Assembly: GCA_002723155.1 (NCBI GenBank)
Contig: PBNO01000002.1
Coordinates: 491,033-542,103, forward strand
From: Ponticaulis sp.
GTDB lineage: Bacteria > Pseudomonadota > Alphaproteobacteria > Caulobacterales > Hyphomonadaceae
Direction of reading: 5' to 3'
DNA length: 51,071 nucleotides
Shown: positions 1 to 51,071 of the stretch, one piece after another
How positions within the stretch are numbered: position 1 is the stretch's first letter
How the letters are laid out: every line of letters begins with the position of its first letter
Program-made: the position numbers and the translations under genes
Notes under the pieces: model-generated
What the model saw: the letters and a program-made list of their open reading frames with translations, nothing else
What the model was told of the DNA's origin: nothing
Databases searched by the model: none

Positions 1-1593
1 GATGCCTGGGCTTTCACCCAACGTATCTGCGGCGTCTGCACCGGTACGCACGCGCTGACATCTGTCCGCGCCGTGGAAGATGCGCTCAACATCTCTATCC
101 CTGAGAACGCGAACTGCATCCGTAACATGATGCAGCTGGCGCTTCAGGTGCACGACCACGTGGTACACTTCTACCATTTGCACGCACTCGACTGGGTGGA
201 CATTGTTTCGGCGCTCGACGCTGATCCACGCGCGACATCAGAGCTGGCTCAGTCCATCTCTCCATGGGCGAAGTCGTCTCCGGGTTACTTCCGTGACCTG
301 CAGGGCCGCCTGCGTCGCTTCGTAGAATCCGGCCAGCTCGGTCCGTTCAAGAACGCATACTGGGGCCACCCGGCTTACAAACTTCCACCTGAAGCAAACC
401 TGATGGCAACGGCGCACTATCTCGAAGCTCTGGATTTCCAGAAAGAGATCGTAAAAGTTCACACCATTTTCGGTGGCAAGAACCCGCACCCGAACTGGAT
501 GGTTGGTGGCGCAGCCTGCTCTATCAACGTTGATGATGTCGGCGCTGTCGGCGCAATCAACATGGAGCGTCTGAACCTCGTTTCATCCATTATCGACCAG
601 TGTATCGAGTTTGTTCAGCAGGTTTACATTCCTGACGTTCTGGCCATTGGCGGCTTCTATAAAGACTGGCTCTATGGCGGCGGTCTGTCGTCCAAAAACG
701 TCCTCGCATACGGCGATATTCCAGACTATGCGAACGACTATTCTGCATCGAACCTCCTGCTTCCGCGCGGCGCTATCATCAACGGCAACCTCAACGAAGT
801 GCATGACGTCGACATTAAAGACCCTGAGCAGGTTCAGGAATATGTCGCCCACTCCTGGTTCACATATGACGATGAGAATGTCGGCCTTCACCCGTTCGAT
901 GGCGAGACGCGTCCCAACTATGACGTCAGCACTGCACAGGGCACAAAAACCAACATTCAGGCGGTCGATGAGTCGGCGAAATACTCATGGATCAAAGCAC
1001 CGCGCTGGCGCGGTCACGCCATGGAAGTTGGCCCGCTGTCCCGTTACATCATCGGCTACGCAAAGGGCATGGAAGAGTTCAAGGAACCTACCGACAAATT
1101 CCTCCGCGACCTCGATGCACCGTTCGAAGCGCTCTTCTCTACGCTCGGCCGTACTGCGGCACGCGCACTCGAGTCTGAGTGGGCAGCGCTCAAAATGCGC
1201 TACTTCTTCGATAAGATGATCGGCAATATCCGTGCTGGCGACATTGCAACCGTGAACAATGACAGCTGGGAGCCACGCACATGGCCAACAGAATGTCAGG
1301 GCGCAGGTTTCACCGAAGCTCCACGCGGCGCACTCGGTCACTGGCTTAAAATCAAAGACGGCAAAATCGACAACTATCAGGCTGTTGTTCCAACAACCTG
1401 GAATGCTGGTCCACGCGATCCGAACAACAATATCGGCGCGTTTGAGGCGGCTCTCATGGATACGCCAATGGCAGATCCGAACCAGCCTGTCGAAATCCTG
1501 CGTACACTCCACTCCTTCGACCCGTGCATGGCTTGCTCCACGCACGTCATGTCTGAGGATGGACAGGAAATGTCATCTATCCAGGTCCGCTAG
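1..1593 (+). CDS. hupL: Uptake [NiFe]-hydrogenase large subunit HupL (5' end outside window)
   Basis: Catalytic large subunit of a membrane-bound group 1 uptake hydrogenase; it carries the Ni-Fe(CN)2CO site that oxidises H2. The frame is open from base 1 and already contains the N-terminal Ni-ligand motif RICGVC (codons 8-13), so the gene starts upstream; the first in-frame start codon inside the window (GTG at 73) lies after that motif and cannot be the real start. The second ligand pair is in DPCMACSTH (codons 507-515). HupD is expected to cleave after that His and remove the last 15 residues ([15 protein letters not shown]). 530 codons are present; the family is usually near 595, so roughly 65 residues are missing. 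The small subunit gene hupS should lie immediately upstream. hupC follows after 27 bases. Confidence 0.97.
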
Positions 1594-1620
1594 GACCGGT
1601 CTGAAACGAGGGAGGACACC

Positions 1621-2316
1621 ATGTCCACAGCTCATGAGGTCAAGACCGGAACAGTTAAGGTCTACAGCGCAGGCATTCGCGCCTGGCACTGGATTAACGC
1701 ACTCGCCATTCTGGTGCTGGCGGTAACGGGGTTCTTCATCGGAGCCCCTCCACCGTCCGTTCCGGGTGAGGCAAGTGACAACTTTCTTTTCGGCTATATC
1801 CGCTTTGTGCACTTTGCAGCAGGGTATGTGATCACGATTGGCTTTTTCGCACGTGCTTACATGGCTCTGATTGGCAACCACCACGAGCGGGCAATCTTCT
1901 GGCCGGATTTCCATAAGAAGGAATTCTGGGACGGCGCTTTGCATCAGCTTCGCTGGTATGCGTTTCTTGAAAAAGAGCCGCGCAAATATGTCGGTCACAA
2001 TCCGCTGTCTACGATCGCCATGTTCTTTGCCTATACACTGGCGATGATCGTGATGATCCTGACTGGCGGCGCCATGTATGCCGAAGGTGCAGGCATGGAT
2101 TCCTGGCAGACATTCCTGTTCGGATGGGTCGAGTCACTCGTAGGTGACAACACTTTCTTCCTGCACACCATTCACCATGTCGGTATGTATGTGATCCTGC
2201 TCTTCGTAATGGTTCACATCTACACGGCTATTCGTGAGGAAACCATGTCTCGTCAGACCATGATTTCCGCCATGATGACGGGTGATCGCACTTTCCGCGA
2301 CGACCGGGAAGATTAA
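1621..2316 (+). CDS. hupC: Hydrogenase b-type cytochrome subunit HupC
   Basis: Di-haem cytochrome b that anchors HupSL to the periplasmic face of the inner membrane and passes H2 electrons to quinone. The 231-residue product has the usual length and the HyaC/HupC pattern of four membrane segments (about residues 20-45, 60-85, 135-160 and 185-210). Candidate haem ligands are in WHWINA near the N-terminus and in the histidine-rich turn HTIHHVG before the last helix. The ATG follows a GGAGG ribosome site. It sits between hupL and hupD, as in rhizobial hupSLCD operons. The presence of HupC supports a respiratory uptake enzyme rather than a soluble or sensory hydrogenase. Confidence 0.96.
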   Translation: MSTAHEVKTGTVKVYSAGIRAWHWINALAILVLAVTGFFIGAPPPSVPGEASDNFLFGYIRFVHFAAGYVITIGFFARAYMALIGNHHERAIFWPDFHKKEFWDGALHQLRWYAFLEKEPRKYVGHNPLSTIAMFFAYTLAMIVMILTGGAMYAEGAGMDSWQTFLFGWVESLVGDNTFFLHTIHHVGMYVILLFVMVHIYTAIREETMSRQTMISAMMTGDRTFRDDRED

Positions 2317-2327
2317 AGGAGGCTATG

Positions 2328-2939
2328 ATGGCAGATGCACCACGTATCCTCGTCATGGGAATTGGAAATCTGCTCTGGGCCGATGAAGGATTCGGCGTGC
2401 GCGCGGTTGAAACGCTGAACGCACGCTATGCCTTCCCTGAGAACGTCACCCTTATGGATGGCGGCACTCAGGGGCTCTATCTCGTCAATTTCGTTCAGGA
2501 GGCAGACCGCCTTCTGGTGTTTGACGCGGTAGATTACGGCCTTGAGCCAGGCTCGATCAAATCGGTCTGGAATGAGGAAGTTCCGAAATTCACCGGCGTG
2601 AAGAAAATGAGCCTTCACCAGACGGGTTTTCAGGAAGTCCTGTCCGCCGCCGAACTTCTCGGCAACGGCTTTCCAACTGAGATGCAGCTGATTGGCGTTC
2701 AGGCTCAGAACCTTGAAGACTGGGGCGGCCCTGTCACTCCTGTTGTCCGCAGCAAGATGGACACGGTTCTGAATATGGCGCTTGAAACACTTGCCGGCTG
2801 GGGCGCGACAGGCGTGCGCCGCAGCTCTGAAGGACAGAGCAAACTGCTCGTTCACGGTCTGGAAGACGACCGCTATGAAGCCGAACGACCCGGCGACGAT
2901 ATCGTCTATCGTCACGGTGACGCGCGCTTCGTATTTTAA
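2328..2939 (+). CDS. hupD: Hydrogenase maturation endopeptidase HupD
   Basis: Nickel-dependent endopeptidase that trims the C-terminal tail of the HupL precursor once nickel is inserted. The HyaD/HupD fold is recognisable: GIGNLLWADEGFGVRA at the N-terminus with the metal-binding Glu, an Asp in FDAVDYG, and a His in SLHQTGF. Two ATGs lie in tandem at 2325 and 2328. The AGGAGG ribosome site ends at 2322, only 2 bases from the first ATG but 5 from the second, so I prefer 2328. The product is about 203 residues, normal for the family. A strong hairpin follows the stop codon. Confidence 0.95.
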   Translation: MADAPRILVMGIGNLLWADEGFGVRAVETLNARYAFPENVTLMDGGTQGLYLVNFVQEADRLLVFDAVDYGLEPGSIKSVWNEEVPKFTGVKKMSLHQTGFQEVLSAAELLGNGFPTEMQLIGVQAQNLEDWGGPVTPVVRSKMDTVLNMALETLAGWGATGVRRSSEGQSKLLVHGLEDDRYEAERPGDDIVYRHGDARFVF

Positions 2940-2941
2940 GG

Positions 2942-2975
2942 AAAAGGTGGAACTAAAGTTTCCACCTTTTTTCTT
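2942..2975 (+). terminator. Intrinsic-terminator-like hairpin after hupD
   Basis: Perfect 11-bp inverted repeat: AAAAGGTGGAA (2942-2952) pairs with TTCCACCTTTT (2960-2970) around a 7-base loop, followed by a T-rich tract. It lies between hupD and hupG, inside what would otherwise be one continuous operon, so it may partly terminate or stabilise the abundant structural-gene transcript while letting some readthrough reach the accessory genes. Confidence 0.75.
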
Positions 2976-3065
2976 TCTCTTTCCATTAAAAAATATGTTT
3001 GCAAATGATTCTTCCACTTTGTAAGGTAAAGAAAAAATGCCTTACCTTTCTGGGAGGAAGATCAA
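2976..3065 (+). promoter_or_regulatory. AT-rich leader before hupG with a small dyad
   Basis: The gap between the hupD hairpin and hupG is AT-rich, unlike the surrounding coding DNA. It contains AAGGTAA (3023-3029) paired with TTACCTT (3042-3048), which overlaps an alternative pairing GTAAGG/CCTTAC. The hupG ribosome site GGGAGG (3052-3057) lies just after it. This could be a secondary promoter region or a translational control element for the hupG-onward genes. I see no convincing -24/-12 or -35/-10 pair. Confidence 0.35.
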
Positions 3066-3464
3066 GTGGCTACGGATGTGCTCGAAAGAGCGATCAAGCG
3101 CGCGGGCTGGACTGAAGTCAGCGTGGACAACATCAATGAATTTCTCGCGCCGGGCGGAAAGAGCGTACTCTTTTTCGCGGGTGACAGCTCCAAACGCCCT
3201 GAGGCGGATGATGTAGCTGTTATTCTGCCTGAGCTGCAGAAGGATTTTAACCAGGCATTCCGCGTCGGCGTCGTTCACCGCGAAGCATTTGCGGACCTGA
3301 AGGACCAGTTCAAAGTCCACTTCCTTCCAACACTCTGCCTTCTGAACGGCGAAGAGCCTGCGGGCAATATCGTGCGCATCCAGAACTGGGGTGAGTACCA
3401 CAACAAATTCGCCGAATTCGTGAACGACGGATATCCAGCAGCTGGGGAGACTGCAAATGTCTAG
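3066..3464 (+). CDS. hupG: Hydrogenase accessory protein HupG (HyaE family)
   Basis: A 132-residue thioredoxin-fold protein of the HyaE/HupG family. In related systems it is a chaperone that binds the Tat signal peptide of the hydrogenase small subunit and checks its folding before export. The sequence shows the thioredoxin-like strand SVLFFAGD and the cis-Pro region FLPTLCLL, but no CxxC redox motif, which is normal for HyaE. The start is GTG, preceded by GGGAGG with 8 bases spacing. The 3' end overlaps hupH by 8 bases, pointing to translational coupling. Confidence 0.88.
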   Translation: MATDVLERAIKRAGWTEVSVDNINEFLAPGGKSVLFFAGDSSKRPEADDVAVILPELQKDFNQAFRVGVVHREAFADLKDQFKVHFLPTLCLLNGEEPAGNIVRIQNWGEYHNKFAEFVNDGYPAAGETANV

Positions 3465-4314
3465 TATTGGTCCGGGCAGTCAGCCAATGGACGAAGATCT
3501 CGTCCTTACCAAATTCGCAACAACCCGTCTGGCACACGATGAGGCTGAGTTCTCCGTCGCTCGTGCAAGCGATCCACTCGCGACACTCGACTCAACAGAC
3601 GTCGAACAGTGCCGCGAAGCGCTCGAACTCGCGCTAAAAATCTCCGACGATCTGGCCAGCCTCAATCCGGGCGATGACCAGCCGGTTTACGACCTCACCC
3701 ATCTTGATGAGACGAATACGAAAGTCTTCAACGAGATTATGGGCGAAGGCGAAGTCTCCATGCTGCTTCACGCCCCTGTTCAGGCGCAGATTACAGAAGG
3801 CGTTCTGGCTGGCGTATGGCGCGTGCGCGAAATGGACCAGAATGGCGAGCTGACGCGTGACTATGTCGAGATCGGCGATGTTCCGGCGCGCGTGCGTCAT
3901 GCCATTGAAGTCGCCACAGTAGACCGTTTCCAGCCCGGCACGCCGCCAGAAGGCGCGATGAACGTCATGCCGGTGCTGGCAGAAATCTCCGCGCGTTCAG
4001 CGCGTTACAAGCCGGGCCACCGCAACCACGTTATCTCATTTTCGCTTCTGCCAATGTCAGAGCCTGACCAGATGCACCTGCAGGCGACCCTCGGCCGCGG
4101 CCCGGTACACATCAATTCGCGCGGCTATGGCCGTTGCCGCGTTCTGTCCACGGGCATTCGCAATGTCTGGGCGGTTCAGTTCTACTCCGCATCCGACGAA
4201 GTCGTGCTCGACACGATCGAAATCGGTGATGTTCCGGAAGCAGCGCGCGCCGCCAAGGAAGACTTTGAGGATTCCGCTATCCGAATGCGCGAAATCGCGG
4301 AGGCTTACCTATGA
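3457..4314 (+). CDS. hupH: Hydrogenase accessory protein HupH (HyaF family)
   Basis: A 285-residue protein of the HupH/HyaF family, required in related bacteria for maturation of the small subunit, probably in Fe-S cluster handling; its exact chemistry is unsettled. Family features include the N-terminal two-helix region, the segment EVSMLLHAPVQAQITEGVLAGVWRV, given here only by its start EVSMLLHAP (about residue 100), and two similar halves typical of HyaF. The ATG overlaps the end of hupG by 8 bases, and the 3' end overlaps the following rubredoxin fusion by 4 bases (ATGA), so these genes are translated together. Confidence 0.9.
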   Translation: MSSIGPGSQPMDEDLVLTKFATTRLAHDEAEFSVARASDPLATLDSTDVEQCREALELALKISDDLASLNPGDDQPVYDLTHLDETNTKVFNEIMGEGEVSMLLHAPVQAQITEGVLAGVWRVREMDQNGELTRDYVEIGDVPARVRHAIEVATVDRFQPGTPPEGAMNVMPVLAEISARSARYKPGHRNHVISFSLLPMSEPDQMHLQATLGRGPVHINSRGYGRCRVLSTGIRNVWAVQFYSASDEVVLDTIEIGDVPEAARAAKEDFEDSAIRMREIAEAYL

Positions 4315-5036
4315 GCACGGCAACGTTTGAGGCTCACGGCCTTTCCGCTCTCGACAGCCTGCCGCCTTCCACGCGCTTTGAGTGCGGCGTCTGCTGGCGC
4401 GTCTACGATCCGGCAGAAGGCGATGATTACTGGCAAATCCCTGCAGGGACGTCATTTGCGGGCCTTCCGGAACACTGGACATGCCCGAACTGCGACACTC
4501 CGCGTGAGAAGTTCGTTGCGCTGGACCTGACCAGCCCTGAACTGGAATTTCGTCTGGAGCGCCTGACAGATCGCTATAAAGAGATCGGCGAAACGCAGAT
4601 GAAAGACCTGCCGGTCTTCAACGACAAGCTTCGCGTGGAAACAATTGGCTTCCGCCCGTTCGGTAATGACTCCATCGGCATCAGCATTTCGCCATGGTTC
4701 ATGAACGTCACCATTATTCCGGGTAATGCCGATACGGTGGCGGGCGTAGGCGACGGCGATAAAGTTCTCCGCGCCCTTCCCGCTGGCGACTTCGAGTTCG
4801 TCATGGGCCGAATGGAAGGTGTCGGGCCTGTCCTTTCCTGCTCGCTTTTCTCACCAATGACTGATTTCATGTCTCATGCTGCGGCTCAGGAAACTGCGAT
4901 TGCGGCTCTGGCAGCGCTCTTCAACAAGAACATCGACAACATTGAAGTTCGCGACGAGCCTGCAAAAGAAGAGAAAGCCAAAGACCGCCGCGAGCTGATT
5001 TTCGGTCGCCGGTCCCGGAAAGAAGACAATGCATGA
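4311..5036 (+). CDS. hupIJ: HupI-HupJ fusion: rubredoxin domain plus HybE-type chaperone
   Basis: A 241-residue fusion of two hydrogenase accessory functions that are separate genes (hupI and hupJ) in rhizobia. Residues about 22-70 are a rubredoxin: iron ligands C25, C28 (CGVC) and C58, C61 (CPNC) with the usual aromatic core (DYWQIPAGT). From about residue 77 the protein matches the HupJ/HybE assembly-chaperone family (RLERLTDRYKEI and onward to about 215); the charged tail [16 protein letters not shown] is extra. Joining the domains would place an electron carrier directly on the chaperone working on the Fe-S small subunit. It overlaps hupH by 4 bases and hypA by 8 bases. Confidence 0.9.
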   Translation: MSTATFEAHGLSALDSLPPSTRFECGVCWRVYDPAEGDDYWQIPAGTSFAGLPEHWTCPNCDTPREKFVALDLTSPELEFRLERLTDRYKEIGETQMKDLPVFNDKLRVETIGFRPFGNDSIGISISPWFMNVTIIPGNADTVAGVGDGDKVLRALPAGDFEFVMGRMEGVGPVLSCSLFSPMTDFMSHAAAQETAIAALAALFNKNIDNIEVRDEPAKEEKAKDRRELIFGRRSRKEDNA

Positions 5037-5370
5037 GATGTCGCTCTGTGAAAGCATTCTGCAAATCTTAGAAGCAGAATCGCAGAAGCAGAACTTCTCG
5101 AAGGTCAATCTTGTCAGGCTGGAAATCGGCACCCTGTCTCATGTCGAGCCGGAAGCCATGAAATTCTGTTTCGATGCTGTGACACGTGGCACGCTTGCAG
5201 ATTCAGCCAGACTGGAAATCATCGAACCACCGGGGCAAGCCTGGTGTATGGATTGCGAAAAAACAGTCACCATCGCCAAGCGATATGACGCCTGCCCGGA
5301 CTGTGAGGGTCACAAGCTTACCGTAACCGCGGGCGAGGAAATGAGAATAAAAGATCTGGAGGTCGTCTGA
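5029..5370 (+). CDS. hypA: Hydrogenase nickel-incorporation protein HypA
   Basis: Nickel metallochaperone acting with HypB to deliver Ni to the hydrogenase large subunit. The 113-residue product starts MHEMSLC; the His2-Glu3 pair is the conserved nickel site. The zinc structural site is formed by C73, C76 (CMDC) and C89, C92 (CPDC). The gene overlaps hupIJ by 8 bases, and its stop overlaps the hypB start by one base (TGATG). It is the first gene of an intact hypABFCDE block. Confidence 0.97.
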
Positions 5371-6299
5371 TGTGTACAGTCTGCGGATGCAGTGAAGGGG
5401 AAACCCGGATCGAAAAAGGTCACCATCATCATCACCATGAGCATGGTCACCACCATCACGACCATAGTCATGATCACGATCATGGGCATGACCACAGTCA
5501 TGAGCATCATCATCATTCTCATGGCGACGACATGCATTATGGCAAAGGCGCTGCAGGCGCACATGCGCCGGGCCTTTCTCAATCTCGCATGGTTGAGATC
5601 GAACAAAATATCCTGTCCAAGAACGACCAGTATGCCGCTGAAAACCGTAAGCGTTTCAAAGAACAGTCCATTCTGGCGCTGAACCTTGTTTCCAGCCCGG
5701 GCGCTGGCAAGACAACGCTTCTGGTCGAAACCCTCAACGCGCTTACCGGCACTGTTCCGCTCGCCGTCATTGAAGGCGATCAGGAAACCGCAAACGACGC
5801 CGACCGCATTCGTGAAACGGGCGTACGCGCCATTCAGGTCAACACAGGCAAAGGCTGCCATCTGGACGCCCATATGGTCGGCCATGCCTATGACCATCTG
5901 CAAGTCGAAGCTGGCGGCGTTCTCTTCATTGAGAATGTCGGCAATCTGGTCTGTCCGTCAGGCTTTGATCTTGGCGAAGCGGCCAAAGTGGTCCTGCTTT
6001 CAGTGACCGAAGGCGAAGACAAGCCGCTTAAATATCCGGATATGTTCGCCGCGTCCCAGATCATGATCCTCACCAAGACCGATCTTGCACCATATGTCGA
6101 TTTCGACATTGAGGCCTGCATTGAAAACGCGCGGAAGATCAATCCGGAGATTGAAGTCATTCAGCTGAGCTCCAAATCCGGAGACGGCATGGAAACCTGG
6201 CTCGACTGGATCAAAGGCGAAGTGCATGCCCGTCATGTGGCACATATCGAGAAGCTGGAAGCTGAAATCCAGCGCGTTCGTTCGGCAATGAGCGCCTAA
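5370..6299 (+). CDS. hypB: Hydrogenase nickel-incorporation GTPase HypB, histidine-rich
   Basis: SIMIBI-class GTPase that drives nickel delivery. The N-terminus has the high-affinity nickel motif CTVCGC (residues 2-7), then a histidine-rich stretch with 23 His in residues 18-51, typical of HypBs that also store nickel. The GTPase domain has a P-loop SSPGAGKTT (108-116), the switch segment [11 protein letters not shown], the metal-site segment [18 protein letters not shown], and TKTD for guanine recognition. 309 residues, normal for a His-rich HypB. The start overlaps the hypA stop by one base. The storage tract suggests the cell must buffer scarce nickel, which fits the lack of a visible hupE nickel permease here. 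Confidence 0.97.
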
Positions 6300-6308
6300 G
6301 GCCTTGTT

Positions 6309-8591
6309 ATGCAGCTTCAGAGCCGTCTCCCCGAAAGCAATCTGCCTGCGCTGACACGTATCCGTTTCCGCGTGCGCGGTATTGTGCAGGGCGTCGGCTT
6401 CCGCCCGTTTGTGTACCAACTGGCAGACGCGCTAAAGCTGTCAGGCTGGGTACGAAATGATGCCGAAGGCGTGCTGATCGAAGTCGAAGGCACAAATCTG
6501 CGTGGATTCCTCATCAGGCTGGAAACCGAACTTCCACTTCTGGCCGATGTACGCTCGATAGAGTCAGAATTCATTCCAGCTGATGGTCAGGCGGGCTTTG
6601 AAGTCCGCGAAAGCCTTGGCGGCGCAGCCGGTACAATGATCGGCGCAGACGTAACCGTCTGCGAAGACTGCCTGCAAGAGATGTTCTCTTCAGAGGACCT
6701 CCGCCATCTCTATCCGTTCCTGAACTGCACCAATTGCGGTCCACGCTACACAATCACCCGCGCCGTGCCGTATGACCGCGCCAATACATCAATGGCAGAC
6801 TTTGCTTTGTGTGAGGCATGTGAGGGCGAATATCACAATCCGGCTGACCGCCGCTTTCATGCGCAGCCGACGGCCTGCCCGTCTTGCGGACCGCAGCTTT
6901 CTCATTCGCTGGAAGAGATTATCCAGACCATCAATGCAGGTGGTATTGTCGCGTTGAAAGGCATTGGCGGCTTCCACCTGATTTGCGACGCACGAGATGA
7001 TGCCGCGGTAAAACGCTTGCGCGAACGCAAAAACCGCGACGCAAAGCCATTTGCGATTATGGCGCTCAATACGCACAGCGCTGAACGCTTTGTGTCCATA
7101 TCAGCCGCTGAGGCTTCCATTCTGGAAAGCAAAGAGCGCCCGATCCTGCTGTGCGACAAGACAGAAGACACATCGCTGTCAGGCACGATCGCGCCAGACC
7201 TCTCAGCTCTGGGCGTCATGCTGCCATACGCCCCGCTCCATTATCTCCTGTTTCATGAGGCTCTTGGTCGTCCGGAAGGTACCGGCTGGCTGAACGCGCC
7301 TCAGGACCCGGTGTTCGTCGTCACCTCAGCCAATCCTGGCGGCGAGCCACTCGTGATCGGCAATGAGGAAGCAAGGTTTCGCCTCTCTCAGCTTGCGGAC
7401 CTCATTGTCGATCACAACAGAGACATTCTGATCCGCACAGACGATAGCGTCATGAGAATGATTGCTGGCGCACCGGCCTTCATTCGCCGCGCACGGGGCT
7501 TTACGCCTGTGCCGGTGGAACTGGGTGAAGACCTGCCGCCGACTCTGGCGTTGGGCGGACATCTGAAATCGACCATTTGCGTGACGCGCGGCCGCGAAGC
7601 CTTCCTCTCCCAGCATATTGGCGATGTAGAGAACGCAGAAACCTATGGCTTCCTGCGCGAAACGGTCGACCATCTTCTATCTACGCTGGACGTGAAACCA
7701 GAAATCGTCGCCTGCGACCTGCACCCTGATTTCCTCTCTTCACGCTTTGCTGAAGAAACGGGCCTGCCGCTGGTGCGCGCTCAGCACCATCATGCTCATT
7801 GCGCAGCAGTCGCCGCCGAACACCAGATTGAGGGACCACTTCTTGGCCTCGCGCTCGACGGGTATGGATATGGCCAGAAAGGCGAGGCATGGGGCGGTGA
7901 ACTTCTCCGCTTGGAGGGCGCGAACTTCCAGCGTCTCGGCCATCTTGCGAACCTTGCCGCACCGGGCGGCGACAAAGCTGCGCTCGAGCCATGGCGGTTA
8001 GCCGTTGGCCTTCTTGAACAGCAAGGCCGCGGCGACCTCATCGCAGAGCGTTTTTCTTTTCAGCCTATGGCAGATGCCGTTCGCGCGCTTGTTGGCTCAG
8101 GCCACGCTACAGAAACCTCATCATGCGGTCGTCATTTTGATGCCGCAGCCAGCCTGATCGGCGTGACGGATTACAACCGGTATGAGGGTGAGGTCGCTAT
8201 GCGTCTGGAAGCCTTGGTTGATGCTCCGATGCTTGGCGAAAATCTATGGTCTCTCCGCGAGGGCGTTCTGGATCTGTCGCGCCTTTACGCACGCCTCGCT
8301 GATCTTCCGCACACACTTAAAGACCAGAAGCTTGGCGCCGCGCTATTCCACGGCACGCTGATCGATGGCTTCGCCGAACTCATTCGGCATGCAGCCGACA
8401 AAACAGGTGTATCCCTCGTCGCACTCAGCGGCGGATGTTTCCTCAACCGTGTGCTGAGCGAAGGGCTGATCTCTGCCCTGACCGAAAGCAATATCACCCC
8501 TCTCATACACCGGCAGGTTCCGACCAATGATGGCGGCCTGTCACTCGGTCAGGCGCTTATCGCCGGCCGCACCAGCAAGATGGAGCTTTAA
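6309..8591 (+). CDS. hypF: Carbamoyltransferase HypF
   Basis: Makes the carbamoyl group that HypE converts into the cyanide ligands of the active-site iron. The 760-residue product has the full domain order: acylphosphatase (RGIVQGVGFRPF from residue 24), two zinc motifs with C118/C121/C140/C143 and C168/C171/C190/C193, a YrdC-like carbamoyl-adenylate domain (about 205-390), and a Kae1-like transferase domain with the metal motif QHHHAHCAAV near residue 500. hypC starts two bases after the stop. The ATG at 6309 is 9 bases after hypB and lacks a strong ribosome site, so coupling to hypB is likely. Confidence 0.96.
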   Translation: MQLQSRLPESNLPALTRIRFRVRGIVQGVGFRPFVYQLADALKLSGWVRNDAEGVLIEVEGTNLRGFLIRLETELPLLADVRSIESEFIPADGQAGFEVRESLGGAAGTMIGADVTVCEDCLQEMFSSEDLRHLYPFLNCTNCGPRYTITRAVPYDRANTSMADFALCEACEGEYHNPADRRFHAQPTACPSCGPQLSHSLEEIIQTINAGGIVALKGIGGFHLICDARDDAAVKRLRERKNRDAKPFAIMALNTHSAERFVSISAAEASILESKERPILLCDKTEDTSLSGTIAPDLSALGVMLPYAPLHYLLFHEALGRPEGTGWLNAPQDPVFVVTSANPGGEPLVIGNEEARFRLSQLADLIVDHNRDILIRTDDSVMRMIAGAPAFIRRARGFTPVPVELGEDLPPTLALGGHLKSTICVTRGREAFLSQHIGDVENAETYGFLRETVDHLLSTLDVKPEIVACDLHPDFLSSRFAEETGLPLVRAQHHHAHCAAVAAEHQIEGPLLGLALDGYGYGQKGEAWGGELLRLEGANFQRLGHLANLAAPGGDKAALEPWRLAVGLLEQQGRGDLIAERFSFQPMADAVRALVGSGHATETSSCGRHFDAAASLIGVTDYNRYEGEVAMRLEALVDAPMLGENLWSLREGVLDLSRLYARLADLPHTLKDQKLGAALFHGTLIDGFAELIRHAADKTGVSLVALSGGCFLNRVLSEGLISALTESNITPLIHRQVPTNDGGLSLGQALIAGRTSKMEL

Positions 8592-8593
8592 TC

Positions 8594-8839
8594 ATGTGTC
8601 TAGCCATTCCAGGTCAGGTCATTGAAGTGAACGGCATGATCGGTGCGGTAGAGATTGGCGGCGTGCGTCGTGATGTATCTTTCGCGCTGATCGACGAGCC
8701 AAAAATCGGTGACTATGTGCTTGTCCATGTCGGCAATGCCATTGCTGCAATCGACGAAGACGAAGCTATGAAAACGCTGGAAGCTTTTGAAGAGCTTGCG
8801 GCGGCTATGGATCTTCTAGAGCGGGGCGGCGCGGCATGA
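8594..8839 (+). CDS. hypC: Hydrogenase assembly chaperone HypC
   Basis: Small chaperone that, with HypD, assembles and carries the Fe(CN)2CO unit to the large subunit. It starts MCLAIPGQV; Cys2 is the essential residue. 81 residues, normal length. It overlaps hypD by four bases (ATGA). No second hypC-like gene (hupF) is seen in the window, so this protein may serve the large subunit alone. Confidence 0.96.
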   Translation: MCLAIPGQVIEVNGMIGAVEIGGVRRDVSFALIDEPKIGDYVLVHVGNAIAAIDEDEAMKTLEAFEELAAAMDLLERGGAA

Positions 8840-9954
8840 AGTATATCGAGGACTTCCGAAATGCGCGCCACGCTAAGGCGTTCGCAGAAAAGATCAGACA
8901 GGTCGCCGACACAGGTCGTAATTATCGGCTGATGGAATTTTGTGGTGGTCACACCCATGCCATCGCTCGCTACGGTCTGGAAGATTTGCTTCCGGATAAT
9001 GTGCGTATGATCCATGGCCCGGGCTGTCCGGTCTGCGTTCTCCCTATGGGCCGCATCGACAATGCGATTGCGCTCGCACAGGACCATGACGTGATCCTCT
9101 GTACCTATGCCGATATGATGCGCGTACCAGGCTCGCACCGTACCAGCCTTATCAAGGCACGCTCTGAAGGCGCGGATGTCCGCATGGTCTACTCACCGCA
9201 GGATGTGCTGAAGATTGCCGAAGATACGCCGGATAAGCAAGTCGTCTTCTTCGCCATCGGGTTTGAAACCACAACGCCGCCAACGGCACTGCTGGTGAAT
9301 GAAATTCGCGCGCGCGGCCTCACCAATCTCAGTATTTTCTGCAACCATGTTCTAACGCCATCAGCCATGCGAGGCATTCTGGCAGGCGATGTCCAGATTG
9401 ACGGGTTTGTAGGCCCATCCCACGTCTCCACCATTATCGGCGCCGAACCCTATGAGGAGTTTGCAGGCCCGGATGGTCGCCCTGTCGTGATTGCAGGCTT
9501 TGAACCGCTGGACGTGCTTCAGGCCATCATGATGCTGATCGAAAAGATCAATCGCAATGAGACCGGCGTGGATGTCCAGTACACACGCGCAGTAAAGCCT
9601 AAGGGCAATGAGCGCGCCATCGCCCTGATGGAAGAGGTGTTCGAACTGCGCGACACGTTTGAATGGCGCGGTCTTGGTTTCCTCGAAAAAAGCGCGCTCA
9701 AACTGAAAGAAGCCTATGCTGATCTCGACGCAGAGAAACGTTTCAACGTTCCTGCGATTAGCGCATCAGATAATCCGGCATGCGAATGCCCGTCCATTTT
9801 GCGCGGCCAGAAACATCCAGTCGATTGCAAGCTGTTCGGTACGATTTGCACGCCGGACAATCCGATGGGATCTTGCATGGTGTCCTCTGAGGGGGCCTGC
9901 GCAGCGCACTGGACATATGGCCGCTTCCGCGAGCCGAAAAAGGCAATCGCCTGA
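8836..9954 (+). CDS. hypD: Hydrogenase formation scaffold HypD
   Basis: Iron-sulfur scaffold on which the Fe(CN)2CO moiety is built with HypC and HypE. The 372-residue protein shows the family motifs FCGGHTH, GPGCPVCVLP and the cysteine-rich C-terminus (ACECP, VDCKLFG, GTICTP, GSCMVSSEGAC) that holds the [4Fe-4S] cluster. The ATG overlaps the hypC stop (ATGA), and its own stop shares one base with the hypE start (TGATG). No truncation or missing cysteine is visible. Confidence 0.97.
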   Translation: MKYIEDFRNARHAKAFAEKIRQVADTGRNYRLMEFCGGHTHAIARYGLEDLLPDNVRMIHGPGCPVCVLPMGRIDNAIALAQDHDVILCTYADMMRVPGSHRTSLIKARSEGADVRMVYSPQDVLKIAEDTPDKQVVFFAIGFETTTPPTALLVNEIRARGLTNLSIFCNHVLTPSAMRGILAGDVQIDGFVGPSHVSTIIGAEPYEEFAGPDGRPVVIAGFEPLDVLQAIMMLIEKINRNETGVDVQYTRAVKPKGNERAIALMEEVFELRDTFEWRGLGFLEKSALKLKEAYADLDAEKRFNVPAISASDNPACECPSILRGQKHPVDCKLFGTICTPDNPMGSCMVSSEGACAAHWTYGRFREPKKAIA

Positions 9955-10988
9955 TGAAAACCAAACGCCCCAAGCTTGATCTGAAGAATGGCCGCGTGGA
10001 ACTGACGTATGGCGGCGGCGGACGCGCAATGAGCCAGCTCATTGACGAGCTGTTCCGTCCGGCCTTCTCAAATACGCTACTCGACGAACTGGCCGATTAT
10101 GCGGGCTTTCCCGGCGGCAAACGTATGGTGATGGCGACGGACGGCCATGTGATCTCTCCGCTCTTCTTTCCGGGCGGCGATATTGGCTGCCTGTCCGTCC
10201 ACGGCACGGTCAATGATGTTGCGATGTCCGGCGCCAAACCGCTTTATCTGAGTGCATCCTTCATTCTGGAAGAAGGCTTCCCACTGGGCGATCTCCACCG
10301 CATCGTCACATCCATGGCTGAGGCAGCCAAAGCCGCAGGCGTTTCAATCGTCACCGGTGACACCAAGGTCGTCGAACGCGGCAAAGGGGATGGCGTCTTC
10401 ATTACCACGACGGGCATTGGCGTGGTTGAACACGACACACCGCTTGGCGCAGGTGAAATCCGTTCCGGCGATAAGATTATCGTGTCCGGCACGATCGGCG
10501 ATCACGGCGTGGCGGTTATGTCCAAACGCGAGGGGCTCTCATTCGGAACAGATATCCAGTCCGATACCGCCGCCCTTCACGAACTGACGGCTCTCGCCAT
10601 AGAAACAGCCCCTGGCCTGCGCGTCATGCGCGACCCGACACGTGGCGGTGTAGCGGCAACGCTGAACGAACTTGCAGAAGCCTCCGGGCTTGGCGTGCGC
10701 CTCGATGAAGCGTCGCTGCCAATCCGCCCTGAAGTGAACGGCGCATGCGAGCTTCTGGGGCTCGATCCGTTGAACGTCGCTAATGAAGGCAAGCTGATTG
10801 CCATTTGCTCTGCTGAAGACGCAGACAAACTGCTTGCGACAATGAGAGCCCACCCGCTAGGGAAAAATGCCGCTATGATCGGCGAGATGGCTGATGATCC
10901 TCATCATTTTGTACAGATGACCACCTCTTTGGGTGGCAACCGCATCGTAGACTGGTTATCTGGCGAGCAACTGCCACGCATATGCTGA
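9954..10988 (+). CDS. hypE: Carbamoyl dehydratase HypE
   Basis: Dehydrates the carbamoyl thioester made by HypF to a thiocyanate that donates CN to iron. It belongs to the PurM/ThiL-like ATP-binding family: N-terminal GGGGRAMSQLI, GDTKVV, and MRDPTRGGVAATLNE. The protein ends in PRIC, with C344 as the essential carrier cysteine. 344 residues, full length. The stop codon overlaps the start of hupR (ATGCTGA), so the regulator is coupled to the maturation genes. Confidence 0.97.
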   Translation: MKTKRPKLDLKNGRVELTYGGGGRAMSQLIDELFRPAFSNTLLDELADYAGFPGGKRMVMATDGHVISPLFFPGGDIGCLSVHGTVNDVAMSGAKPLYLSASFILEEGFPLGDLHRIVTSMAEAAKAAGVSIVTGDTKVVERGKGDGVFITTTGIGVVEHDTPLGAGEIRSGDKIIVSGTIGDHGVAVMSKREGLSFGTDIQSDTAALHELTALAIETAPGLRVMRDPTRGGVAATLNELAEASGLGVRLDEASLPIRPEVNGACELLGLDPLNVANEGKLIAICSAEDADKLLATMRAHPLGKNAAMIGEMADDPHHFVQMTTSLGGNRIVDWLSGEQLPRIC

Positions 10989-12451
10989 AGAAGATCGATA
11001 TGACCGACAGACCGACCGTCCTTGTGGTTGATGATGAAGTCCGCCTGCTTCAGACGGTTAAACGCGTCCTCAATAGCGAGTTTGAAGTGCTGACTGCTTC
11101 AAGCGCCGCCGACGCTGAAGCCATTCTCGAGCAGGAGAATGTCACGGTCATTCTATGCGACCAGAAAATGCCGGGCCAGACGGGCGTCGAATTTCTGAAA
11201 ATGGTGCGCGAGCGCTGGCCGGACCCTGTTCGCATGATCCTGTCGGGCTATTCCGATGCAGAAGACATTATCGCGGGCGTAAACGACGCTGGCATCTTCC
11301 AGTACATCACCAAGCCGTGGGAGCCGGAAGAACTCGTCAAAAGCATTCGCGGCGCAGCGCATCTTTATAAGCTTCAACGCCAAAACCAGTCTGTCAGCGT
11401 AGAGATGAAACTCTCCGGCGCGGCGCTTGAGAAAATGGTGGCTCGCAAGCAAGCCGTCGTTCGCGGCGCGTCCGGTTTTGACCGTATTCTTCGCGCAGCT
11501 GATAGCCCTCTGGAAGACGTCTGCGGAGCCGCTCGCAAAGTTGCCGTCTATGATTTGCCGGTTCTGATCACTGGCGATTCCGGCACCGGCAAGGAATTGA
11601 TGGCGCGCGCCATCCATTATGGTTCTCACCGTGCCGATAGCGTGTTTCTGGCGGAAAACTGCGGCGCTCTGCCTGACGAGCTTCTGGAGAGCGAGCTCTT
11701 CGGCTGCAAAAAGGGCGCTTACACTGGCGCATATGAGGACCGTATCGGCCTGTTCGAACAAGCCGATGGCGGTACGATTTTCCTCGACGAAATCGGTGAA
11801 ACCTCGCCAAGCTTTCAGGTAAAACTGCTGCGCGTTCTGCAAGAGAACGAGATCCGAGCACTCGGCGCGAAAATTCGTCGTCCGATCAATGTTCGCGTTA
11901 TCGCAGCAACGAACCGCGACCTTGCCAAAGAAGTCGCGGAAGGCCGGTTCCGCCGCGACCTTTACTACCGTCTCGCAGGCTTTGAGCTGCACTTGCCGCC
12001 GCTGCGCGACCGCCCGATGGACATTCCGCTACTCATTCAGAAAATGCTGAGCGAGCTGCAAGCCAAGCTTGGAAAATCGGTTTCCGAAATCGACAAAAAG
12101 GCGATGTCGGTGCTGCGCTCCTATCACTGGCCAGGCAATGTGCGCGAGCTTCAAAACACACTTCAGCGCATGATGGTTCTGTGCGAAGGCGATGTGATCA
12201 CCGCAGACCTTTTGCCGGATTACATTACCTCGCCCGGCAGTGCCTCGCCCGATGGCGAAGGACTCAACGCCCTTGCGAAACAGCCGGGCTGTCTGAAGAC
12301 CCGTGTTGAGCAACTGGAAGAAATCATCATCCGGACATCGCTGCAGAAACATCGCGGCAATATCAGCCGCGTGTCGGAAGAACTGGGCCTGTCCCGTGTG
12401 GGCCTTCGTGGAAAGATAGATCGCTATGGGCTCTCAAAATACCCCGAATGA
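10982..12451 (+). CDS. hupR: NtrC-family response regulator HupR/HoxA
   Basis: Transcriptional activator of hydrogenase genes. A receiver domain (about residues 12-125, phosphoacceptor D60 in LCDQKMPG) is followed by an AAA+ domain with Walker A GDSGTGKE (198-205), Walker B IFLDE (266-270) and a C-terminal Fis-type helix-turn-helix (about 445-485). The sigma-54 contact loop reads GAYTGA (245-250) instead of the commoner GAFTGA. The ATG at 10982 overlaps the hypE stop; a second ATG at 11000 gives MTDRPTVLVVDDE, equally compatible with the family. In Rhodobacter and Ralstonia the unphosphorylated form is the activator and HupT/HoxJ switches it off; the same may hold here. Confidence 0.93.
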   Translation: MLKKIDMTDRPTVLVVDDEVRLLQTVKRVLNSEFEVLTASSAADAEAILEQENVTVILCDQKMPGQTGVEFLKMVRERWPDPVRMILSGYSDAEDIIAGVNDAGIFQYITKPWEPEELVKSIRGAAHLYKLQRQNQSVSVEMKLSGAALEKMVARKQAVVRGASGFDRILRAADSPLEDVCGAARKVAVYDLPVLITGDSGTGKELMARAIHYGSHRADSVFLAENCGALPDELLESELFGCKKGAYTGAYEDRIGLFEQADGGTIFLDEIGETSPSFQVKLLRVLQENEIRALGAKIRRPINVRVIAATNRDLAKEVAEGRFRRDLYYRLAGFELHLPPLRDRPMDIPLLIQKMLSELQAKLGKSVSEIDKKAMSVLRSYHWPGNVRELQNTLQRMMVLCEGDVITADLLPDYITSPGSASPDGEGLNALAKQPGCLKTRVEQLEEIIIRTSLQKHRGNISRVSEELGLSRVGLRGKIDRYGLSKYPE

Positions 12452-13823
12452 GAGCCAGCTTCTGAGTGCAGAAGCTCTGGCATCGCTCACTGAAGTTCCG
12501 TTCAATGTCGAAGGGCTGTCGGGCGGTCAGGAAGCCGTGTGGCTGGAAGTTATCGGCAAGATGGAGGAGGTCTATACCGGCCTTCTGCAAGATGAGGCCG
12601 AACTCGAAGAGAAAAACGCTGCGCTGGAAGATGCCAAGCGCTTCATCGATTCTGTTCTGTCAGCCATGTCAGACCTTATGGTCGTCTGTGATCGCAAGGG
12701 AAACATTCTCCAGCTGAACCGCGCATTTTCCGAACTGGCTGGCGAAACAGAAGAAGAGCTGCTGGGCAAATCCCTTCGCGACATGGTCATAACGCCTGAC
12801 GACGAAGCAGACTTCTCACTTCGCTCCTGCCATGACACGGAAGCCCGCCTAAAAACGGCACGCGGCCTGAGCGATCTGTTCTCGCTGACCTGCACCATGC
12901 GTAAAGACCGCCGTGGACGTCAGGGTGGTTACGTTATCACCGGGCGCCCGATCGGAGAGCTGCGCCGCGCGTATGCGGCGCTCGAACGCGCGCATGATGA
13001 CCTAAAACAGTCTCAACAACGCATGATCTATGCGGAGAAAATGGCCAGTGTCGGACGGCTCGTCGCGGGCGTGGCACACGAGCTGAACAACCCGATCAGC
13101 TTTGTCTATTCCAATATGCATCCGCTGAAAGACTATGCCGCCCGCCTGCAGCAATATCTCTCCATCGTCCACAACATGCCGGGCAATGAAGAGCTGTCAG
13201 CGGTTCGCAAAAGCCTCGGCATTGATGACATTCTGGATGACCTGCCGCCGCTAGTCGAAGCCGTTGAAGAAGGCGCAGAGCGCGCACGTGACATCGTCAA
13301 AGGCCTGCGGCGTATGTCCTTTTCAGGGCCTGAGAATTCCAAGCAGATCGACATGTCTGCTATCGTGACCAGCGCGCTGACATGGGCACGGCGGGGGCGC
13401 AAAGCCGATGTGAATATCTCGCTCGCGCTCGGAAACAACCTCTTCATTATGGGGCAGGAAAGTCAGGTCCAGCAGGTCGCGCTGAACCTCATCCAGAACG
13501 CATTCGATGCGATGCAGGGCATGCCGGATCGTCGCCTCGATATCCAGACCTATCGCGAAAATGGCCAGATCATTGCAAAATTCCGCGACTATGGCCCGGG
13601 CATTCCTGAAGACCTGCTCGCCAAGATTTTCGAACCGTTCTTCACCACCAAAGATATTGGCGAGGGTACCGGCCTCGGCCTCTGGGTGAGCTTTGACATT
13701 GTCAAAGCACATGGCGGTGACCTGACAGCAGATAATCATCCGGACGGGGGGGCCGTCCTCACAATGAGTCTGCCGGCAATGGCAGCGCCAGAACAAATAC
13801 ATGACGGGGAAGAGGACACATGA
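12426..13823 (+). CDS. hupT: Soluble PAS-domain histidine kinase HupT/HoxJ
   Basis: Sensor kinase partner of HupR. The 465-residue protein has no membrane segment. It has a coiled N-terminal part (about 45-75), a PAS domain (about 72-180), a phosphoacceptor helix with H218 in GVAHELNNP, and a HATPase domain with N-box NLIQNAFDAM (N358 region), DYGPGIP (388-394), FEPFFTTK and GTGLGLW (414-420). This soluble PAS architecture matches HupT/HoxJ, which in related bacteria receives a signal from a regulatory hydrogenase (HupUV/HoxBC); none is in this window. It overlaps hupR by 26 bases and the DUF3422 gene by 4. Confidence 0.92.
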   Translation: MGSQNTPNESQLLSAEALASLTEVPFNVEGLSGGQEAVWLEVIGKMEEVYTGLLQDEAELEEKNAALEDAKRFIDSVLSAMSDLMVVCDRKGNILQLNRAFSELAGETEEELLGKSLRDMVITPDDEADFSLRSCHDTEARLKTARGLSDLFSLTCTMRKDRRGRQGGYVITGRPIGELRRAYAALERAHDDLKQSQQRMIYAEKMASVGRLVAGVAHELNNPISFVYSNMHPLKDYAARLQQYLSIVHNMPGNEELSAVRKSLGIDDILDDLPPLVEAVEEGAERARDIVKGLRRMSFSGPENSKQIDMSAIVTSALTWARRGRKADVNISLALGNNLFIMGQESQVQQVALNLIQNAFDAMQGMPDRRLDIQTYRENGQIIAKFRDYGPGIPEDLLAKIFEPFFTTKDIGEGTGLGLWVSFDIVKAHGGDLTADNHPDGGAVLTMSLPAMAAPEQIHDGEEDT

Positions 13824-15130
13824 CGGACGAATTCGGAGTATCATCTCCACGACCGCATCCGCTCAGAAACGAGCTCGCAAATGAACTTCATGCGCGGCCT
13901 TCCTCACCTGTTACCCCGCCTGCTGTCGTTCTTCGCTTGGCATTGGTCACGCAGGAAATGGCGGCCTCAGCCGACCGCAATTTCGTGGAAGACCTCTGTC
14001 ACCGGTTTAACTCCGCGCCTCCGGGCGAGAATTCCCGCTGGCACGCGGCGCGGCTCGGCGATGTTTATCTGCGCTGGGAACGCCACACAGAGCTCTCAAC
14101 GCTTACGCTTCATTGGTCAGCGCCCGATGATCATGTGCGCTTTGATTCCAAATGCCCACCCGGCTGGCCTGCAAACTGGTTGGAAGGCGCGCCTGGCGTC
14201 GTTCTGAGCGCCGTCCATATGGAAATCGCACGCGGCAGCGAACCTGACCATGATGCCCTCTACGAACAGTTCGGCGAAGATCTCTCCATTGTCGGCGGCG
14301 GTCCGAGCTCCAGCTTTGCCGCGACCGATTTCAAACTGGATGCAGACGGGTTTTGCCGCGTTGCTGTGTGGAGCGACGACGAACAGCCCGCAGAGCTTGG
14401 CCGAAAGGTTCAGAAGCTTCTGGAAATCGAAACCTATCGCATGGCGGCGCTGCTCTCATTTCCTGTCGCGACCGAAGCGCGTGACCAGCTTGGCGAGATC
14501 GAAAACGAAATTGGTCTTGTTATGTCGAGCCTGGTTGAGGGCGAGCGCGATGGCGAAGACTCTGCGCTTCTGGCGCGCGTCTCCGAACTCTCCGCTAAAG
14601 CTGAGGCAATGGCGGCGCGAACCAGCTACCGGTTTGCTGCGGGCCGCGCCTATCACCGCATCGTTCGCGAGCGTCTTGAGACGTTCAATTATCCCCGCGA
14701 TGCCAAGGACGGCCTCGCTAATGTACAAACCTATGAGGCTTTCCTGTCTCGCCGTCTCGAACCGGCTATGCGTACCTGCGATGCCGTGGAAACGCGCCAG
14801 CAAGCCCTGATCGAACGGATTGCACGCGCGACCAGTCTTCTGGCGACGCGCGTTGATGTCAAAATCGGCGAGCAAAATGCAGAGCTGCTAACTTCTATGA
14901 ACACTCGCACCGAGGCCCAGCTGAAACTGCAGGAAACGGTAGAAGGTCTCTCAGTCTTCGCGATCAGCTATTACGCTGTCGGCCTGTTCGGGTATGCGAT
15001 CAAAGCCATTCATTATGCGGGCGTGCCGGTTGATCCGAATATCGCGACCGGCATTGCAGTGCCTATTGTTATGGGTGTTTTGTGGCTCGGCCTTAAACAG
15101 CTCAAGAAATCACTCGGCCATTCCAGCTGA
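13820..15130 (+). CDS. DUF3422 family membrane protein
   Basis: A 436-residue member of DUF3422, a family of unknown function widespread in alpha- and betaproteobacteria. The diagnostic N-terminal motif HPLRNELANELHARP is present (about residues 12-26). The middle is a long soluble region with charged helical segments, and the C-terminus has two hydrophobic segments (about 378-398 and 403-425) ending in a basic tail (KQLKKSLGHSS), so it is probably anchored in the inner membrane with most of the chain in the cytoplasm. Its start overlaps the hupT stop (ATGA), which puts it in the hydrogenase operon. Its 3' end overlaps the usher gene on the other strand by 21 bases. Confidence 0.88.
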   Translation: MTDEFGVSSPRPHPLRNELANELHARPSSPVTPPAVVLRLALVTQEMAASADRNFVEDLCHRFNSAPPGENSRWHAARLGDVYLRWERHTELSTLTLHWSAPDDHVRFDSKCPPGWPANWLEGAPGVVLSAVHMEIARGSEPDHDALYEQFGEDLSIVGGGPSSSFAATDFKLDADGFCRVAVWSDDEQPAELGRKVQKLLEIETYRMAALLSFPVATEARDQLGEIENEIGLVMSSLVEGERDGEDSALLARVSELSAKAEAMAARTSYRFAAGRAYHRIVRERLETFNYPRDAKDGLANVQTYEAFLSRRLEPAMRTCDAVETRQQALIERIARATSLLATRVDVKIGEQNAELLTSMNTRTEAQLKLQETVEGLSVFAISYYAVGLFGYAIKAIHYAGVPVDPNIATGIAVPIVMGVLWLGLKQLKKSLGHSS

Positions 15131-17842
15131 AGCTTCAGATAAGCGAACGAGTTCCGGGCGGAGAATATCGCCCGGCGCCACATGCACTTCAGTTGGCTCA
15201 AAGTCCGGAACGCTCAGCGTGTAGCACCCCGGCGTGACGAACTGGAAGAAGATATAGCCGTCAAAAGCGGAGCGTTCACGTTCGCGCTTACCATCCGGTT
15301 CACACGAGTTGAGCTCGGCGATACGTCCATCAATCGGATCACCATTCTCGTCCTTAAGCTCGACCTCAACCTCACCGCTCATTACAACAGGCAGATCAAT
15401 ACTCACTACGCCGGCTGGGCGCGCAGTGAAGCTCGCGCCTTCCGTTGCGGGAATGAGATAAGGGTCGCTCAGCTCGTCCCGGCTGACCGACACGCCAATT
15501 ACTTCGGTTGTCGACAGGTCATCCAGAACGACGCGATCATCATTGGATATAAGACGCGAACGCGGCTCGGTAATCACTGCAGCGTCCGGAATGATACGGT
15601 CTTCCCCCGGCGTGTAGACACCATCAAGGTTCATATCTTCATAGACACGAATGCTCGCGACACCTCGATTGGACCGCGCATTTCGCCCGAACCGCATGCC
15701 ACGGCCACCCGGATGACGGTCAAAATTAAAGCCCAGCGTAAAGAGCGCCGAGGTCTGGCTGTCTTCCAGATCATGGCGCAGATCCATGCCGAGGCGGATG
15801 CCATCGAAATCACGTGACAAGGATGCGCCCACCGTGCGGCTTTCGGACTGGAAATCGTGTGAGTAGCGAAAGCGCCCGAACCAGTCATTTACGCGTCGCG
15901 CAATTTCAAACTGACCGCGTGACAGCTCAACTTCAGGCCGGAGGCTCATGTCGAGAGAGCCCCGCATACGAAAATCACCAACCGAGCCAGAGACGTTCAG
16001 CGCACTGTTCGCGGTTTCAGTCATACCGTTTCCGTCAGAATCGCTCCAGCGCCAATTAGCCGTCTGACTGACGGAGACACCAGCAACCTGACCGGAGAGA
16101 CGGCCCTGCGCGGCAAAGTCCTGCGCCCCATCAGAACGTTCGCTGCCCGTGAAACCGAAAGACCAACCCGCGCCATTTACAAACCCGAACGGCTCGACAC
16201 GTCCGTCAAAACGAAGACTTCCCCGGCGAACAAGCTGAGCGCTGTCATTCTCATCATCGAGCTGGCCAAACCGGTCGGTATAGTTTTCGGCTGTGGCATT
16301 CACTGATACGCCGCGAAATTCGGTCGAATATGTGAGACGGAGCGCATTCTCTCCTGAGTCCTCAATAGCAAAGTCACCTGACAACACATGCACGCCGGAC
16401 CGCTGCGCGAGTGTCAAAAATGCAGACTGGTGATCACCAAGCCCCTCTCCACCCCGCAGCTGCGCGCCGAGCGAAGCAGACAGCGAATTGGTCAGACCCA
16501 TCGTCATTTCCGAATACGCAACATAACCCTGCCCGCGATCACCTGCGAGAAAGTCTTCATCCTCGCCTTCATTGCCAATCGTATCGTCGTCAAAATCAAG
16601 CTGGGCTGCATCACGGGGGTTCATGAAAACCCCGCGCCCGAGAAGTGCGAATTCGGCCGTGTATTCCATATCGCCGCGTCGCACGAAGGCGTCAGAAATA
16701 TCAACAGGCCGTTCAATCGTACGGCGTTCGCCAAGCGGGCCGTAAAGTTCGATGCGGAAGCGGTTGATACCAAAGGTCAGCGGAACTTCGTCGAAAATAT
16801 AACGCCCGCTGGAGGGCACAGTCAGAAAGCCGAGCAGCTGTCCATCGCGGTACAATTCGGCCTGCCAGCCTGCGAAGGCTTCACCTTCAAGACGTGTCGT
16901 ATCGAAGTCGCCACCACGGCGCAGGCGTGAGCGCGACACCTGAACACCAAGACCGGCCCCGCCCCCATTCAGTAGTGGATGAGTGGAGGTGGACACATCG
17001 CCAATGCGGAAGTTCGTTGCGCCATAACCGCCCAGCACCCCGGAAAACAAATGCCCGCTTGCATCTGTCCGGCTGAGCGACAACCGCGCGGTTCGCTGGC
17101 CGTCCGTATTCGCACTGGCGAACAGTTCGCCCGTCATCCGCAGAAAATCACCGGTTAGAGAGATATTCGCCGATGCGTCTGAGATGCGCGGGTCGGGGCC
17201 TGCAAGATTATAGCTGATATCAGCGGCGCCGTACGGCCAGCCAATCCATGAGTACGGTGCGTCCACCGGTGACAGCGCACCGACATCAAGGCGCGGCGCA
17301 CGTCTGCCGCTGCCTTGTGTCCGGCGATTACGCATCGACACTTCTTCGGCAGGCAGAAGATAGTCAGGCTCCAGATTAATCGTCTGGTTCTGGGCATTCC
17401 ATTCTGAATTCAGACCGAACCAGGATGTGAGAAGCCCTAAGGGCACATGCAGACGCTCACCATCAGTGCGAAGGCGCGATGGCCGAAATTCAAACGTCTC
17501 ACCGGCGATCGTGACCGTGCCGCTGGCCCCATCCAGTTCGAAGGTCTGAGTTTCACGAAGGAACCAGCCGGACGCTGTGCCTTCGGCGTCATTCACCTCA
17601 ATCGGAAACTCGAGCGCGTAGAAAAAGTCTTCAAGCGGCAGCAGCAGATCAGCGCCATCGCCATAGGCGAAAACATCCTGCGCAATCACAGCCCGGCGGC
17701 GAAGACGCAGCTCGATGATGCGAAAATCAATCTCCTGCGTTTCACTCAAGGCGGGCGGGCCAGCCGTTCCGTCTGGCAGCGTCCAGCGCGTCAGGCATAG
17801 CACCGCCGACACGGACAATATGACCGCCAGAAACCGTTTCAT
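15110..17842 (-). CDS. Outer-membrane fimbrial usher (chaperone-usher pathway)
   Basis: A 910-residue usher that would form the outer-membrane pore through which fibre subunits are assembled. It starts with a signal sequence (MKRFLAVILSVSAVLCL), followed by a short N-terminal periplasmic part. The long beta-barrel region includes the usher-like segment FRIGDVSTSTHPLLNGGGAG and the plug-type segment FGINRFRIELYGPLGERRT. The C-terminus has compact beta domains (VELKDENGDPIDGRIAEL, with a Cys pair in NSCEPDG and TPGCYTL). It is divergent from classical FimD and closer to CfaC/TcfC-type ushers by eye. It is the last gene of the locus, 37 bases after the chaperone, and its 3' end overlaps DUF3422 by 21 bases. 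Confidence 0.85.
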   Translation of the reverse strand: MKRFLAVILSVSAVLCLTRWTLPDGTAGPPALSETQEIDFRIIELRLRRRAVIAQDVFAYGDGADLLLPLEDFFYALEFPIEVNDAEGTASGWFLRETQTFELDGASGTVTIAGETFEFRPSRLRTDGERLHVPLGLLTSWFGLNSEWNAQNQTINLEPDYLLPAEEVSMRNRRTQGSGRRAPRLDVGALSPVDAPYSWIGWPYGAADISYNLAGPDPRISDASANISLTGDFLRMTGELFASANTDGQRTARLSLSRTDASGHLFSGVLGGYGATNFRIGDVSTSTHPLLNGGGAGLGVQVSRSRLRRGGDFDTTRLEGEAFAGWQAELYRDGQLLGFLTVPSSGRYIFDEVPLTFGINRFRIELYGPLGERRTIERPVDISDAFVRRGDMEYTAEFALLGRGVFMNPRDAAQLDFDDDTIGNEGEDEDFLAGDRGQGYVAYSEMTMGLTNSLSASLGAQLRGGEGLGDHQSAFLTLAQRSGVHVLSGDFAIEDSGENALRLTYSTEFRGVSVNATAENYTDRFGQLDDENDSAQLVRRGSLRFDGRVEPFGFVNGAGWSFGFTGSERSDGAQDFAAQGRLSGQVAGVSVSQTANWRWSDSDGNGMTETANSALNVSGSVGDFRMRGSLDMSLRPEVELSRGQFEIARRVNDWFGRFRYSHDFQSESRTVGASLSRDFDGIRLGMDLRHDLEDSQTSALFTLGFNFDRHPGGRGMRFGRNARSNRGVASIRVYEDMNLDGVYTPGEDRIIPDAAVITEPRSRLISNDDRVVLDDLSTTEVIGVSVSRDELSDPYLIPATEGASFTARPAGVVSIDLPVVMSGEVEVELKDENGDPIDGRIAELNSCEPDGKRERERSAFDGYIFFQFVTPGCYTLSVPDFEPTEVHVAPGDILRPELVRLSEASAGMAE

Positions 17843-17879
17843 TGAAAGCGAGCCCCCTCACCCGAACCGTTATGCCGGA

Positions 17880-18752
17880 TCAGCCAATGTCAGCCGCAGC
17901 AATGAGCTCTGCATTGTTTTCATCGGTCTCGAAGACAACGCGGGCAGGTACGGCGCCCGTCACGGTGACAGGAACGGAGACAATGCGTGTCTGCAGCGGT
18001 GCGAGCACAGACACACCGCGCAGCAGACCAATTTCCTCACCAGCGGCATCGTAGACGCGAACAACACCGTGATCGGCCCAGTCGCCCGTACGGTTCAGCG
18101 TGACGAGAACGCGGGTACCATCTGAATCCGGTTGGGCTTCAACGCGAGCCGACTGGATCTCAGTCCCCATCACGCCCTCGCCTGTCCGCAGGATCACCGG
18201 AATAGTGATGCGGTATTCAAGACCAACGCGGACTTCGACAGACGTGCTTTCTTCTGTCGTTGTTTCGTCTTCCAGTTCGTCGACTGGCGCGACCGTCGGG
18301 ATGGAGGAAAACCGCAAGTGCGAGCGGAATTCACCGGCCTCAAGATCACGCGGCGCGCGTGAAATCACACGCACAACCTGACGCTCACCCGGCCCTAGGG
18401 TTACCTGACGCGGCGCATAGCGAAGATAGCGCGAAGCTGACCAATCCGGTGCGTCCGCGCCCTCTTCGAGCGGAGCGTAACCACCCTGCGAAAGCGCTTC
18501 CAGCTCAACATCCTCGACACGATAGGTTACCGTCTCGCCGCCGGAGTTATAGAGTGTGACCTCACCGCGGCTATCGCCCGGCTCTAGCACAAGGCGTGTC
18601 GGTGTAAGCGACAAACCGCCAAACGGAGAGACAGCTTCGGTTGGCACAGCGTCAAAGCGGCTCGGGCCCTCAACCGCCAGATCATTCGCCTGACCGAAGG
18701 CAGGAGTAGCGGCCATCAGGCCCAGAGAGGCAGCAATCAGCATCGGTTTCAT
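17880..18752 (-). CDS. Periplasmic fimbrial chaperone (PapD-like)
   Basis: Periplasmic chaperone that would hold the subunits in an assembly-ready state. Signal peptide MKPMLIAASLGLMAATPAFG, then an Ig-like domain with the family pattern SLTPTRLVLEPGDSRGEVTL and RYAPRQVTLGPGERQVVRV, then a second domain (about 180-290). It is longer than PapD because of an acidic insert (DELEDETTTEEST) between strands. The open frame begins at a TTG at 18773 that overlaps the preceding stop, but AGGA sits 8 bases before the ATG at 18752, and the signal peptide starts cleanly there, so I use 18752. It lies between the last subunit gene and the usher. Confidence 0.85.
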   Translation of the reverse strand: MKPMLIAASLGLMAATPAFGQANDLAVEGPSRFDAVPTEAVSPFGGLSLTPTRLVLEPGDSRGEVTLYNSGGETVTYRVEDVELEALSQGGYAPLEEGADAPDWSASRYLRYAPRQVTLGPGERQVVRVISRAPRDLEAGEFRSHLRFSSIPTVAPVDELEDETTTEESTSVEVRVGLEYRITIPVILRTGEGVMGTEIQSARVEAQPDSDGTRVLVTLNRTGDWADHGVVRVYDAAGEEIGLLRGVSVLAPLQTRIVSVPVTVTGAVPARVVFETDENNAELIAAADIG

Positions 18753-18769
18753 GACAGGATTCCTCATCA

Positions 18770-19330
18770 TCAATATTCGGTTTCAAGTTCGAGCGCGCCA
18801 AACGCGCCATCTCCGGTCGCCGCCGAAGGTAAAAGAGTGAAGTTTGTGCCTGCGCGCAGAACCACGCGACCCGCTTCGGAGGTACAGATCAGGCGATAGC
18901 GGTCGCCGAGCGCTTCCAGCTCGCCGCCCTCTACCGCAATGTCTGACATGGAGATTTCAATGCCTTCCGCGTCAGAGCGGGCATTGATTTTCAGGTCGAG
19001 CGTGTCACCCTTAGCGCAGGCAATCTCAAAGGCGGCAGCCTGCGCTTCATCACCGGCATAGCATCCGTCCGGTGTCACCTCGCCAGCCCCGTAGGTGCCA
19101 GTAGAGTCTGTCACCGTGACCGCGCCCTGACTGTCAAAGCCATACTGGCAAAAGCCCGATTTTGGCACACCAATCTGGCCAAAACTGCCCTCGGTCGCCT
19201 CTACCGCCGTTGTCGAAATCTCCGCCGGAGACACGATCTCGGCACGCAACGGCGCAACCACGGTCTGCGCCGAAGCGGACATGCCCATCATCGCAAGCAG
19301 TGATGCGCAGAAGAAAGTCCAGACCCGCAT
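18770..19330 (-). CDS. Fibre subunit 9, DUF4402-like secreted protein
   Basis: Last of nine related subunit genes, just before the chaperone. 186 residues: signal peptide ending in SASA, a donor-strand-like segment VVAPLRAEIVSPAE, the shared SFGQIGVPKSGFCQY motif (family pattern FG-x-[VIL]...C-x-Y), and the other three family cysteines in GCYAG, IACAKG and LICTSE. It ends LELETEY, an alternating hydrophobic strand with a terminal aromatic, as pilins recognised by PapD-type chaperones do. It is one of the most divergent copies, which suggests a specialised position in the fibre (base or tip). Its start shares one base region with the end of subunit 8. Confidence 0.8.
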   Translation of the reverse strand: MRVWTFFCASLLAMMGMSASAQTVVAPLRAEIVSPAEISTTAVEATEGSFGQIGVPKSGFCQYGFDSQGAVTVTDSTGTYGAGEVTPDGCYAGDEAQAAAFEIACAKGDTLDLKINARSDAEGIEISMSDIAVEGGELEALGDRYRLICTSEAGRVVLRAGTNFTLLPSAATGDGAFGALELETEY

Positions 19331-19944
19331 TAGTACTGAATTTCAAGCGGAAGCGTAACGGAGAAGCTTTCATCCTTTTCAGGGACCCCCGCTTCCAGGC
19401 GGAGATAGACCCCTCCATACATCGTCACAGTACGCGTCGCCTGATCGTCATTTCCCGGACGGCAATAAGTATTGAATTCAAAAACTCCGCCACCCTCGTT
19501 TGATCGCGTCGACGTCACATTATAGAGATCATCACCCGAGCCATACAGCGACTGAAATTCGGCGTAGTCATTTGAGGTGAAAGTATCGCGCTGAGTACGG
19601 ATCTGCACGTACGTTCCGACTGGACACGTATAGCTGATCGTCGGCGTCAGAACGTTATCGTTCAGCGCGCCACATCCTGCGCTATTGAATCCCGGGGCTT
19701 CCTGATAGGTCCCTTGCAGTTCGGAAAAATGGAGCACATTATTGTCTCCAATAAGATACCGGCATACATTGTTGGGGCTACGCGCCACAGACCCGAAGCT
19801 GCCGTCGGTCAGGACTTTCATCTCAGCCAGTGCGACCGGCGACACGATCGTGCCTTCAACGGTGATATCAACAGAGTTCTGAGCGACGGCAGACTGCGTG
19901 CCCAGAAGCGCAAGCGACACAATACTTAAAACATGAAGTTTCAT
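19330..19944 (-). CDS. Fibre subunit 8, DUF4402-like secreted protein
   Basis: About 204 residues. The open frame extends to 19986, but GAGG lies 6 bases before the ATG at 19944, and that start gives a clean signal peptide (MKLHVLSIVSLALLGTQSAVA), 7 bases after the previous gene, so I use it. The mature part has VDITVEGTIVSPVALAEM, SFGSVARSPNNVCRY, and cysteines in GCGALN, YTCPVG and YCRPGN. It ends VTLPLEIQY. The C-x-Y position and the four cysteines match the other eight subunits; the central loops differ. Confidence 0.8.
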   Translation of the reverse strand: MKLHVLSIVSLALLGTQSAVAQNSVDITVEGTIVSPVALAEMKVLTDGSFGSVARSPNNVCRYLIGDNNVLHFSELQGTYQEAPGFNSAGCGALNDNVLTPTISYTCPVGTYVQIRTQRDTFTSNDYAEFQSLYGSGDDLYNVTSTRSNEGGGVFEFNTYCRPGNDDQATRTVTMYGGVYLRLEAGVPEKDESFSVTLPLEIQY

Positions 19945-19951
19945 CGTAACC

Positions 19952-20548
19952 TCACTCAAATTGGAAAGTAACAGGAATGGCGACATCGTAGGATCCGGAC
20001 GGAATGTCGTTCTGCTCGCCCTGGATCAGCGCGTAGACCTCCAGGTTTAGATAGTGCTCGTCATCCAGATCCCGACCGGAGGGGCAGGTCAGCACAAAAT
20101 CATATCCGTCATCTCCCCGTGCGGTTCCGGCAATTCTTTCACCGAAAAGAACAGCTCTGGCAGAAAACGACATCGCGCTCGTCGGATATTCAATGCCAAC
20201 GCGTATAGGAAGTGTCATGCCACTGGGGCACGTCAATTCGATGATCGGCACCTGGTAGTCGCCATACTGAGCACATCCCGAAGATGTCGCACCCGGCGCA
20301 GTAATAGACTCACCGGTATTGAAGTCCTCGACGTAAAGCAGGTTTACCCGATGCTCATACAGACAGGTCGTTGTCGCAGACCGCGCGATCTGACCGAGGT
20401 CTCCCTCACTGTCGACTCTCATGGAAACCAGATCGCTCGGATTGAGAATCTCAAACGTAACGGGCACATCGAGTGAGTCTTGGGCGAGTACCGGCTGCGC
20501 CGCAAAAGCAGACGCTGCGAGAAGAAGGATTGGATAGAAACCGCGCAT
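19952..20548 (-). CDS. Fibre subunit 7, DUF4402-like secreted protein
   Basis: 198 residues with signal peptide MRGFYPILLLAASAFAAQ, cleaved near VLAQ. The core motif is DLGQIARSATTTCLY, where the usual SFG is DLG; the other cysteines are in SGCAQYG, ELTCPSG and VLTCPSG. It ends IPVTFQFE. Its start is within one base of the preceding subunit's stop. Like subunits 8 and 9 it carries an N-terminal segment with the phrase ILNPSDL/IVSPVAL, so these three form a subgroup distinct from subunits 4-6. Confidence 0.8.
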   Translation of the reverse strand: MRGFYPILLLAASAFAAQPVLAQDSLDVPVTFEILNPSDLVSMRVDSEGDLGQIARSATTTCLYEHRVNLLYVEDFNTGESITAPGATSSGCAQYGDYQVPIIELTCPSGMTLPIRVGIEYPTSAMSFSARAVLFGERIAGTARGDDGYDFVLTCPSGRDLDDEHYLNLEVYALIQGEQNDIPSGSYDVAIPVTFQFE

Positions 20549-21186
20549 TAGTATGTCGCCTCCAGCGTGACTGTGCCGATTGTCACATCAGAGCCCGCGC
20601 TCGCATCCGTACCAACAACAAGTCGGCCACCAACGGCGACATACATGGTGCCATTTGCCGGGCAGGTGCTTGTCATCGCACCGGCGCTGGAGCCTGAGGT
20701 GATGGCTGATGTGAAATCTGAATTCGCAAAGCTGCGCCATACCGTGCCAGAACCCGGTTCAAGCGTGACACCCGTGGTGCCTCCGCTTGTCCACGTCGCG
20801 GTGAAATCAACAGCGCTGGCCGCGTTACAGGTCACGCCGAACATACCATAGCTGGCATCCGGCGTTGATGTGCTGCCCCAGTCACAGCCGGAAGGCGTTG
20901 GCACGCTTGCGTCGACGAGTTGGTCAAGCTCGGAAAACTCATAGAGTGCATAGGTCGGCGTCGTACCACTCACGCCAACATTGTATTCACAGGTATGCCC
21001 CGTCTCGGTGCCGTTCGGAATATTGACCGCACCAAAGCTGAGCGTGCCTTCCGTGCCAATCGCGAGCGGCGGCGTTGATTGCTGCAGTGTCGCCACCGCA
21101 TCGACCGTCGCTGAGTCCTGCGCGCTTGCGAGACCCGTCAAACCGAGTGTCAGCGCTGCAACCAGTGTTTTAGATGTCAGTTTCAT
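20548..21186 (-). CDS. Fibre subunit 6, DUF4402-like secreted protein
   Basis: 212 residues: signal peptide MKLTSKTLVAALTLGLTGLASA, donor-strand-like ATVDAVATLQQSTPPLAIG, SFGAVNIPNGTETGHTCEY, cysteines in GCDWGS, VTCNAA and STCPANG, and C-terminal VTIGTVTLEATY. It is closely related to subunits 5 and 4 over the whole length (shared NIPNGTE, PTPSGCDWG, FTATWTSGGTTGV), so these three arose by recent duplication and may be the major repeated subunits. AGAGGG precedes the ATG. Confidence 0.82.
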   Translation of the reverse strand: MKLTSKTLVAALTLGLTGLASAQDSATVDAVATLQQSTPPLAIGTEGTLSFGAVNIPNGTETGHTCEYNVGVSGTTPTYALYEFSELDQLVDASVPTPSGCDWGSTSTPDASYGMFGVTCNAASAVDFTATWTSGGTTGVTLEPGSGTVWRSFANSDFTSAITSGSSAGAMTSTCPANGTMYVAVGGRLVVGTDASAGSDVTIGTVTLEATY

Positions 21187-21197
21187 GTGGAGGCCCT

Positions 21198-21827
21198 CTA
21201 GTAAGTTGCGTCGAGCGTGACTGTGCCGAAATTGACGTCAGTCGCCGCAGTGGCGTTCGTTCCGACGCGAACCTGTCCGCCAACGGCGACATCGAAACTG
21301 CCGCTATTCGGGCAGGTGGCGGTCATCGCCCCGTTCCCGCCATTTGCGAGTGCGGTGTAAGTTCCCGAAAGAAATGCTCGCAAGGACATGCCAGACCCCT
21401 GACGCAGCTCGACACCTGTCGTGCCGCCACTCGTCCAGGTGGCGGTGAAATTGATCACGCTGGATGGATTACAGCTGATAGCGAACGCGCCATAGGACGC
21501 ATCTGGCGTACCGCTACTCCCCCAGTTGCAGCCTGATGGCGTAGGCGCACTTCCGTCTATCGCAGAACCCTGCTCGCTATATTCAAGCAGTGACGTCTGC
21601 GGCGTCGCTTCACTGACGGTTATCAGATATCCGCAGACATGATCGGTCTCTGTACCGTTCGGGATGTTAACGGCGCCAAAGCTGAGGCTGGATTCACCGG
21701 AAAGAGCGAGTGCAGGAGTCGATTCCTCCAGCGTCACAACCGCGTCGATAGATGAATTCTGCGCGCTGGCCATACCCGCGAAACCAAGGGTCAGCGCTGC
21801 CATCAGAGTTGTAGATTTCATGATCAT
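21198..21827 (-). CDS. Fibre subunit 5, DUF4402-like secreted protein
   Basis: 209 residues: signal peptide MIMKSTTLMAALTLGFAGMA, then SIDAVVTLEESTPALALSG, SFGAVNIPNGTETDHVCGY, cysteines in GCNWGS, ISCNPS and ATCPNSG, and C-terminal VNFGTVTLDATY. It is the closest relative of subunit 6; the blocks PTPSGC, ASYG and FTATWTSGGTTGV are identical. It lies 11 bases from subunit 6, with GGGG 9 bases before the ATG. The four cysteines would give two disulfides, consistent with an oxidised periplasmic or surface protein. Confidence 0.82.
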   Translation of the reverse strand: MIMKSTTLMAALTLGFAGMASAQNSSIDAVVTLEESTPALALSGESSLSFGAVNIPNGTETDHVCGYLITVSEATPQTSLLEYSEQGSAIDGSAPTPSGCNWGSSGTPDASYGAFAISCNPSSVINFTATWTSGGTTGVELRQGSGMSLRAFLSGTYTALANGGNGAMTATCPNSGSFDVAVGGQVRVGTNATAATDVNFGTVTLDATY

Positions 21828-21839
21828 ACGAAATCGCCC

Positions 21840-22460
21840 CTAGTAAGTCGCGTCGAGTGTAATGGAGCCGACCGTCACATCCGTTGCCGCAACCACCTCG
21901 TCCGAAAGCTCGATGCGACCACCAATGCCAACATCAAACGTTCCGCCATTCGGGCAGGTCGCAGACAAAGTGCCCGCCGAAGTTCCAACCGCCAGAGTCG
22001 TCGTGGAATTGGACTGGAAAGCTCGCAAAGGCGCACCGCTGGAAGGTCTATTGAAGAAAATCCCTGTTACGCCGCCCGTGGCGTATCCCACGGTAAAATC
22101 AACAACACTTGCCGGATTGCACGCTACGCCGATGAGAGCGTAGTTGCCCGAAGGCGAACCTGATTCCCCCCAGTCGCACCCTGACGGGTTCGGCGTGCTG
22201 GAAGAAACGGTCGTGCCGTTCTCGTCCAGCTCGTAGACAGTCCATGTAGAGATTACATTCTGGTAGCGGCACTTATGCCCCTCTTCCGTACCATTCGGGA
22301 TATTCACCTCACCAAAAGAAAGCGCCCGCGTTCCTGTCAGCACCAGAGGCGGCGTCGTCGAGACGGGAGTTGCAACCGCGTCGACGCTTGCGCTTTGCGC
22401 TGCTGCTGAGCCGATAAGAGCGATCGCCGTGGCCGCCGAAATACCAATCGATCTGATCAT
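21840..22460 (-). CDS. Fibre subunit 4, DUF4402-like secreted protein
   Basis: 206 residues: signal peptide MIRSIGISAATAIALIGSAAA, then SVDAVATPVSTTPPLVLTG, SFGEVNIPNGTEEGHKCRY, cysteines in GCDWGE, VACNPA and ATCPNGG, and C-terminal VTVGSITLDATY. It is the third member of the close trio with subunits 5 and 6. AGGAAG lies before the ATG; 10-11 bases separate it from its neighbours on each side, the same compact spacing seen through the array. Confidence 0.82.
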   Translation of the reverse strand: MIRSIGISAATAIALIGSAAAQSASVDAVATPVSTTPPLVLTGTRALSFGEVNIPNGTEEGHKCRYQNVISTWTVYELDENGTTVSSSTPNPSGCDWGESGSPSGNYALIGVACNPASVVDFTVGYATGGVTGIFFNRPSSGAPLRAFQSNSTTTLAVGTSAGTLSATCPNGGTFDVGIGGRIELSDEVVAATDVTVGSITLDATY

Positions 22461-22470
22461 GACGATCTTC

Positions 22471-23118
22471 CTATTCGTAATATGCGTTTAGCGTGATGCT
22501 GCCGACACTAACTTCTGATCCGGTTGGAGTTGCCGTAGTCACAGCCAATGTCCCACCGACCCAAACATCCAAAGACCCGCCCTGACACGTCGTCCAAAGA
22601 TCAGCATATAAGTCTGATGCCAGGACATCCTGCTGCCCCGCCTCGGTTACAAGAATGGTAGAATCATCGAGAGCTCGATTCATTGCGGCAGTCGCAGCAA
22701 GTGTCGGATTCACGACATGCTCCACCGCCAGGCCAATCGTAACGTCTGGGGTACAAGTGACCGCGAAATGTCCACTGCTCAATCCCTCACTCGAAGGTCC
22801 ATCGCACCCTAAAGTCGGATTTCCCGGAGCATAGGTTTGAGGGGCACCGCTCGACGCAGCTGCCTGATAGAGTGGGCGGACCGTGTCTGGCCCCGTCACG
22901 CCCAAAGAGTAATAACATGCAGCGCCTCCCAACTCTTCGATCGGCTTGTTAACCACACCAAATGAAAGTGAACGCGCGCCGGTCACGGCCAATGGCACGA
23001 CTGGATCATTGATCGTGGCGGTCGCGTCGATTACCGCGCTGTCCTGCGCGTGTGCGGTGCCCATCAGCCCGATGGAAAGCGCTGCGATAAGGCCGATATG
23101 TCTGGTCTTCCTGATCAT
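22471..23118 (-). CDS. Fibre subunit 3, DUF4402-like secreted protein
   Basis: 215 residues from the ATG at 23118. The frame is open much further upstream, to 23289, but that would overlap subunit 2; AGGGGA before 23118 and the signal peptide MIRKTRHIGLIAALSIGLMGTAHA fix the start. Mature features: VIDATATINDPVVPLAVTG, SFGVVNKPIEELGGAACYY, cysteines in GCDGPS, VTCTPD and TTCQGG, and C-terminal VSVGSITLNAYYE. It keeps all four cysteines but has a longer loop before the C-x-Y motif. Confidence 0.82.
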   Translation of the reverse strand: MIRKTRHIGLIAALSIGLMGTAHAQDSAVIDATATINDPVVPLAVTGARSLSFGVVNKPIEELGGAACYYSLGVTGPDTVRPLYQAAASSGAPQTYAPGNPTLGCDGPSSEGLSSGHFAVTCTPDVTIGLAVEHVVNPTLAATAAMNRALDDSTILVTEAGQQDVLASDLYADLWTTCQGGSLDVWVGGTLAVTTATPTGSEVSVGSITLNAYYE

Positions 23119-23128
23119 TGGGTGTCCC

Positions 23129-23668
23129 CTATTCGTATTGGGCTTCAAGCCGGATCGTGCCGACCTGGCCGGTAAAACTGGATGGAGCAGAAGGTGTAAC
23201 GGTGAGGCGACCGCCCGCGTTGACGTCTGAAAGGCCGTCTGCGTCACAGGCGCGGGTCTGCAACGCGCCGGACGCGGCAAACCCGTCAATCGCCATCGGG
23301 TTGGACGGCGCAGAGAACGTCGCCCCGGATGGCGCAGAATTGGTGTAGATCACTTCATAGGTGACGAGGGCATCGGCTTCACAGGCGACAGAGAATTCTG
23401 CCTGTAGAATCTGACCTGCAAGGAACTGACATTCAGCCCCGCCAGACAGCACGCTGCCGCCCATCGCCGTTACGTCATAAACGCACGTGCCACTGCGCGG
23501 CACAGCCAGCGTTCCGAAAGAGAGGTCGCCCTCGCCCACAATATCGATCGGCGTGACCAGCTCTGCGCTTGCTGTCACATCTGCCTCTGAGGCGACAGAT
23601 GGCATGACAAGCAAGAGCATGGCCGCACCGACCGACATCAGGCCGCGTATGAGTGTTCCCCCACCCAT
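23129..23668 (-). CDS. Fibre subunit 2, DUF4402-like secreted protein
   Basis: 179 residues from the ATG at 23668, four bases after the stop of subunit 1; an upstream open extension to 23761 would lie inside subunit 1 and is rejected. Signal peptide MGGGTLIRGLMSVGAAMLLLVMPSVA. Mature features: VTASAELVTPIDIVGEG, SFGTLAVPRSGTCVY, cysteines in AECQFL, VACEAD and RACDAD, and C-terminal VGTIRLEAQYE. It is the shortest subunit and closest in its core motif to subunit 9 (PRSGTC versus PKSGFC). Confidence 0.8.
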   Translation of the reverse strand: MGGGTLIRGLMSVGAAMLLLVMPSVASEADVTASAELVTPIDIVGEGDLSFGTLAVPRSGTCVYDVTAMGGSVLSGGAECQFLAGQILQAEFSVACEADALVTYEVIYTNSAPSGATFSAPSNPMAIDGFAASGALQTRACDADGLSDVNAGGRLTVTPSAPSSFTGQVGTIRLEAQYE

Positions 23669-23672
23669 GCGG

Positions 23673-24308
23673 TTAGTCGTAAATCGCTTCGATTGTGTAG
23701 GTTCCAACAGAGCCGGTGTATGGCGTCGCTGTGCCCGCGACCTCCAGGCGGCCGCCCACAATCAGGTTTCGCGATCCGTCACACGACGACACGCTTAAGA
23801 CTGCGTCTTGGCCAGGCACCTGAAAACTGATGCCGTTATAGAGCGCACCACCATCCTGAGTTGCTGTCGCAGTTAATGAAAATGGCGCATCTGCTGGGCA
23901 GTCAACATCAATTTCGCCGTAGCTCGGCGGGTCAATGAAAGCACAACTTTCATGTGGCGGATCATAACTCCCTCCAGAATTGTCGTTATACCACGCGCCG
24001 TTGATAATGACATCCGCTTCGCTAAATCCAACTTGAGGGTGCGGAACATTAAAACCGTTAGCGTTGACCGGCCAAGAAAGTGCGGGGTCCGTGTCATCGA
24101 CAGTGAGGAAGTAGGTACAGAATTCGGACGCATCAGACGGAATCGTAACCGTCCCAAAGCTGACATTCGATAGTGTCGATAACCCCATCGGTGGCGCTGT
24201 CGCCACCACATTCGCGCTGGCATCCACCGTCGCGCTTTGTGCGAGGGCCTGCTGACCGATAAGAGCTGCCGCAGCGGCGAGCCCGATATAAGAAAACTTC
24301 CTGTCCAT
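23673..24308 (-). CDS. Fibre subunit 1, DUF4402-like secreted protein
   Basis: First gene of the nine-subunit array. 211 residues: signal peptide MDRKFSYIGLAAAAALIGQQ ending at ALAQ, then TVDASANVVATAPPMGLST, SFGTVTIPSDASEFCTY, cysteines in ESCAFI, VDCPAD and SSCDGS, and C-terminal VGTYTIEAIYD. A loop rich in Asn, Asp, Gly and Pro (about residues 85-120) is not found in the other copies. GGGAGTGGGAA precedes the ATG. Being nearest the leader, it should be transcribed most, or encode the tip; which of these cannot be decided from sequence. Confidence 0.82.
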   Translation of the reverse strand: MDRKFSYIGLAAAAALIGQQALAQSATVDASANVVATAPPMGLSTLSNVSFGTVTIPSDASEFCTYFLTVDDTDPALSWPVNANGFNVPHPQVGFSEADVIINGAWYNDNSGGSYDPPHESCAFIDPPSYGEIDVDCPADAPFSLTATATQDGGALYNGISFQVPGQDAVLSVSSCDGSRNLIVGGRLEVAGTATPYTGSVGTYTIEAIYD

Positions 24309-24471
24309 TTCCCACTCCCGGAATCATGACGTCACTGGGAGTCACGATCCGAGCCGGAAAAAGCGGACATGGATTTAAGACTTTTTTCGCAGAAATACGG
24401 ATTTTCTGCAGTTTCGCGTTAAGGTTTCGCGCAAGGCGGGAAGGACAGGCCCGCCCCTCACCAATCAGGCG
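24309..24471 (-). promoter_or_regulatory. Leader of the fibre operon with direct and inverted repeats
   Basis: The 163 bases between the kinase stop and subunit 1 hold three repeat structures. GTTTCGCG occurs twice in direct orientation (24411-24418 and 24424-24431, 13 bases apart). GCAGAAA (24389-24395) is inverted against TTTCTGC (24403-24409). ACTCCC (24314-24319) is inverted against GGGAGT (24337-24342), next to the ribosome site of subunit 1. The tandem GTTTCGCG pair would suit a promoter or regulator site; the last dyad could fold over the ribosome site. I see no standard sigma-70 promoter on the - strand. Confidence 0.4.
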
Positions 24472-26790
24472 CTAAAGCGCGTCGCGTATCTGTTCGACCT
24501 TGGCGACATAGCGCCCTGCAGCCGGACCAGCCGCCTCAAACACGATCTGCGCCTCGTCCAACATAGCCAGAGCGGTTTCGCGTTCGCCGCGCGCACCTGC
24601 AAGCTGGCCCTGATAAAGCGCCTGCATGCCGCCATAGACACTGGCCGACAGACCACCTTCTTCCAGCAGCGTTCCAGCCTCATTCAGCATCGTCTGCGCC
24701 ACTGCCAGATCATCATTCAGAATGAGCGCTTCAATCCGGCCATAGCGCGCAGCCAGTGCGGCCGGCCCAGAGGCGCTGCCATACTCATCTGCCATCGGGA
24801 TCGCCTCATCAAAAAGGGCAAGCGCACCCGCAAGATCCCCATTCTGGATTTTCAGCTTGGCATAGTTGGACATGAGCACAGCCAGCGCGACCGAGCCGCC
24901 ATAAAGATCACGGCGCAGGCGCAGCGTCTCGCTATAGGCGGTTTCAGCGTTCTGAAGGTCGCCCGTCACATGATAGAATGTCGCCAGATTGTTCATCACA
25001 TTGAGGCCGTCGGGTGATTCCAGACGCTCAATCGAGGAGAACACGTCGCGGGCGTTTTCTGTCGCCTCAATTGCGCCCGGCAAGTCACCGGTTCGCATCA
25101 GCGCCGCGCCAAGATTGGTATAGAGAATGCCCGCATCCATGGACTCACGGCCTGAGAACGCCAACCGCTCCGGAATGGCGTTACGCAAAGCTACCACAGA
25201 TGCCTCAACATCTCCCGCATCGGCCAGAAGCTGAGACTCGATCAGCGCCGCATCGAGGCGAGCATCGGTGTAAAGGTCAGGATTTTCAGCCCAGACAGTA
25301 CGCGCGTCATCCAGGTATGTGCGGGACTCCCCGGCGTTGCCGAGACGGAACAGGATAACCGCCAGATCATGTCTGGCCTGCGCAATGAGACTACGGTCAA
25401 AACTGTCATCAGGCAGGTCGGCTACCGCGCGCAAGAGAGGTTCTGCCGCCTGATAGTCATTCATCAGGTAAAAAATCTCGCCATACATGTGCAGCACAGG
25501 CGCGGCTTCGGCAGGGTTGTCTTCAAACTCTTCCAGAACACGTTGCGCGGACCGGCTGACAAGCTCACGCGAGGTCGTCTCCGCCCCGTCGCTAGCCTCT
25601 GAGAACATAACGAACGTCGCCTGTTGCATGGCGCGAAGGCGTTCACGTTCCTGAATAGCCAGGTCGCGCTCACGGGCGGCTTCTTCTGCCTGCCAAATTG
25701 TGCCAGCAAGGCCAGCGCCAAGCGCCAGAATGACAGCAGAAACGGCGGTAGTCGCAAGGGCGTTCCGCTTCAGGAACAGCCCGAGACGATAGCCCGTGCC
25801 ACCTGCCATCGCCTGAACAGGCCGATTGGTAAGCCACGCACGAATATCTGCGCCGAGCGCTTCGGCAGACGAGTAGCGGTCCTCCGGCTCATCTGCGAGC
25901 GCTTTGGCAAGAATGGCTTTGATAGAATCTGGCTCTCCCTCAGCATCTACATTCAGCGACATGCCTGTGCGGGTTGCGGTTTGCCCCGTCAGTGATTCAT
26001 GAAGCGTCGCACCAAGGCCGAATACATCGGTTTCAACGCTTGCCGCCTCTCCGCGCAGTTGCTCAGGCGCAGCATAACGCAGCGTCATTGGTGCGCGGGA
26101 TTCATCATCCTCGGTCAGAAGCCCTGCCACGCCGAAGTCAATCAGACGCGGTGTACCATCTGCCGTGACCAGAATATTGTTCGGCTTGATATCGCGGTGA
26201 AGCACCAGACGACCATGGGCATGGCTGACCGCATCGCAAACTTTCAGAAAGAGGCGCAGCACCGCCTCACGAGGAAGCTTTTTCTCTCTGGCGAACACAT
26301 CAATCGGCGCGCCATCAACATGCTCCATAACGAGGAATGGCCTGCCATCTTCAGCAACACCGCCATCAATCAGGCGACCAATGCCGGAATGTTCAAGATT
26401 GGCGAGCACCTGACGCTCGCGGGCAAACAAATCCCAGGTCCGCCGATCATTCGACGCGATCAGTTTCAGCGCGGCCGTCTGGTCGTAAAGGCCATCAGCG
26501 CGGGTGGCGAGATAAACTTCGCCCATGCCGCCAGCGCCAAGTGATCGTCCGATTTGCCAATTGCCGAGGCGTGTGCCCTCAGCGAGGCTTTTGCCGGTGA
26601 CAACCATGCCGTCATCACCAGTCGCGAGGAAACCTGTCTCGCGCTCGGCAGCATTCACAAGGCGCAGCACCTGTTCGGCAATGTCCTCGGTTTCAGCTTT
26701 TGACCGGATGAAATCAGCCCGGGTTTCAGCAGACATCTCCATCGCATCATCAAATAATGCGCTGACTTTGTCCCAGTTTTCGATCTGCAT
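24472..26790 (-). CDS. Transmembrane Ser/Thr protein kinase with TPR-like C-terminus
   Basis: Hanks-type kinase of about 772 residues. An N-terminal leader (1-70) is followed by the kinase domain: glycine loop LGAGGMGEVYLA (about 84-95), catalytic Lys in ALKLI (about 109), HRDIKPNN (198-205), DFG (218-220) and APEQ (about 241-244). One membrane segment (about 344-365), then a short coiled coil and a long alpha-helical, TPR-like region facing the periplasm. A TTG at 26802 opens the frame, but GGAG overlaps it and serves the ATG at 26790. It directly follows the ECF sigma gene (31 bases), the usual pairing for ECF43 systems, where the kinase activates the sigma factor by phosphorylating a threonine. 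Confidence 0.9.
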   Translation of the reverse strand: MQIENWDKVSALFDDAMEMSAETRADFIRSKAETEDIAEQVLRLVNAAERETGFLATGDDGMVVTGKSLAEGTRLGNWQIGRSLGAGGMGEVYLATRADGLYDQTAALKLIASNDRRTWDLFARERQVLANLEHSGIGRLIDGGVAEDGRPFLVMEHVDGAPIDVFAREKKLPREAVLRLFLKVCDAVSHAHGRLVLHRDIKPNNILVTADGTPRLIDFGVAGLLTEDDESRAPMTLRYAAPEQLRGEAASVETDVFGLGATLHESLTGQTATRTGMSLNVDAEGEPDSIKAILAKALADEPEDRYSSAEALGADIRAWLTNRPVQAMAGGTGYRLGLFLKRNALATTAVSAVILALGAGLAGTIWQAEEAARERDLAIQERERLRAMQQATFVMFSEASDGAETTSRELVSRSAQRVLEEFEDNPAEAAPVLHMYGEIFYLMNDYQAAEPLLRAVADLPDDSFDRSLIAQARHDLAVILFRLGNAGESRTYLDDARTVWAENPDLYTDARLDAALIESQLLADAGDVEASVVALRNAIPERLAFSGRESMDAGILYTNLGAALMRTGDLPGAIEATENARDVFSSIERLESPDGLNVMNNLATFYHVTGDLQNAETAYSETLRLRRDLYGGSVALAVLMSNYAKLKIQNGDLAGALALFDEAIPMADEYGSASGPAALAARYGRIEALILNDDLAVAQTMLNEAGTLLEEGGLSASVYGGMQALYQGQLAGARGERETALAMLDEAQIVFEAAGPAAGRYVAKVEQIRDAL

Positions 26791-26821
26791 ACCCCACTCC
26801 AAATTGCAGATTTCAGTGTGT

Positions 26822-27430
26822 TCAGTCCGGCATTCGGGTTGTCTGACCTGATGCCAGATGCGAGCGCAGCATGGCTCTCGCCTTCACCCAGTCCCGGCGG
26901 ACTGTTTTCTCATTCATGTCGAGCACTAGCGCTGTTTCCTCCAGCGTCAGCCCGACAAAGTATCGGCAATCGACCACCCGCACGAGGCGCGGATCATGTT
27001 CGGCGATGAATTCCAGCCCCTGACGCACAGCGATGATGTCTTCCGGCGAAAGCTGATTGTCGCCCTCAATATCCATGTCATCGATATCGTCACCGATAGC
27101 CTCTGGCGGCGCAGCGTTGTCTCCGCCTTTACGGGCATGGTCGATCAGTGTGTGACGGATGGCGAGCGTGACCGAAGCGAAGAAATGCTGGTCGTCTACG
27201 AATTTCCGCTTCTGGCTGAGACGCAGAAAAGCTTCATGGACAAGCGTCGTTGTGTTCAGTGTTTCAGACAGGCTGCGGCGGCGCCTTAGCCGCCGGGCAA
27301 TCGCGAGAAGCTCGTCATAATTGTTCTCGAACAGCTCTGCAGAGGCCTGCGCGACAGCTTCATCATAGCCGCTTGTGTTGAACGGTTCACGTCCAGCAGC
27401 GCCTGATGAGTTACCCGTCGAAGAAGCCAT
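26822..27430 (-). CDS. ECF-family RNA polymerase sigma factor (ECF43-like)
   Basis: A 202-residue extracytoplasmic-function sigma factor. Region 2 is about residues 25-100, with the family-typical segment SETLNTTTLVHEAFLRLSQK and RHTLIDHARKG; an acidic linker (about 110-130) leads to region 4 (about 130-192) with the helix-turn-helix LTLEETALVLDMNEKTVRRDW. In ECF43-type factors such as EcfP of Vibrio and Xanthomonas, a Thr in the position of T60-T62 here is phosphorylated by a neighbouring kinase to allow core RNA polymerase binding. No anti-sigma gene is present, as expected for that mechanism. First gene of the - strand block that continues into the kinase and fibre genes. Confidence 0.9.
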   Translation of the reverse strand: MASSTGNSSGAAGREPFNTSGYDEAVAQASAELFENNYDELLAIARRLRRRRSLSETLNTTTLVHEAFLRLSQKRKFVDDQHFFASVTLAIRHTLIDHARKGGDNAAPPEAIGDDIDDMDIEGDNQLSPEDIIAVRQGLEFIAEHDPRLVRVVDCRYFVGLTLEETALVLDMNEKTVRRDWVKARAMLRSHLASGQTTRMPD

Positions 27431-27467
27431 ACACCTGCCTGATACCCAGAAATTCTACTTAAAGAAC

Positions 27468-27541
27468 ATACTAGACTTCCAAGGCTTGCACACAAGTAAA
27501 CCGGTCATGTTCTTCAGGTATTTCGAATAGAAAACATGTTT
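27468..27541 (-). promoter_or_regulatory. Possible promoter and palindromes upstream of the ECF gene
   Basis: On the - strand, TTGTGT (27495-27490) and TAGTAT (27473-27468), 16 bases apart, resemble -35/-10 boxes placed suitably for the ATG at 27430. AAGAACAT (27462-27469) is inverted against ATGTTCTT (27507-27514), flanking this pair. AAACATGTTT (27532-27541) is a perfect 10-bp palindrome. Any of these may bind a regulator; all are weak calls. Confidence 0.3.
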
Positions 27542-27578
27542 AACGCCAATCGGTTCCTATTTGGGTGGCGCACAACAA

Positions 27579-27611
27579 AAAAGAGCAGGCCTTGGGGGAG
27601 CCTGCTCTTTC
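27579..27611 (-). terminator. Intrinsic terminator of ald
   Basis: An 11-bp perfect stem, AAAGAGCAGGC (27580-27590) with GCCTGCTCTTT (27600-27610), and on the - strand a run of T directly after it (complement of the A-run at 27577-27582). It lies 17 bases beyond the ald stop and separates ald from the ECF gene region. Confidence 0.85.
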
Positions 27612-27627
27612 TGGGGGGAGGTTGGAT

Positions 27628-28719
27628 CTACTCAGAGAAATTCAATGAGCGGATCACTTCGGGGTGGGTAATCTTTCCGGCCTTCACATTCAGGCCTTCA
27701 GCAAGAAACGGGTTATCAGCGAGCGCTTTGTCTGTGCCTTTGTTCGCCAGCTGCAGCGCGAATGGCAGGGTGACATTGCTCAGCGCTTCAGTTGCAGTGC
27801 GTGCCGCCAGCGCCGGCATGTTGGTCACGCAGTAATGCGTCACACCATCGACAATGTAAGTCGGCTCTTTGTGAGAGGTTGGCTTACTCGTCTCGAAACA
27901 GCCGCCCTGATCAATCGCGATATCGACAACAACGCTGCCAGCACGCATCGCCTTGATGTCTTCCGCAGAAACGATCTTCGGCGCAGACGCACCCGGAATA
28001 AGAACAGAACCGATCACCAGATCAGAGTCGCGCACCGCCTCAGAGACAGAGCTGGATGTTGAGAAGCGAAGCTTTGCGCGGCCATCAAGGATAGCGTGCA
28101 GTTCGCGAAGGCGCTCTGTAGAGCGATCCAGAACCGTCACATCAGCGCCAAGGCCAATCGCCATCATGGCAGCGTTCGTACCAGCGATTCCGCCACCGAT
28201 AACAGTCACCTTCGCGGTAGATGTACCTGTAACGCCGCCCAGCAGAATGCCCGGGCCGCCATTGTTGATCTGCAGGAGCTGCGCGCCGACCTGCGTGCCA
28301 AGACGGCCCGCAACTTCGCTCATCGGAACCAGAAGCGGCAGCTTGCCCTGACGGTCTGTTACAGTCTCATACGCGATGCAGGTTGCGCCGCTTTTCATCA
28401 GACCGCGGGACTGAACCGGGTCCGGAGCCAGGTGAAGATAGGTGAACAGGGTGTGCTTTGGCTGGAGCTTTTCGATCTCGACCGGCTGAGGCTCTTTCAC
28501 CTTCACGATGAGATCCGCAAACTCGAAAACTTCGTCGGCATTGGCTGCGATAGACGCGCCTGCTGTAACGTAAGCCTCATCGCTGAAACCAATGGCATCA
28601 CCTGCCATAGTCTCGATGATGACGTCGTGGCCATTATCAACCAGTTCCTTCACGCCTGCCGGTGTCAGGCCAACGCGGTATTCCTGATTTTTGATTTCCT
28701 TTGGCGAACCAACCTTCAT
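27628..28719 (-). CDS. ald: Alanine dehydrogenase
   Basis: NAD-dependent oxidative deamination of L-alanine to pyruvate and ammonia (reversible). 363 residues from the ATG at 28719, chosen because GGAG lies just before it and MKVGSPKEIKNQEYRVG is the canonical N-terminus; the frame extends 10 codons further upstream without a ribosome site. Catalytic residues K75 (IVKVKEP) and H96 (TYLHLAPD) are in the expected numbers; the NAD fold is at VIGGGIAGTNAA (about 172), and the Asp in VDIAIDQGG matches the third catalytic residue. Divergent from an Lrp-type regulator, which in many bacteria (AldR) controls ald. Confidence 0.96.
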   Translation of the reverse strand: MKVGSPKEIKNQEYRVGLTPAGVKELVDNGHDVIIETMAGDAIGFSDEAYVTAGASIAANADEVFEFADLIVKVKEPQPVEIEKLQPKHTLFTYLHLAPDPVQSRGLMKSGATCIAYETVTDRQGKLPLLVPMSEVAGRLGTQVGAQLLQINNGGPGILLGGVTGTSTAKVTVIGGGIAGTNAAMMAIGLGADVTVLDRSTERLRELHAILDGRAKLRFSTSSSVSEAVRDSDLVIGSVLIPGASAPKIVSAEDIKAMRAGSVVVDIAIDQGGCFETSKPTSHKEPTYIVDGVTHYCVTNMPALAARTATEALSNVTLPFALQLANKGTDKALADNPFLAEGLNVKAGKITHPEVIRSLNFSE

Positions 28720-28760
28720 GTCTGCACTCCATGCTGAACATGAGGACAATCTACCACATC

Positions 28761-28833
28761 ATTCGAGAAATAGCCTTCGAATTATGTTACGGATTAAGAA
28801 ATTTGACGTATAATATTTCTCCGTAAGAGAAAT
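28761..28833. promoter_or_regulatory. ald-lrp divergent control region
   Basis: Two dyads lie between the divergent genes: ATTCGA (28761-28766) inverted against TCGAAT (28777-28782), and a perfect ATTTCTC-N5-GAGAAAT (28815-28833). A TATAAT hexamer (28809-28814), with a weak -35 about 17 bases upstream, points at the lrp gene and would start its transcript near 28821, inside the second dyad. The arrangement fits an Lrp-family operator used for autoregulation and ald control. Confidence 0.5.
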
Positions 28834-28847
28834 TTGGAGAATATTCC

Positions 28848-29297
28848 ATTATCGAACTGGATAAATACGACCACGCGCTTATCGCGTGCCTGAAGGAAGA
28901 CGGACGCCTGACCAACGCAGAGCTCGCCCAGCGTATCAATCTGTCTCCGTCCGCATGCCACAAACGCTTCAAACGGCTTGAAAGCGAGGGCGTTATCACA
29001 GGCTACACGGTAATCCTGAATCCGGACGCTGTCGGCCGAACGCAAAACATCTTTGTTCAGGTGACACTCGATAAGCAGGATAACCGCACAATCCAGACAT
29101 TCGAGCAGACGGTGCAATCAGTTCCGGAAATTGCCGAATGCTATCTGATGTCCGGCAGTTATGATTATCTGATGCTGGTGCAGGTGAGCGATACGGCGGC
29201 GTATGAGCGCCTTCACCGCGATGTCCTGACATCTCTGCCAGGCGTATCGCGGATCAGTTCACACTTTGCTCTGCGCGCGGTGACGGCGCAAACCTGA
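28848..29297 (+). CDS. Lrp/AsnC-family regulator with apparent ATT start codon
   Basis: A 149-residue leucine-responsive-type regulator. The helix-turn-helix (about residues 22-43) is in RLTNAELAQRINLSPSACHKR, quoted by its start RLTNAELAQ; the ligand-sensing RAM domain ends with HFALRAV. The coding frame between the in-frame stop at 28824 and residue 71 contains no ATG, GTG or TTG; the first ordinary start (GTG at 29061) would delete the DNA-binding domain. GGAG (28836-28839) lies 8 bases before ATT at 28848, giving MIELDKYDHALIACLKEDGR, the normal Lrp N-terminus. ATC (28851) or CTG (28857) are alternatives. Divergent from ald, its likely target. Confidence 0.88.
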   Translation: MIELDKYDHALIACLKEDGRLTNAELAQRINLSPSACHKRFKRLESEGVITGYTVILNPDAVGRTQNIFVQVTLDKQDNRTIQTFEQTVQSVPEIAECYLMSGSYDYLMLVQVSDTAAYERLHRDVLTSLPGVSRISSHFALRAVTAQT

Positions 29298-29303
29298 TAC
29301 TGG

Positions 29304-29591
29304 CTATTTCAGCAGGTTGTCGATCGACTTGGCGAGCTTCATATCTCGCTCGGTCAGCCCATCCGCATCATGCGTTGAGAGCAGGATTTCTACGCGATTA
29401 TAGACATTGGACCATTCAGGATGGTGGTCCTGCTCGTGCGCGAAAAAGGCAACGCGCGTCATGAAGCCGAAAGCCTCCACAAAGTCATCAAACTCGACTT
29501 TGGCCGATACGGACTTGCCGTCCTCTGACAACATCCAGCCGGGTTTCAGCGCGCGTAGTGTCTTGATTTCGGTCTCGGTCAGCGTTTGCAT
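29304..29591 (-). CDS. phhB: Pterin-4a-carbinolamine dehydratase
   Basis: Recycles the tetrahydropterin cofactor of phenylalanine hydroxylase by dehydrating the 4a-hydroxy form. About 95 residues; the signature [17 protein letters not shown] (H57, H58 and downstream H75 counting from the upstream ATG) is intact. Two ATGs overlap the fahA stop; GGAGG is 4 bases before the ATG at 29591 and only 1 before that at 29594, so 29591 is preferred. Last gene of the phenylalanine operon. Confidence 0.95.
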
Positions 29592-30601
29592 CATACCTCC
29601 ACTACGGTCTGTTCAATGGCACCGAAGATTGAGTGCCCTTTCTCGTCCAGCATTTCCATGCGGACGACATCGCCTGCTTTCATGAACGCAGTGGATGGCT
29701 TTCCGTTCGCAATTGTTTCAATCATCCGGATTTCAGCGATGCAGGAATAGCCGAGACCGCCCTCTGCTACCGGCCTGCCAGCGCCGCCATCGGCGTCCTT
29801 ATTGGACACTGTGCCAGAACCAATAACCGTACCCGCCGTCAAAGGACGCGTTTTTGCGGCATGGGAGACAAGTCGCGCCATTGAGAAGGTCGCATCGACA
29901 CCCGCATTCGCACGGCCGAACGGCTTACCATTATAGTCGACATGAAACGGCAGATGGACGAGCGCGTTCTTCCATTTATCACCCAGCTCATCGGGTGTAA
30001 TGGCCACCGGCGAGAATGAACTAGGCGGCTTGGACTGGAAGAAGCCAAAGCCTTTCGCGAGCTCTGGCGGAATGAGGCCCCGCAGCGATACATCATTACA
30101 AAGCATGATCAGCTTGATATGGTCGGCGGCCTCAGCCTCACTGACGCCCATTGGCACATCATCCGTGATAACCGCGATCTCGCCTTCCATATCGCAGCCC
30201 CATGCGACATCACCGAGCGGGATATCATCACGCGGGCCGAGGAAGGCATCCGAACCGCCCTGATACATGAGCGGATCCTCGTAAAAGCTTGCCGGGACTT
30301 CCGCGCCGCGCGCTTTTCTCACCAGCTCGACATGATTGATGTAGGCTGAGCCATCGGCCCATTGATAGGCGCGAGGCAACGGGCTTTCACAGTCATGCTC
30401 GTGAAAGCGAAAGGTTGGCACAGAGCCAAGTTCAACACCTTCCGCCTGACGCATCAGGCGCGGCGCGACATGTTCCCAGTCATCCAGCGCCGCCTGCAGC
30501 GTTGGCGCAATTCGCGCCGCATCCGTCGCGCGCGTGAGGTCTTTCGAGACGATGACCAGACGGCCGTCGCGGCTACCGTCTTTGAGTGTAGCAAGTTTCA
30601 T
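29591..30601 (-). CDS. fahA: Fumarylacetoacetate hydrolase
   Basis: Last step of phenylalanine/tyrosine breakdown: splits fumarylacetoacetate to fumarate and acetoacetate. 336 residues, the bacterial long form. Metal-site and fold segments are visible: [28 protein letters not shown] (Asp and Glu ligands) and [13 protein letters not shown]. Overlaps phhB (ATGA) and maiA (4 bases) on the same strand. The pathway assignment rests on the neighbours as well as on the fold, since FAH-family members vary in substrate. Confidence 0.93.
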
Positions 30602-31257
30602 GTAGCAGGACCTTTATCAGGTGAGTCAGGCTGTTCGTCCGGATGGGCGCGCTTAAAAGCGTCCAGCGTCTGACAATGATCATCAATCGCCCGAAGCGCC
30701 TGAAACGGCGCCAGATCCACCTTCCAGCGGCGGGCATTATATAGTTGCGGAATGAGGAGCACTTCAAACGCTGTCGGACGACCGAATGGCAAAGCTGCAT
30801 CTCCGGTCATTTCACGCGACAGGCGCCTTTCCAGCCCGCACAATGTTTTGTGCATCCAACGCTGGTTCCAGGCTTCTTTCGCTTCCTGATCCGCACCGAA
30901 CTCGGTTTCGAGATAAGTCAGAACCGGCAGATTGCACGGTGCATGAATTTCCGTCGCAATGGCATAGGTAAGTTCGCGGCAAATTTGGCGTTCTCTTGCG
31001 TTTTCGGGCCAGAATGATGGTTCGGGATTTTGCTCTTCCAGCCAGTCGAGAATAGCGAGCGACTGGGCCAATACCGTTTCATCATCTGTCACCAGTGCCG
31101 GAACACCAGCATGAGGATTCAGGCGTCTGAAATCATCCGATTTCTGTTCGCCTCTGGCTATATCGACCGGCTGAATATCGTAATTCAACCCTTTGAGATT
31201 GAGTGCGATGCGCACGCGATAACTGGTAGAGGATCGGTAATAGCCATGTAGCCTCAT
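30598..31257 (-). CDS. maiA: Maleylacetoacetate isomerase (zeta-class GST)
   Basis: Glutathione-dependent cis-trans isomerase converting maleylacetoacetate to fumarylacetoacetate. 219 residues with the zeta-class active-site motif SSTSYRVRIALNLKG (from residue 9), the NPHAGVPAL cis-Pro region and an all-helical C-terminal domain. The start overlaps the preceding gene's stop by one base (TAATG), and the 3' end overlaps fahA by four. Its presence implies maleylacetoacetate is formed, so a homogentisate ring-cleaving enzyme must exist. Confidence 0.94.
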   Translation of the reverse strand: MRLHGYYRSSTSYRVRIALNLKGLNYDIQPVDIARGEQKSDDFRRLNPHAGVPALVTDDETVLAQSLAILDWLEEQNPEPSFWPENARERQICRELTYAIATEIHAPCNLPVLTYLETEFGADQEAKEAWNQRWMHKTLCGLERRLSREMTGDAALPFGRPTAFEVLLIPQLYNARRWKVDLAPFQALRAIDDHCQTLDAFKRAHPDEQPDSPDKGPAT

Positions 31258-31808
31258 TATGGTTTTGCTTCCTTCCCGAGCTCATGCAACCACGCTGCGT
31301 GGCGTGGCGCTTTCTTTGTTGCTGACCATTCGTCAATCATGTCCGGGGCGACGCGCTTAAGCTCTGTGTACTGCTCATCGGTGCCAATATCGCAGGCGAG
31401 CTCAAGACGATGCCCGTTAGGATCAAAGAAATAGATCGATTTAAAGATACCGTGATGGGTAGGGCCCAAAATTTTTAATCCCATACCCTCAAGGTGCTCT
31501 TTTGCGGCCAGCAATTCGTCCATGGTCGCGACTTTGAAAGCGATGTGCTGAACCCATTCCGGCGTGTTCTGATCACGCCCCATTTCCGGCTGTTCGGGCA
31601 GTTCAAAGAAGGCCAGAACATTGCCATTCCCGGCATCCAGAAAGATGTGCATGTATGGATCGTAAGCGCCGGTTGATGGCACATGGTCTTCGGCAATAGC
31701 GAGCTGGAAATCCATACCAAGAGCCTCGCGGTAGAACTCTACCGTCTCTTTGGCATCCTTACAGCGATAGGCGACGTGGTGCACGCCGCCAAGCTTTGGA
31801 GCAGCCAT
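31257..31808 (-). CDS. VOC-superfamily metalloprotein of unknown substrate
   Basis: A 183-residue vicinal-oxygen-chelate protein made of two beta-alpha-beta modules. Candidate metal ligands are H11 (VHHVAY), E69 (FFEL), H88 (VQHIAF) and E136 (GHRLELA), the positions used in glyoxalase and extradiol dioxygenase members. It is joined to both neighbours by TAATG junctions, so it is made together with Hpd and MaiA. It sits exactly where homogentisate 1,2-dioxygenase (hmgA) acts in the pathway, and no hmgA is in the window. It could be a ring-cleavage enzyme, a helper removing a toxic by-product, or an unrelated VOC enzyme. Confidence 0.85.
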   Translation of the reverse strand: MAAPKLGGVHHVAYRCKDAKETVEFYREALGMDFQLAIAEDHVPSTGAYDPYMHIFLDAGNGNVLAFFELPEQPEMGRDQNTPEWVQHIAFKVATMDELLAAKEHLEGMGLKILGPTHHGIFKSIYFFDPNGHRLELACDIGTDEQYTELKRVAPDMIDEWSATKKAPRHAAWLHELGKEAKP

Positions 31809-32914
31809 TATGCAGGCTCCTCTGTCTTATCCCCGATCACGCCGCGCGCGACCTGATCACGTTCAATGCTCTCGAACAGAGCTTTGAAATTTCCTTCGCC
31901 GAAGCCGTCTTTATAGTCACCAACGCGCTGGATGAACTCAAAGAAGACCGGGCCAACCTGCGGCTCTGCAAAGATCTGTAGAAGAAGACGCGGCTGACCG
32001 CCTTCTGTCGTGCCATCAAGCAGAATACCACGAGTTTTCAGTTCAGCCTCATCACGACCGTGTGCAGGCAGACGCTCGCTGAGCATTTCGTAATAAGTGT
32101 CCGGCGGCGCTGTCATGAACGGCACGCCATTCGCTTTCAGGCGATCCCAGCACGCGACGAGATCATCACAGATGAGCGCGATGTGCTGGATACCTTCACC
32201 GTTGAATTCACGAAGGAATTCTTCGATCTGGCCGCCGCCGCCCTTGCCTTCTTCGTTGAGTGGAATGCGGATACGGCCATCCGGCGCAGTCAGCGCCTTG
32301 GATGTAAGGCCCGTATACTCGCCCTTAATGTCAAAATAGCGGATCTCACGGAAGTTGAAGAGCTTCTCATAATAATCCGCCCAATACTTCATGCGGCCGC
32401 CATAGACATTGTGAGTGAGATGGTCGATTTCGTTGAAACCGGCCCCCGCAGGATGTCGGTTAACACCTGGAAGATATTCGAAATCGATGTCGTAAATCGA
32501 AAGCTCCCCTTTACCACTGTCATAGCGGTCAACGAGGTAGATGATCGAGTTACCAATGCCGCGTATGCCCGGAATGGACAGCTCCATCGGGCCGACATCC
32601 ATTCGCACAGGCTCGGCGCCGCGCGCAATGAGACCTTCGTAGGCTTTGCGCGCATCCTTCACACGAAACGCCATGCCGCATGCGGACGGCCCATGTTCGC
32701 GGCCAAAGAACCAGGCTGGGGAGCGCGGCTCGTAATTGGTGATCAGATTGATCTGGCCCTGTCGCCACAGCTCTACATCTTTGGTGCGGTGCGTTGCGAC
32801 ACGGGTGAAGCCCATAGTCTCGAAAATCGGCTCCAGAATGCCCTTTTCAGGTGCGGTAAATTCGATGAACTCGAAGCCATCGAGTCCAGCGGGATTCTCA
32901 AACAGGTCAGGCAT
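31808..32914 (-). CDS. hpd: 4-hydroxyphenylpyruvate dioxygenase
   Basis: Converts 4-hydroxyphenylpyruvate to homogentisate with O2 and non-haem iron. 368 residues, two VOC-fold halves; the iron ligands H165 (IDHLTHN), H244 (IQHIAL) and E326 (FFEFIQR) are all present, and the C-terminal [18 protein letters not shown] block is typical. The next gene starts in its stop codon (TAATG). It lies 17 bases after phhA in a tight operon. Confidence 0.96.
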
Positions 32915-32931
32915 GAAAGTTTCCTCTCGTT

Positions 32932-33825
32932 TTATTCAGTATGTTCAGGATGACGCGCCGCCTTGGCGCGAAAATAGTCTTGTGTGCCGCGATGGATGAG
33001 GCGGTCAGCGTCCGTGGTCTCGTGCGGCTCGATAGCCGGCCGACCGCGCACATCGTCATAGATCGGGTCGAAATCACGGTAGCAGGCATCCAGAAGCGCC
33101 TGAAAATCGTCGATCACGAAATAGGACTTTTGGAAGTCGTCGATAATGTATTTCGTGCACATGATCCGCTCCAGATCGAAGGCGATCCGGTTGGGTGAGG
33201 CATCTTCAAGCGCAAAGACAGTTTCCTTCGGCGAGGACAGGATACCGGCACCGAAAATACGCAGCTCATCTGCCTCGCGGATGAGGCCGAACTCGACCGT
33301 ATACCAGTAGAGGCGAGCCAGATTATGTAGCTGTCCGCGCTGCATCGCGCGTAGCCCGCCCTTGCCATAAGCTTCCATGAACTCGGCAAACACAGGGTCG
33401 GCGAGCATTGGCACATGGCCGAAAATGTCATGAAAAATGTCCGGCTCCTGAAGGTATTCAAACTCCTCTTCAGGGCGGATAAACGCACCGGCCGGAAAGC
33501 GGCGATTGGCGAGGTGATCAAAGAACACCTCATCAGGCACCAGCTCGGCTACCGGCACGACGCGCCAGCCGGTTTTCTTTTCCAGCTGATCGCTCAGCTT
33601 CTCCATATTCGGGATGCCGCCCTCAGACAGGCGAAGCGTCTCAATCGCGTCTAACGCAGGCTTGCACGCACGCCCGACAACGCGGTCCGCCATGATTTTA
33701 AACAGGCGGTCCCACCGGTTATGCTCGGCAGCTGTGTAGGTGTCCCAGCGCTGGTCAATTGTGTGGTCAGCATTGCGCGGGGCGTTAGCATAGCGGTTTT
33801 TGGTCAGTCCTTGGACTGAAGCCAT
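32932..33825 (-). CDS. phhA: Phenylalanine 4-hydroxylase
   Basis: Tetrahydropterin- and iron-dependent hydroxylation of phenylalanine to tyrosine. 297 residues, the short bacterial form without a regulatory domain. The 2-His-1-carboxylate iron site is H132 and H137 (FHDIFGH) plus E178 (YTVEFG). GGGAGAGGAAT precedes the ATG. First gene of the - strand operon phhA-hpd-VOC-maiA-fahA-phhB. Tyrosine aminotransferase, needed between PhhA and Hpd, is not in the window. Confidence 0.96.
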
Positions 33826-33968
33826 ATTCCTCTCCCATATTCTTCTTATTTTAAATCAGAATAACAGGAAGCCGTGAAACACGTGATCCAAAACCAACCA
33901 TTCATTGTAAAAATTTGAAACATATGTTTCTATTTATCGAATATTTCGGAACATAATCAGAGAATACC
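33826..33968. promoter_or_regulatory. phhA-lrp divergent region with a perfect 14-bp palindrome
   Basis: GAAACATATGTTTC (33917-33930) is a perfect palindrome midway between the phhA and Lrp-type regulator starts, in an AT-rich stretch. A looser dyad, CGAATATTTCG (33938-33948), lies about one helical turn further. Two phased sites between divergent genes are what an Lrp-family octamer would use to control both. Confidence 0.55.
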
Positions 33969-34436
33969 GTGCTCAACAAAACCGATCGTAAAATCCTGAA
34001 AGTCCTTCAATCCGACGCCAGCCTCAGCCGTCAGGACATGCTGGATGCAACGCGCGTATCGGCGACAACGCTCTGGCGACGCATCACCGATCTGGAAGAA
34101 GCCGGCACGATCCAGAAGCGCGTCGCGCTCTTAGACCCTGTCGCTGTCGGCTTTCCCGTCTGCGTCTTCGTTTCCATTGATATGAAGAGCCATGACCGCG
34201 TGGACCGCGACAGCTTTCTGGACTTTGTTCGGCGAACACCGGAAATCATGGAATGCTATTCAGTGACTGGCGCACATGATTACTCGCTGAAGGTACGGGT
34301 CGAAAGCGTGGCCGATTTTGAGAAGCTCCTGATGGAACAAATCCTATCTCATAAAAGTGTGGCGTCGGCGACATCACAGATCGCACTTCGCCAGCACAAA
34401 TACTCTACAGAGCTCCCTATTCGCGAACACGACTAA
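33969..34436 (+). CDS. Lrp/AsnC-family regulator of the phenylalanine operon
   Basis: 155-residue regulator: helix-turn-helix in SRQDMLDATRVSATTLWRR (about 20-40) and a RAM ligand domain with ECYSVTGAHDYSLKV. It begins at GTG; the ribosome site is weak. It is divergent from phhA and distinct in sequence from the Lrp next to ald. Proteobacterial phenylalanine catabolism is usually controlled by the sigma-54 activator PhhR; here an Lrp-type protein, probably sensing phenylalanine or tyrosine, takes that place. The target is inferred from position. Confidence 0.9.
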   Translation: MLNKTDRKILKVLQSDASLSRQDMLDATRVSATTLWRRITDLEEAGTIQKRVALLDPVAVGFPVCVFVSIDMKSHDRVDRDSFLDFVRRTPEIMECYSVTGAHDYSLKVRVESVADFEKLLMEQILSHKSVASATSQIALRQHKYSTELPIREHD

Positions 34437-34548
34437 ATAGTGCCAGCCACGGCGCTCTATCCACCCACCGAACACTCTTTGATTTATCGCTGAACCGGTC
34501 TGCGAGACCCGTAGTGTGCAGGGCAAGCACCCACCTACGGAGCCTTTC

Positions 34549-34836
34549 ATGCCAGCATTCATCGTCGCCACCGTCTCCATTTCGGACATGACCGCCTTCA
34601 AGGAATATTCGAAGACAATCGAAGGCGTTTCAGAAAAGTATGGCGGTGAGAGCATCGTCAAAGGCTCCATCACAGAAATGCTTGAGGGCAGCGCGCCTGA
34701 GGATCAGCGCGTCGTCGTAAGCAAGTTTCCCGATGCAGACTCTGCGAAAGCCTATGTGAACGATCCGGTCTATCTGGACGGCAAAGCCAAACGCAAAGGC
34801 GCAGCGATCGTCGATATGCGCCTGATCGTCGTCTGA
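34549..34836 (+). CDS. DUF1330 family protein
   Basis: A 95-residue ferredoxin-like-fold (dimeric alpha-beta barrel) protein. MPAFIVATVSISDMTAFKEY and DQRVVVSKFPDADSAKAYV match DUF1330, whose function is unknown. The frame is open to 34516, but CGGAG lies 6 bases before the ATG at 34549, where the domain starts. It is 40 bases upstream of the flavin monooxygenase on the same strand; dimeric alpha-beta-barrel proteins often accompany oxygenases, but a role here is only a guess. Confidence 0.85.
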   Translation: MPAFIVATVSISDMTAFKEYSKTIEGVSEKYGGESIVKGSITEMLEGSAPEDQRVVVSKFPDADSAKAYVNDPVYLDGKAKRKGAAIVDMRLIVV

Positions 34837-34876
34837 TCTTCTTCACGCCATCACTCAAAACAAAGGTCGTTCTGTC

Positions 34877-36073
34877 GTGACCAAAACTGCAAAAGCCATT
34901 GTTGTAGGCGCTGGCCCTGTGGGCAGCGTCGCTGCCTGGCGCCTCGCTGAAATGGGCGTGGACGTCATCCTTCTGGAAGCCCATCCGGATTGCCCGGAAG
35001 ATCTTCGGGCCTCCACGCTGCACCCGCCAACACTCGAAATGCTGAATGAATTTGGCATTGTAGATGACCTGATTGAGATGGGCTTGAAAGCGCCTGTCTA
35101 TCAGTATCGAAACCGCCAGTCTGGCGAGACGTTCGCCTTTGACCTGACCGAACTTCAGGACATGACAGACTATCCCTACCGGCTTCAGTGCGAGCAATTC
35201 AAACTCGCCCGTCTGCTGACTGCGAAACTCGCCGATCATCCAAATGGTGAAGTCCTGTTCTCACGCCGCGTTCTGACAGTCGAGCAAGATGGTTCAGGTG
35301 TAACACTGAAGGTGGAAACAACACGCGATATCGAGACGTATCGCGCCGACTTCGTCATCGCCTGCGATGGTGCAGGTTCAACTGTACGCAAATGGCTGGA
35401 TGTCGGTTTTGAGGGTTTCACCTATCCTGAAAAGTTCGTGACGTTCAGCACGACACGACCGCTTGAGGACTATTTCGAAAATCTGGCGTTCGTGAACTAT
35501 GTCGCCGATCCGGATGAATGGATGGTCCTGCTCAAAGTGCCGTCCGTCTGGCGGGTGCTCGTGCCTGCACATGATGGCGATGACGGCTATATCGTCTCGG
35601 ACGAGAAAAAGCGTGAGGTCTTCCAACACCTCATCAATGACCCCGAAGTCGTCACCGAGCACCGCACGATTTACCGCGTCCACCAGCGCGTCGCCGAAAG
35701 CTATTTCAATGATCGCATCATTCTGGCGGGCGATGCAGCCCACCTGAACAATCCTCTGGGCGGATTCGGAATGAATTCCGGCATTCATGATGTCTGGAAC
35801 CTGACCGATGGTCTGCGAAACGTCTTGCTGTCAGGCGGTGACCACATTGCCCCGCTTCAAAAGTATGAGCGCCAGCGTCAGGGCGTCATGCGTGCTTTCG
35901 TCCAGGCCCAGACGATCAAGAACAAGAAGGCTCTGGAAAGCAAAGATGCAGATGGCCAAAAGCGGTATCAGCAGGAACTCGCTGATATCCTCGCGGACGA
36001 TACCCGCCGCCGCGACTATCTGCTGGGCCAGGCCATGTTCCAGAGCCGCGCGTTAGAAGCCAGCATCGACTGA
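34877..36073 (+). CDS. FAD-dependent aromatic-ring monooxygenase
   Basis: A 398-residue group A flavoprotein hydroxylase (PF01494 type). Dinucleotide fold GAGPVG (11-16), the DG motif ACDGAGS with D164-G165, and the GD motif GDAAHLNNPLGGFGMN from residue 285 are intact. Such enzymes insert one oxygen into phenols, hydroxypyridines or similar rings using NAD(P)H. It starts with GTG and follows the DUF1330 gene. The substrate cannot be read from sequence; the nearby amide hydrolase and maleate-isomerase-like gene suggest an aromatic, possibly N-heterocyclic, compound. Confidence 0.9.
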   Translation: MTKTAKAIVVGAGPVGSVAAWRLAEMGVDVILLEAHPDCPEDLRASTLHPPTLEMLNEFGIVDDLIEMGLKAPVYQYRNRQSGETFAFDLTELQDMTDYPYRLQCEQFKLARLLTAKLADHPNGEVLFSRRVLTVEQDGSGVTLKVETTRDIETYRADFVIACDGAGSTVRKWLDVGFEGFTYPEKFVTFSTTRPLEDYFENLAFVNYVADPDEWMVLLKVPSVWRVLVPAHDGDDGYIVSDEKKREVFQHLINDPEVVTEHRTIYRVHQRVAESYFNDRIILAGDAAHLNNPLGGFGMNSGIHDVWNLTDGLRNVLLSGGDHIAPLQKYERQRQGVMRAFVQAQTIKNKKALESKDADGQKRYQQELADILADDTRRRDYLLGQAMFQSRALEASID

Positions 36074-36111
36074 CCGGCGCTTAACCTCCCCAACTCACCA
36101 CCCCCAATAAG

Positions 36112-36146
36112 AAAAATGCCGGATCCATCAGGATCCGGCATTTACT
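36112..36146. terminator. Bidirectional terminator between convergent genes
   Basis: A 13-bp perfect stem: AAATGCCGGATCC (36114-36126) with GGATCCGGCATTT (36131-36143) around ATCA. The T-run is better on the - strand (complement of AAAAA at 36112-36116), so it mainly ends the - strand operon coming from 38513. A second dyad, GCTAGCGT/ACGCTAGC (36147-36154 and 36178-36185), flanks the space up to the next stop codon. Confidence 0.85.
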
Positions 36147-36180
36147 GCTAGCGTCGCAGTTTCTTGGGGATAGGGAAACG

Positions 36181-36828
36181 CTAGCGGGGGGGAAACTCCG
36201 AGCCGCCAGCCATCAGAGACAAAGCCTCTTCCGTGCTAACAACTTCGGCATATTTGGATTTGAGATCGAAGATGTTGGAGGCATGCGGCCCCTCGGCGCG
36301 GTCAGCGCAGGCATCCTCGACAACGAAGGGCACAAAACCGTTCTGCAACGCATCCAGAACGCTGGCCCGCACGCAGCCTGATGTCGAATATCCAGTGATG
36401 AGCAGTGTATCGACATGCATCGCCGTCAGCATCGCCGCCAGAGACGTACCAAAAAACGCTGACGGATATTGCTTGGTAACCAGAATATCCGTCCCTTCAG
36501 GGGTCAATTCTGGCTGGAACGCTGCCATGGGATGACCGGCGACAAAATGCTTCAACGCCGGAACCTTCTTAAAGAACAGACCACCATCCACGCCAGACGG
36601 ATGATACTTCACCTCGGTAAAGATAACAGGCAGACCAAGCTCGCGCGCACGCTCACGTAAGGCGACATTGTTCTGCAGGGCCGTTTCAGCGTCCGGCCCC
36701 GCATAAAGCGGCGAAGCCGGATCGACATAGGCACGGCAGACATCAATGATCAGCAGCGCCGGGCTGAAACCAAATTCCAGCCTGCCGCCAAACCCTGCCT
36801 TTTTGTAATCATCATCCAGCGCTGACAT
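36181..36828 (-). CDS. Cysteine hydrolase of the isochorismatase-like family
   Basis: 215-residue amidohydrolase-type enzyme with the complete catalytic triad: D29 (LIIDVCRAY), K119 (VTKQYPSAFFGT) and C152 (STSGCVR). The long N-terminal part and SAFFGT loop resemble N-carbamoylsarcosine amidase and maleamate amidohydrolase (NicF) rather than true isochorismatases. It should release ammonia from a small amide or carbamoyl compound. It is the third gene of a - strand operon with a PuuE-like deacetylase and a maleate-isomerase homologue (gaps of 6 and 14 bases). Confidence 0.88.
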   Translation of the reverse strand: MSALDDDYKKAGFGGRLEFGFSPALLIIDVCRAYVDPASPLYAGPDAETALQNNVALRERARELGLPVIFTEVKYHPSGVDGGLFFKKVPALKHFVAGHPMAAFQPELTPEGTDILVTKQYPSAFFGTSLAAMLTAMHVDTLLITGYSTSGCVRASVLDALQNGFVPFVVEDACADRAEGPHASNIFDLKSKYAEVVSTEEALSLMAGGSEFPPR

Positions 36829-36834
36829 CTGAGA

Positions 36835-37752
36835 TTAACCCAGCTGGCCTGGAATGTGAGTCTCGTGGACCGTCATGTAATGGTCTGCGATTTCCTCACG
36901 GGTCGCGAACCACACACCCGGAAGAGATTTCGCGTGAGCGATGAATTCACGAAGCGCGCGAATGCGGTGAGCACGACCAGATACGTGCGGGTGCAGGCCT
37001 ACGTTCATGATGAGGCCCGTCTCAGCCGCTTCAGCATAGAGCACGTTCAGTTCTTCAATAAGAACGTCACGATATTCTGTCGTCGTGTAGCTACGACGGG
37101 ACAGCAACGTGAAGTCATTGATCTCGTTTGAGTACGGGACAGACACGATTGGACCGGCTTCCGTGCGAATGAGGAATGGCTGGTCGTCATTCATGATGTC
37201 GCAATAGAATTTGAAGTCGTGCTCTTTCAGAATGCCCGCTGTGTGCAGCGTGCCGCGCAGAGAAGAAGACAGCCAACCTTTCGGCTTCTTACCGACATGC
37301 TTCTCATACATCGCGATAGAACGATCGATGATGTCACGTTCTGCCGGCTCGTCATGCGCATAGTCTGTCAGCAGCTCGCCTTGCTCCCAGTTGTGAGCCA
37401 GAAGCTCCCAACCACGCTCAAGCACGGCATCTGTCATGTCCTTGCGGCGTTCAAATGTCACCGCATTGGTCGTGCAGCTCGCCGGAATACCCATCTCGTC
37501 AAACAGCTTGATGAGACGCCAGATACCGACACGCTGGCCGTATTCGCGCCAGGTATAGTTCGGATAGTCCGGCTTATTGCCCGGCAGAACGGCTGGCAGG
37601 TTTGGCGGACCACCTGCATAATATGGCTCATCGGTGTCCTTGATGAGATCCCAAGTTTCCATATTGAAGGTCAGGATCAGCGCGACGCGCGCGCCATTTG
37701 GCCATTCAAGTTTGCCGCGCTTTGGAAGCGGGACATAATCATATTCCAACAT
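36835..37752 (-). CDS. Polysaccharide-deacetylase-fold hydrolase (PuuE-like)
   Basis: A 305-residue NodB-fold protein of the cytoplasmic PuuE/allantoinase-like group. It has no signal peptide. Conserved positions are NMETWD (30-35, in place of the DD pair of metal-dependent deacetylases), LLAHNWEQG (H120) and GLHPHVSGRAHR (H254, H256). Members of this group act on small cyclic amides and ureides rather than on polysaccharides, which fits the amidase next door. The exact reaction is unknown. Confidence 0.85.
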   Translation of the reverse strand: MLEYDYVPLPKRGKLEWPNGARVALILTFNMETWDLIKDTDEPYYAGGPPNLPAVLPGNKPDYPNYTWREYGQRVGIWRLIKLFDEMGIPASCTTNAVTFERRKDMTDAVLERGWELLAHNWEQGELLTDYAHDEPAERDIIDRSIAMYEKHVGKKPKGWLSSSLRGTLHTAGILKEHDFKFYCDIMNDDQPFLIRTEAGPIVSVPYSNEINDFTLLSRRSYTTTEYRDVLIEELNVLYAEAAETGLIMNVGLHPHVSGRAHRIRALREFIAHAKSLPGVWFATREEIADHYMTVHETHIPGQLG

Positions 37753-37766
37753 GTCTTGTCTTTCGA

Positions 37767-38513
37767 TCAGCAGTTTTCGAGGAGGTGGCCAAAGCCCGGC
37801 ATACGATCATTGATGCCGTTCGTGCGCAGGGCGTGCCAGTAAGTCGCTGTGTTGATGGCGATAACCGGCTTCTCCAGCCAGAACTCGGCCATTGTCGCGA
37901 CCTTGCCAAAGGCGAGGTTTGTGCCGGCCTGAATGATAGCGTCCACGCCTTCAGAGACTTCGATCGCAGCATGCTTCAGCTTTTGCGGTGGCTCATGTGC
38001 GATGAGCATCGGGGATGGTGAGGCAAGGCCCTTAATGTGGACCACTTCATAGCCCAGATCTTCGAAGAAGCGTTTTACGTTGGCATCACCGACAGGTGCA
38101 TATGGCGTCACGATGCCAAGCTTTTTGATCCCGCCATAAGCCTTGATCGCCGCTTCTACCGCGTGAGAGCCCATAACGACCGGCACGCCACCTGTCTTTT
38201 CTTCCATTTTCTTCTGGAGCCGTTCGGCGCCATCTGCGCCATCCCAGAAGGTTTCCGCTGACATGCCCATGACCACACAGTCCGGGTCCATTGTCATCGC
38301 GGTATCAACACTATCCATCGTCGCGTTGCGGATGTTGTTGATCATTTCCATGAAGGATTCGTTGTCGAAAACCTTCGTGTCCGGGATGTGAATACGCTCA
38401 AAGTGATTGGTCACACCGTATGGGCGCATATCATCATATTCAGGTTGAACGCTCGTATTGGTCGACGGCGCGATGACCGCAAACTTTTTTCTGAAACCGA
38501 GAGAATCTGTCAT
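37767..38513 (-). CDS. Asp/Glu racemase-superfamily protein (maleate isomerase/arylmalonate decarboxylase-like)
   Basis: 248 residues from the ATG at 38513, which has GGAG 8 bases before it; the open frame continues to 38636 without support. It has the family entry motif APSTNTSVQPEY (15-26) and the late block NTATYWHALRTNGI. Maleate isomerase uses two cysteines and arylmalonate decarboxylase one. Here the first site reads VVMGMSAETF (about 80-89) and the second QAGTNL (195-200, Gly where ISCTNL has Cys), so by eye neither catalytic Cys is present. It may do non-cysteine chemistry such as decarboxylation or hydrolysis. First gene of the three-gene - strand operon. Confidence 0.82.
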   Translation of the reverse strand: MTDSLGFRKKFAVIAPSTNTSVQPEYDDMRPYGVTNHFERIHIPDTKVFDNESFMEMINNIRNATMDSVDTAMTMDPDCVVMGMSAETFWDGADGAERLQKKMEEKTGGVPVVMGSHAVEAAIKAYGGIKKLGIVTPYAPVGDANVKRFFEDLGYEVVHIKGLASPSPMLIAHEPPQKLKHAAIEVSEGVDAIIQAGTNLAFGKVATMAEFWLEKPVIAINTATYWHALRTNGINDRMPGFGHLLENC

Positions 38514-38740
38514 CTGCTTGCTCCAATCCTTGCAGACCAATGCCGCTCCATGAAGCGGCTTGATTGGCGTCACTATTGCGCTGATCAGAGGGGATGTGTG
38601 CGGCGAAGCTGAGTTTGTTCGCCAGCTGAATAGCAACGCTGAGAGACGAAATTCGGCAGGCGAACATCGACAGAATCCGGGGCGCTTATCCGTAGAGAAA
38701 CTGGCTCATTTCAGGTCAGATCGACCAGTGAAGGGATGAG
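38514..38740. promoter_or_regulatory. Divergent promoter region, catabolic island
   Basis: 227 bases between the racemase-like gene (-) and the aldehyde dehydrogenase (+). It must hold both promoters, but I see no clear boxes or strong palindromes. AAGGGATGAG before 38741 is the ribosome site of the dehydrogenase. Confidence 0.35.
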
Positions 38741-40258
38741 ATGAGCACCGTGACCAGCATACTGCCCGCCAGCGCGCCAGAAACTCCATTCGTGTCCGCC
38801 CTTCTGAAAAAGCCGCAAACTCAGAAAATGCTGATCAACGGCAATTGGGTTGCAGCCAGCGAGAGCGAAACCATCGAGGTGCTCGACCCGGCCAACGGCG
38901 CGACCATCGCTTATCTGCAGCGCGGCACGGAAGCTGATGTGGATAAGGCCGTAAAATCTGCCCGCGCGGCGCTGCCTGTCTGGGGCAGGATGACACCGCG
39001 CCAGAAGGCCGAAGCGCTGCACAAGATCGCCGATCTCATCGATGCAAATATTGAAGAATTATCGGAGCTGGAAACCCTCGACCAGGGCAAGCCTTATTCA
39101 GTGTCCCGCTGGGCCGAGATTCCAAGCGCTGCAAAACAGTTTCGCTTCTTTTCGGGCCTCTGCCATGCGGTAGAGGGCAAGACCATCAACAATTCCGTCG
39201 AATATCAGCCGGAAGGACGCGACGTTCACAGCTGGACTTTGAAAGAGCCGGTCGGCGTGGTCGGCGCAATTGTCCCATGGAACTCTCCACTCGTTCTGAC
39301 CGCAATGAAAATTGCACCAGCCCTGGCTGCGGGGTGCACAGTGGTTCTAAAACCCTCTGAGGAGACCTCTCTAACCGCTACCAAGCTAGGTGAGATGGCG
39401 CTTGAAGCCGGCCTGCCGCCGGGCGTTCTGAATGTCGTCACCGGCTATGGCCATGAAGCTGGTTCAGCCCTCGCATCGCATATGGATGTCGACAAAATTG
39501 CGTTTACCGGCTCAACGCAGACCGGGCGAGCGATTGTTGACGCCAGCAAATCCAATCTGAAACGCATCTCACTGGAGCTAGGCGGTAAATCGCCCGCTAT
39601 CGTGATGAAAGATGCAGATCTTGATCTGGCCATCCCGGGCCTTGCAAACGGCATTTTCTTTAACGCCGGTCAGGTCTGCGTCGCCAACTCGCGCGCCTTC
39701 ATCCATGCTGACATTTATGATCAGGTGATCGAAGGCATCGCCGCCTATGGGGCGGATATGCAGCTCGGGCACGGGCTGAACCGTCAAACGGCTATGGGCC
39801 CGGTTGTCTCCCGCAAACAGGCGGACCGGATTGAAGCCTATGTTGAAGGCGCCCGCAGCGATGGGGCTCAGATTCTCGGCGGCGGCTGCTGCGGCGATAA
39901 TGGCACCTTCATCAAGCCAACAGTTGTCGGCAATGTCAGCACGAGCTCACCGATTGCACAGGATGAAGTGTTCGGCCCTGTACTGGTGGCGCAGAAGTTT
40001 ACCGAAACGGACGAGGCCCTGAATTGGGCGAACGACACAAGCTTTGGCCTCGCCTCCAGCATCTGGACGCGCGATTTCTCAACAGCCCACCGAGTGTCAC
40101 GCCAGTTGCGCGCCGGAACGGTATGGATCAACACACACTCCATGTTCGATGCAGCGCTTCCTATCGGCGGCGTCAAGCAATCAGGCTATGGCCGCGATAG
40201 CGGCATTACGGCGCTCGATAATTACCTCGAAACCAAAACCGTCTGCGCGGTCGTTTAG
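38741..40258 (+). CDS. NAD(P)-dependent aldehyde dehydrogenase
   Basis: 505-residue ALDH-superfamily enzyme oxidising an aldehyde to an acid. Key residues: N181 (PWNSP), E279 (LELGGKSP) and the catalytic C313 (NAGQVCVANSR); the cofactor loop FTGSTQTGR is intact. An N-terminal extension of about 25 residues precedes the fold. The next gene follows after 12 bases. The substrate is unknown; within this island it would oxidise an aldehyde made from the scavenged compound. Confidence 0.93.
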   Translation: MSTVTSILPASAPETPFVSALLKKPQTQKMLINGNWVAASESETIEVLDPANGATIAYLQRGTEADVDKAVKSARAALPVWGRMTPRQKAEALHKIADLIDANIEELSELETLDQGKPYSVSRWAEIPSAAKQFRFFSGLCHAVEGKTINNSVEYQPEGRDVHSWTLKEPVGVVGAIVPWNSPLVLTAMKIAPALAAGCTVVLKPSEETSLTATKLGEMALEAGLPPGVLNVVTGYGHEAGSALASHMDVDKIAFTGSTQTGRAIVDASKSNLKRISLELGGKSPAIVMKDADLDLAIPGLANGIFFNAGQVCVANSRAFIHADIYDQVIEGIAAYGADMQLGHGLNRQTAMGPVVSRKQADRIEAYVEGARSDGAQILGGGCCGDNGTFIKPTVVGNVSTSSPIAQDEVFGPVLVAQKFTETDEALNWANDTSFGLASSIWTRDFSTAHRVSRQLRAGTVWINTHSMFDAALPIGGVKQSGYGRDSGITALDNYLETKTVCAVV

Positions 40259-40270
40259 AAAGAGGCTTCG

Positions 40271-41131
40271 ATGGCAGACCCGATCCTCCGCCAGAAACTA
40301 TCCGAAAACGGCTGTCTTATTGTACCCGGCCTTCAGGACATGATCGCTGCGAAGATCGCCAACAAGGTAGGCTTTCCAGTTGTATTCGGGTCTGGCTATT
40401 GGCTGACGGCCTCTTCCATGGGTTTGCCGGATGCCGGTCTGGCGACATATTCCGACATGCTTAAGAGCATGCAGACACTCGTTGATGTCTGCGATGGGGC
40501 GGTCATTGCGGACGCAGATACCGGATATGGCGGCTTGTTGAACGTTCAGCACACGGTGCGCGGATATGAGCGCGCAGGCGTTACCGCCATTCAACTGGAA
40601 GATCAGGAATTTCCAAAACGCTGCGGTCATACGCCCGGCAAACGCATCGTACCTGATGCAGATATGGCCGATAGAGTGCGCGTAGCTGCCGATACGAGAC
40701 AAGATAAAGAGAACTTTCTTATCATTGCTCGCACAGATGCACGACAGATCGAAGGTCTGGATGGCGTGCTCCGCAGGCTGGATGCTTACGCCGAAGCTGG
40801 CGCGGATATTCTGTTCGCTGAAGCGCTTCTGAATGAAAAGGAAATGCACAAAGTTTGCACCACCTTCGATCTGCCCATGATGGTCAATATGGCCAATGGC
40901 GGGTCAACGCCGCTTTTCAAAGCGTCCGAACTTCAGGACATCGGATATTCCATCGCGATTTTTCCATCACTTACGAGTCTGGTCGCAGCGCAGGCAATGG
41001 AGCGGGCACTCCTTCATTTAAAAGAGACAGGTGACGGAGACGCGGAGGATATCTTCAGCTTCAAGGAATTCGGATCAATGATCGGATTTGACGAGATCCA
41101 TGCCTTTGAACGGAAATGGGCCCGCGACTGA
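40271..41131 (+). CDS. Isocitrate lyase/PEP mutase superfamily lyase
   Basis: 286-residue lyase of the group containing methylisocitrate lyase, dimethylmalate lyase and oxaloacetase. Metal-site motif DADTGYGG (81-88), E110-D111 and the catalytic KRCGH (116-120) in a 2-methylisocitrate/dimethylmalate-lyase-like arrangement. It should cleave a 2-hydroxy-dicarboxylate into a keto acid and a second carbonyl or acid. It is co-transcribed with the aldehyde dehydrogenase. A small dyad, CTGACG/CGTCAG, overlaps its stop codon without a T-run. Confidence 0.88.
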   Translation: MADPILRQKLSENGCLIVPGLQDMIAAKIANKVGFPVVFGSGYWLTASSMGLPDAGLATYSDMLKSMQTLVDVCDGAVIADADTGYGGLLNVQHTVRGYERAGVTAIQLEDQEFPKRCGHTPGKRIVPDADMADRVRVAADTRQDKENFLIIARTDARQIEGLDGVLRRLDAYAEAGADILFAEALLNEKEMHKVCTTFDLPMMVNMANGGSTPLFKASELQDIGYSIAIFPSLTSLVAAQAMERALLHLKETGDGDAEDIFSFKEFGSMIGFDEIHAFERKWARD

Positions 41132-41402
41132 CGGGAACGTCAGAGCGGCCAATCCGGTTCCGCCCGGCTGCACTTCATATCCGGTTTTTAAGTCATCATG
41201 ACTGATAGATGATCAGCGCGCTGAACAAATGCGCGCCGAATACTCTGTTTTGAACCTCCAAAAGCGTCTCAGCTCGAGAAAATGTTCGCATGTCGATAAA
41301 ACGAAACATGTCTGCATGCAGTTTCTCAATTTCTGACAGTCTTTTTTCCAGATCACACGATCTCGCCTTGTATTCTCAAGTAATGGCAAGGCCAACGGGA
41401 AA
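41132..41402 (+). promoter_or_regulatory. Upstream region of the TonB-dependent receptor gene
   Basis: 270 bases without a gene. The 5' part is a short hairpin (41128-41143) at the end of the lyase gene; the rest becomes AT-richer toward 41360 and presumably carries the receptor promoter. I see no clear boxes, Fur-like box or riboswitch fold. Confidence 0.3.
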
Positions 41403-43748
41403 ATGTTTGTTACGGGGCGAATGAAAATGAAGGAACGACTAAGTAAAATCAGCCAAAAAGCTATGCTGCTCTCGGCTGCTGCATTGAGCGTAATGGTTGC
41501 AATACCTCAGGTAGCTCACGCGCAGGAAGACGCAACTGTTGAGGAAGAAACACCTCGCCAGATGAACACCATTATGGTGACCACGCGCGCCCGCGCAGAG
41601 AGCATTCAGGACGTACCACTGTCCATCACCGCTCTCGATGAAGACGCGCTGGACGCAAAGAGCATTGGCAGCCTTGAAGACGTTGCGCGCTTCACGTCCG
41701 GCTTCAGCTTTGAGAACTTCTCCGGCGGTTTTGCGACACCGGTCATTCGTGGTCAGGCTCAGACACGTGTCACAGCACTTGAGTCAAACGTCTCTACCTT
41801 CTTCGATGGCATTTATATGCCGCGTTCATGGGCAACCGATGTTGGCACATCTTCCATCGCACGGATTGAGGTCGTCAAAGGCCCGCAATCAGCGCGTTAT
41901 GGTCGTAACGCGTTTGCGGGTGCCATCAACTATGTCCCGCGCAAAGCAGAGCTTGGTCTCGACGCGCCAACAGGCAACATCTTCACGACTATTGGTGATG
42001 ACGAGCGTTTTGACGTCGGTATGACGGGCATTGTCCCGATTGGCGAGCGTTTCGCGATGGGCGCCTCTATCATTCACTCCGAATATGACGGCTCCTGGGA
42101 AAACTCCCACCCGTTTGCGGACGCTGGTATCAGCCCGGGCACAACCGGAAACTCCGGCGGCTGGGACAATGAATCGATCTCCTTCACTGCGATTGCAGAA
42201 CCGATTGATGGCTGGGTCACAGAATTTGGCTATTACAACTTCACGATCAGCCGCGAAATGGGCGCAAACAATCAGTACGCGGAGAACGCGTTCCAGATGA
42301 ATTGCGGCGCGACACGTAACTTCCAGGAAAGCCTGCTCTGCGGAGAACTCCCGGGTCCGACAGACAGTGTCGCTATCGACCCACGCGCATACAGCGTCCA
42401 GTCAGACACAGACATTTTCCGCTTCCGGACCGCTTATGATCTGACCAACGATCTGGAACTCAGCTATATGTTCGGCCGTGTCGAAGGTGAAGTCGATATC
42501 GCGAACATGACCGTGCCTGATCAGACCAATTGTGCCGGTCTGTGTACATTCCAGAACGCTCCGATTGGCGCAATTGCCTATGACTCCCACGAGCTGAAGC
42601 TCGACTATACAGGGGACTCGTTCCGCGGTGCTCTTGGCGCATTCTACACAGACGGCACAGATGACTATCTGTTCGAATACGTACTGGTTCCAAACCTTAC
42701 TGCGGGCTCTACCTTCAGCCTCGGCGAAGACCCGAGCGCAGTACGCTTCCCGCTCACTGACTCTACAACGGAAACAGAGGTCGCCTCTTTCTTCGCCGAG
42801 GGTCAGTACACACTTCCGGGCGGCGCGACACGCGTCGGCGCAGAAGTGCGCTGGTCTGAAACAACTCTGACGGCGACCAACAATGCAAGCGGTCTTCAAC
42901 TTGAAGAAACCTTCACTGCGGTCACGCCTCGCTTCACTGTTGAACACGACCTGACGGACTACTCTCTGGTCTATGCGTCAGCCGCGCGCGGCGCGAAAGC
43001 AGGTGGCTTCAACCCGACAGCGGTTGCACCTGAATTCCAGGTCTTCGACGAAGAGTTCAACTGGACTTACGAACTGGGCGCGAAGAACACTTTCATGGAT
43101 GGTCGCCTCGTTCTGATCGGCGCTCTGTTCTACACAGACTGGACAGACGTTCAGATTAACTCTCCTGACCCAAGCTCTGCGGATCCGGACGCTGTCTCGA
43201 TCACCCTGAACCTTGGTAATGCGGAAGTTCTGGGTGTCGAGTTTGACGCTGCATTCTACGCAACGGATAATCTCAGCTTCGACGGTACATTCTCCCACGC
43301 TGACGGCACATATAGCGATGGCACGATTGATGCGCGCTTCCGCCGTACACCGTCTCCGTGTGACAATGTTGTCTGTACGTCTGATGGCGACGTTAGCGGC
43401 AACGACATTGAACGGACACCGCAGACGCAGGCATCTTTCGGCGCACAATGGGAAGACACTCTGCCAATGTGGGGCGGTCCGACCTGGTCTGTTCGCGGCG
43501 ACCTGACATGGCAGAGCGAGTTCTACGCAACGTCTGCCAATCTCGCGACAATTCCGGAGCGTACCCTTCTTGGCGCTCGCGCTGGTCTCGACTGGGATAA
43601 CGTCAATATCAGCCTCTGGGCGAAGAACCTCACCGACGAGTCTTATGTCTCGAACGCCTATGTGGTTCTCATCCCGTTCGGCAACACATACCAGACCTTC
43701 TACGGCCCACGTCGTTCGTTCGGTATGACTGCACGCTACACGTTCTGA
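41403..43748 (+). CDS. TonB-dependent outer-membrane receptor
   Basis: 781-residue receptor for energised uptake of a nutrient across the outer membrane. Signal peptide ending in AHAQ (about residue 40), a plug domain opening with MNTIMVTTRARAESIQDVPLS (given as MNTIMVTTRARAES) and containing IEVVKGPQSARYGRNAFAG, then a 22-strand barrel ending in the terminal aromatic ARYTF. No CarO/FecA-type signalling extension is present, so no sigma/anti-sigma control through it. Later ATGs at 41421 and 41427 are better placed relative to GGGG (41414-41417) and may be the real start. It carries the cargo for the surrounding catabolic genes, by inference. Confidence 0.93.
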   Translation: MFVTGRMKMKERLSKISQKAMLLSAAALSVMVAIPQVAHAQEDATVEEETPRQMNTIMVTTRARAESIQDVPLSITALDEDALDAKSIGSLEDVARFTSGFSFENFSGGFATPVIRGQAQTRVTALESNVSTFFDGIYMPRSWATDVGTSSIARIEVVKGPQSARYGRNAFAGAINYVPRKAELGLDAPTGNIFTTIGDDERFDVGMTGIVPIGERFAMGASIIHSEYDGSWENSHPFADAGISPGTTGNSGGWDNESISFTAIAEPIDGWVTEFGYYNFTISREMGANNQYAENAFQMNCGATRNFQESLLCGELPGPTDSVAIDPRAYSVQSDTDIFRFRTAYDLTNDLELSYMFGRVEGEVDIANMTVPDQTNCAGLCTFQNAPIGAIAYDSHELKLDYTGDSFRGALGAFYTDGTDDYLFEYVLVPNLTAGSTFSLGEDPSAVRFPLTDSTTETEVASFFAEGQYTLPGGATRVGAEVRWSETTLTATNNASGLQLEETFTAVTPRFTVEHDLTDYSLVYASAARGAKAGGFNPTAVAPEFQVFDEEFNWTYELGAKNTFMDGRLVLIGALFYTDWTDVQINSPDPSSADPDAVSITLNLGNAEVLGVEFDAAFYATDNLSFDGTFSHADGTYSDGTIDARFRRTPSPCDNVVCTSDGDVSGNDIERTPQTQASFGAQWEDTLPMWGGPTWSVRGDLTWQSEFYATSANLATIPERTLLGARAGLDWDNVNISLWAKNLTDESYVSNAYVVLIPFGNTYQTFYGPRRSFGMTARYTF

Positions 43749-43773
43749 TACTCCTTCCCCAGGTCATCAGAAC

Positions 43774-43806
43774 AGAAAGCCCGCCTCCCATGGCGGGCTT
43801 TCTTTT
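43774..43806 (+). terminator. Terminator of the TonB-dependent receptor gene
   Basis: A 12-bp perfect stem: AGAAAGCCCGCC (43774-43785) with GGCGGGCTTTCT (43792-43803), loop TCCCAT, then TTTG. It lies 25 bases after the receptor stop. Confidence 0.88.
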
Positions 43807-43824
43807 GTCTGATTTTCGGCCCAC

Positions 43825-43853
43825 AAAAAAGCCGCCCCAACGGGCGGCTTTTT
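43825..43853. terminator. Bidirectional terminator, mainly for the - strand hydrolase
   Basis: GCCGCCC (43831-43837) with GGGCGGC (43842-43848), flanked by AAAAAA on the left and TTTTT on the right, so it has a T-run on both strands. It ends the serine-hydrolase gene whose stop is at 43878 and backs up the receptor terminator. Confidence 0.85.
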
Positions 43854-43877
43854 CAGTCGGATACTGATGCTCGAGAT

Positions 43878-45101
43878 CTAGTCCTGAAGATCGCCTAGAA
43901 ACAGGTTCGGCAGCACCGCATTATCCCAGCCCGGTTCTTCCGGTGGCCATGCGCCTGTGCGCAGGATCACGAGGTTCTCGGACGGCACCATATAGGCCAC
44001 CTGATTAGAATTGCCGTCAAAGAAGAAAACATCATCACGGAGGAACGGCTCTGACTGAGGTGTACCTGAGAGATAAGTTTCAGGATTCGGGCCTGACGGA
44101 TTCAGGAAAGGTGAATATGGTGTGCCGAGATATACGCCCATGCCCGCGTTCGGAAACCCTGGCCCCGGCGCTTTAATGTCAGCGATAAATTCTGGTGACA
44201 GCAGCGCTTCACCCTCCCATTCACCGTTCTGAACCAGCAGAACGGCCAGCCTCAGATACGTGTCGGCAGGCAGCATCGCACAGCAACCTGAATGCGGAAC
44301 ACCGCCATCGCGGTTGAACCAGATCTCACCGCCTTTTGCGCCCAGAGGCTCGAAGACAGCTTGCGTAAGCCAGTCCGCATAGCCCATGCCTGTCGCGCGC
44401 TCGATCAGAGGCGCGATGAGGTCACCATTGGCGTTAGAGTAGGCGTAAACCTCACCCGGCTCGGCCACCATCGGATAATCTTCAATGATCACACGCTCAT
44501 GATACGGGTGCAGATAAGCACGGTTCAGAACATTGTCGGCTTCAAAGGCTGCTGCTTGCGGCAACAGACCTGAATGCATGCCCAGCACGTCCCGAATACG
44601 GATCGTTTCTTTGGGTGTGCCCTGCCATTCATGGATAAAATCCGCCATCGGTTGATCAAGCGAGGTGATATAGCCTTCCTGCAGAGCGCGTCCGACAGCG
44701 ACCACGCTCAGAGGCTTGGCCAGCGACTTAGAGACCAGAAGTGTGTCTGCGTCCACATCGCCAAAATACGTTTCGGAGACGATGGCGCCATCTTTCCAGA
44801 CGATCAGAGATGATGAGTTGTTTTCCGCAGCATAGGCCGTCGCAGCCTCAAGCGTGTCGGGCGAGAAAACCGTTTCCGCGGAGGCCCGGGCGAACGGTTC
44901 AAACTCGGCTGCACCCGCCATTGGTTTCAGATTGTCATACGCCGGTAAACCGGAAGCACCTGTTCTGTCGCGTAGCGCATCAAACCGTTGAAGGTAAATC
45001 GCCTCAGCAGCTTCGTCGCTGAGCCCGGTCGCCGGCTCGACATGTGTCGCACAAGCGCTCGCAATCAGGCAGCCGCCCATCAAAAGTCGTTTCAACGTCA
45101 T
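43878..45101 (-). CDS. Lipoprotein serine hydrolase, beta-lactamase/class C PBP family
   Basis: 407-residue protein of the class C beta-lactamase-like family (esterases, peptidases, EstB-type enzymes). A lipoprotein signal MTLKRLLMGGCLIASAC gives the acylated C17. The catalytic SxxK is S126-LA-K129 (SKSLAKPL), and the Tyr motif is Y221-S-N223. Family members with these motifs are often esterases or amidases. It ends near a terminator and faces away from the alpha/beta hydrolase operon. It would act at the membrane surface of the periplasm. Confidence 0.9.
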   Translation of the reverse strand: MTLKRLLMGGCLIASACATHVEPATGLSDEAAEAIYLQRFDALRDRTGASGLPAYDNLKPMAGAAEFEPFARASAETVFSPDTLEAATAYAAENNSSSLIVWKDGAIVSETYFGDVDADTLLVSKSLAKPLSVVAVGRALQEGYITSLDQPMADFIHEWQGTPKETIRIRDVLGMHSGLLPQAAAFEADNVLNRAYLHPYHERVIIEDYPMVAEPGEVYAYSNANGDLIAPLIERATGMGYADWLTQAVFEPLGAKGGEIWFNRDGGVPHSGCCAMLPADTYLRLAVLLVQNGEWEGEALLSPEFIADIKAPGPGFPNAGMGVYLGTPYSPFLNPSGPNPETYLSGTPQSEPFLRDDVFFFDGNSNQVAYMVPSENLVILRTGAWPPEEPGWDNAVLPNLFLGDLQD

Positions 45102-45291
45102 ATCGCCTCCTATTGTGTCCAGATTATCAATCTACTCGATGTCAGGACACCGGACTCTCGGGGTCACCGGGGAGTTCGTCAGGCGAACACACATAAAAAG
45201 CGCATTCGTATCGCCGCCAGTAATGCGAAGTTGTCATGGGAAAAACAAGGTCCGGCCAGGCCGGTCCTGTTTAGGGCGAAGGAGCGGGAAT

Positions 45292-46233
45292 TTGCGACGA
45301 GCAGGCACAGGTCTTATCGGATGCACTACAGCTCTGCTGCTGATTACGACCGGCTGCACCGCCCCCGTGTCTCCAGTCGCTGACACCACAGCAGCTCAGG
45401 CGGGATACACGTTTATTGATCGATCTGAACTGGCCGGAAATGGCCGCGCGATTCCGTATCGGGTTTTCCGTCCCACGACAGACTGCACGCCGTGCGACGT
45501 CATCGTCTTCTCTCATGGCAATCTTGCGACCTATGACCGGTATGACGTGCTACTCACAGACTGGGCCATCAACGGCTATGTCGTGGTTGCGCCCCAGCAT
45601 GTAGATTCTGAAGAACATCCGGACCGCGAAGCCTATCTGACAACAGATAGCCAGCCGCTCCGCACGGAAGACTATCTGGTTCTCTCAAACCGTTTTGCTG
45701 AAGACGGCTTCGAGTTTGACGGGTTGAATTTCTCAGGACGTCAATTTGCAGCAGGCCATTCCTATGGCGGGCTGATCGCGCTGTTGGCAGGTGGCGCAGA
45801 AGCTGCAGATAACGCAAGCAATTTTCCGGAAAATGGCGTCGATCCGCTCGCCGTAATTGCGATCTCTCCACCCGGAGAATTAGATGGTCGCATTGATCAG
45901 AACGGATACTCAAAAGTCGACAGGCCGACGCTGTTTGTGACCGGCACCACCGATATTCTTCCCGGCTTCATTGATGCCTGGGAAACCCATCTGGACGCCT
46001 TCGAGGTCAGTCAGGAGGGGCTTGGATACGCGCTCATTTTCGAGGGCATGAACCATTATTTCAATGGCGCATTTGGCCGGATTACCCCTGAGGGCGCCGC
46101 GTCAGAGATCGCCATCGACACACTGAACACGCAGATTCTTGCGTTTCTGGCTGCCACCGCTTCGGGCGAAGCCCCCGTCGGGGACGACTGGGCGCAAACA
46201 GATAATCCGATTGTAAGGACGCTGACCAAATGA
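45292..46233 (+). CDS. Lipoprotein alpha/beta hydrolase, TTG start
   Basis: 313 residues from a TTG at 45292. The frame is open from 45115, but that extension is unlike a protein N-terminus, whereas AAGGAG (45279-45284) sits 7 bases before the TTG and the resulting start MRRAGTGLIGCTTALLLITTG gives a lipobox with C22. The alpha/beta hydrolase fold has an oxyanion-type SHGN (74-77) and the nucleophile elbow GHSYGG with S157; a His near the C-terminus (GMNHYFNG) completes the triad. It resembles dienelactone-hydrolase/PET-hydrolase-like lipases. The stop overlaps the symporter start (ATGA). Confidence 0.87.
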   Translation: MRRAGTGLIGCTTALLLITTGCTAPVSPVADTTAAQAGYTFIDRSELAGNGRAIPYRVFRPTTDCTPCDVIVFSHGNLATYDRYDVLLTDWAINGYVVVAPQHVDSEEHPDREAYLTTDSQPLRTEDYLVLSNRFAEDGFEFDGLNFSGRQFAAGHSYGGLIALLAGGAEAADNASNFPENGVDPLAVIAISPPGELDGRIDQNGYSKVDRPTLFVTGTTDILPGFIDAWETHLDAFEVSQEGLGYALIFEGMNHYFNGAFGRITPEGAASEIAIDTLNTQILAFLAATASGEAPVGDDWAQTDNPIVRTLTK

Positions 46234-47609
46234 CCTCAATCACAGACGATGTACCGATGCAGGGCGACAATCCCTCACCCGTTTCCGACATCACCCGAAA
46301 GGTGAAGGTCGGCTGGGCGAGCGGCGCGCTTGGTGTCGCGATCCTGATGAACTCGATCGGCGGTCTGGCGCTGTTCTACATGATCAGCGTTCTGCACATT
46401 AATCCGGCTCTGGCCGGTGGCCTGATCTTCGTAACCAAAATCTTTGACGTCCTGTCCGACCCGATTGTCGGGCGCTGGAGCGACTCTCTGCGTTCAGGCA
46501 AAAGCCGCCGCCGCCCATTCCTACTCTGGGGCGCGCTGATCTCGGCTGGCTCTTTTGCGATGATCTTCACGACGCCGCTCTTCGACAGCGAATGGATGCG
46601 TGCAGGCTATGTCTTCATCGCTATGCTGATCTACACGATCGGCTATACCATCTTCAACGTGCCTTACATGTCCATGCCGTCAGAAATGACCGAGGACTAT
46701 CACGAGCGCTCTTCCATCCACAGCTACCGCATGATGTTCATCTCGGTTGCCAATCTGGTTGCGGGCGCACTGACACCGTGGATCCTTGAGAAAATGGGCC
46801 GTCTTGAATGGTCTTCATACGCTCTGATCGGCGTAGCTGGTGCGGTCATCATTCTGCTCAGCATGATCAATGCGTGGCGCACGACTGCAGATGCGAAGTT
46901 CACAGAAGCCGGCACGCATACACCGCGCATGCTCGATGAACTGAGCCATGTCTGGCGCAACCGCCATTTCATCCGTCTGCTCGGTGTAAAAGCAGCCCAG
47001 CTGATTGGTATCGCCTCTGCTGCAGCGGCCGGTATGTTCTTCCTTCTGAACGTCCTGCAGAAAGATCTGAACCTGATGGCCCTGACCGGTCTTGTTGTCG
47101 GCCCGATGTCTCTGCTGTTTGCACCGGTCGTCGTCTGGATTTCCAAACGCCTCGGCAAAAGCCGGACCTATATGCTCGCCGCGGCCAACTACGTGGTTAT
47201 CACCGCAACCTGGGTGATCGCCGACGCGAACGAACCAGACTGGGCATATCTGCTACGTATGGCGCTCGTGTCATTCTCGGCCAGCGGCAACATCATCATG
47301 GCTATGTCCATGCTCACAGACATCATCAACCATGATGCCAAGAAAACCGGTGTTCGCCGCGAAGGTGTCTACACTGCTTTCTACAGCTTCACTGAAAAAT
47401 TCACGTTTGCATTTGGCCCACTGATTGTCGGCCTCGCGCTCGGCTTTGCCGGGTTCGACAAGAACATCCCGCCGGAAGCGATGCAAACCGAAGAAATTCG
47501 CCAGGCCCTCCTGCTTGGCAACTGCTATATCCCCGTCGTCATGGGCATCCTCGCGATTTTCCTGCTGTCGGGATATAAACTGAAAGAAGAGGATCTGAAA
47601 AATGAGTGA
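46230..47609 (+). CDS. GPH-family cation symporter (MelB-like MFS)
   Basis: 459-residue transporter with about 12 membrane segments and the glycoside-pentoside-hexuronide family pattern: KIFDVLSDPIVGRWSD in the first half (helix 2, Asp residues that bind Na+ or H+ in MelB) and MSMLTDIINHDAKKTG in the second. It brings a small molecule, usually a sugar or uronate, into the cytoplasm with a cation. It overlaps the hydrolase gene by 4 bases and the methyltransferase gene by 8, so they are one operon. Its cargo could be the product of the lipoprotein hydrolase. Confidence 0.9.
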   Translation: MTSITDDVPMQGDNPSPVSDITRKVKVGWASGALGVAILMNSIGGLALFYMISVLHINPALAGGLIFVTKIFDVLSDPIVGRWSDSLRSGKSRRRPFLLWGALISAGSFAMIFTTPLFDSEWMRAGYVFIAMLIYTIGYTIFNVPYMSMPSEMTEDYHERSSIHSYRMMFISVANLVAGALTPWILEKMGRLEWSSYALIGVAGAVIILLSMINAWRTTADAKFTEAGTHTPRMLDELSHVWRNRHFIRLLGVKAAQLIGIASAAAAGMFFLLNVLQKDLNLMALTGLVVGPMSLLFAPVVVWISKRLGKSRTYMLAAANYVVITATWVIADANEPDWAYLLRMALVSFSASGNIIMAMSMLTDIINHDAKKTGVRREGVYTAFYSFTEKFTFAFGPLIVGLALGFAGFDKNIPPEAMQTEEIRQALLLGNCYIPVVMGILAIFLLSGYKLKEEDLKNE

Positions 47610-48657
47610 AGAACTGCATGCCCGACTACGGCAGCGCGGGCGCGCTTCTGTAGATTTTCTCGCCAATTTCGGGTTTGGCATGTCAGACCTGCGCAACTCG
47701 GTCGAGGAAGAAATTCAGAGAATCGTTCCTGATCCTGACGCCCTGCCAGACGACCTCGACCAGCGCGATGCACGTATGCAGCAGAGCCTCGGCGCCAGTC
47801 AGGCTTACCGCGCAACGCAAGCGGTTGGCGAATGGATGGCGACCCATCACGGTCTCGTTGCCAAGCACGCTTTCGAAGAAGTGCGCGAAGAAATGGAACC
47901 GATCCTGAAAAAGTTCGAACAAGGCGGTTCTACCGTTGAAGCCAATCCGGACATGGAAGCTCCGGCTTACTGGGACGGCGTAGATTTCCACCGCACCGCA
48001 GGCGGTTGGGACGAGCACGATTATCAGGGCTATATCCACGCCGATATCGTCCACACACGTCTCGTCGCAAAGACTTTCCCGGGTGGCATTTTTGCTCAGC
48101 GCCGCATGGTCGCTGCGCTCCCGCCGAAAGATCATTATGACAAGATCATCGACATGGGCTGCTCTACTGGGCACTTCACACGCGCGCTGCAGGAAACCTA
48201 TCCGGATGCAGAAATCTATGGCGTCGACCTGTCTCTGAAAACAATTCAGCAGGCACAACGTCTTGGTAATGCGAACGGCTGGAGCTGGAAGCTCTACCAG
48301 CGCCCTGGCGAAGACACAGGCTTCGAAGACGAAACCTTCGACCTCGCGACCTCATACATTCTGCTGCACGAAATTCCGGCGGACACGATCAAGGCGCTCT
48401 TCAAAGAAGCCTTCCGCGTGCTGAAGCCGGGCGGCGACATGATCATGAGTGACGTGACCCGCTATGCCGACCTCGACAAGCTAGCCATGTGGCGTGCCGA
48501 TGCTGGCGCAAAATACGGCGGCGAACCGCACTGGCGTGCCTCTGCAAGCCTCGATCTGGCGCAAATTGCGCGTGATGCAGGGTTTGTCGACGTCACGGCC
48601 AAAGCCTTCGATCCATTCAAATACCCTTATGTAGTTCAAGGACACAAACCGGAATGA
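47602..48657 (+). CDS. Class I SAM-dependent methyltransferase
   Basis: 351-residue methyltransferase. An N-terminal helical region of about 165 residues with no recognised domain precedes the Rossmann fold: motif I IIDMGCSTGHF (from about 183), the acidic end of strand 2 in YGVDLS, and ILLHEIPADTI plus RVLKPGGDMIMSD for motifs IV-VI. It overlaps the symporter gene by 8 bases and the next gene by 4. The substrate is unknown; the N-terminal part, with KKFEQGGSTVEANPDMEAPAY, given as EANPDMEAP, may bind it. Confidence 0.88.
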   Translation: MSEELHARLRQRGRASVDFLANFGFGMSDLRNSVEEEIQRIVPDPDALPDDLDQRDARMQQSLGASQAYRATQAVGEWMATHHGLVAKHAFEEVREEMEPILKKFEQGGSTVEANPDMEAPAYWDGVDFHRTAGGWDEHDYQGYIHADIVHTRLVAKTFPGGIFAQRRMVAALPPKDHYDKIIDMGCSTGHFTRALQETYPDAEIYGVDLSLKTIQQAQRLGNANGWSWKLYQRPGEDTGFEDETFDLATSYILLHEIPADTIKALFKEAFRVLKPGGDMIMSDVTRYADLDKLAMWRADAGAKYGGEPHWRASASLDLAQIARDAGFVDVTAKAFDPFKYPYVVQGHKPE

Positions 48658-48941
48658 GCGCCGATCCTAAATCCTACAACAAGCCGCAACGAAATATGCT
48701 GCTTGAGACCGACGTAAACGGTCTGGCACAGGCTGTTGTAACTCTTACACAAGAAGTCTGGGTTCTGAACGACCGTCAGATGGTGACAGAAGCTGTTCTG
48801 GCAAAGCACGGTATCGATATCGCTGAAGAGGTAGATACCTTTACACCAGACGAAGCGCTTCAATCAAAACTCGATGAGCGTAGCCGAGCCATCATGCAAC
48901 GGGTTTTCAATTCGCTCGGCGGAATTTCGTCTGACGAGTAG
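48654..48941 (+). CDS. Small conserved-looking protein of unknown function
   Basis: 95 residues, not recognised. It is acidic and predicted mostly helical (VNGLAQAVVTLTQEVWVLNDR; QSKLDERSRAIMQRV), with no signal peptide, membrane segment or cysteine. It overlaps the methyltransferase by 4 bases (ATGA) and is followed by a terminator, so it is the last gene of the hydrolase-symporter-methyltransferase operon. Translational coupling suggests it works with the methyltransferase, perhaps as a small partner subunit. Confidence 0.7.
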   Translation: MSADPKSYNKPQRNMLLETDVNGLAQAVVTLTQEVWVLNDRQMVTEAVLAKHGIDIAEEVDTFTPDEALQSKLDERSRAIMQRVFNSLGGISSDE

Positions 48942-48961
48942 ACGGTAAATCATCCAATCCG

Positions 48962-49000
48962 AAAGCCGCCATTTTCTGCAAAGAGAATGGCGGCTTTTTT
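48962..49000 (+). terminator. Operon terminator
   Basis: 12-bp stem: AAAGCCGCCATT (48962-48973) with AATGGCGGCTTT (48986-48997), followed by a run of T. It closes the operon 45292-48941, 20 bases after the last stop. Confidence 0.9.
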
Positions 49001-49036
49001 CTGCCGCGTTCCATTTTGGTAAATCGCGGTGACTTC

Positions 49037-50239
49037 ATGACGCTCAACACCAAAGCTCTGATCGCAATTATTGCCGTCAACTTTGTAACGATTTCGGGAT
49101 TTGGCTTTCTCTTTCCCATTTTCGCGGTCTACGGAAAGGCCATTGAGGCAAACGCGACCGAAATCGCGCTTTCAATCGCCTCTTTCTCTCTCGGTAATCT
49201 CATCGCCAATCCGATATGGGGTAAGGCATCCGACCAGTTCGGACGTAAACGCCTTCTGGTGATCAGCCTTGCAGCGGGCGCGGTTATCACCGCACTCAAC
49301 GTGCTGGCCGTCACCCCGTGGGCACTGATCTTTGCGCGCTTTATTGCGGGTCTTGCTGCCGGTAGCTTCTCCATCGCATTTGCCGTTGCCGCGGACATCT
49401 CGACACCTGAGAACCGCACCCGCGTCATGGGAACGGTTGGCGCCGGATTCTCGCTCGGCTTCATTATGGGCCCGGCCATTGGCGGTTTTGTAGCCGGCGG
49501 CGACCCAGGCCCTGAAGCCTTTACCCGCGTCTGTTATGCAGGCGCTGCACTCATGCTGATCGGGGCAGTCATCACACAGATTTTTCTGCCAGAAACCCGG
49601 CCGGAAGATGATAGTTCAGCCGACACAGAAAACGCGCCTCAACAGGTGAGCCGCTGGGCCGTTCTTCGCGACCCAGTGCTTGGCATTATCATTCTTCTGT
49701 CGCTTGTCTCTTCAATCGCTATGGCCAAGATGGAAGCCACATTTGCCATCTTCGCGGACGATGTGCTGAGCCTCTCCCCGTTCGGGATTGGTCTCTATTT
49801 CGCTGCTATGGGCGGAATTGGCGTAATCGGTCAGGCTGGCGCTGCAGGCTTCCTCTCACGGAAAATCGGTGAACGGGGCATGTTGTTTGTCTCACTCGCC
49901 TTCCTCAGCCTCGGCATGTTCACTCTGGCGACGTCACAGGAGAGAGTTCAGGCGTTTATCGGCATGTGCACGATTGCGATCGGCTTCTCCATGATCACAC
50001 CTGCCATGTCGGGCCTGACATCGCTTTCAGCGCCGCCGCGTGCGCAAGGCGTTTCGCTCGGTCTGGTACAGTCATCTGGTAGTCTGGGGCGTGTGATCGG
50101 ACCGGCATTTGCCGGGATCATCTACGACATGGCAGGTCCGCCAGCACCGTTTTACGTCGGCAGCGCTATCCTGCTCATATGCCTGATTGCGATGGGCGTC
50201 TGGATGCGCGTTGTTCCACCGCTGGCCAAGCCGACCTGA
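49037..50239 (+). CDS. MFS efflux transporter (TetA/multidrug type)
   Basis: 400 residues with 12 predicted membrane segments of the drug:H+ antiporter group. The loop 2-3 motif is GKASDQFGRKRLL, close to the GxLaDrfGRkpvl signature; motif C region is around GPAIGGF. The frame opens at a TTG (49016), but the ATG at 49037 has GGTGA before it and starts MTLNTKALIAIIAVNF, directly entering helix 1. It begins after the terminator at 49000 and stands alone. Substrate unknown. Confidence 0.88.
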   Translation: MTLNTKALIAIIAVNFVTISGFGFLFPIFAVYGKAIEANATEIALSIASFSLGNLIANPIWGKASDQFGRKRLLVISLAAGAVITALNVLAVTPWALIFARFIAGLAAGSFSIAFAVAADISTPENRTRVMGTVGAGFSLGFIMGPAIGGFVAGGDPGPEAFTRVCYAGAALMLIGAVITQIFLPETRPEDDSSADTENAPQQVSRWAVLRDPVLGIIILLSLVSSIAMAKMEATFAIFADDVLSLSPFGIGLYFAAMGGIGVIGQAGAAGFLSRKIGERGMLFVSLAFLSLGMFTLATSQERVQAFIGMCTIAIGFSMITPAMSGLTSLSAPPRAQGVSLGLVQSSGSLGRVIGPAFAGIIYDMAGPPAPFYVGSAILLICLIAMGVWMRVVPPLAKPT

Positions 50240-50256
50240 TTAGATACCGGTCGGCT
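50229..50256. terminator. Weak hairpin between convergent genes
   Basis: AGCCGACC (50229-50236) with GGTCGGCT (50249-50256), a 12-base loop and no T-run. It overlaps the stop codon of the MFS gene and lies 17 bases from the stop of the CoA-transferase; possibly a weak bidirectional terminator. Confidence 0.35.
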
Positions 50257-50272
50257 CAGCTTTCGGAGGGGA

Positions 50273-51071
50273 TCAGATCACCCCGGAAGCGGCCAGACAC
50301 TGAATGTCTTTCGCAGACAGTCCAAGCCCATCCAGCAATTCAGTTGTATGCTCGCCGACTTTTGGCGGGTTGAGGCGCAGGCCCGGACGCGCACCATCCA
50401 TCTCTACCGGAAGCGCCGGCAATTTCACCGGCGTGCCGTCCGGAAGCTCCAGATCAAGCAAGCCGCCCTTCGCGTTCAGATGCGGATCGTCAAACAGGTC
50501 TTCCGGTTTGGAGATCGGTGCGAACGGCAGGCCCACCTCCTCAAGAATGACCATCAGGTCATCCTTGGAATAGGTTTCAAAGAGCGCACGCAGGACCGGC
50601 ATAATTTCGTCGCGGCGCGCAACGCGCTCATTGTTTTGCGCCAGAGATTCATCGCCCGCCCAATCGGCAAGACCGAAGGCTTCGCAGAACTTGGCCCACT
50701 GGCCGTCAGATACCACGCCAACGAACACTTTCTCGCCATCGCGGACATCGAACACGTCGTAAACGGCCCAGGCCGAAATACGCGCGGGCATTGGCGCGGC
50801 CGGGCTGCCCGTCACGCCATACTGGGCCATATGCTGGCCGACCAGAAAGGCGGTTGTCTCAAAGAGTGAGGCCTGAACACGCTGTCCTTTGCCTGTCACA
50901 TCCCGTTCACGCAGCGCCGCGAGCACGGCAATCGCGCCAAACATGCCGCCCGTTACGTCAATAACAGACGCACCCGCACGTAGCGGTCTGCCGGGAGGGC
51001 CCGTCATATAAGCCAGACCGCCCATCATCTGCGCGACTTCATCAAGCGCCGTCCGGTTTTCATACGGACCG
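50273..51071 (-). CDS. Family III CoA-transferase (CaiB/BaiF), 5' end outside window
   Basis: Moves CoA between carboxylic acids. The - strand frame is open to the window edge: upstream of the first ATG (51028) the frame reads GPYENRTALDEVAQ, which is canonical CaiB sequence (AQMMGGLAYMTG, SVIDVTGGMFG), so the gene starts beyond base 51071. About 266 codons are present of about 390-400; the missing part carries the catalytic Asp. The C-terminal block (VGLPFAPI, FDDPHL, LPALPVEMDG) is complete. Substrate unknown. Confidence 0.92.
   Translation of the reverse strand, partial: GPYENRTALDEVAQMMGGLAYMTGPPGRPLRAGASVIDVTGGMFGAIAVLAALRERDVTGKGQRVQASLFETTAFLVGQHMAQYGVTGSPAAPMPARISAWAVYDVFDVRDGEKVFVGVVSDGQWAKFCEAFGLADWAGDESLAQNNERVARRDEIMPVLRALFETYSKDDLMVILEEVGLPFAPISKPEDLFDDPHLNAKGGLLDLELPDGTPVKLPALPVEMDGARPGLRLNPPKVGEHTTELLDGLGLSAKDIQCLAASGVI

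Follow-up and report, generated by a model that had tools for sequence, protein, structure and literature searches.

A putative chaperone-usher fibre locus with nine different four-cysteine DUF4402-like subunits in Ponticaulis sp. (Hyphomonadaceae)

Do nine tandem genes for small secreted proteins in a Ponticaulis genome encode the subunits of one surface fibre, and what could a single fibre do with nine of them? The question was addressed on a stretch of 51,071 nucleotides, the whole of which is called here the window. From 27430 to 15110 on the minus strand, the genes of an ECF sigma factor, a Ser/Thr kinase, nine small subunits (S1 to S9), a chaperone and a 910-residue protein follow one another in this order. 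The subunit genes are nine consecutive minus-strand ORFs (24308-18770), after which come the chaperone-like gene and the ORF of 910 residues, confirming an earlier note on this DNA that had described nine tandem secreted subunits with a chaperone and an usher on the same strand (24308-15110, minus). The intergenic gaps between S1 and the usher gene are at most 37 bases or absent, hence the genes from S1 to the usher gene look like one transcription unit, and a gap of 163 bases separates the kinase gene from S1. Sigma-70-type promoters and terminators were found at chance level in 14900-27700, and no tRNA was found in the window. At the other end, the gene of a DUF3422 protein (13820-15130, Pfam 4.1e-137) converges on the usher gene, the two 3' ends overlapping by about 20 bases.

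All nine subunit genes lie on the minus strand: S1 (23673..24308, 211 aa), S2 (23129..23668, 179 aa from the ATG at 23668), S3 (22471..23118, 215 aa from the ATG at 23118, the mechanical ORF start being upstream at 23289), S4 (21840..22460, 206 aa), S5 (21198..21827, 207-209 aa), S6 (20548..21186, 212 aa), S7 (19952..20548, 198 aa), S8 (19330..19944, 204 aa from the ATG at 19944) and S9 (18770..19330, 186 aa), which adjoins the chaperone gene. S7 and S8 belong to a second sub-family. Every subunit is of single-domain size with an arm-like segment. The mature part of each contains exactly four cysteines (the signal peptide of S9 holds one more) and C-x-Y is found in 9/9, so the four cysteines and the C-x-Y ascribed to all nine proteins by the earlier note were borne out. 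Two other elements of its signature are less general: FG-x-[VIL] is present in eight of the nine and replaced by LGQI in S7, and the C-terminal aromatic is a final tyrosine in S4, S5, S6, S8 and S9, whereas in the other four (S1, S2, S3 and S7) a single acidic residue follows the Y or F. Over 15 subunits, nine from the window and six from Hyphomonadaceae bacterium TMED5 (Alphaproteobacteria), the invariant columns are C, Y, C, C and C. Four cysteines after the signal-peptide region were likewise counted in all 22 subunits of the three genomes described below, some of which carry extra cysteines before it.

The likeness among S1 to S9 exceeds chance, as judged from BLASTP matches whose E-values apply to a set of 22 sequences. 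Within S1-S6 all 15 pairs match at E <=1e-3 in at least one direction (best 5e-82); the mutual matches of S7, S8 and S9 range from 3e-14 to 5e-05, and the two groups are joined by a match between S2 and S9 (1e-05). In the alignment, S1-S6 and S7-S9 belong to a single subunit family.

The earlier note had called these subunits DUF4402-like. S2 alone passes the PF14352 gathering cut-off (38.9 bits and 1.7e-09, against 25.2 bits), the other eight window subunits falling below it. At the profile level the relationship is supported: a 15-row subunit profile matched ten DUF4402-type subunits, picked by eye, with 98.1% probability (E 8e-14), and after removal of the signal peptides with 96.0% (E 3.7e-9); the reversed control gave 0.3% (E 0.2). 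One subunit, S6, was modelled, with a pLDDT of 87.9. Residues 1-19 of the model are without strand and make up a free N-terminal arm, and the model weakly resembles FimG, PapG and Csu pilins; chaperone-usher pilin entries were its six best structural matches and 29 of the 50 listed. The free arm is compatible with the donor-strand-like segment of the note. Astrovirus spikes, the first rows of the Foldseek output at a probability of about 0.1, were discarded as implausible. Sequence searches of solved structures with the four-cysteine, DUF4402, chaperone and usher profiles returned no usher or pilin match.

The gene at 17880..18770 (minus strand) encodes a protein of 296 aa without cysteine, which is predicted to be a PapD-like periplasmic chaperone. 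Its PapD_N match (E 0.0057) lies below the Pfam cut-off, and PapD_N was matched at E up to 0.01 by 12 of the 16 chaperones aligned (those of L017, L044, L051, L054, L056 and L057 were left out). Profile comparison of the chaperones gave E 0.024 with FimC and E 0.057 with EcpB. Judged on the PapD_N matches, the putative PapD-like chaperone expected of a chaperone-usher system is present in the locus.

The 910-residue protein (15110..17842, minus strand) is a putative alpha-type outer-membrane usher. Alpha-type fimbriae include CS1/CFA-I and ECP, and the usual usher fold is a plugged 24-strand barrel. Neither this protein nor 18 relatives matched a Pfam or NCBIfam usher model: CooC_C (PF15976), TcfC, Usher and any other Pfam usher model were found in 0/19 family members at E up to 0.01, and CooC_C had no match in the organism's own genome at 1e-5. 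CarboxypepD_reg was matched by 14 and SdrD_B by 13 of the 19; among solved structures, the 19-row usher profile matched SdrD towards the C-terminal end of the profile (positions 704-852). Relatives are found in seven plasmid records, labelled carboxypeptidase (-like) regulatory in four, hypothetical in one and SdrD B-like in one, the last record being without annotation; "carboxypeptidase regulatory-like" is the label in four of the five plasmid records examined.

The 19-row profile, from which the broken-frame copy of G029, L017, cut off by a contig end, and the fragmentary L057 were left out, was marginally similar to E. coli K-12 EcpC (E 0.0017, 15% probability) and did not match FimD (E 0.073). 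The profile was enlarged to 36 rows by adding further ushers of at least 850 residues, the usher of L157, read in two pieces, being left out. It matched six alpha-type ushers (EcpC and five CooC_C-bearing proteins) with 98.0% probability and an E of 2.8e-13 over 490 columns, compared with 2.2% and E 0.022 for the reversed control. Against the single FimD sequence the same profile reached E 0.0052 (6.9%); the six alpha ushers themselves did not match FimD (E 0.14), which shows how far ushers diverge. The CfaC/TcfC-like label given by the earlier note, which the profile match supports, is therefore right in kind, though CooC_C goes undetected. By profile comparison the protein is homologous to the alpha ushers over the usher body, and it appears to represent an usher lineage that present family models do not recognise. 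A structure predicted from two usher sequences had a pLDDT of 30 and was set aside. In G029 (locus L013) the usher frame is broken near residue 630, by an assembly error or because the gene has decayed.

Usher and DUF4402 proteins occur together well beyond the window. In the order, the usher profile was present in 18/299 genomes and DUF4402 in 17/249, all 17 being among the 18; the remaining one, G301, had its usher in the 299-genome draw and no match in the 249-genome DUF4402 draw, presumably because it was not drawn there. The earlier note had named homologues found mostly without chaperone and usher as the observation that would speak against its reading; what was found is that every one of the 17 DUF4402 genomes carries the usher. 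The DUF4402 places number 28: 24 are no more than about 5.4 kb from an usher gene, and four are on other contigs of the fragmented assemblies G219 and G247. Class-wide, the 19-row usher profile was matched in 26/385 genomes. Outside the three loci of the Hyphomonadaceae genus, 38 other loci of the usher family were compared. In 36 of them one to three DUF4402-like subunit genes accompany the usher, the contig of the remaining two ending at the chaperone or inside the usher; a chaperone is present in 37 of the 38, and the subunit ORFs mostly have zero to four cysteines. The order DUF4402 genes, chaperone-like gene, usher was seen in 5/5 plasmid records, one of the chaperones being recognised by profile alone. 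In L046, L050, L052, L145 and L167, subunit-family ORFs reach 327-339 residues; these are candidate two-domain tips or over-long ORF calls.

Three genomes, all of one Hyphomonadaceae genus, were found to carry the four-cysteine form, with nine subunits in the window, six in TMED5 and seven in G029. A search with the four-cysteine signature, which the earlier note had proposed as a check, was run as a profile over 398 genomes of the order; it returned the organism's own genome, TMED5 and one weak match (E 3e-7), G029 being absent from the matches presumably because it was not drawn. Counterparts of S2, S7 and S9 occupy corresponding relative positions, in the same order, in the three genomes. 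S2 (75% identical in TMED5, 51% in G029) and S9 (74% and 49%) are among the most conserved subunits, and S7 is 40% and 38% identical to its counterparts. In the middle of the array, S4, S5 and S6 have a single best TMED5 counterpart in common, and in the tree U3-U5 of G029 stand apart as a supported group, indicating that the middle of the array grew at least partly independently. Long branches (T5, U5, S8, S3) make the fine groupings of the tree unsure, including those of S3 and S4. The conserved S2, S7 and S9 together with the variable middle suggest a fibre with fixed and variable parts.

Two close relatives, G002 and G019, are 98-99% identical to the window in the neighbouring alanine dehydrogenase-family protein, and their DNA similarity to the window (91-93%) stops at 27568-27570, just past the gene of this protein, where other genes follow; to the left of this point nothing in the window matches the pieces fetched from G002 and G019, and no usher or chaperone match was obtained in either genome. 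In TMED5, the fibre locus and the alanine dehydrogenase-family gene are on different contigs. Given its absence from G002 and G019 and its place on another contig in TMED5, the locus looks accessory and not fixed in position, as far as one compared border tells. Beside it lies a hydrogenase cluster (73-1593 and 6309-13823) with a nickel hydrogenase large subunit and the maturation genes HypF, HypD and HypE-like (AIRS), after which come a response regulator of the sigma54 type and a histidine kinase with PAS; this cluster may share an accessory region with the fibre locus.

Upstream of the subunits, the ECF sigma factor (26822..27430, minus strand, 202 aa) scores 131.5 bits with NCBIfam TIGR02999, against a cut-off of 126.15, and 1.5e-27 with Pfam Sigma70_ECF. 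In an alignment of three homologues its residues 59-62, NTTT, occupy the place in sigma2.2 at which DAED stands in ordinary ECF factors. In the ECF43 model, as set out in two reports, phosphorylation of a threonine in the motif that replaces DAED supplies the missing charge (PMC13147305, PMC8999054); a kinase-activated ECF43 factor is reported from Hyphomonas neptunium (PMC8999054), and such pairs are reported to act on polymyxin resistance and on a type VI secretion system (PMC13147305, PMC8999054). The window factor, a putative phosphorylation-activated sigma factor, is like these in having lost DAED and in carrying threonine at the predicted sigma2.2 phosphosite. The motif is not strictly kept, being NTIS in TMED5 and QTDD in G029. 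The likely partner is the product of the adjoining gene (24472..26790, minus strand), a Hanks-type Ser/Thr kinase (Pfam Pkinase 1.5e-36) with HRD, DFG and APE motifs, C-terminal TPR repeats (TPR_12 1.9e-22) and one predicted transmembrane segment, a hydrophobic stretch at about residues 343-366. As annotated from sequence, sigma factor and Hanks-type kinase genes adjoin one another in 3/3 genomes, and the pair adjoins the four-cysteine subunits in all three, with a divergent orientation in G029, so that the linkage survived a rearrangement. The earlier note had overlooked both genes. In TMED5 (L012) the kinase frame ends early compared with that of the window, similar sequence continuing past the stop, and a second kinase relative lies just upstream of the kinase gene.

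The non-coding stretch 5' of S1 (24309..24471, minus strand), a probable promoter and operator region, is conserved between the window and TMED5 in a pairwise alignment; the region upstream of the sigma factor gene shows no visible conservation with TMED5. The S1 upstream stretch contains a perfect inverted repeat with 7-base arms, GCAGAAA-N7-TTTCTGC (24389..24409). The window has a single copy of it, TMED5 has it at the corresponding place, and 100 shuffles gave none. The repeat was matched in 9/189 loci, all nine showing the window site or the TMED5 site, and may be the operator of yet another regulator. Matches to a candidate sigma recognition motif, TGTCC-N15-18-TCGTGA, and to its backward control numbered 9 and 4 in the organism's own genome, 5 and 3 in TMED5 and 6 and 2 in G029, counts that say nothing about a regulon.

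Taken together, the gene order, the homologies, the co-occurrence of the components and the strandless arm of the S6 model make it likely that the locus encodes a chaperone-usher surface fibre of a DUF4402/alpha-type-usher kind, enlarged to nine different pilins. In known systems, the G1 strand of a PapD-like chaperone supplies what the pilin fold lacks, and the usher acts as the catalyst of donor-strand exchange. For the present locus we infer a comparable course. Each subunit would be exported and given up to two disulphide bonds, and the chaperone would hold it, supplementing its incomplete Ig-like domain with a G1 strand. The usher would thread the subunits out, the N-terminal arm of each new subunit taking the place that the chaperone strand had held in the subunit before it. 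S2, S7 and S9, which have positional counterparts in three genomes, are probably common structural parts such as base, rod or adaptors, and S3-S6, at least partly lineage-specific, would make the fibre mixed or segmented. The membrane kinase would phosphorylate the adjacent ECF sigma factor, which in this state probably switches expression on. A bolder version, which we put forward tentatively as possible rather than probable, is that nine pilins are placed in a set order by an unrecognised usher lineage, that their expression is gated by a kinase-activated sigma factor, and that DUF4402 is the pilin family of this lineage across Alpha-, Beta- and Gammaproteobacteria.

The number of subunits could also have a simpler origin. 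The fibre might be an ordinary chaperone-usher fibre with redundant duplications, most subunits doing the same job and the sigma/kinase pair being a chance neighbour. This accords with the 45-58% mutual identity of S4, S5 and S6 and their common TMED5 counterpart, as well as with further sigma homologues elsewhere in TMED5 and G029. However, the other subunits are far apart (local identities of 20-49% where BLASTP aligns them, several pairs having no alignment), the order of S2, S7 and S9 is kept in three genomes, with S2 and S9 at 49-75% identity, and the best sigma homologue stands beside the fibre genes in 3/3 genomes; we therefore hold this account to be rather unlikely, if still a serious competitor. 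The copy number, which varies between species (6, 7, 9), and the separate U3-U5 group of G029 would also suit an antigenically variable fibre, suggested by the earlier note, whose subunits serve as a recombination repertoire. Against it, DNA-level alignment was obtained in just 2/36 subunit pairs (S5-S6, 66% over 635 bases; S4-S5, 70% over 126 bases), all nine genes are open, tightly packed frames with signal-peptide-like starts among which no silent cassette was seen, and inverted repeats of at least 20 bases were not found in 14900-27700. With so few DNA alignments and no such repeat, neither a gene-conversion repertoire nor a switch is seen, and antigenic variation is very improbable here.

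A further account dispenses with the fibre: the secreted proteins would fold and stay monomeric, on the surface or in the periplasm, and the 910-residue protein would be an outer-membrane exporter of some other kind. It could draw on the silence of the usher family models and on the low confidence of the model of the large protein, but the family of this protein matches alpha ushers by profile, a PapD-like chaperone accompanies nearly all of the other loci, and the S6 model is pilin-like with a free arm. Such a non-polymerised set of proteins is improbable, and a fibre of nine different pilins is the reading that we retain.

Set beside known systems, the putative fibre locus resembles alpha-type fimbriae (CS1/CFA-I and ECP, with EcpC as the yardstick) in its usher profile, its secreted subunits and its PapD-like chaperone. 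It differs from them in that the usher has no CooC_C, TcfC or Usher model match, in its nine DUF4402-type pilins and sigma/kinase pair, and in that a two-domain tip adhesin was not seen in it. The DUF4402 loci of Alpha-, Beta- and Gammaproteobacteria, for example that of the Polaromonas sp. E5S plasmid pE5SP1, have the same three components, whereas sigma/kinase relatives were found in none of the 38 other loci, in pieces of 5.6 to 19.9 kb (L142 was judged from its annotation), and their subunits are fewer. No sequence relation of the usher and subunits to solved members of the archaic Csu and type 1/P pili, or to FimD, was detectable. The ECF43 pairs EcfP-PknT and EcfK-PknS are alike in the adjacent Hanks-type kinase and in an uncharged, Thr-rich motif in place of DAED; the targets reported for them are not a fibre, and the window sigma factor is likened to them by motif and neighbouring gene.

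In the open-access literature searched, no paper was found on DUF4402, on chaperone-usher systems in Hyphomonadaceae or on a Hanks-type kinase, a sigma factor and fimbriae together. The locus is well grounded and is an unusual chaperone-usher variant undescribed in that literature, its most useful general results being the unrecognised usher lineage and the assignment of DUF4402 as pilin. If this is right, DUF4402 gains a role, that of a pilin, and the "carboxypeptidase regulatory-like" proteins of plasmid records gain one as ushers, which would suggest that environmental bacteria have fibres overlooked by the standard models. The sigma/kinase pair would then be a phosphorylation-gated route to fibre expression, and the nine-subunit form offers a natural system in which to ask how one usher puts many different pilins in order.
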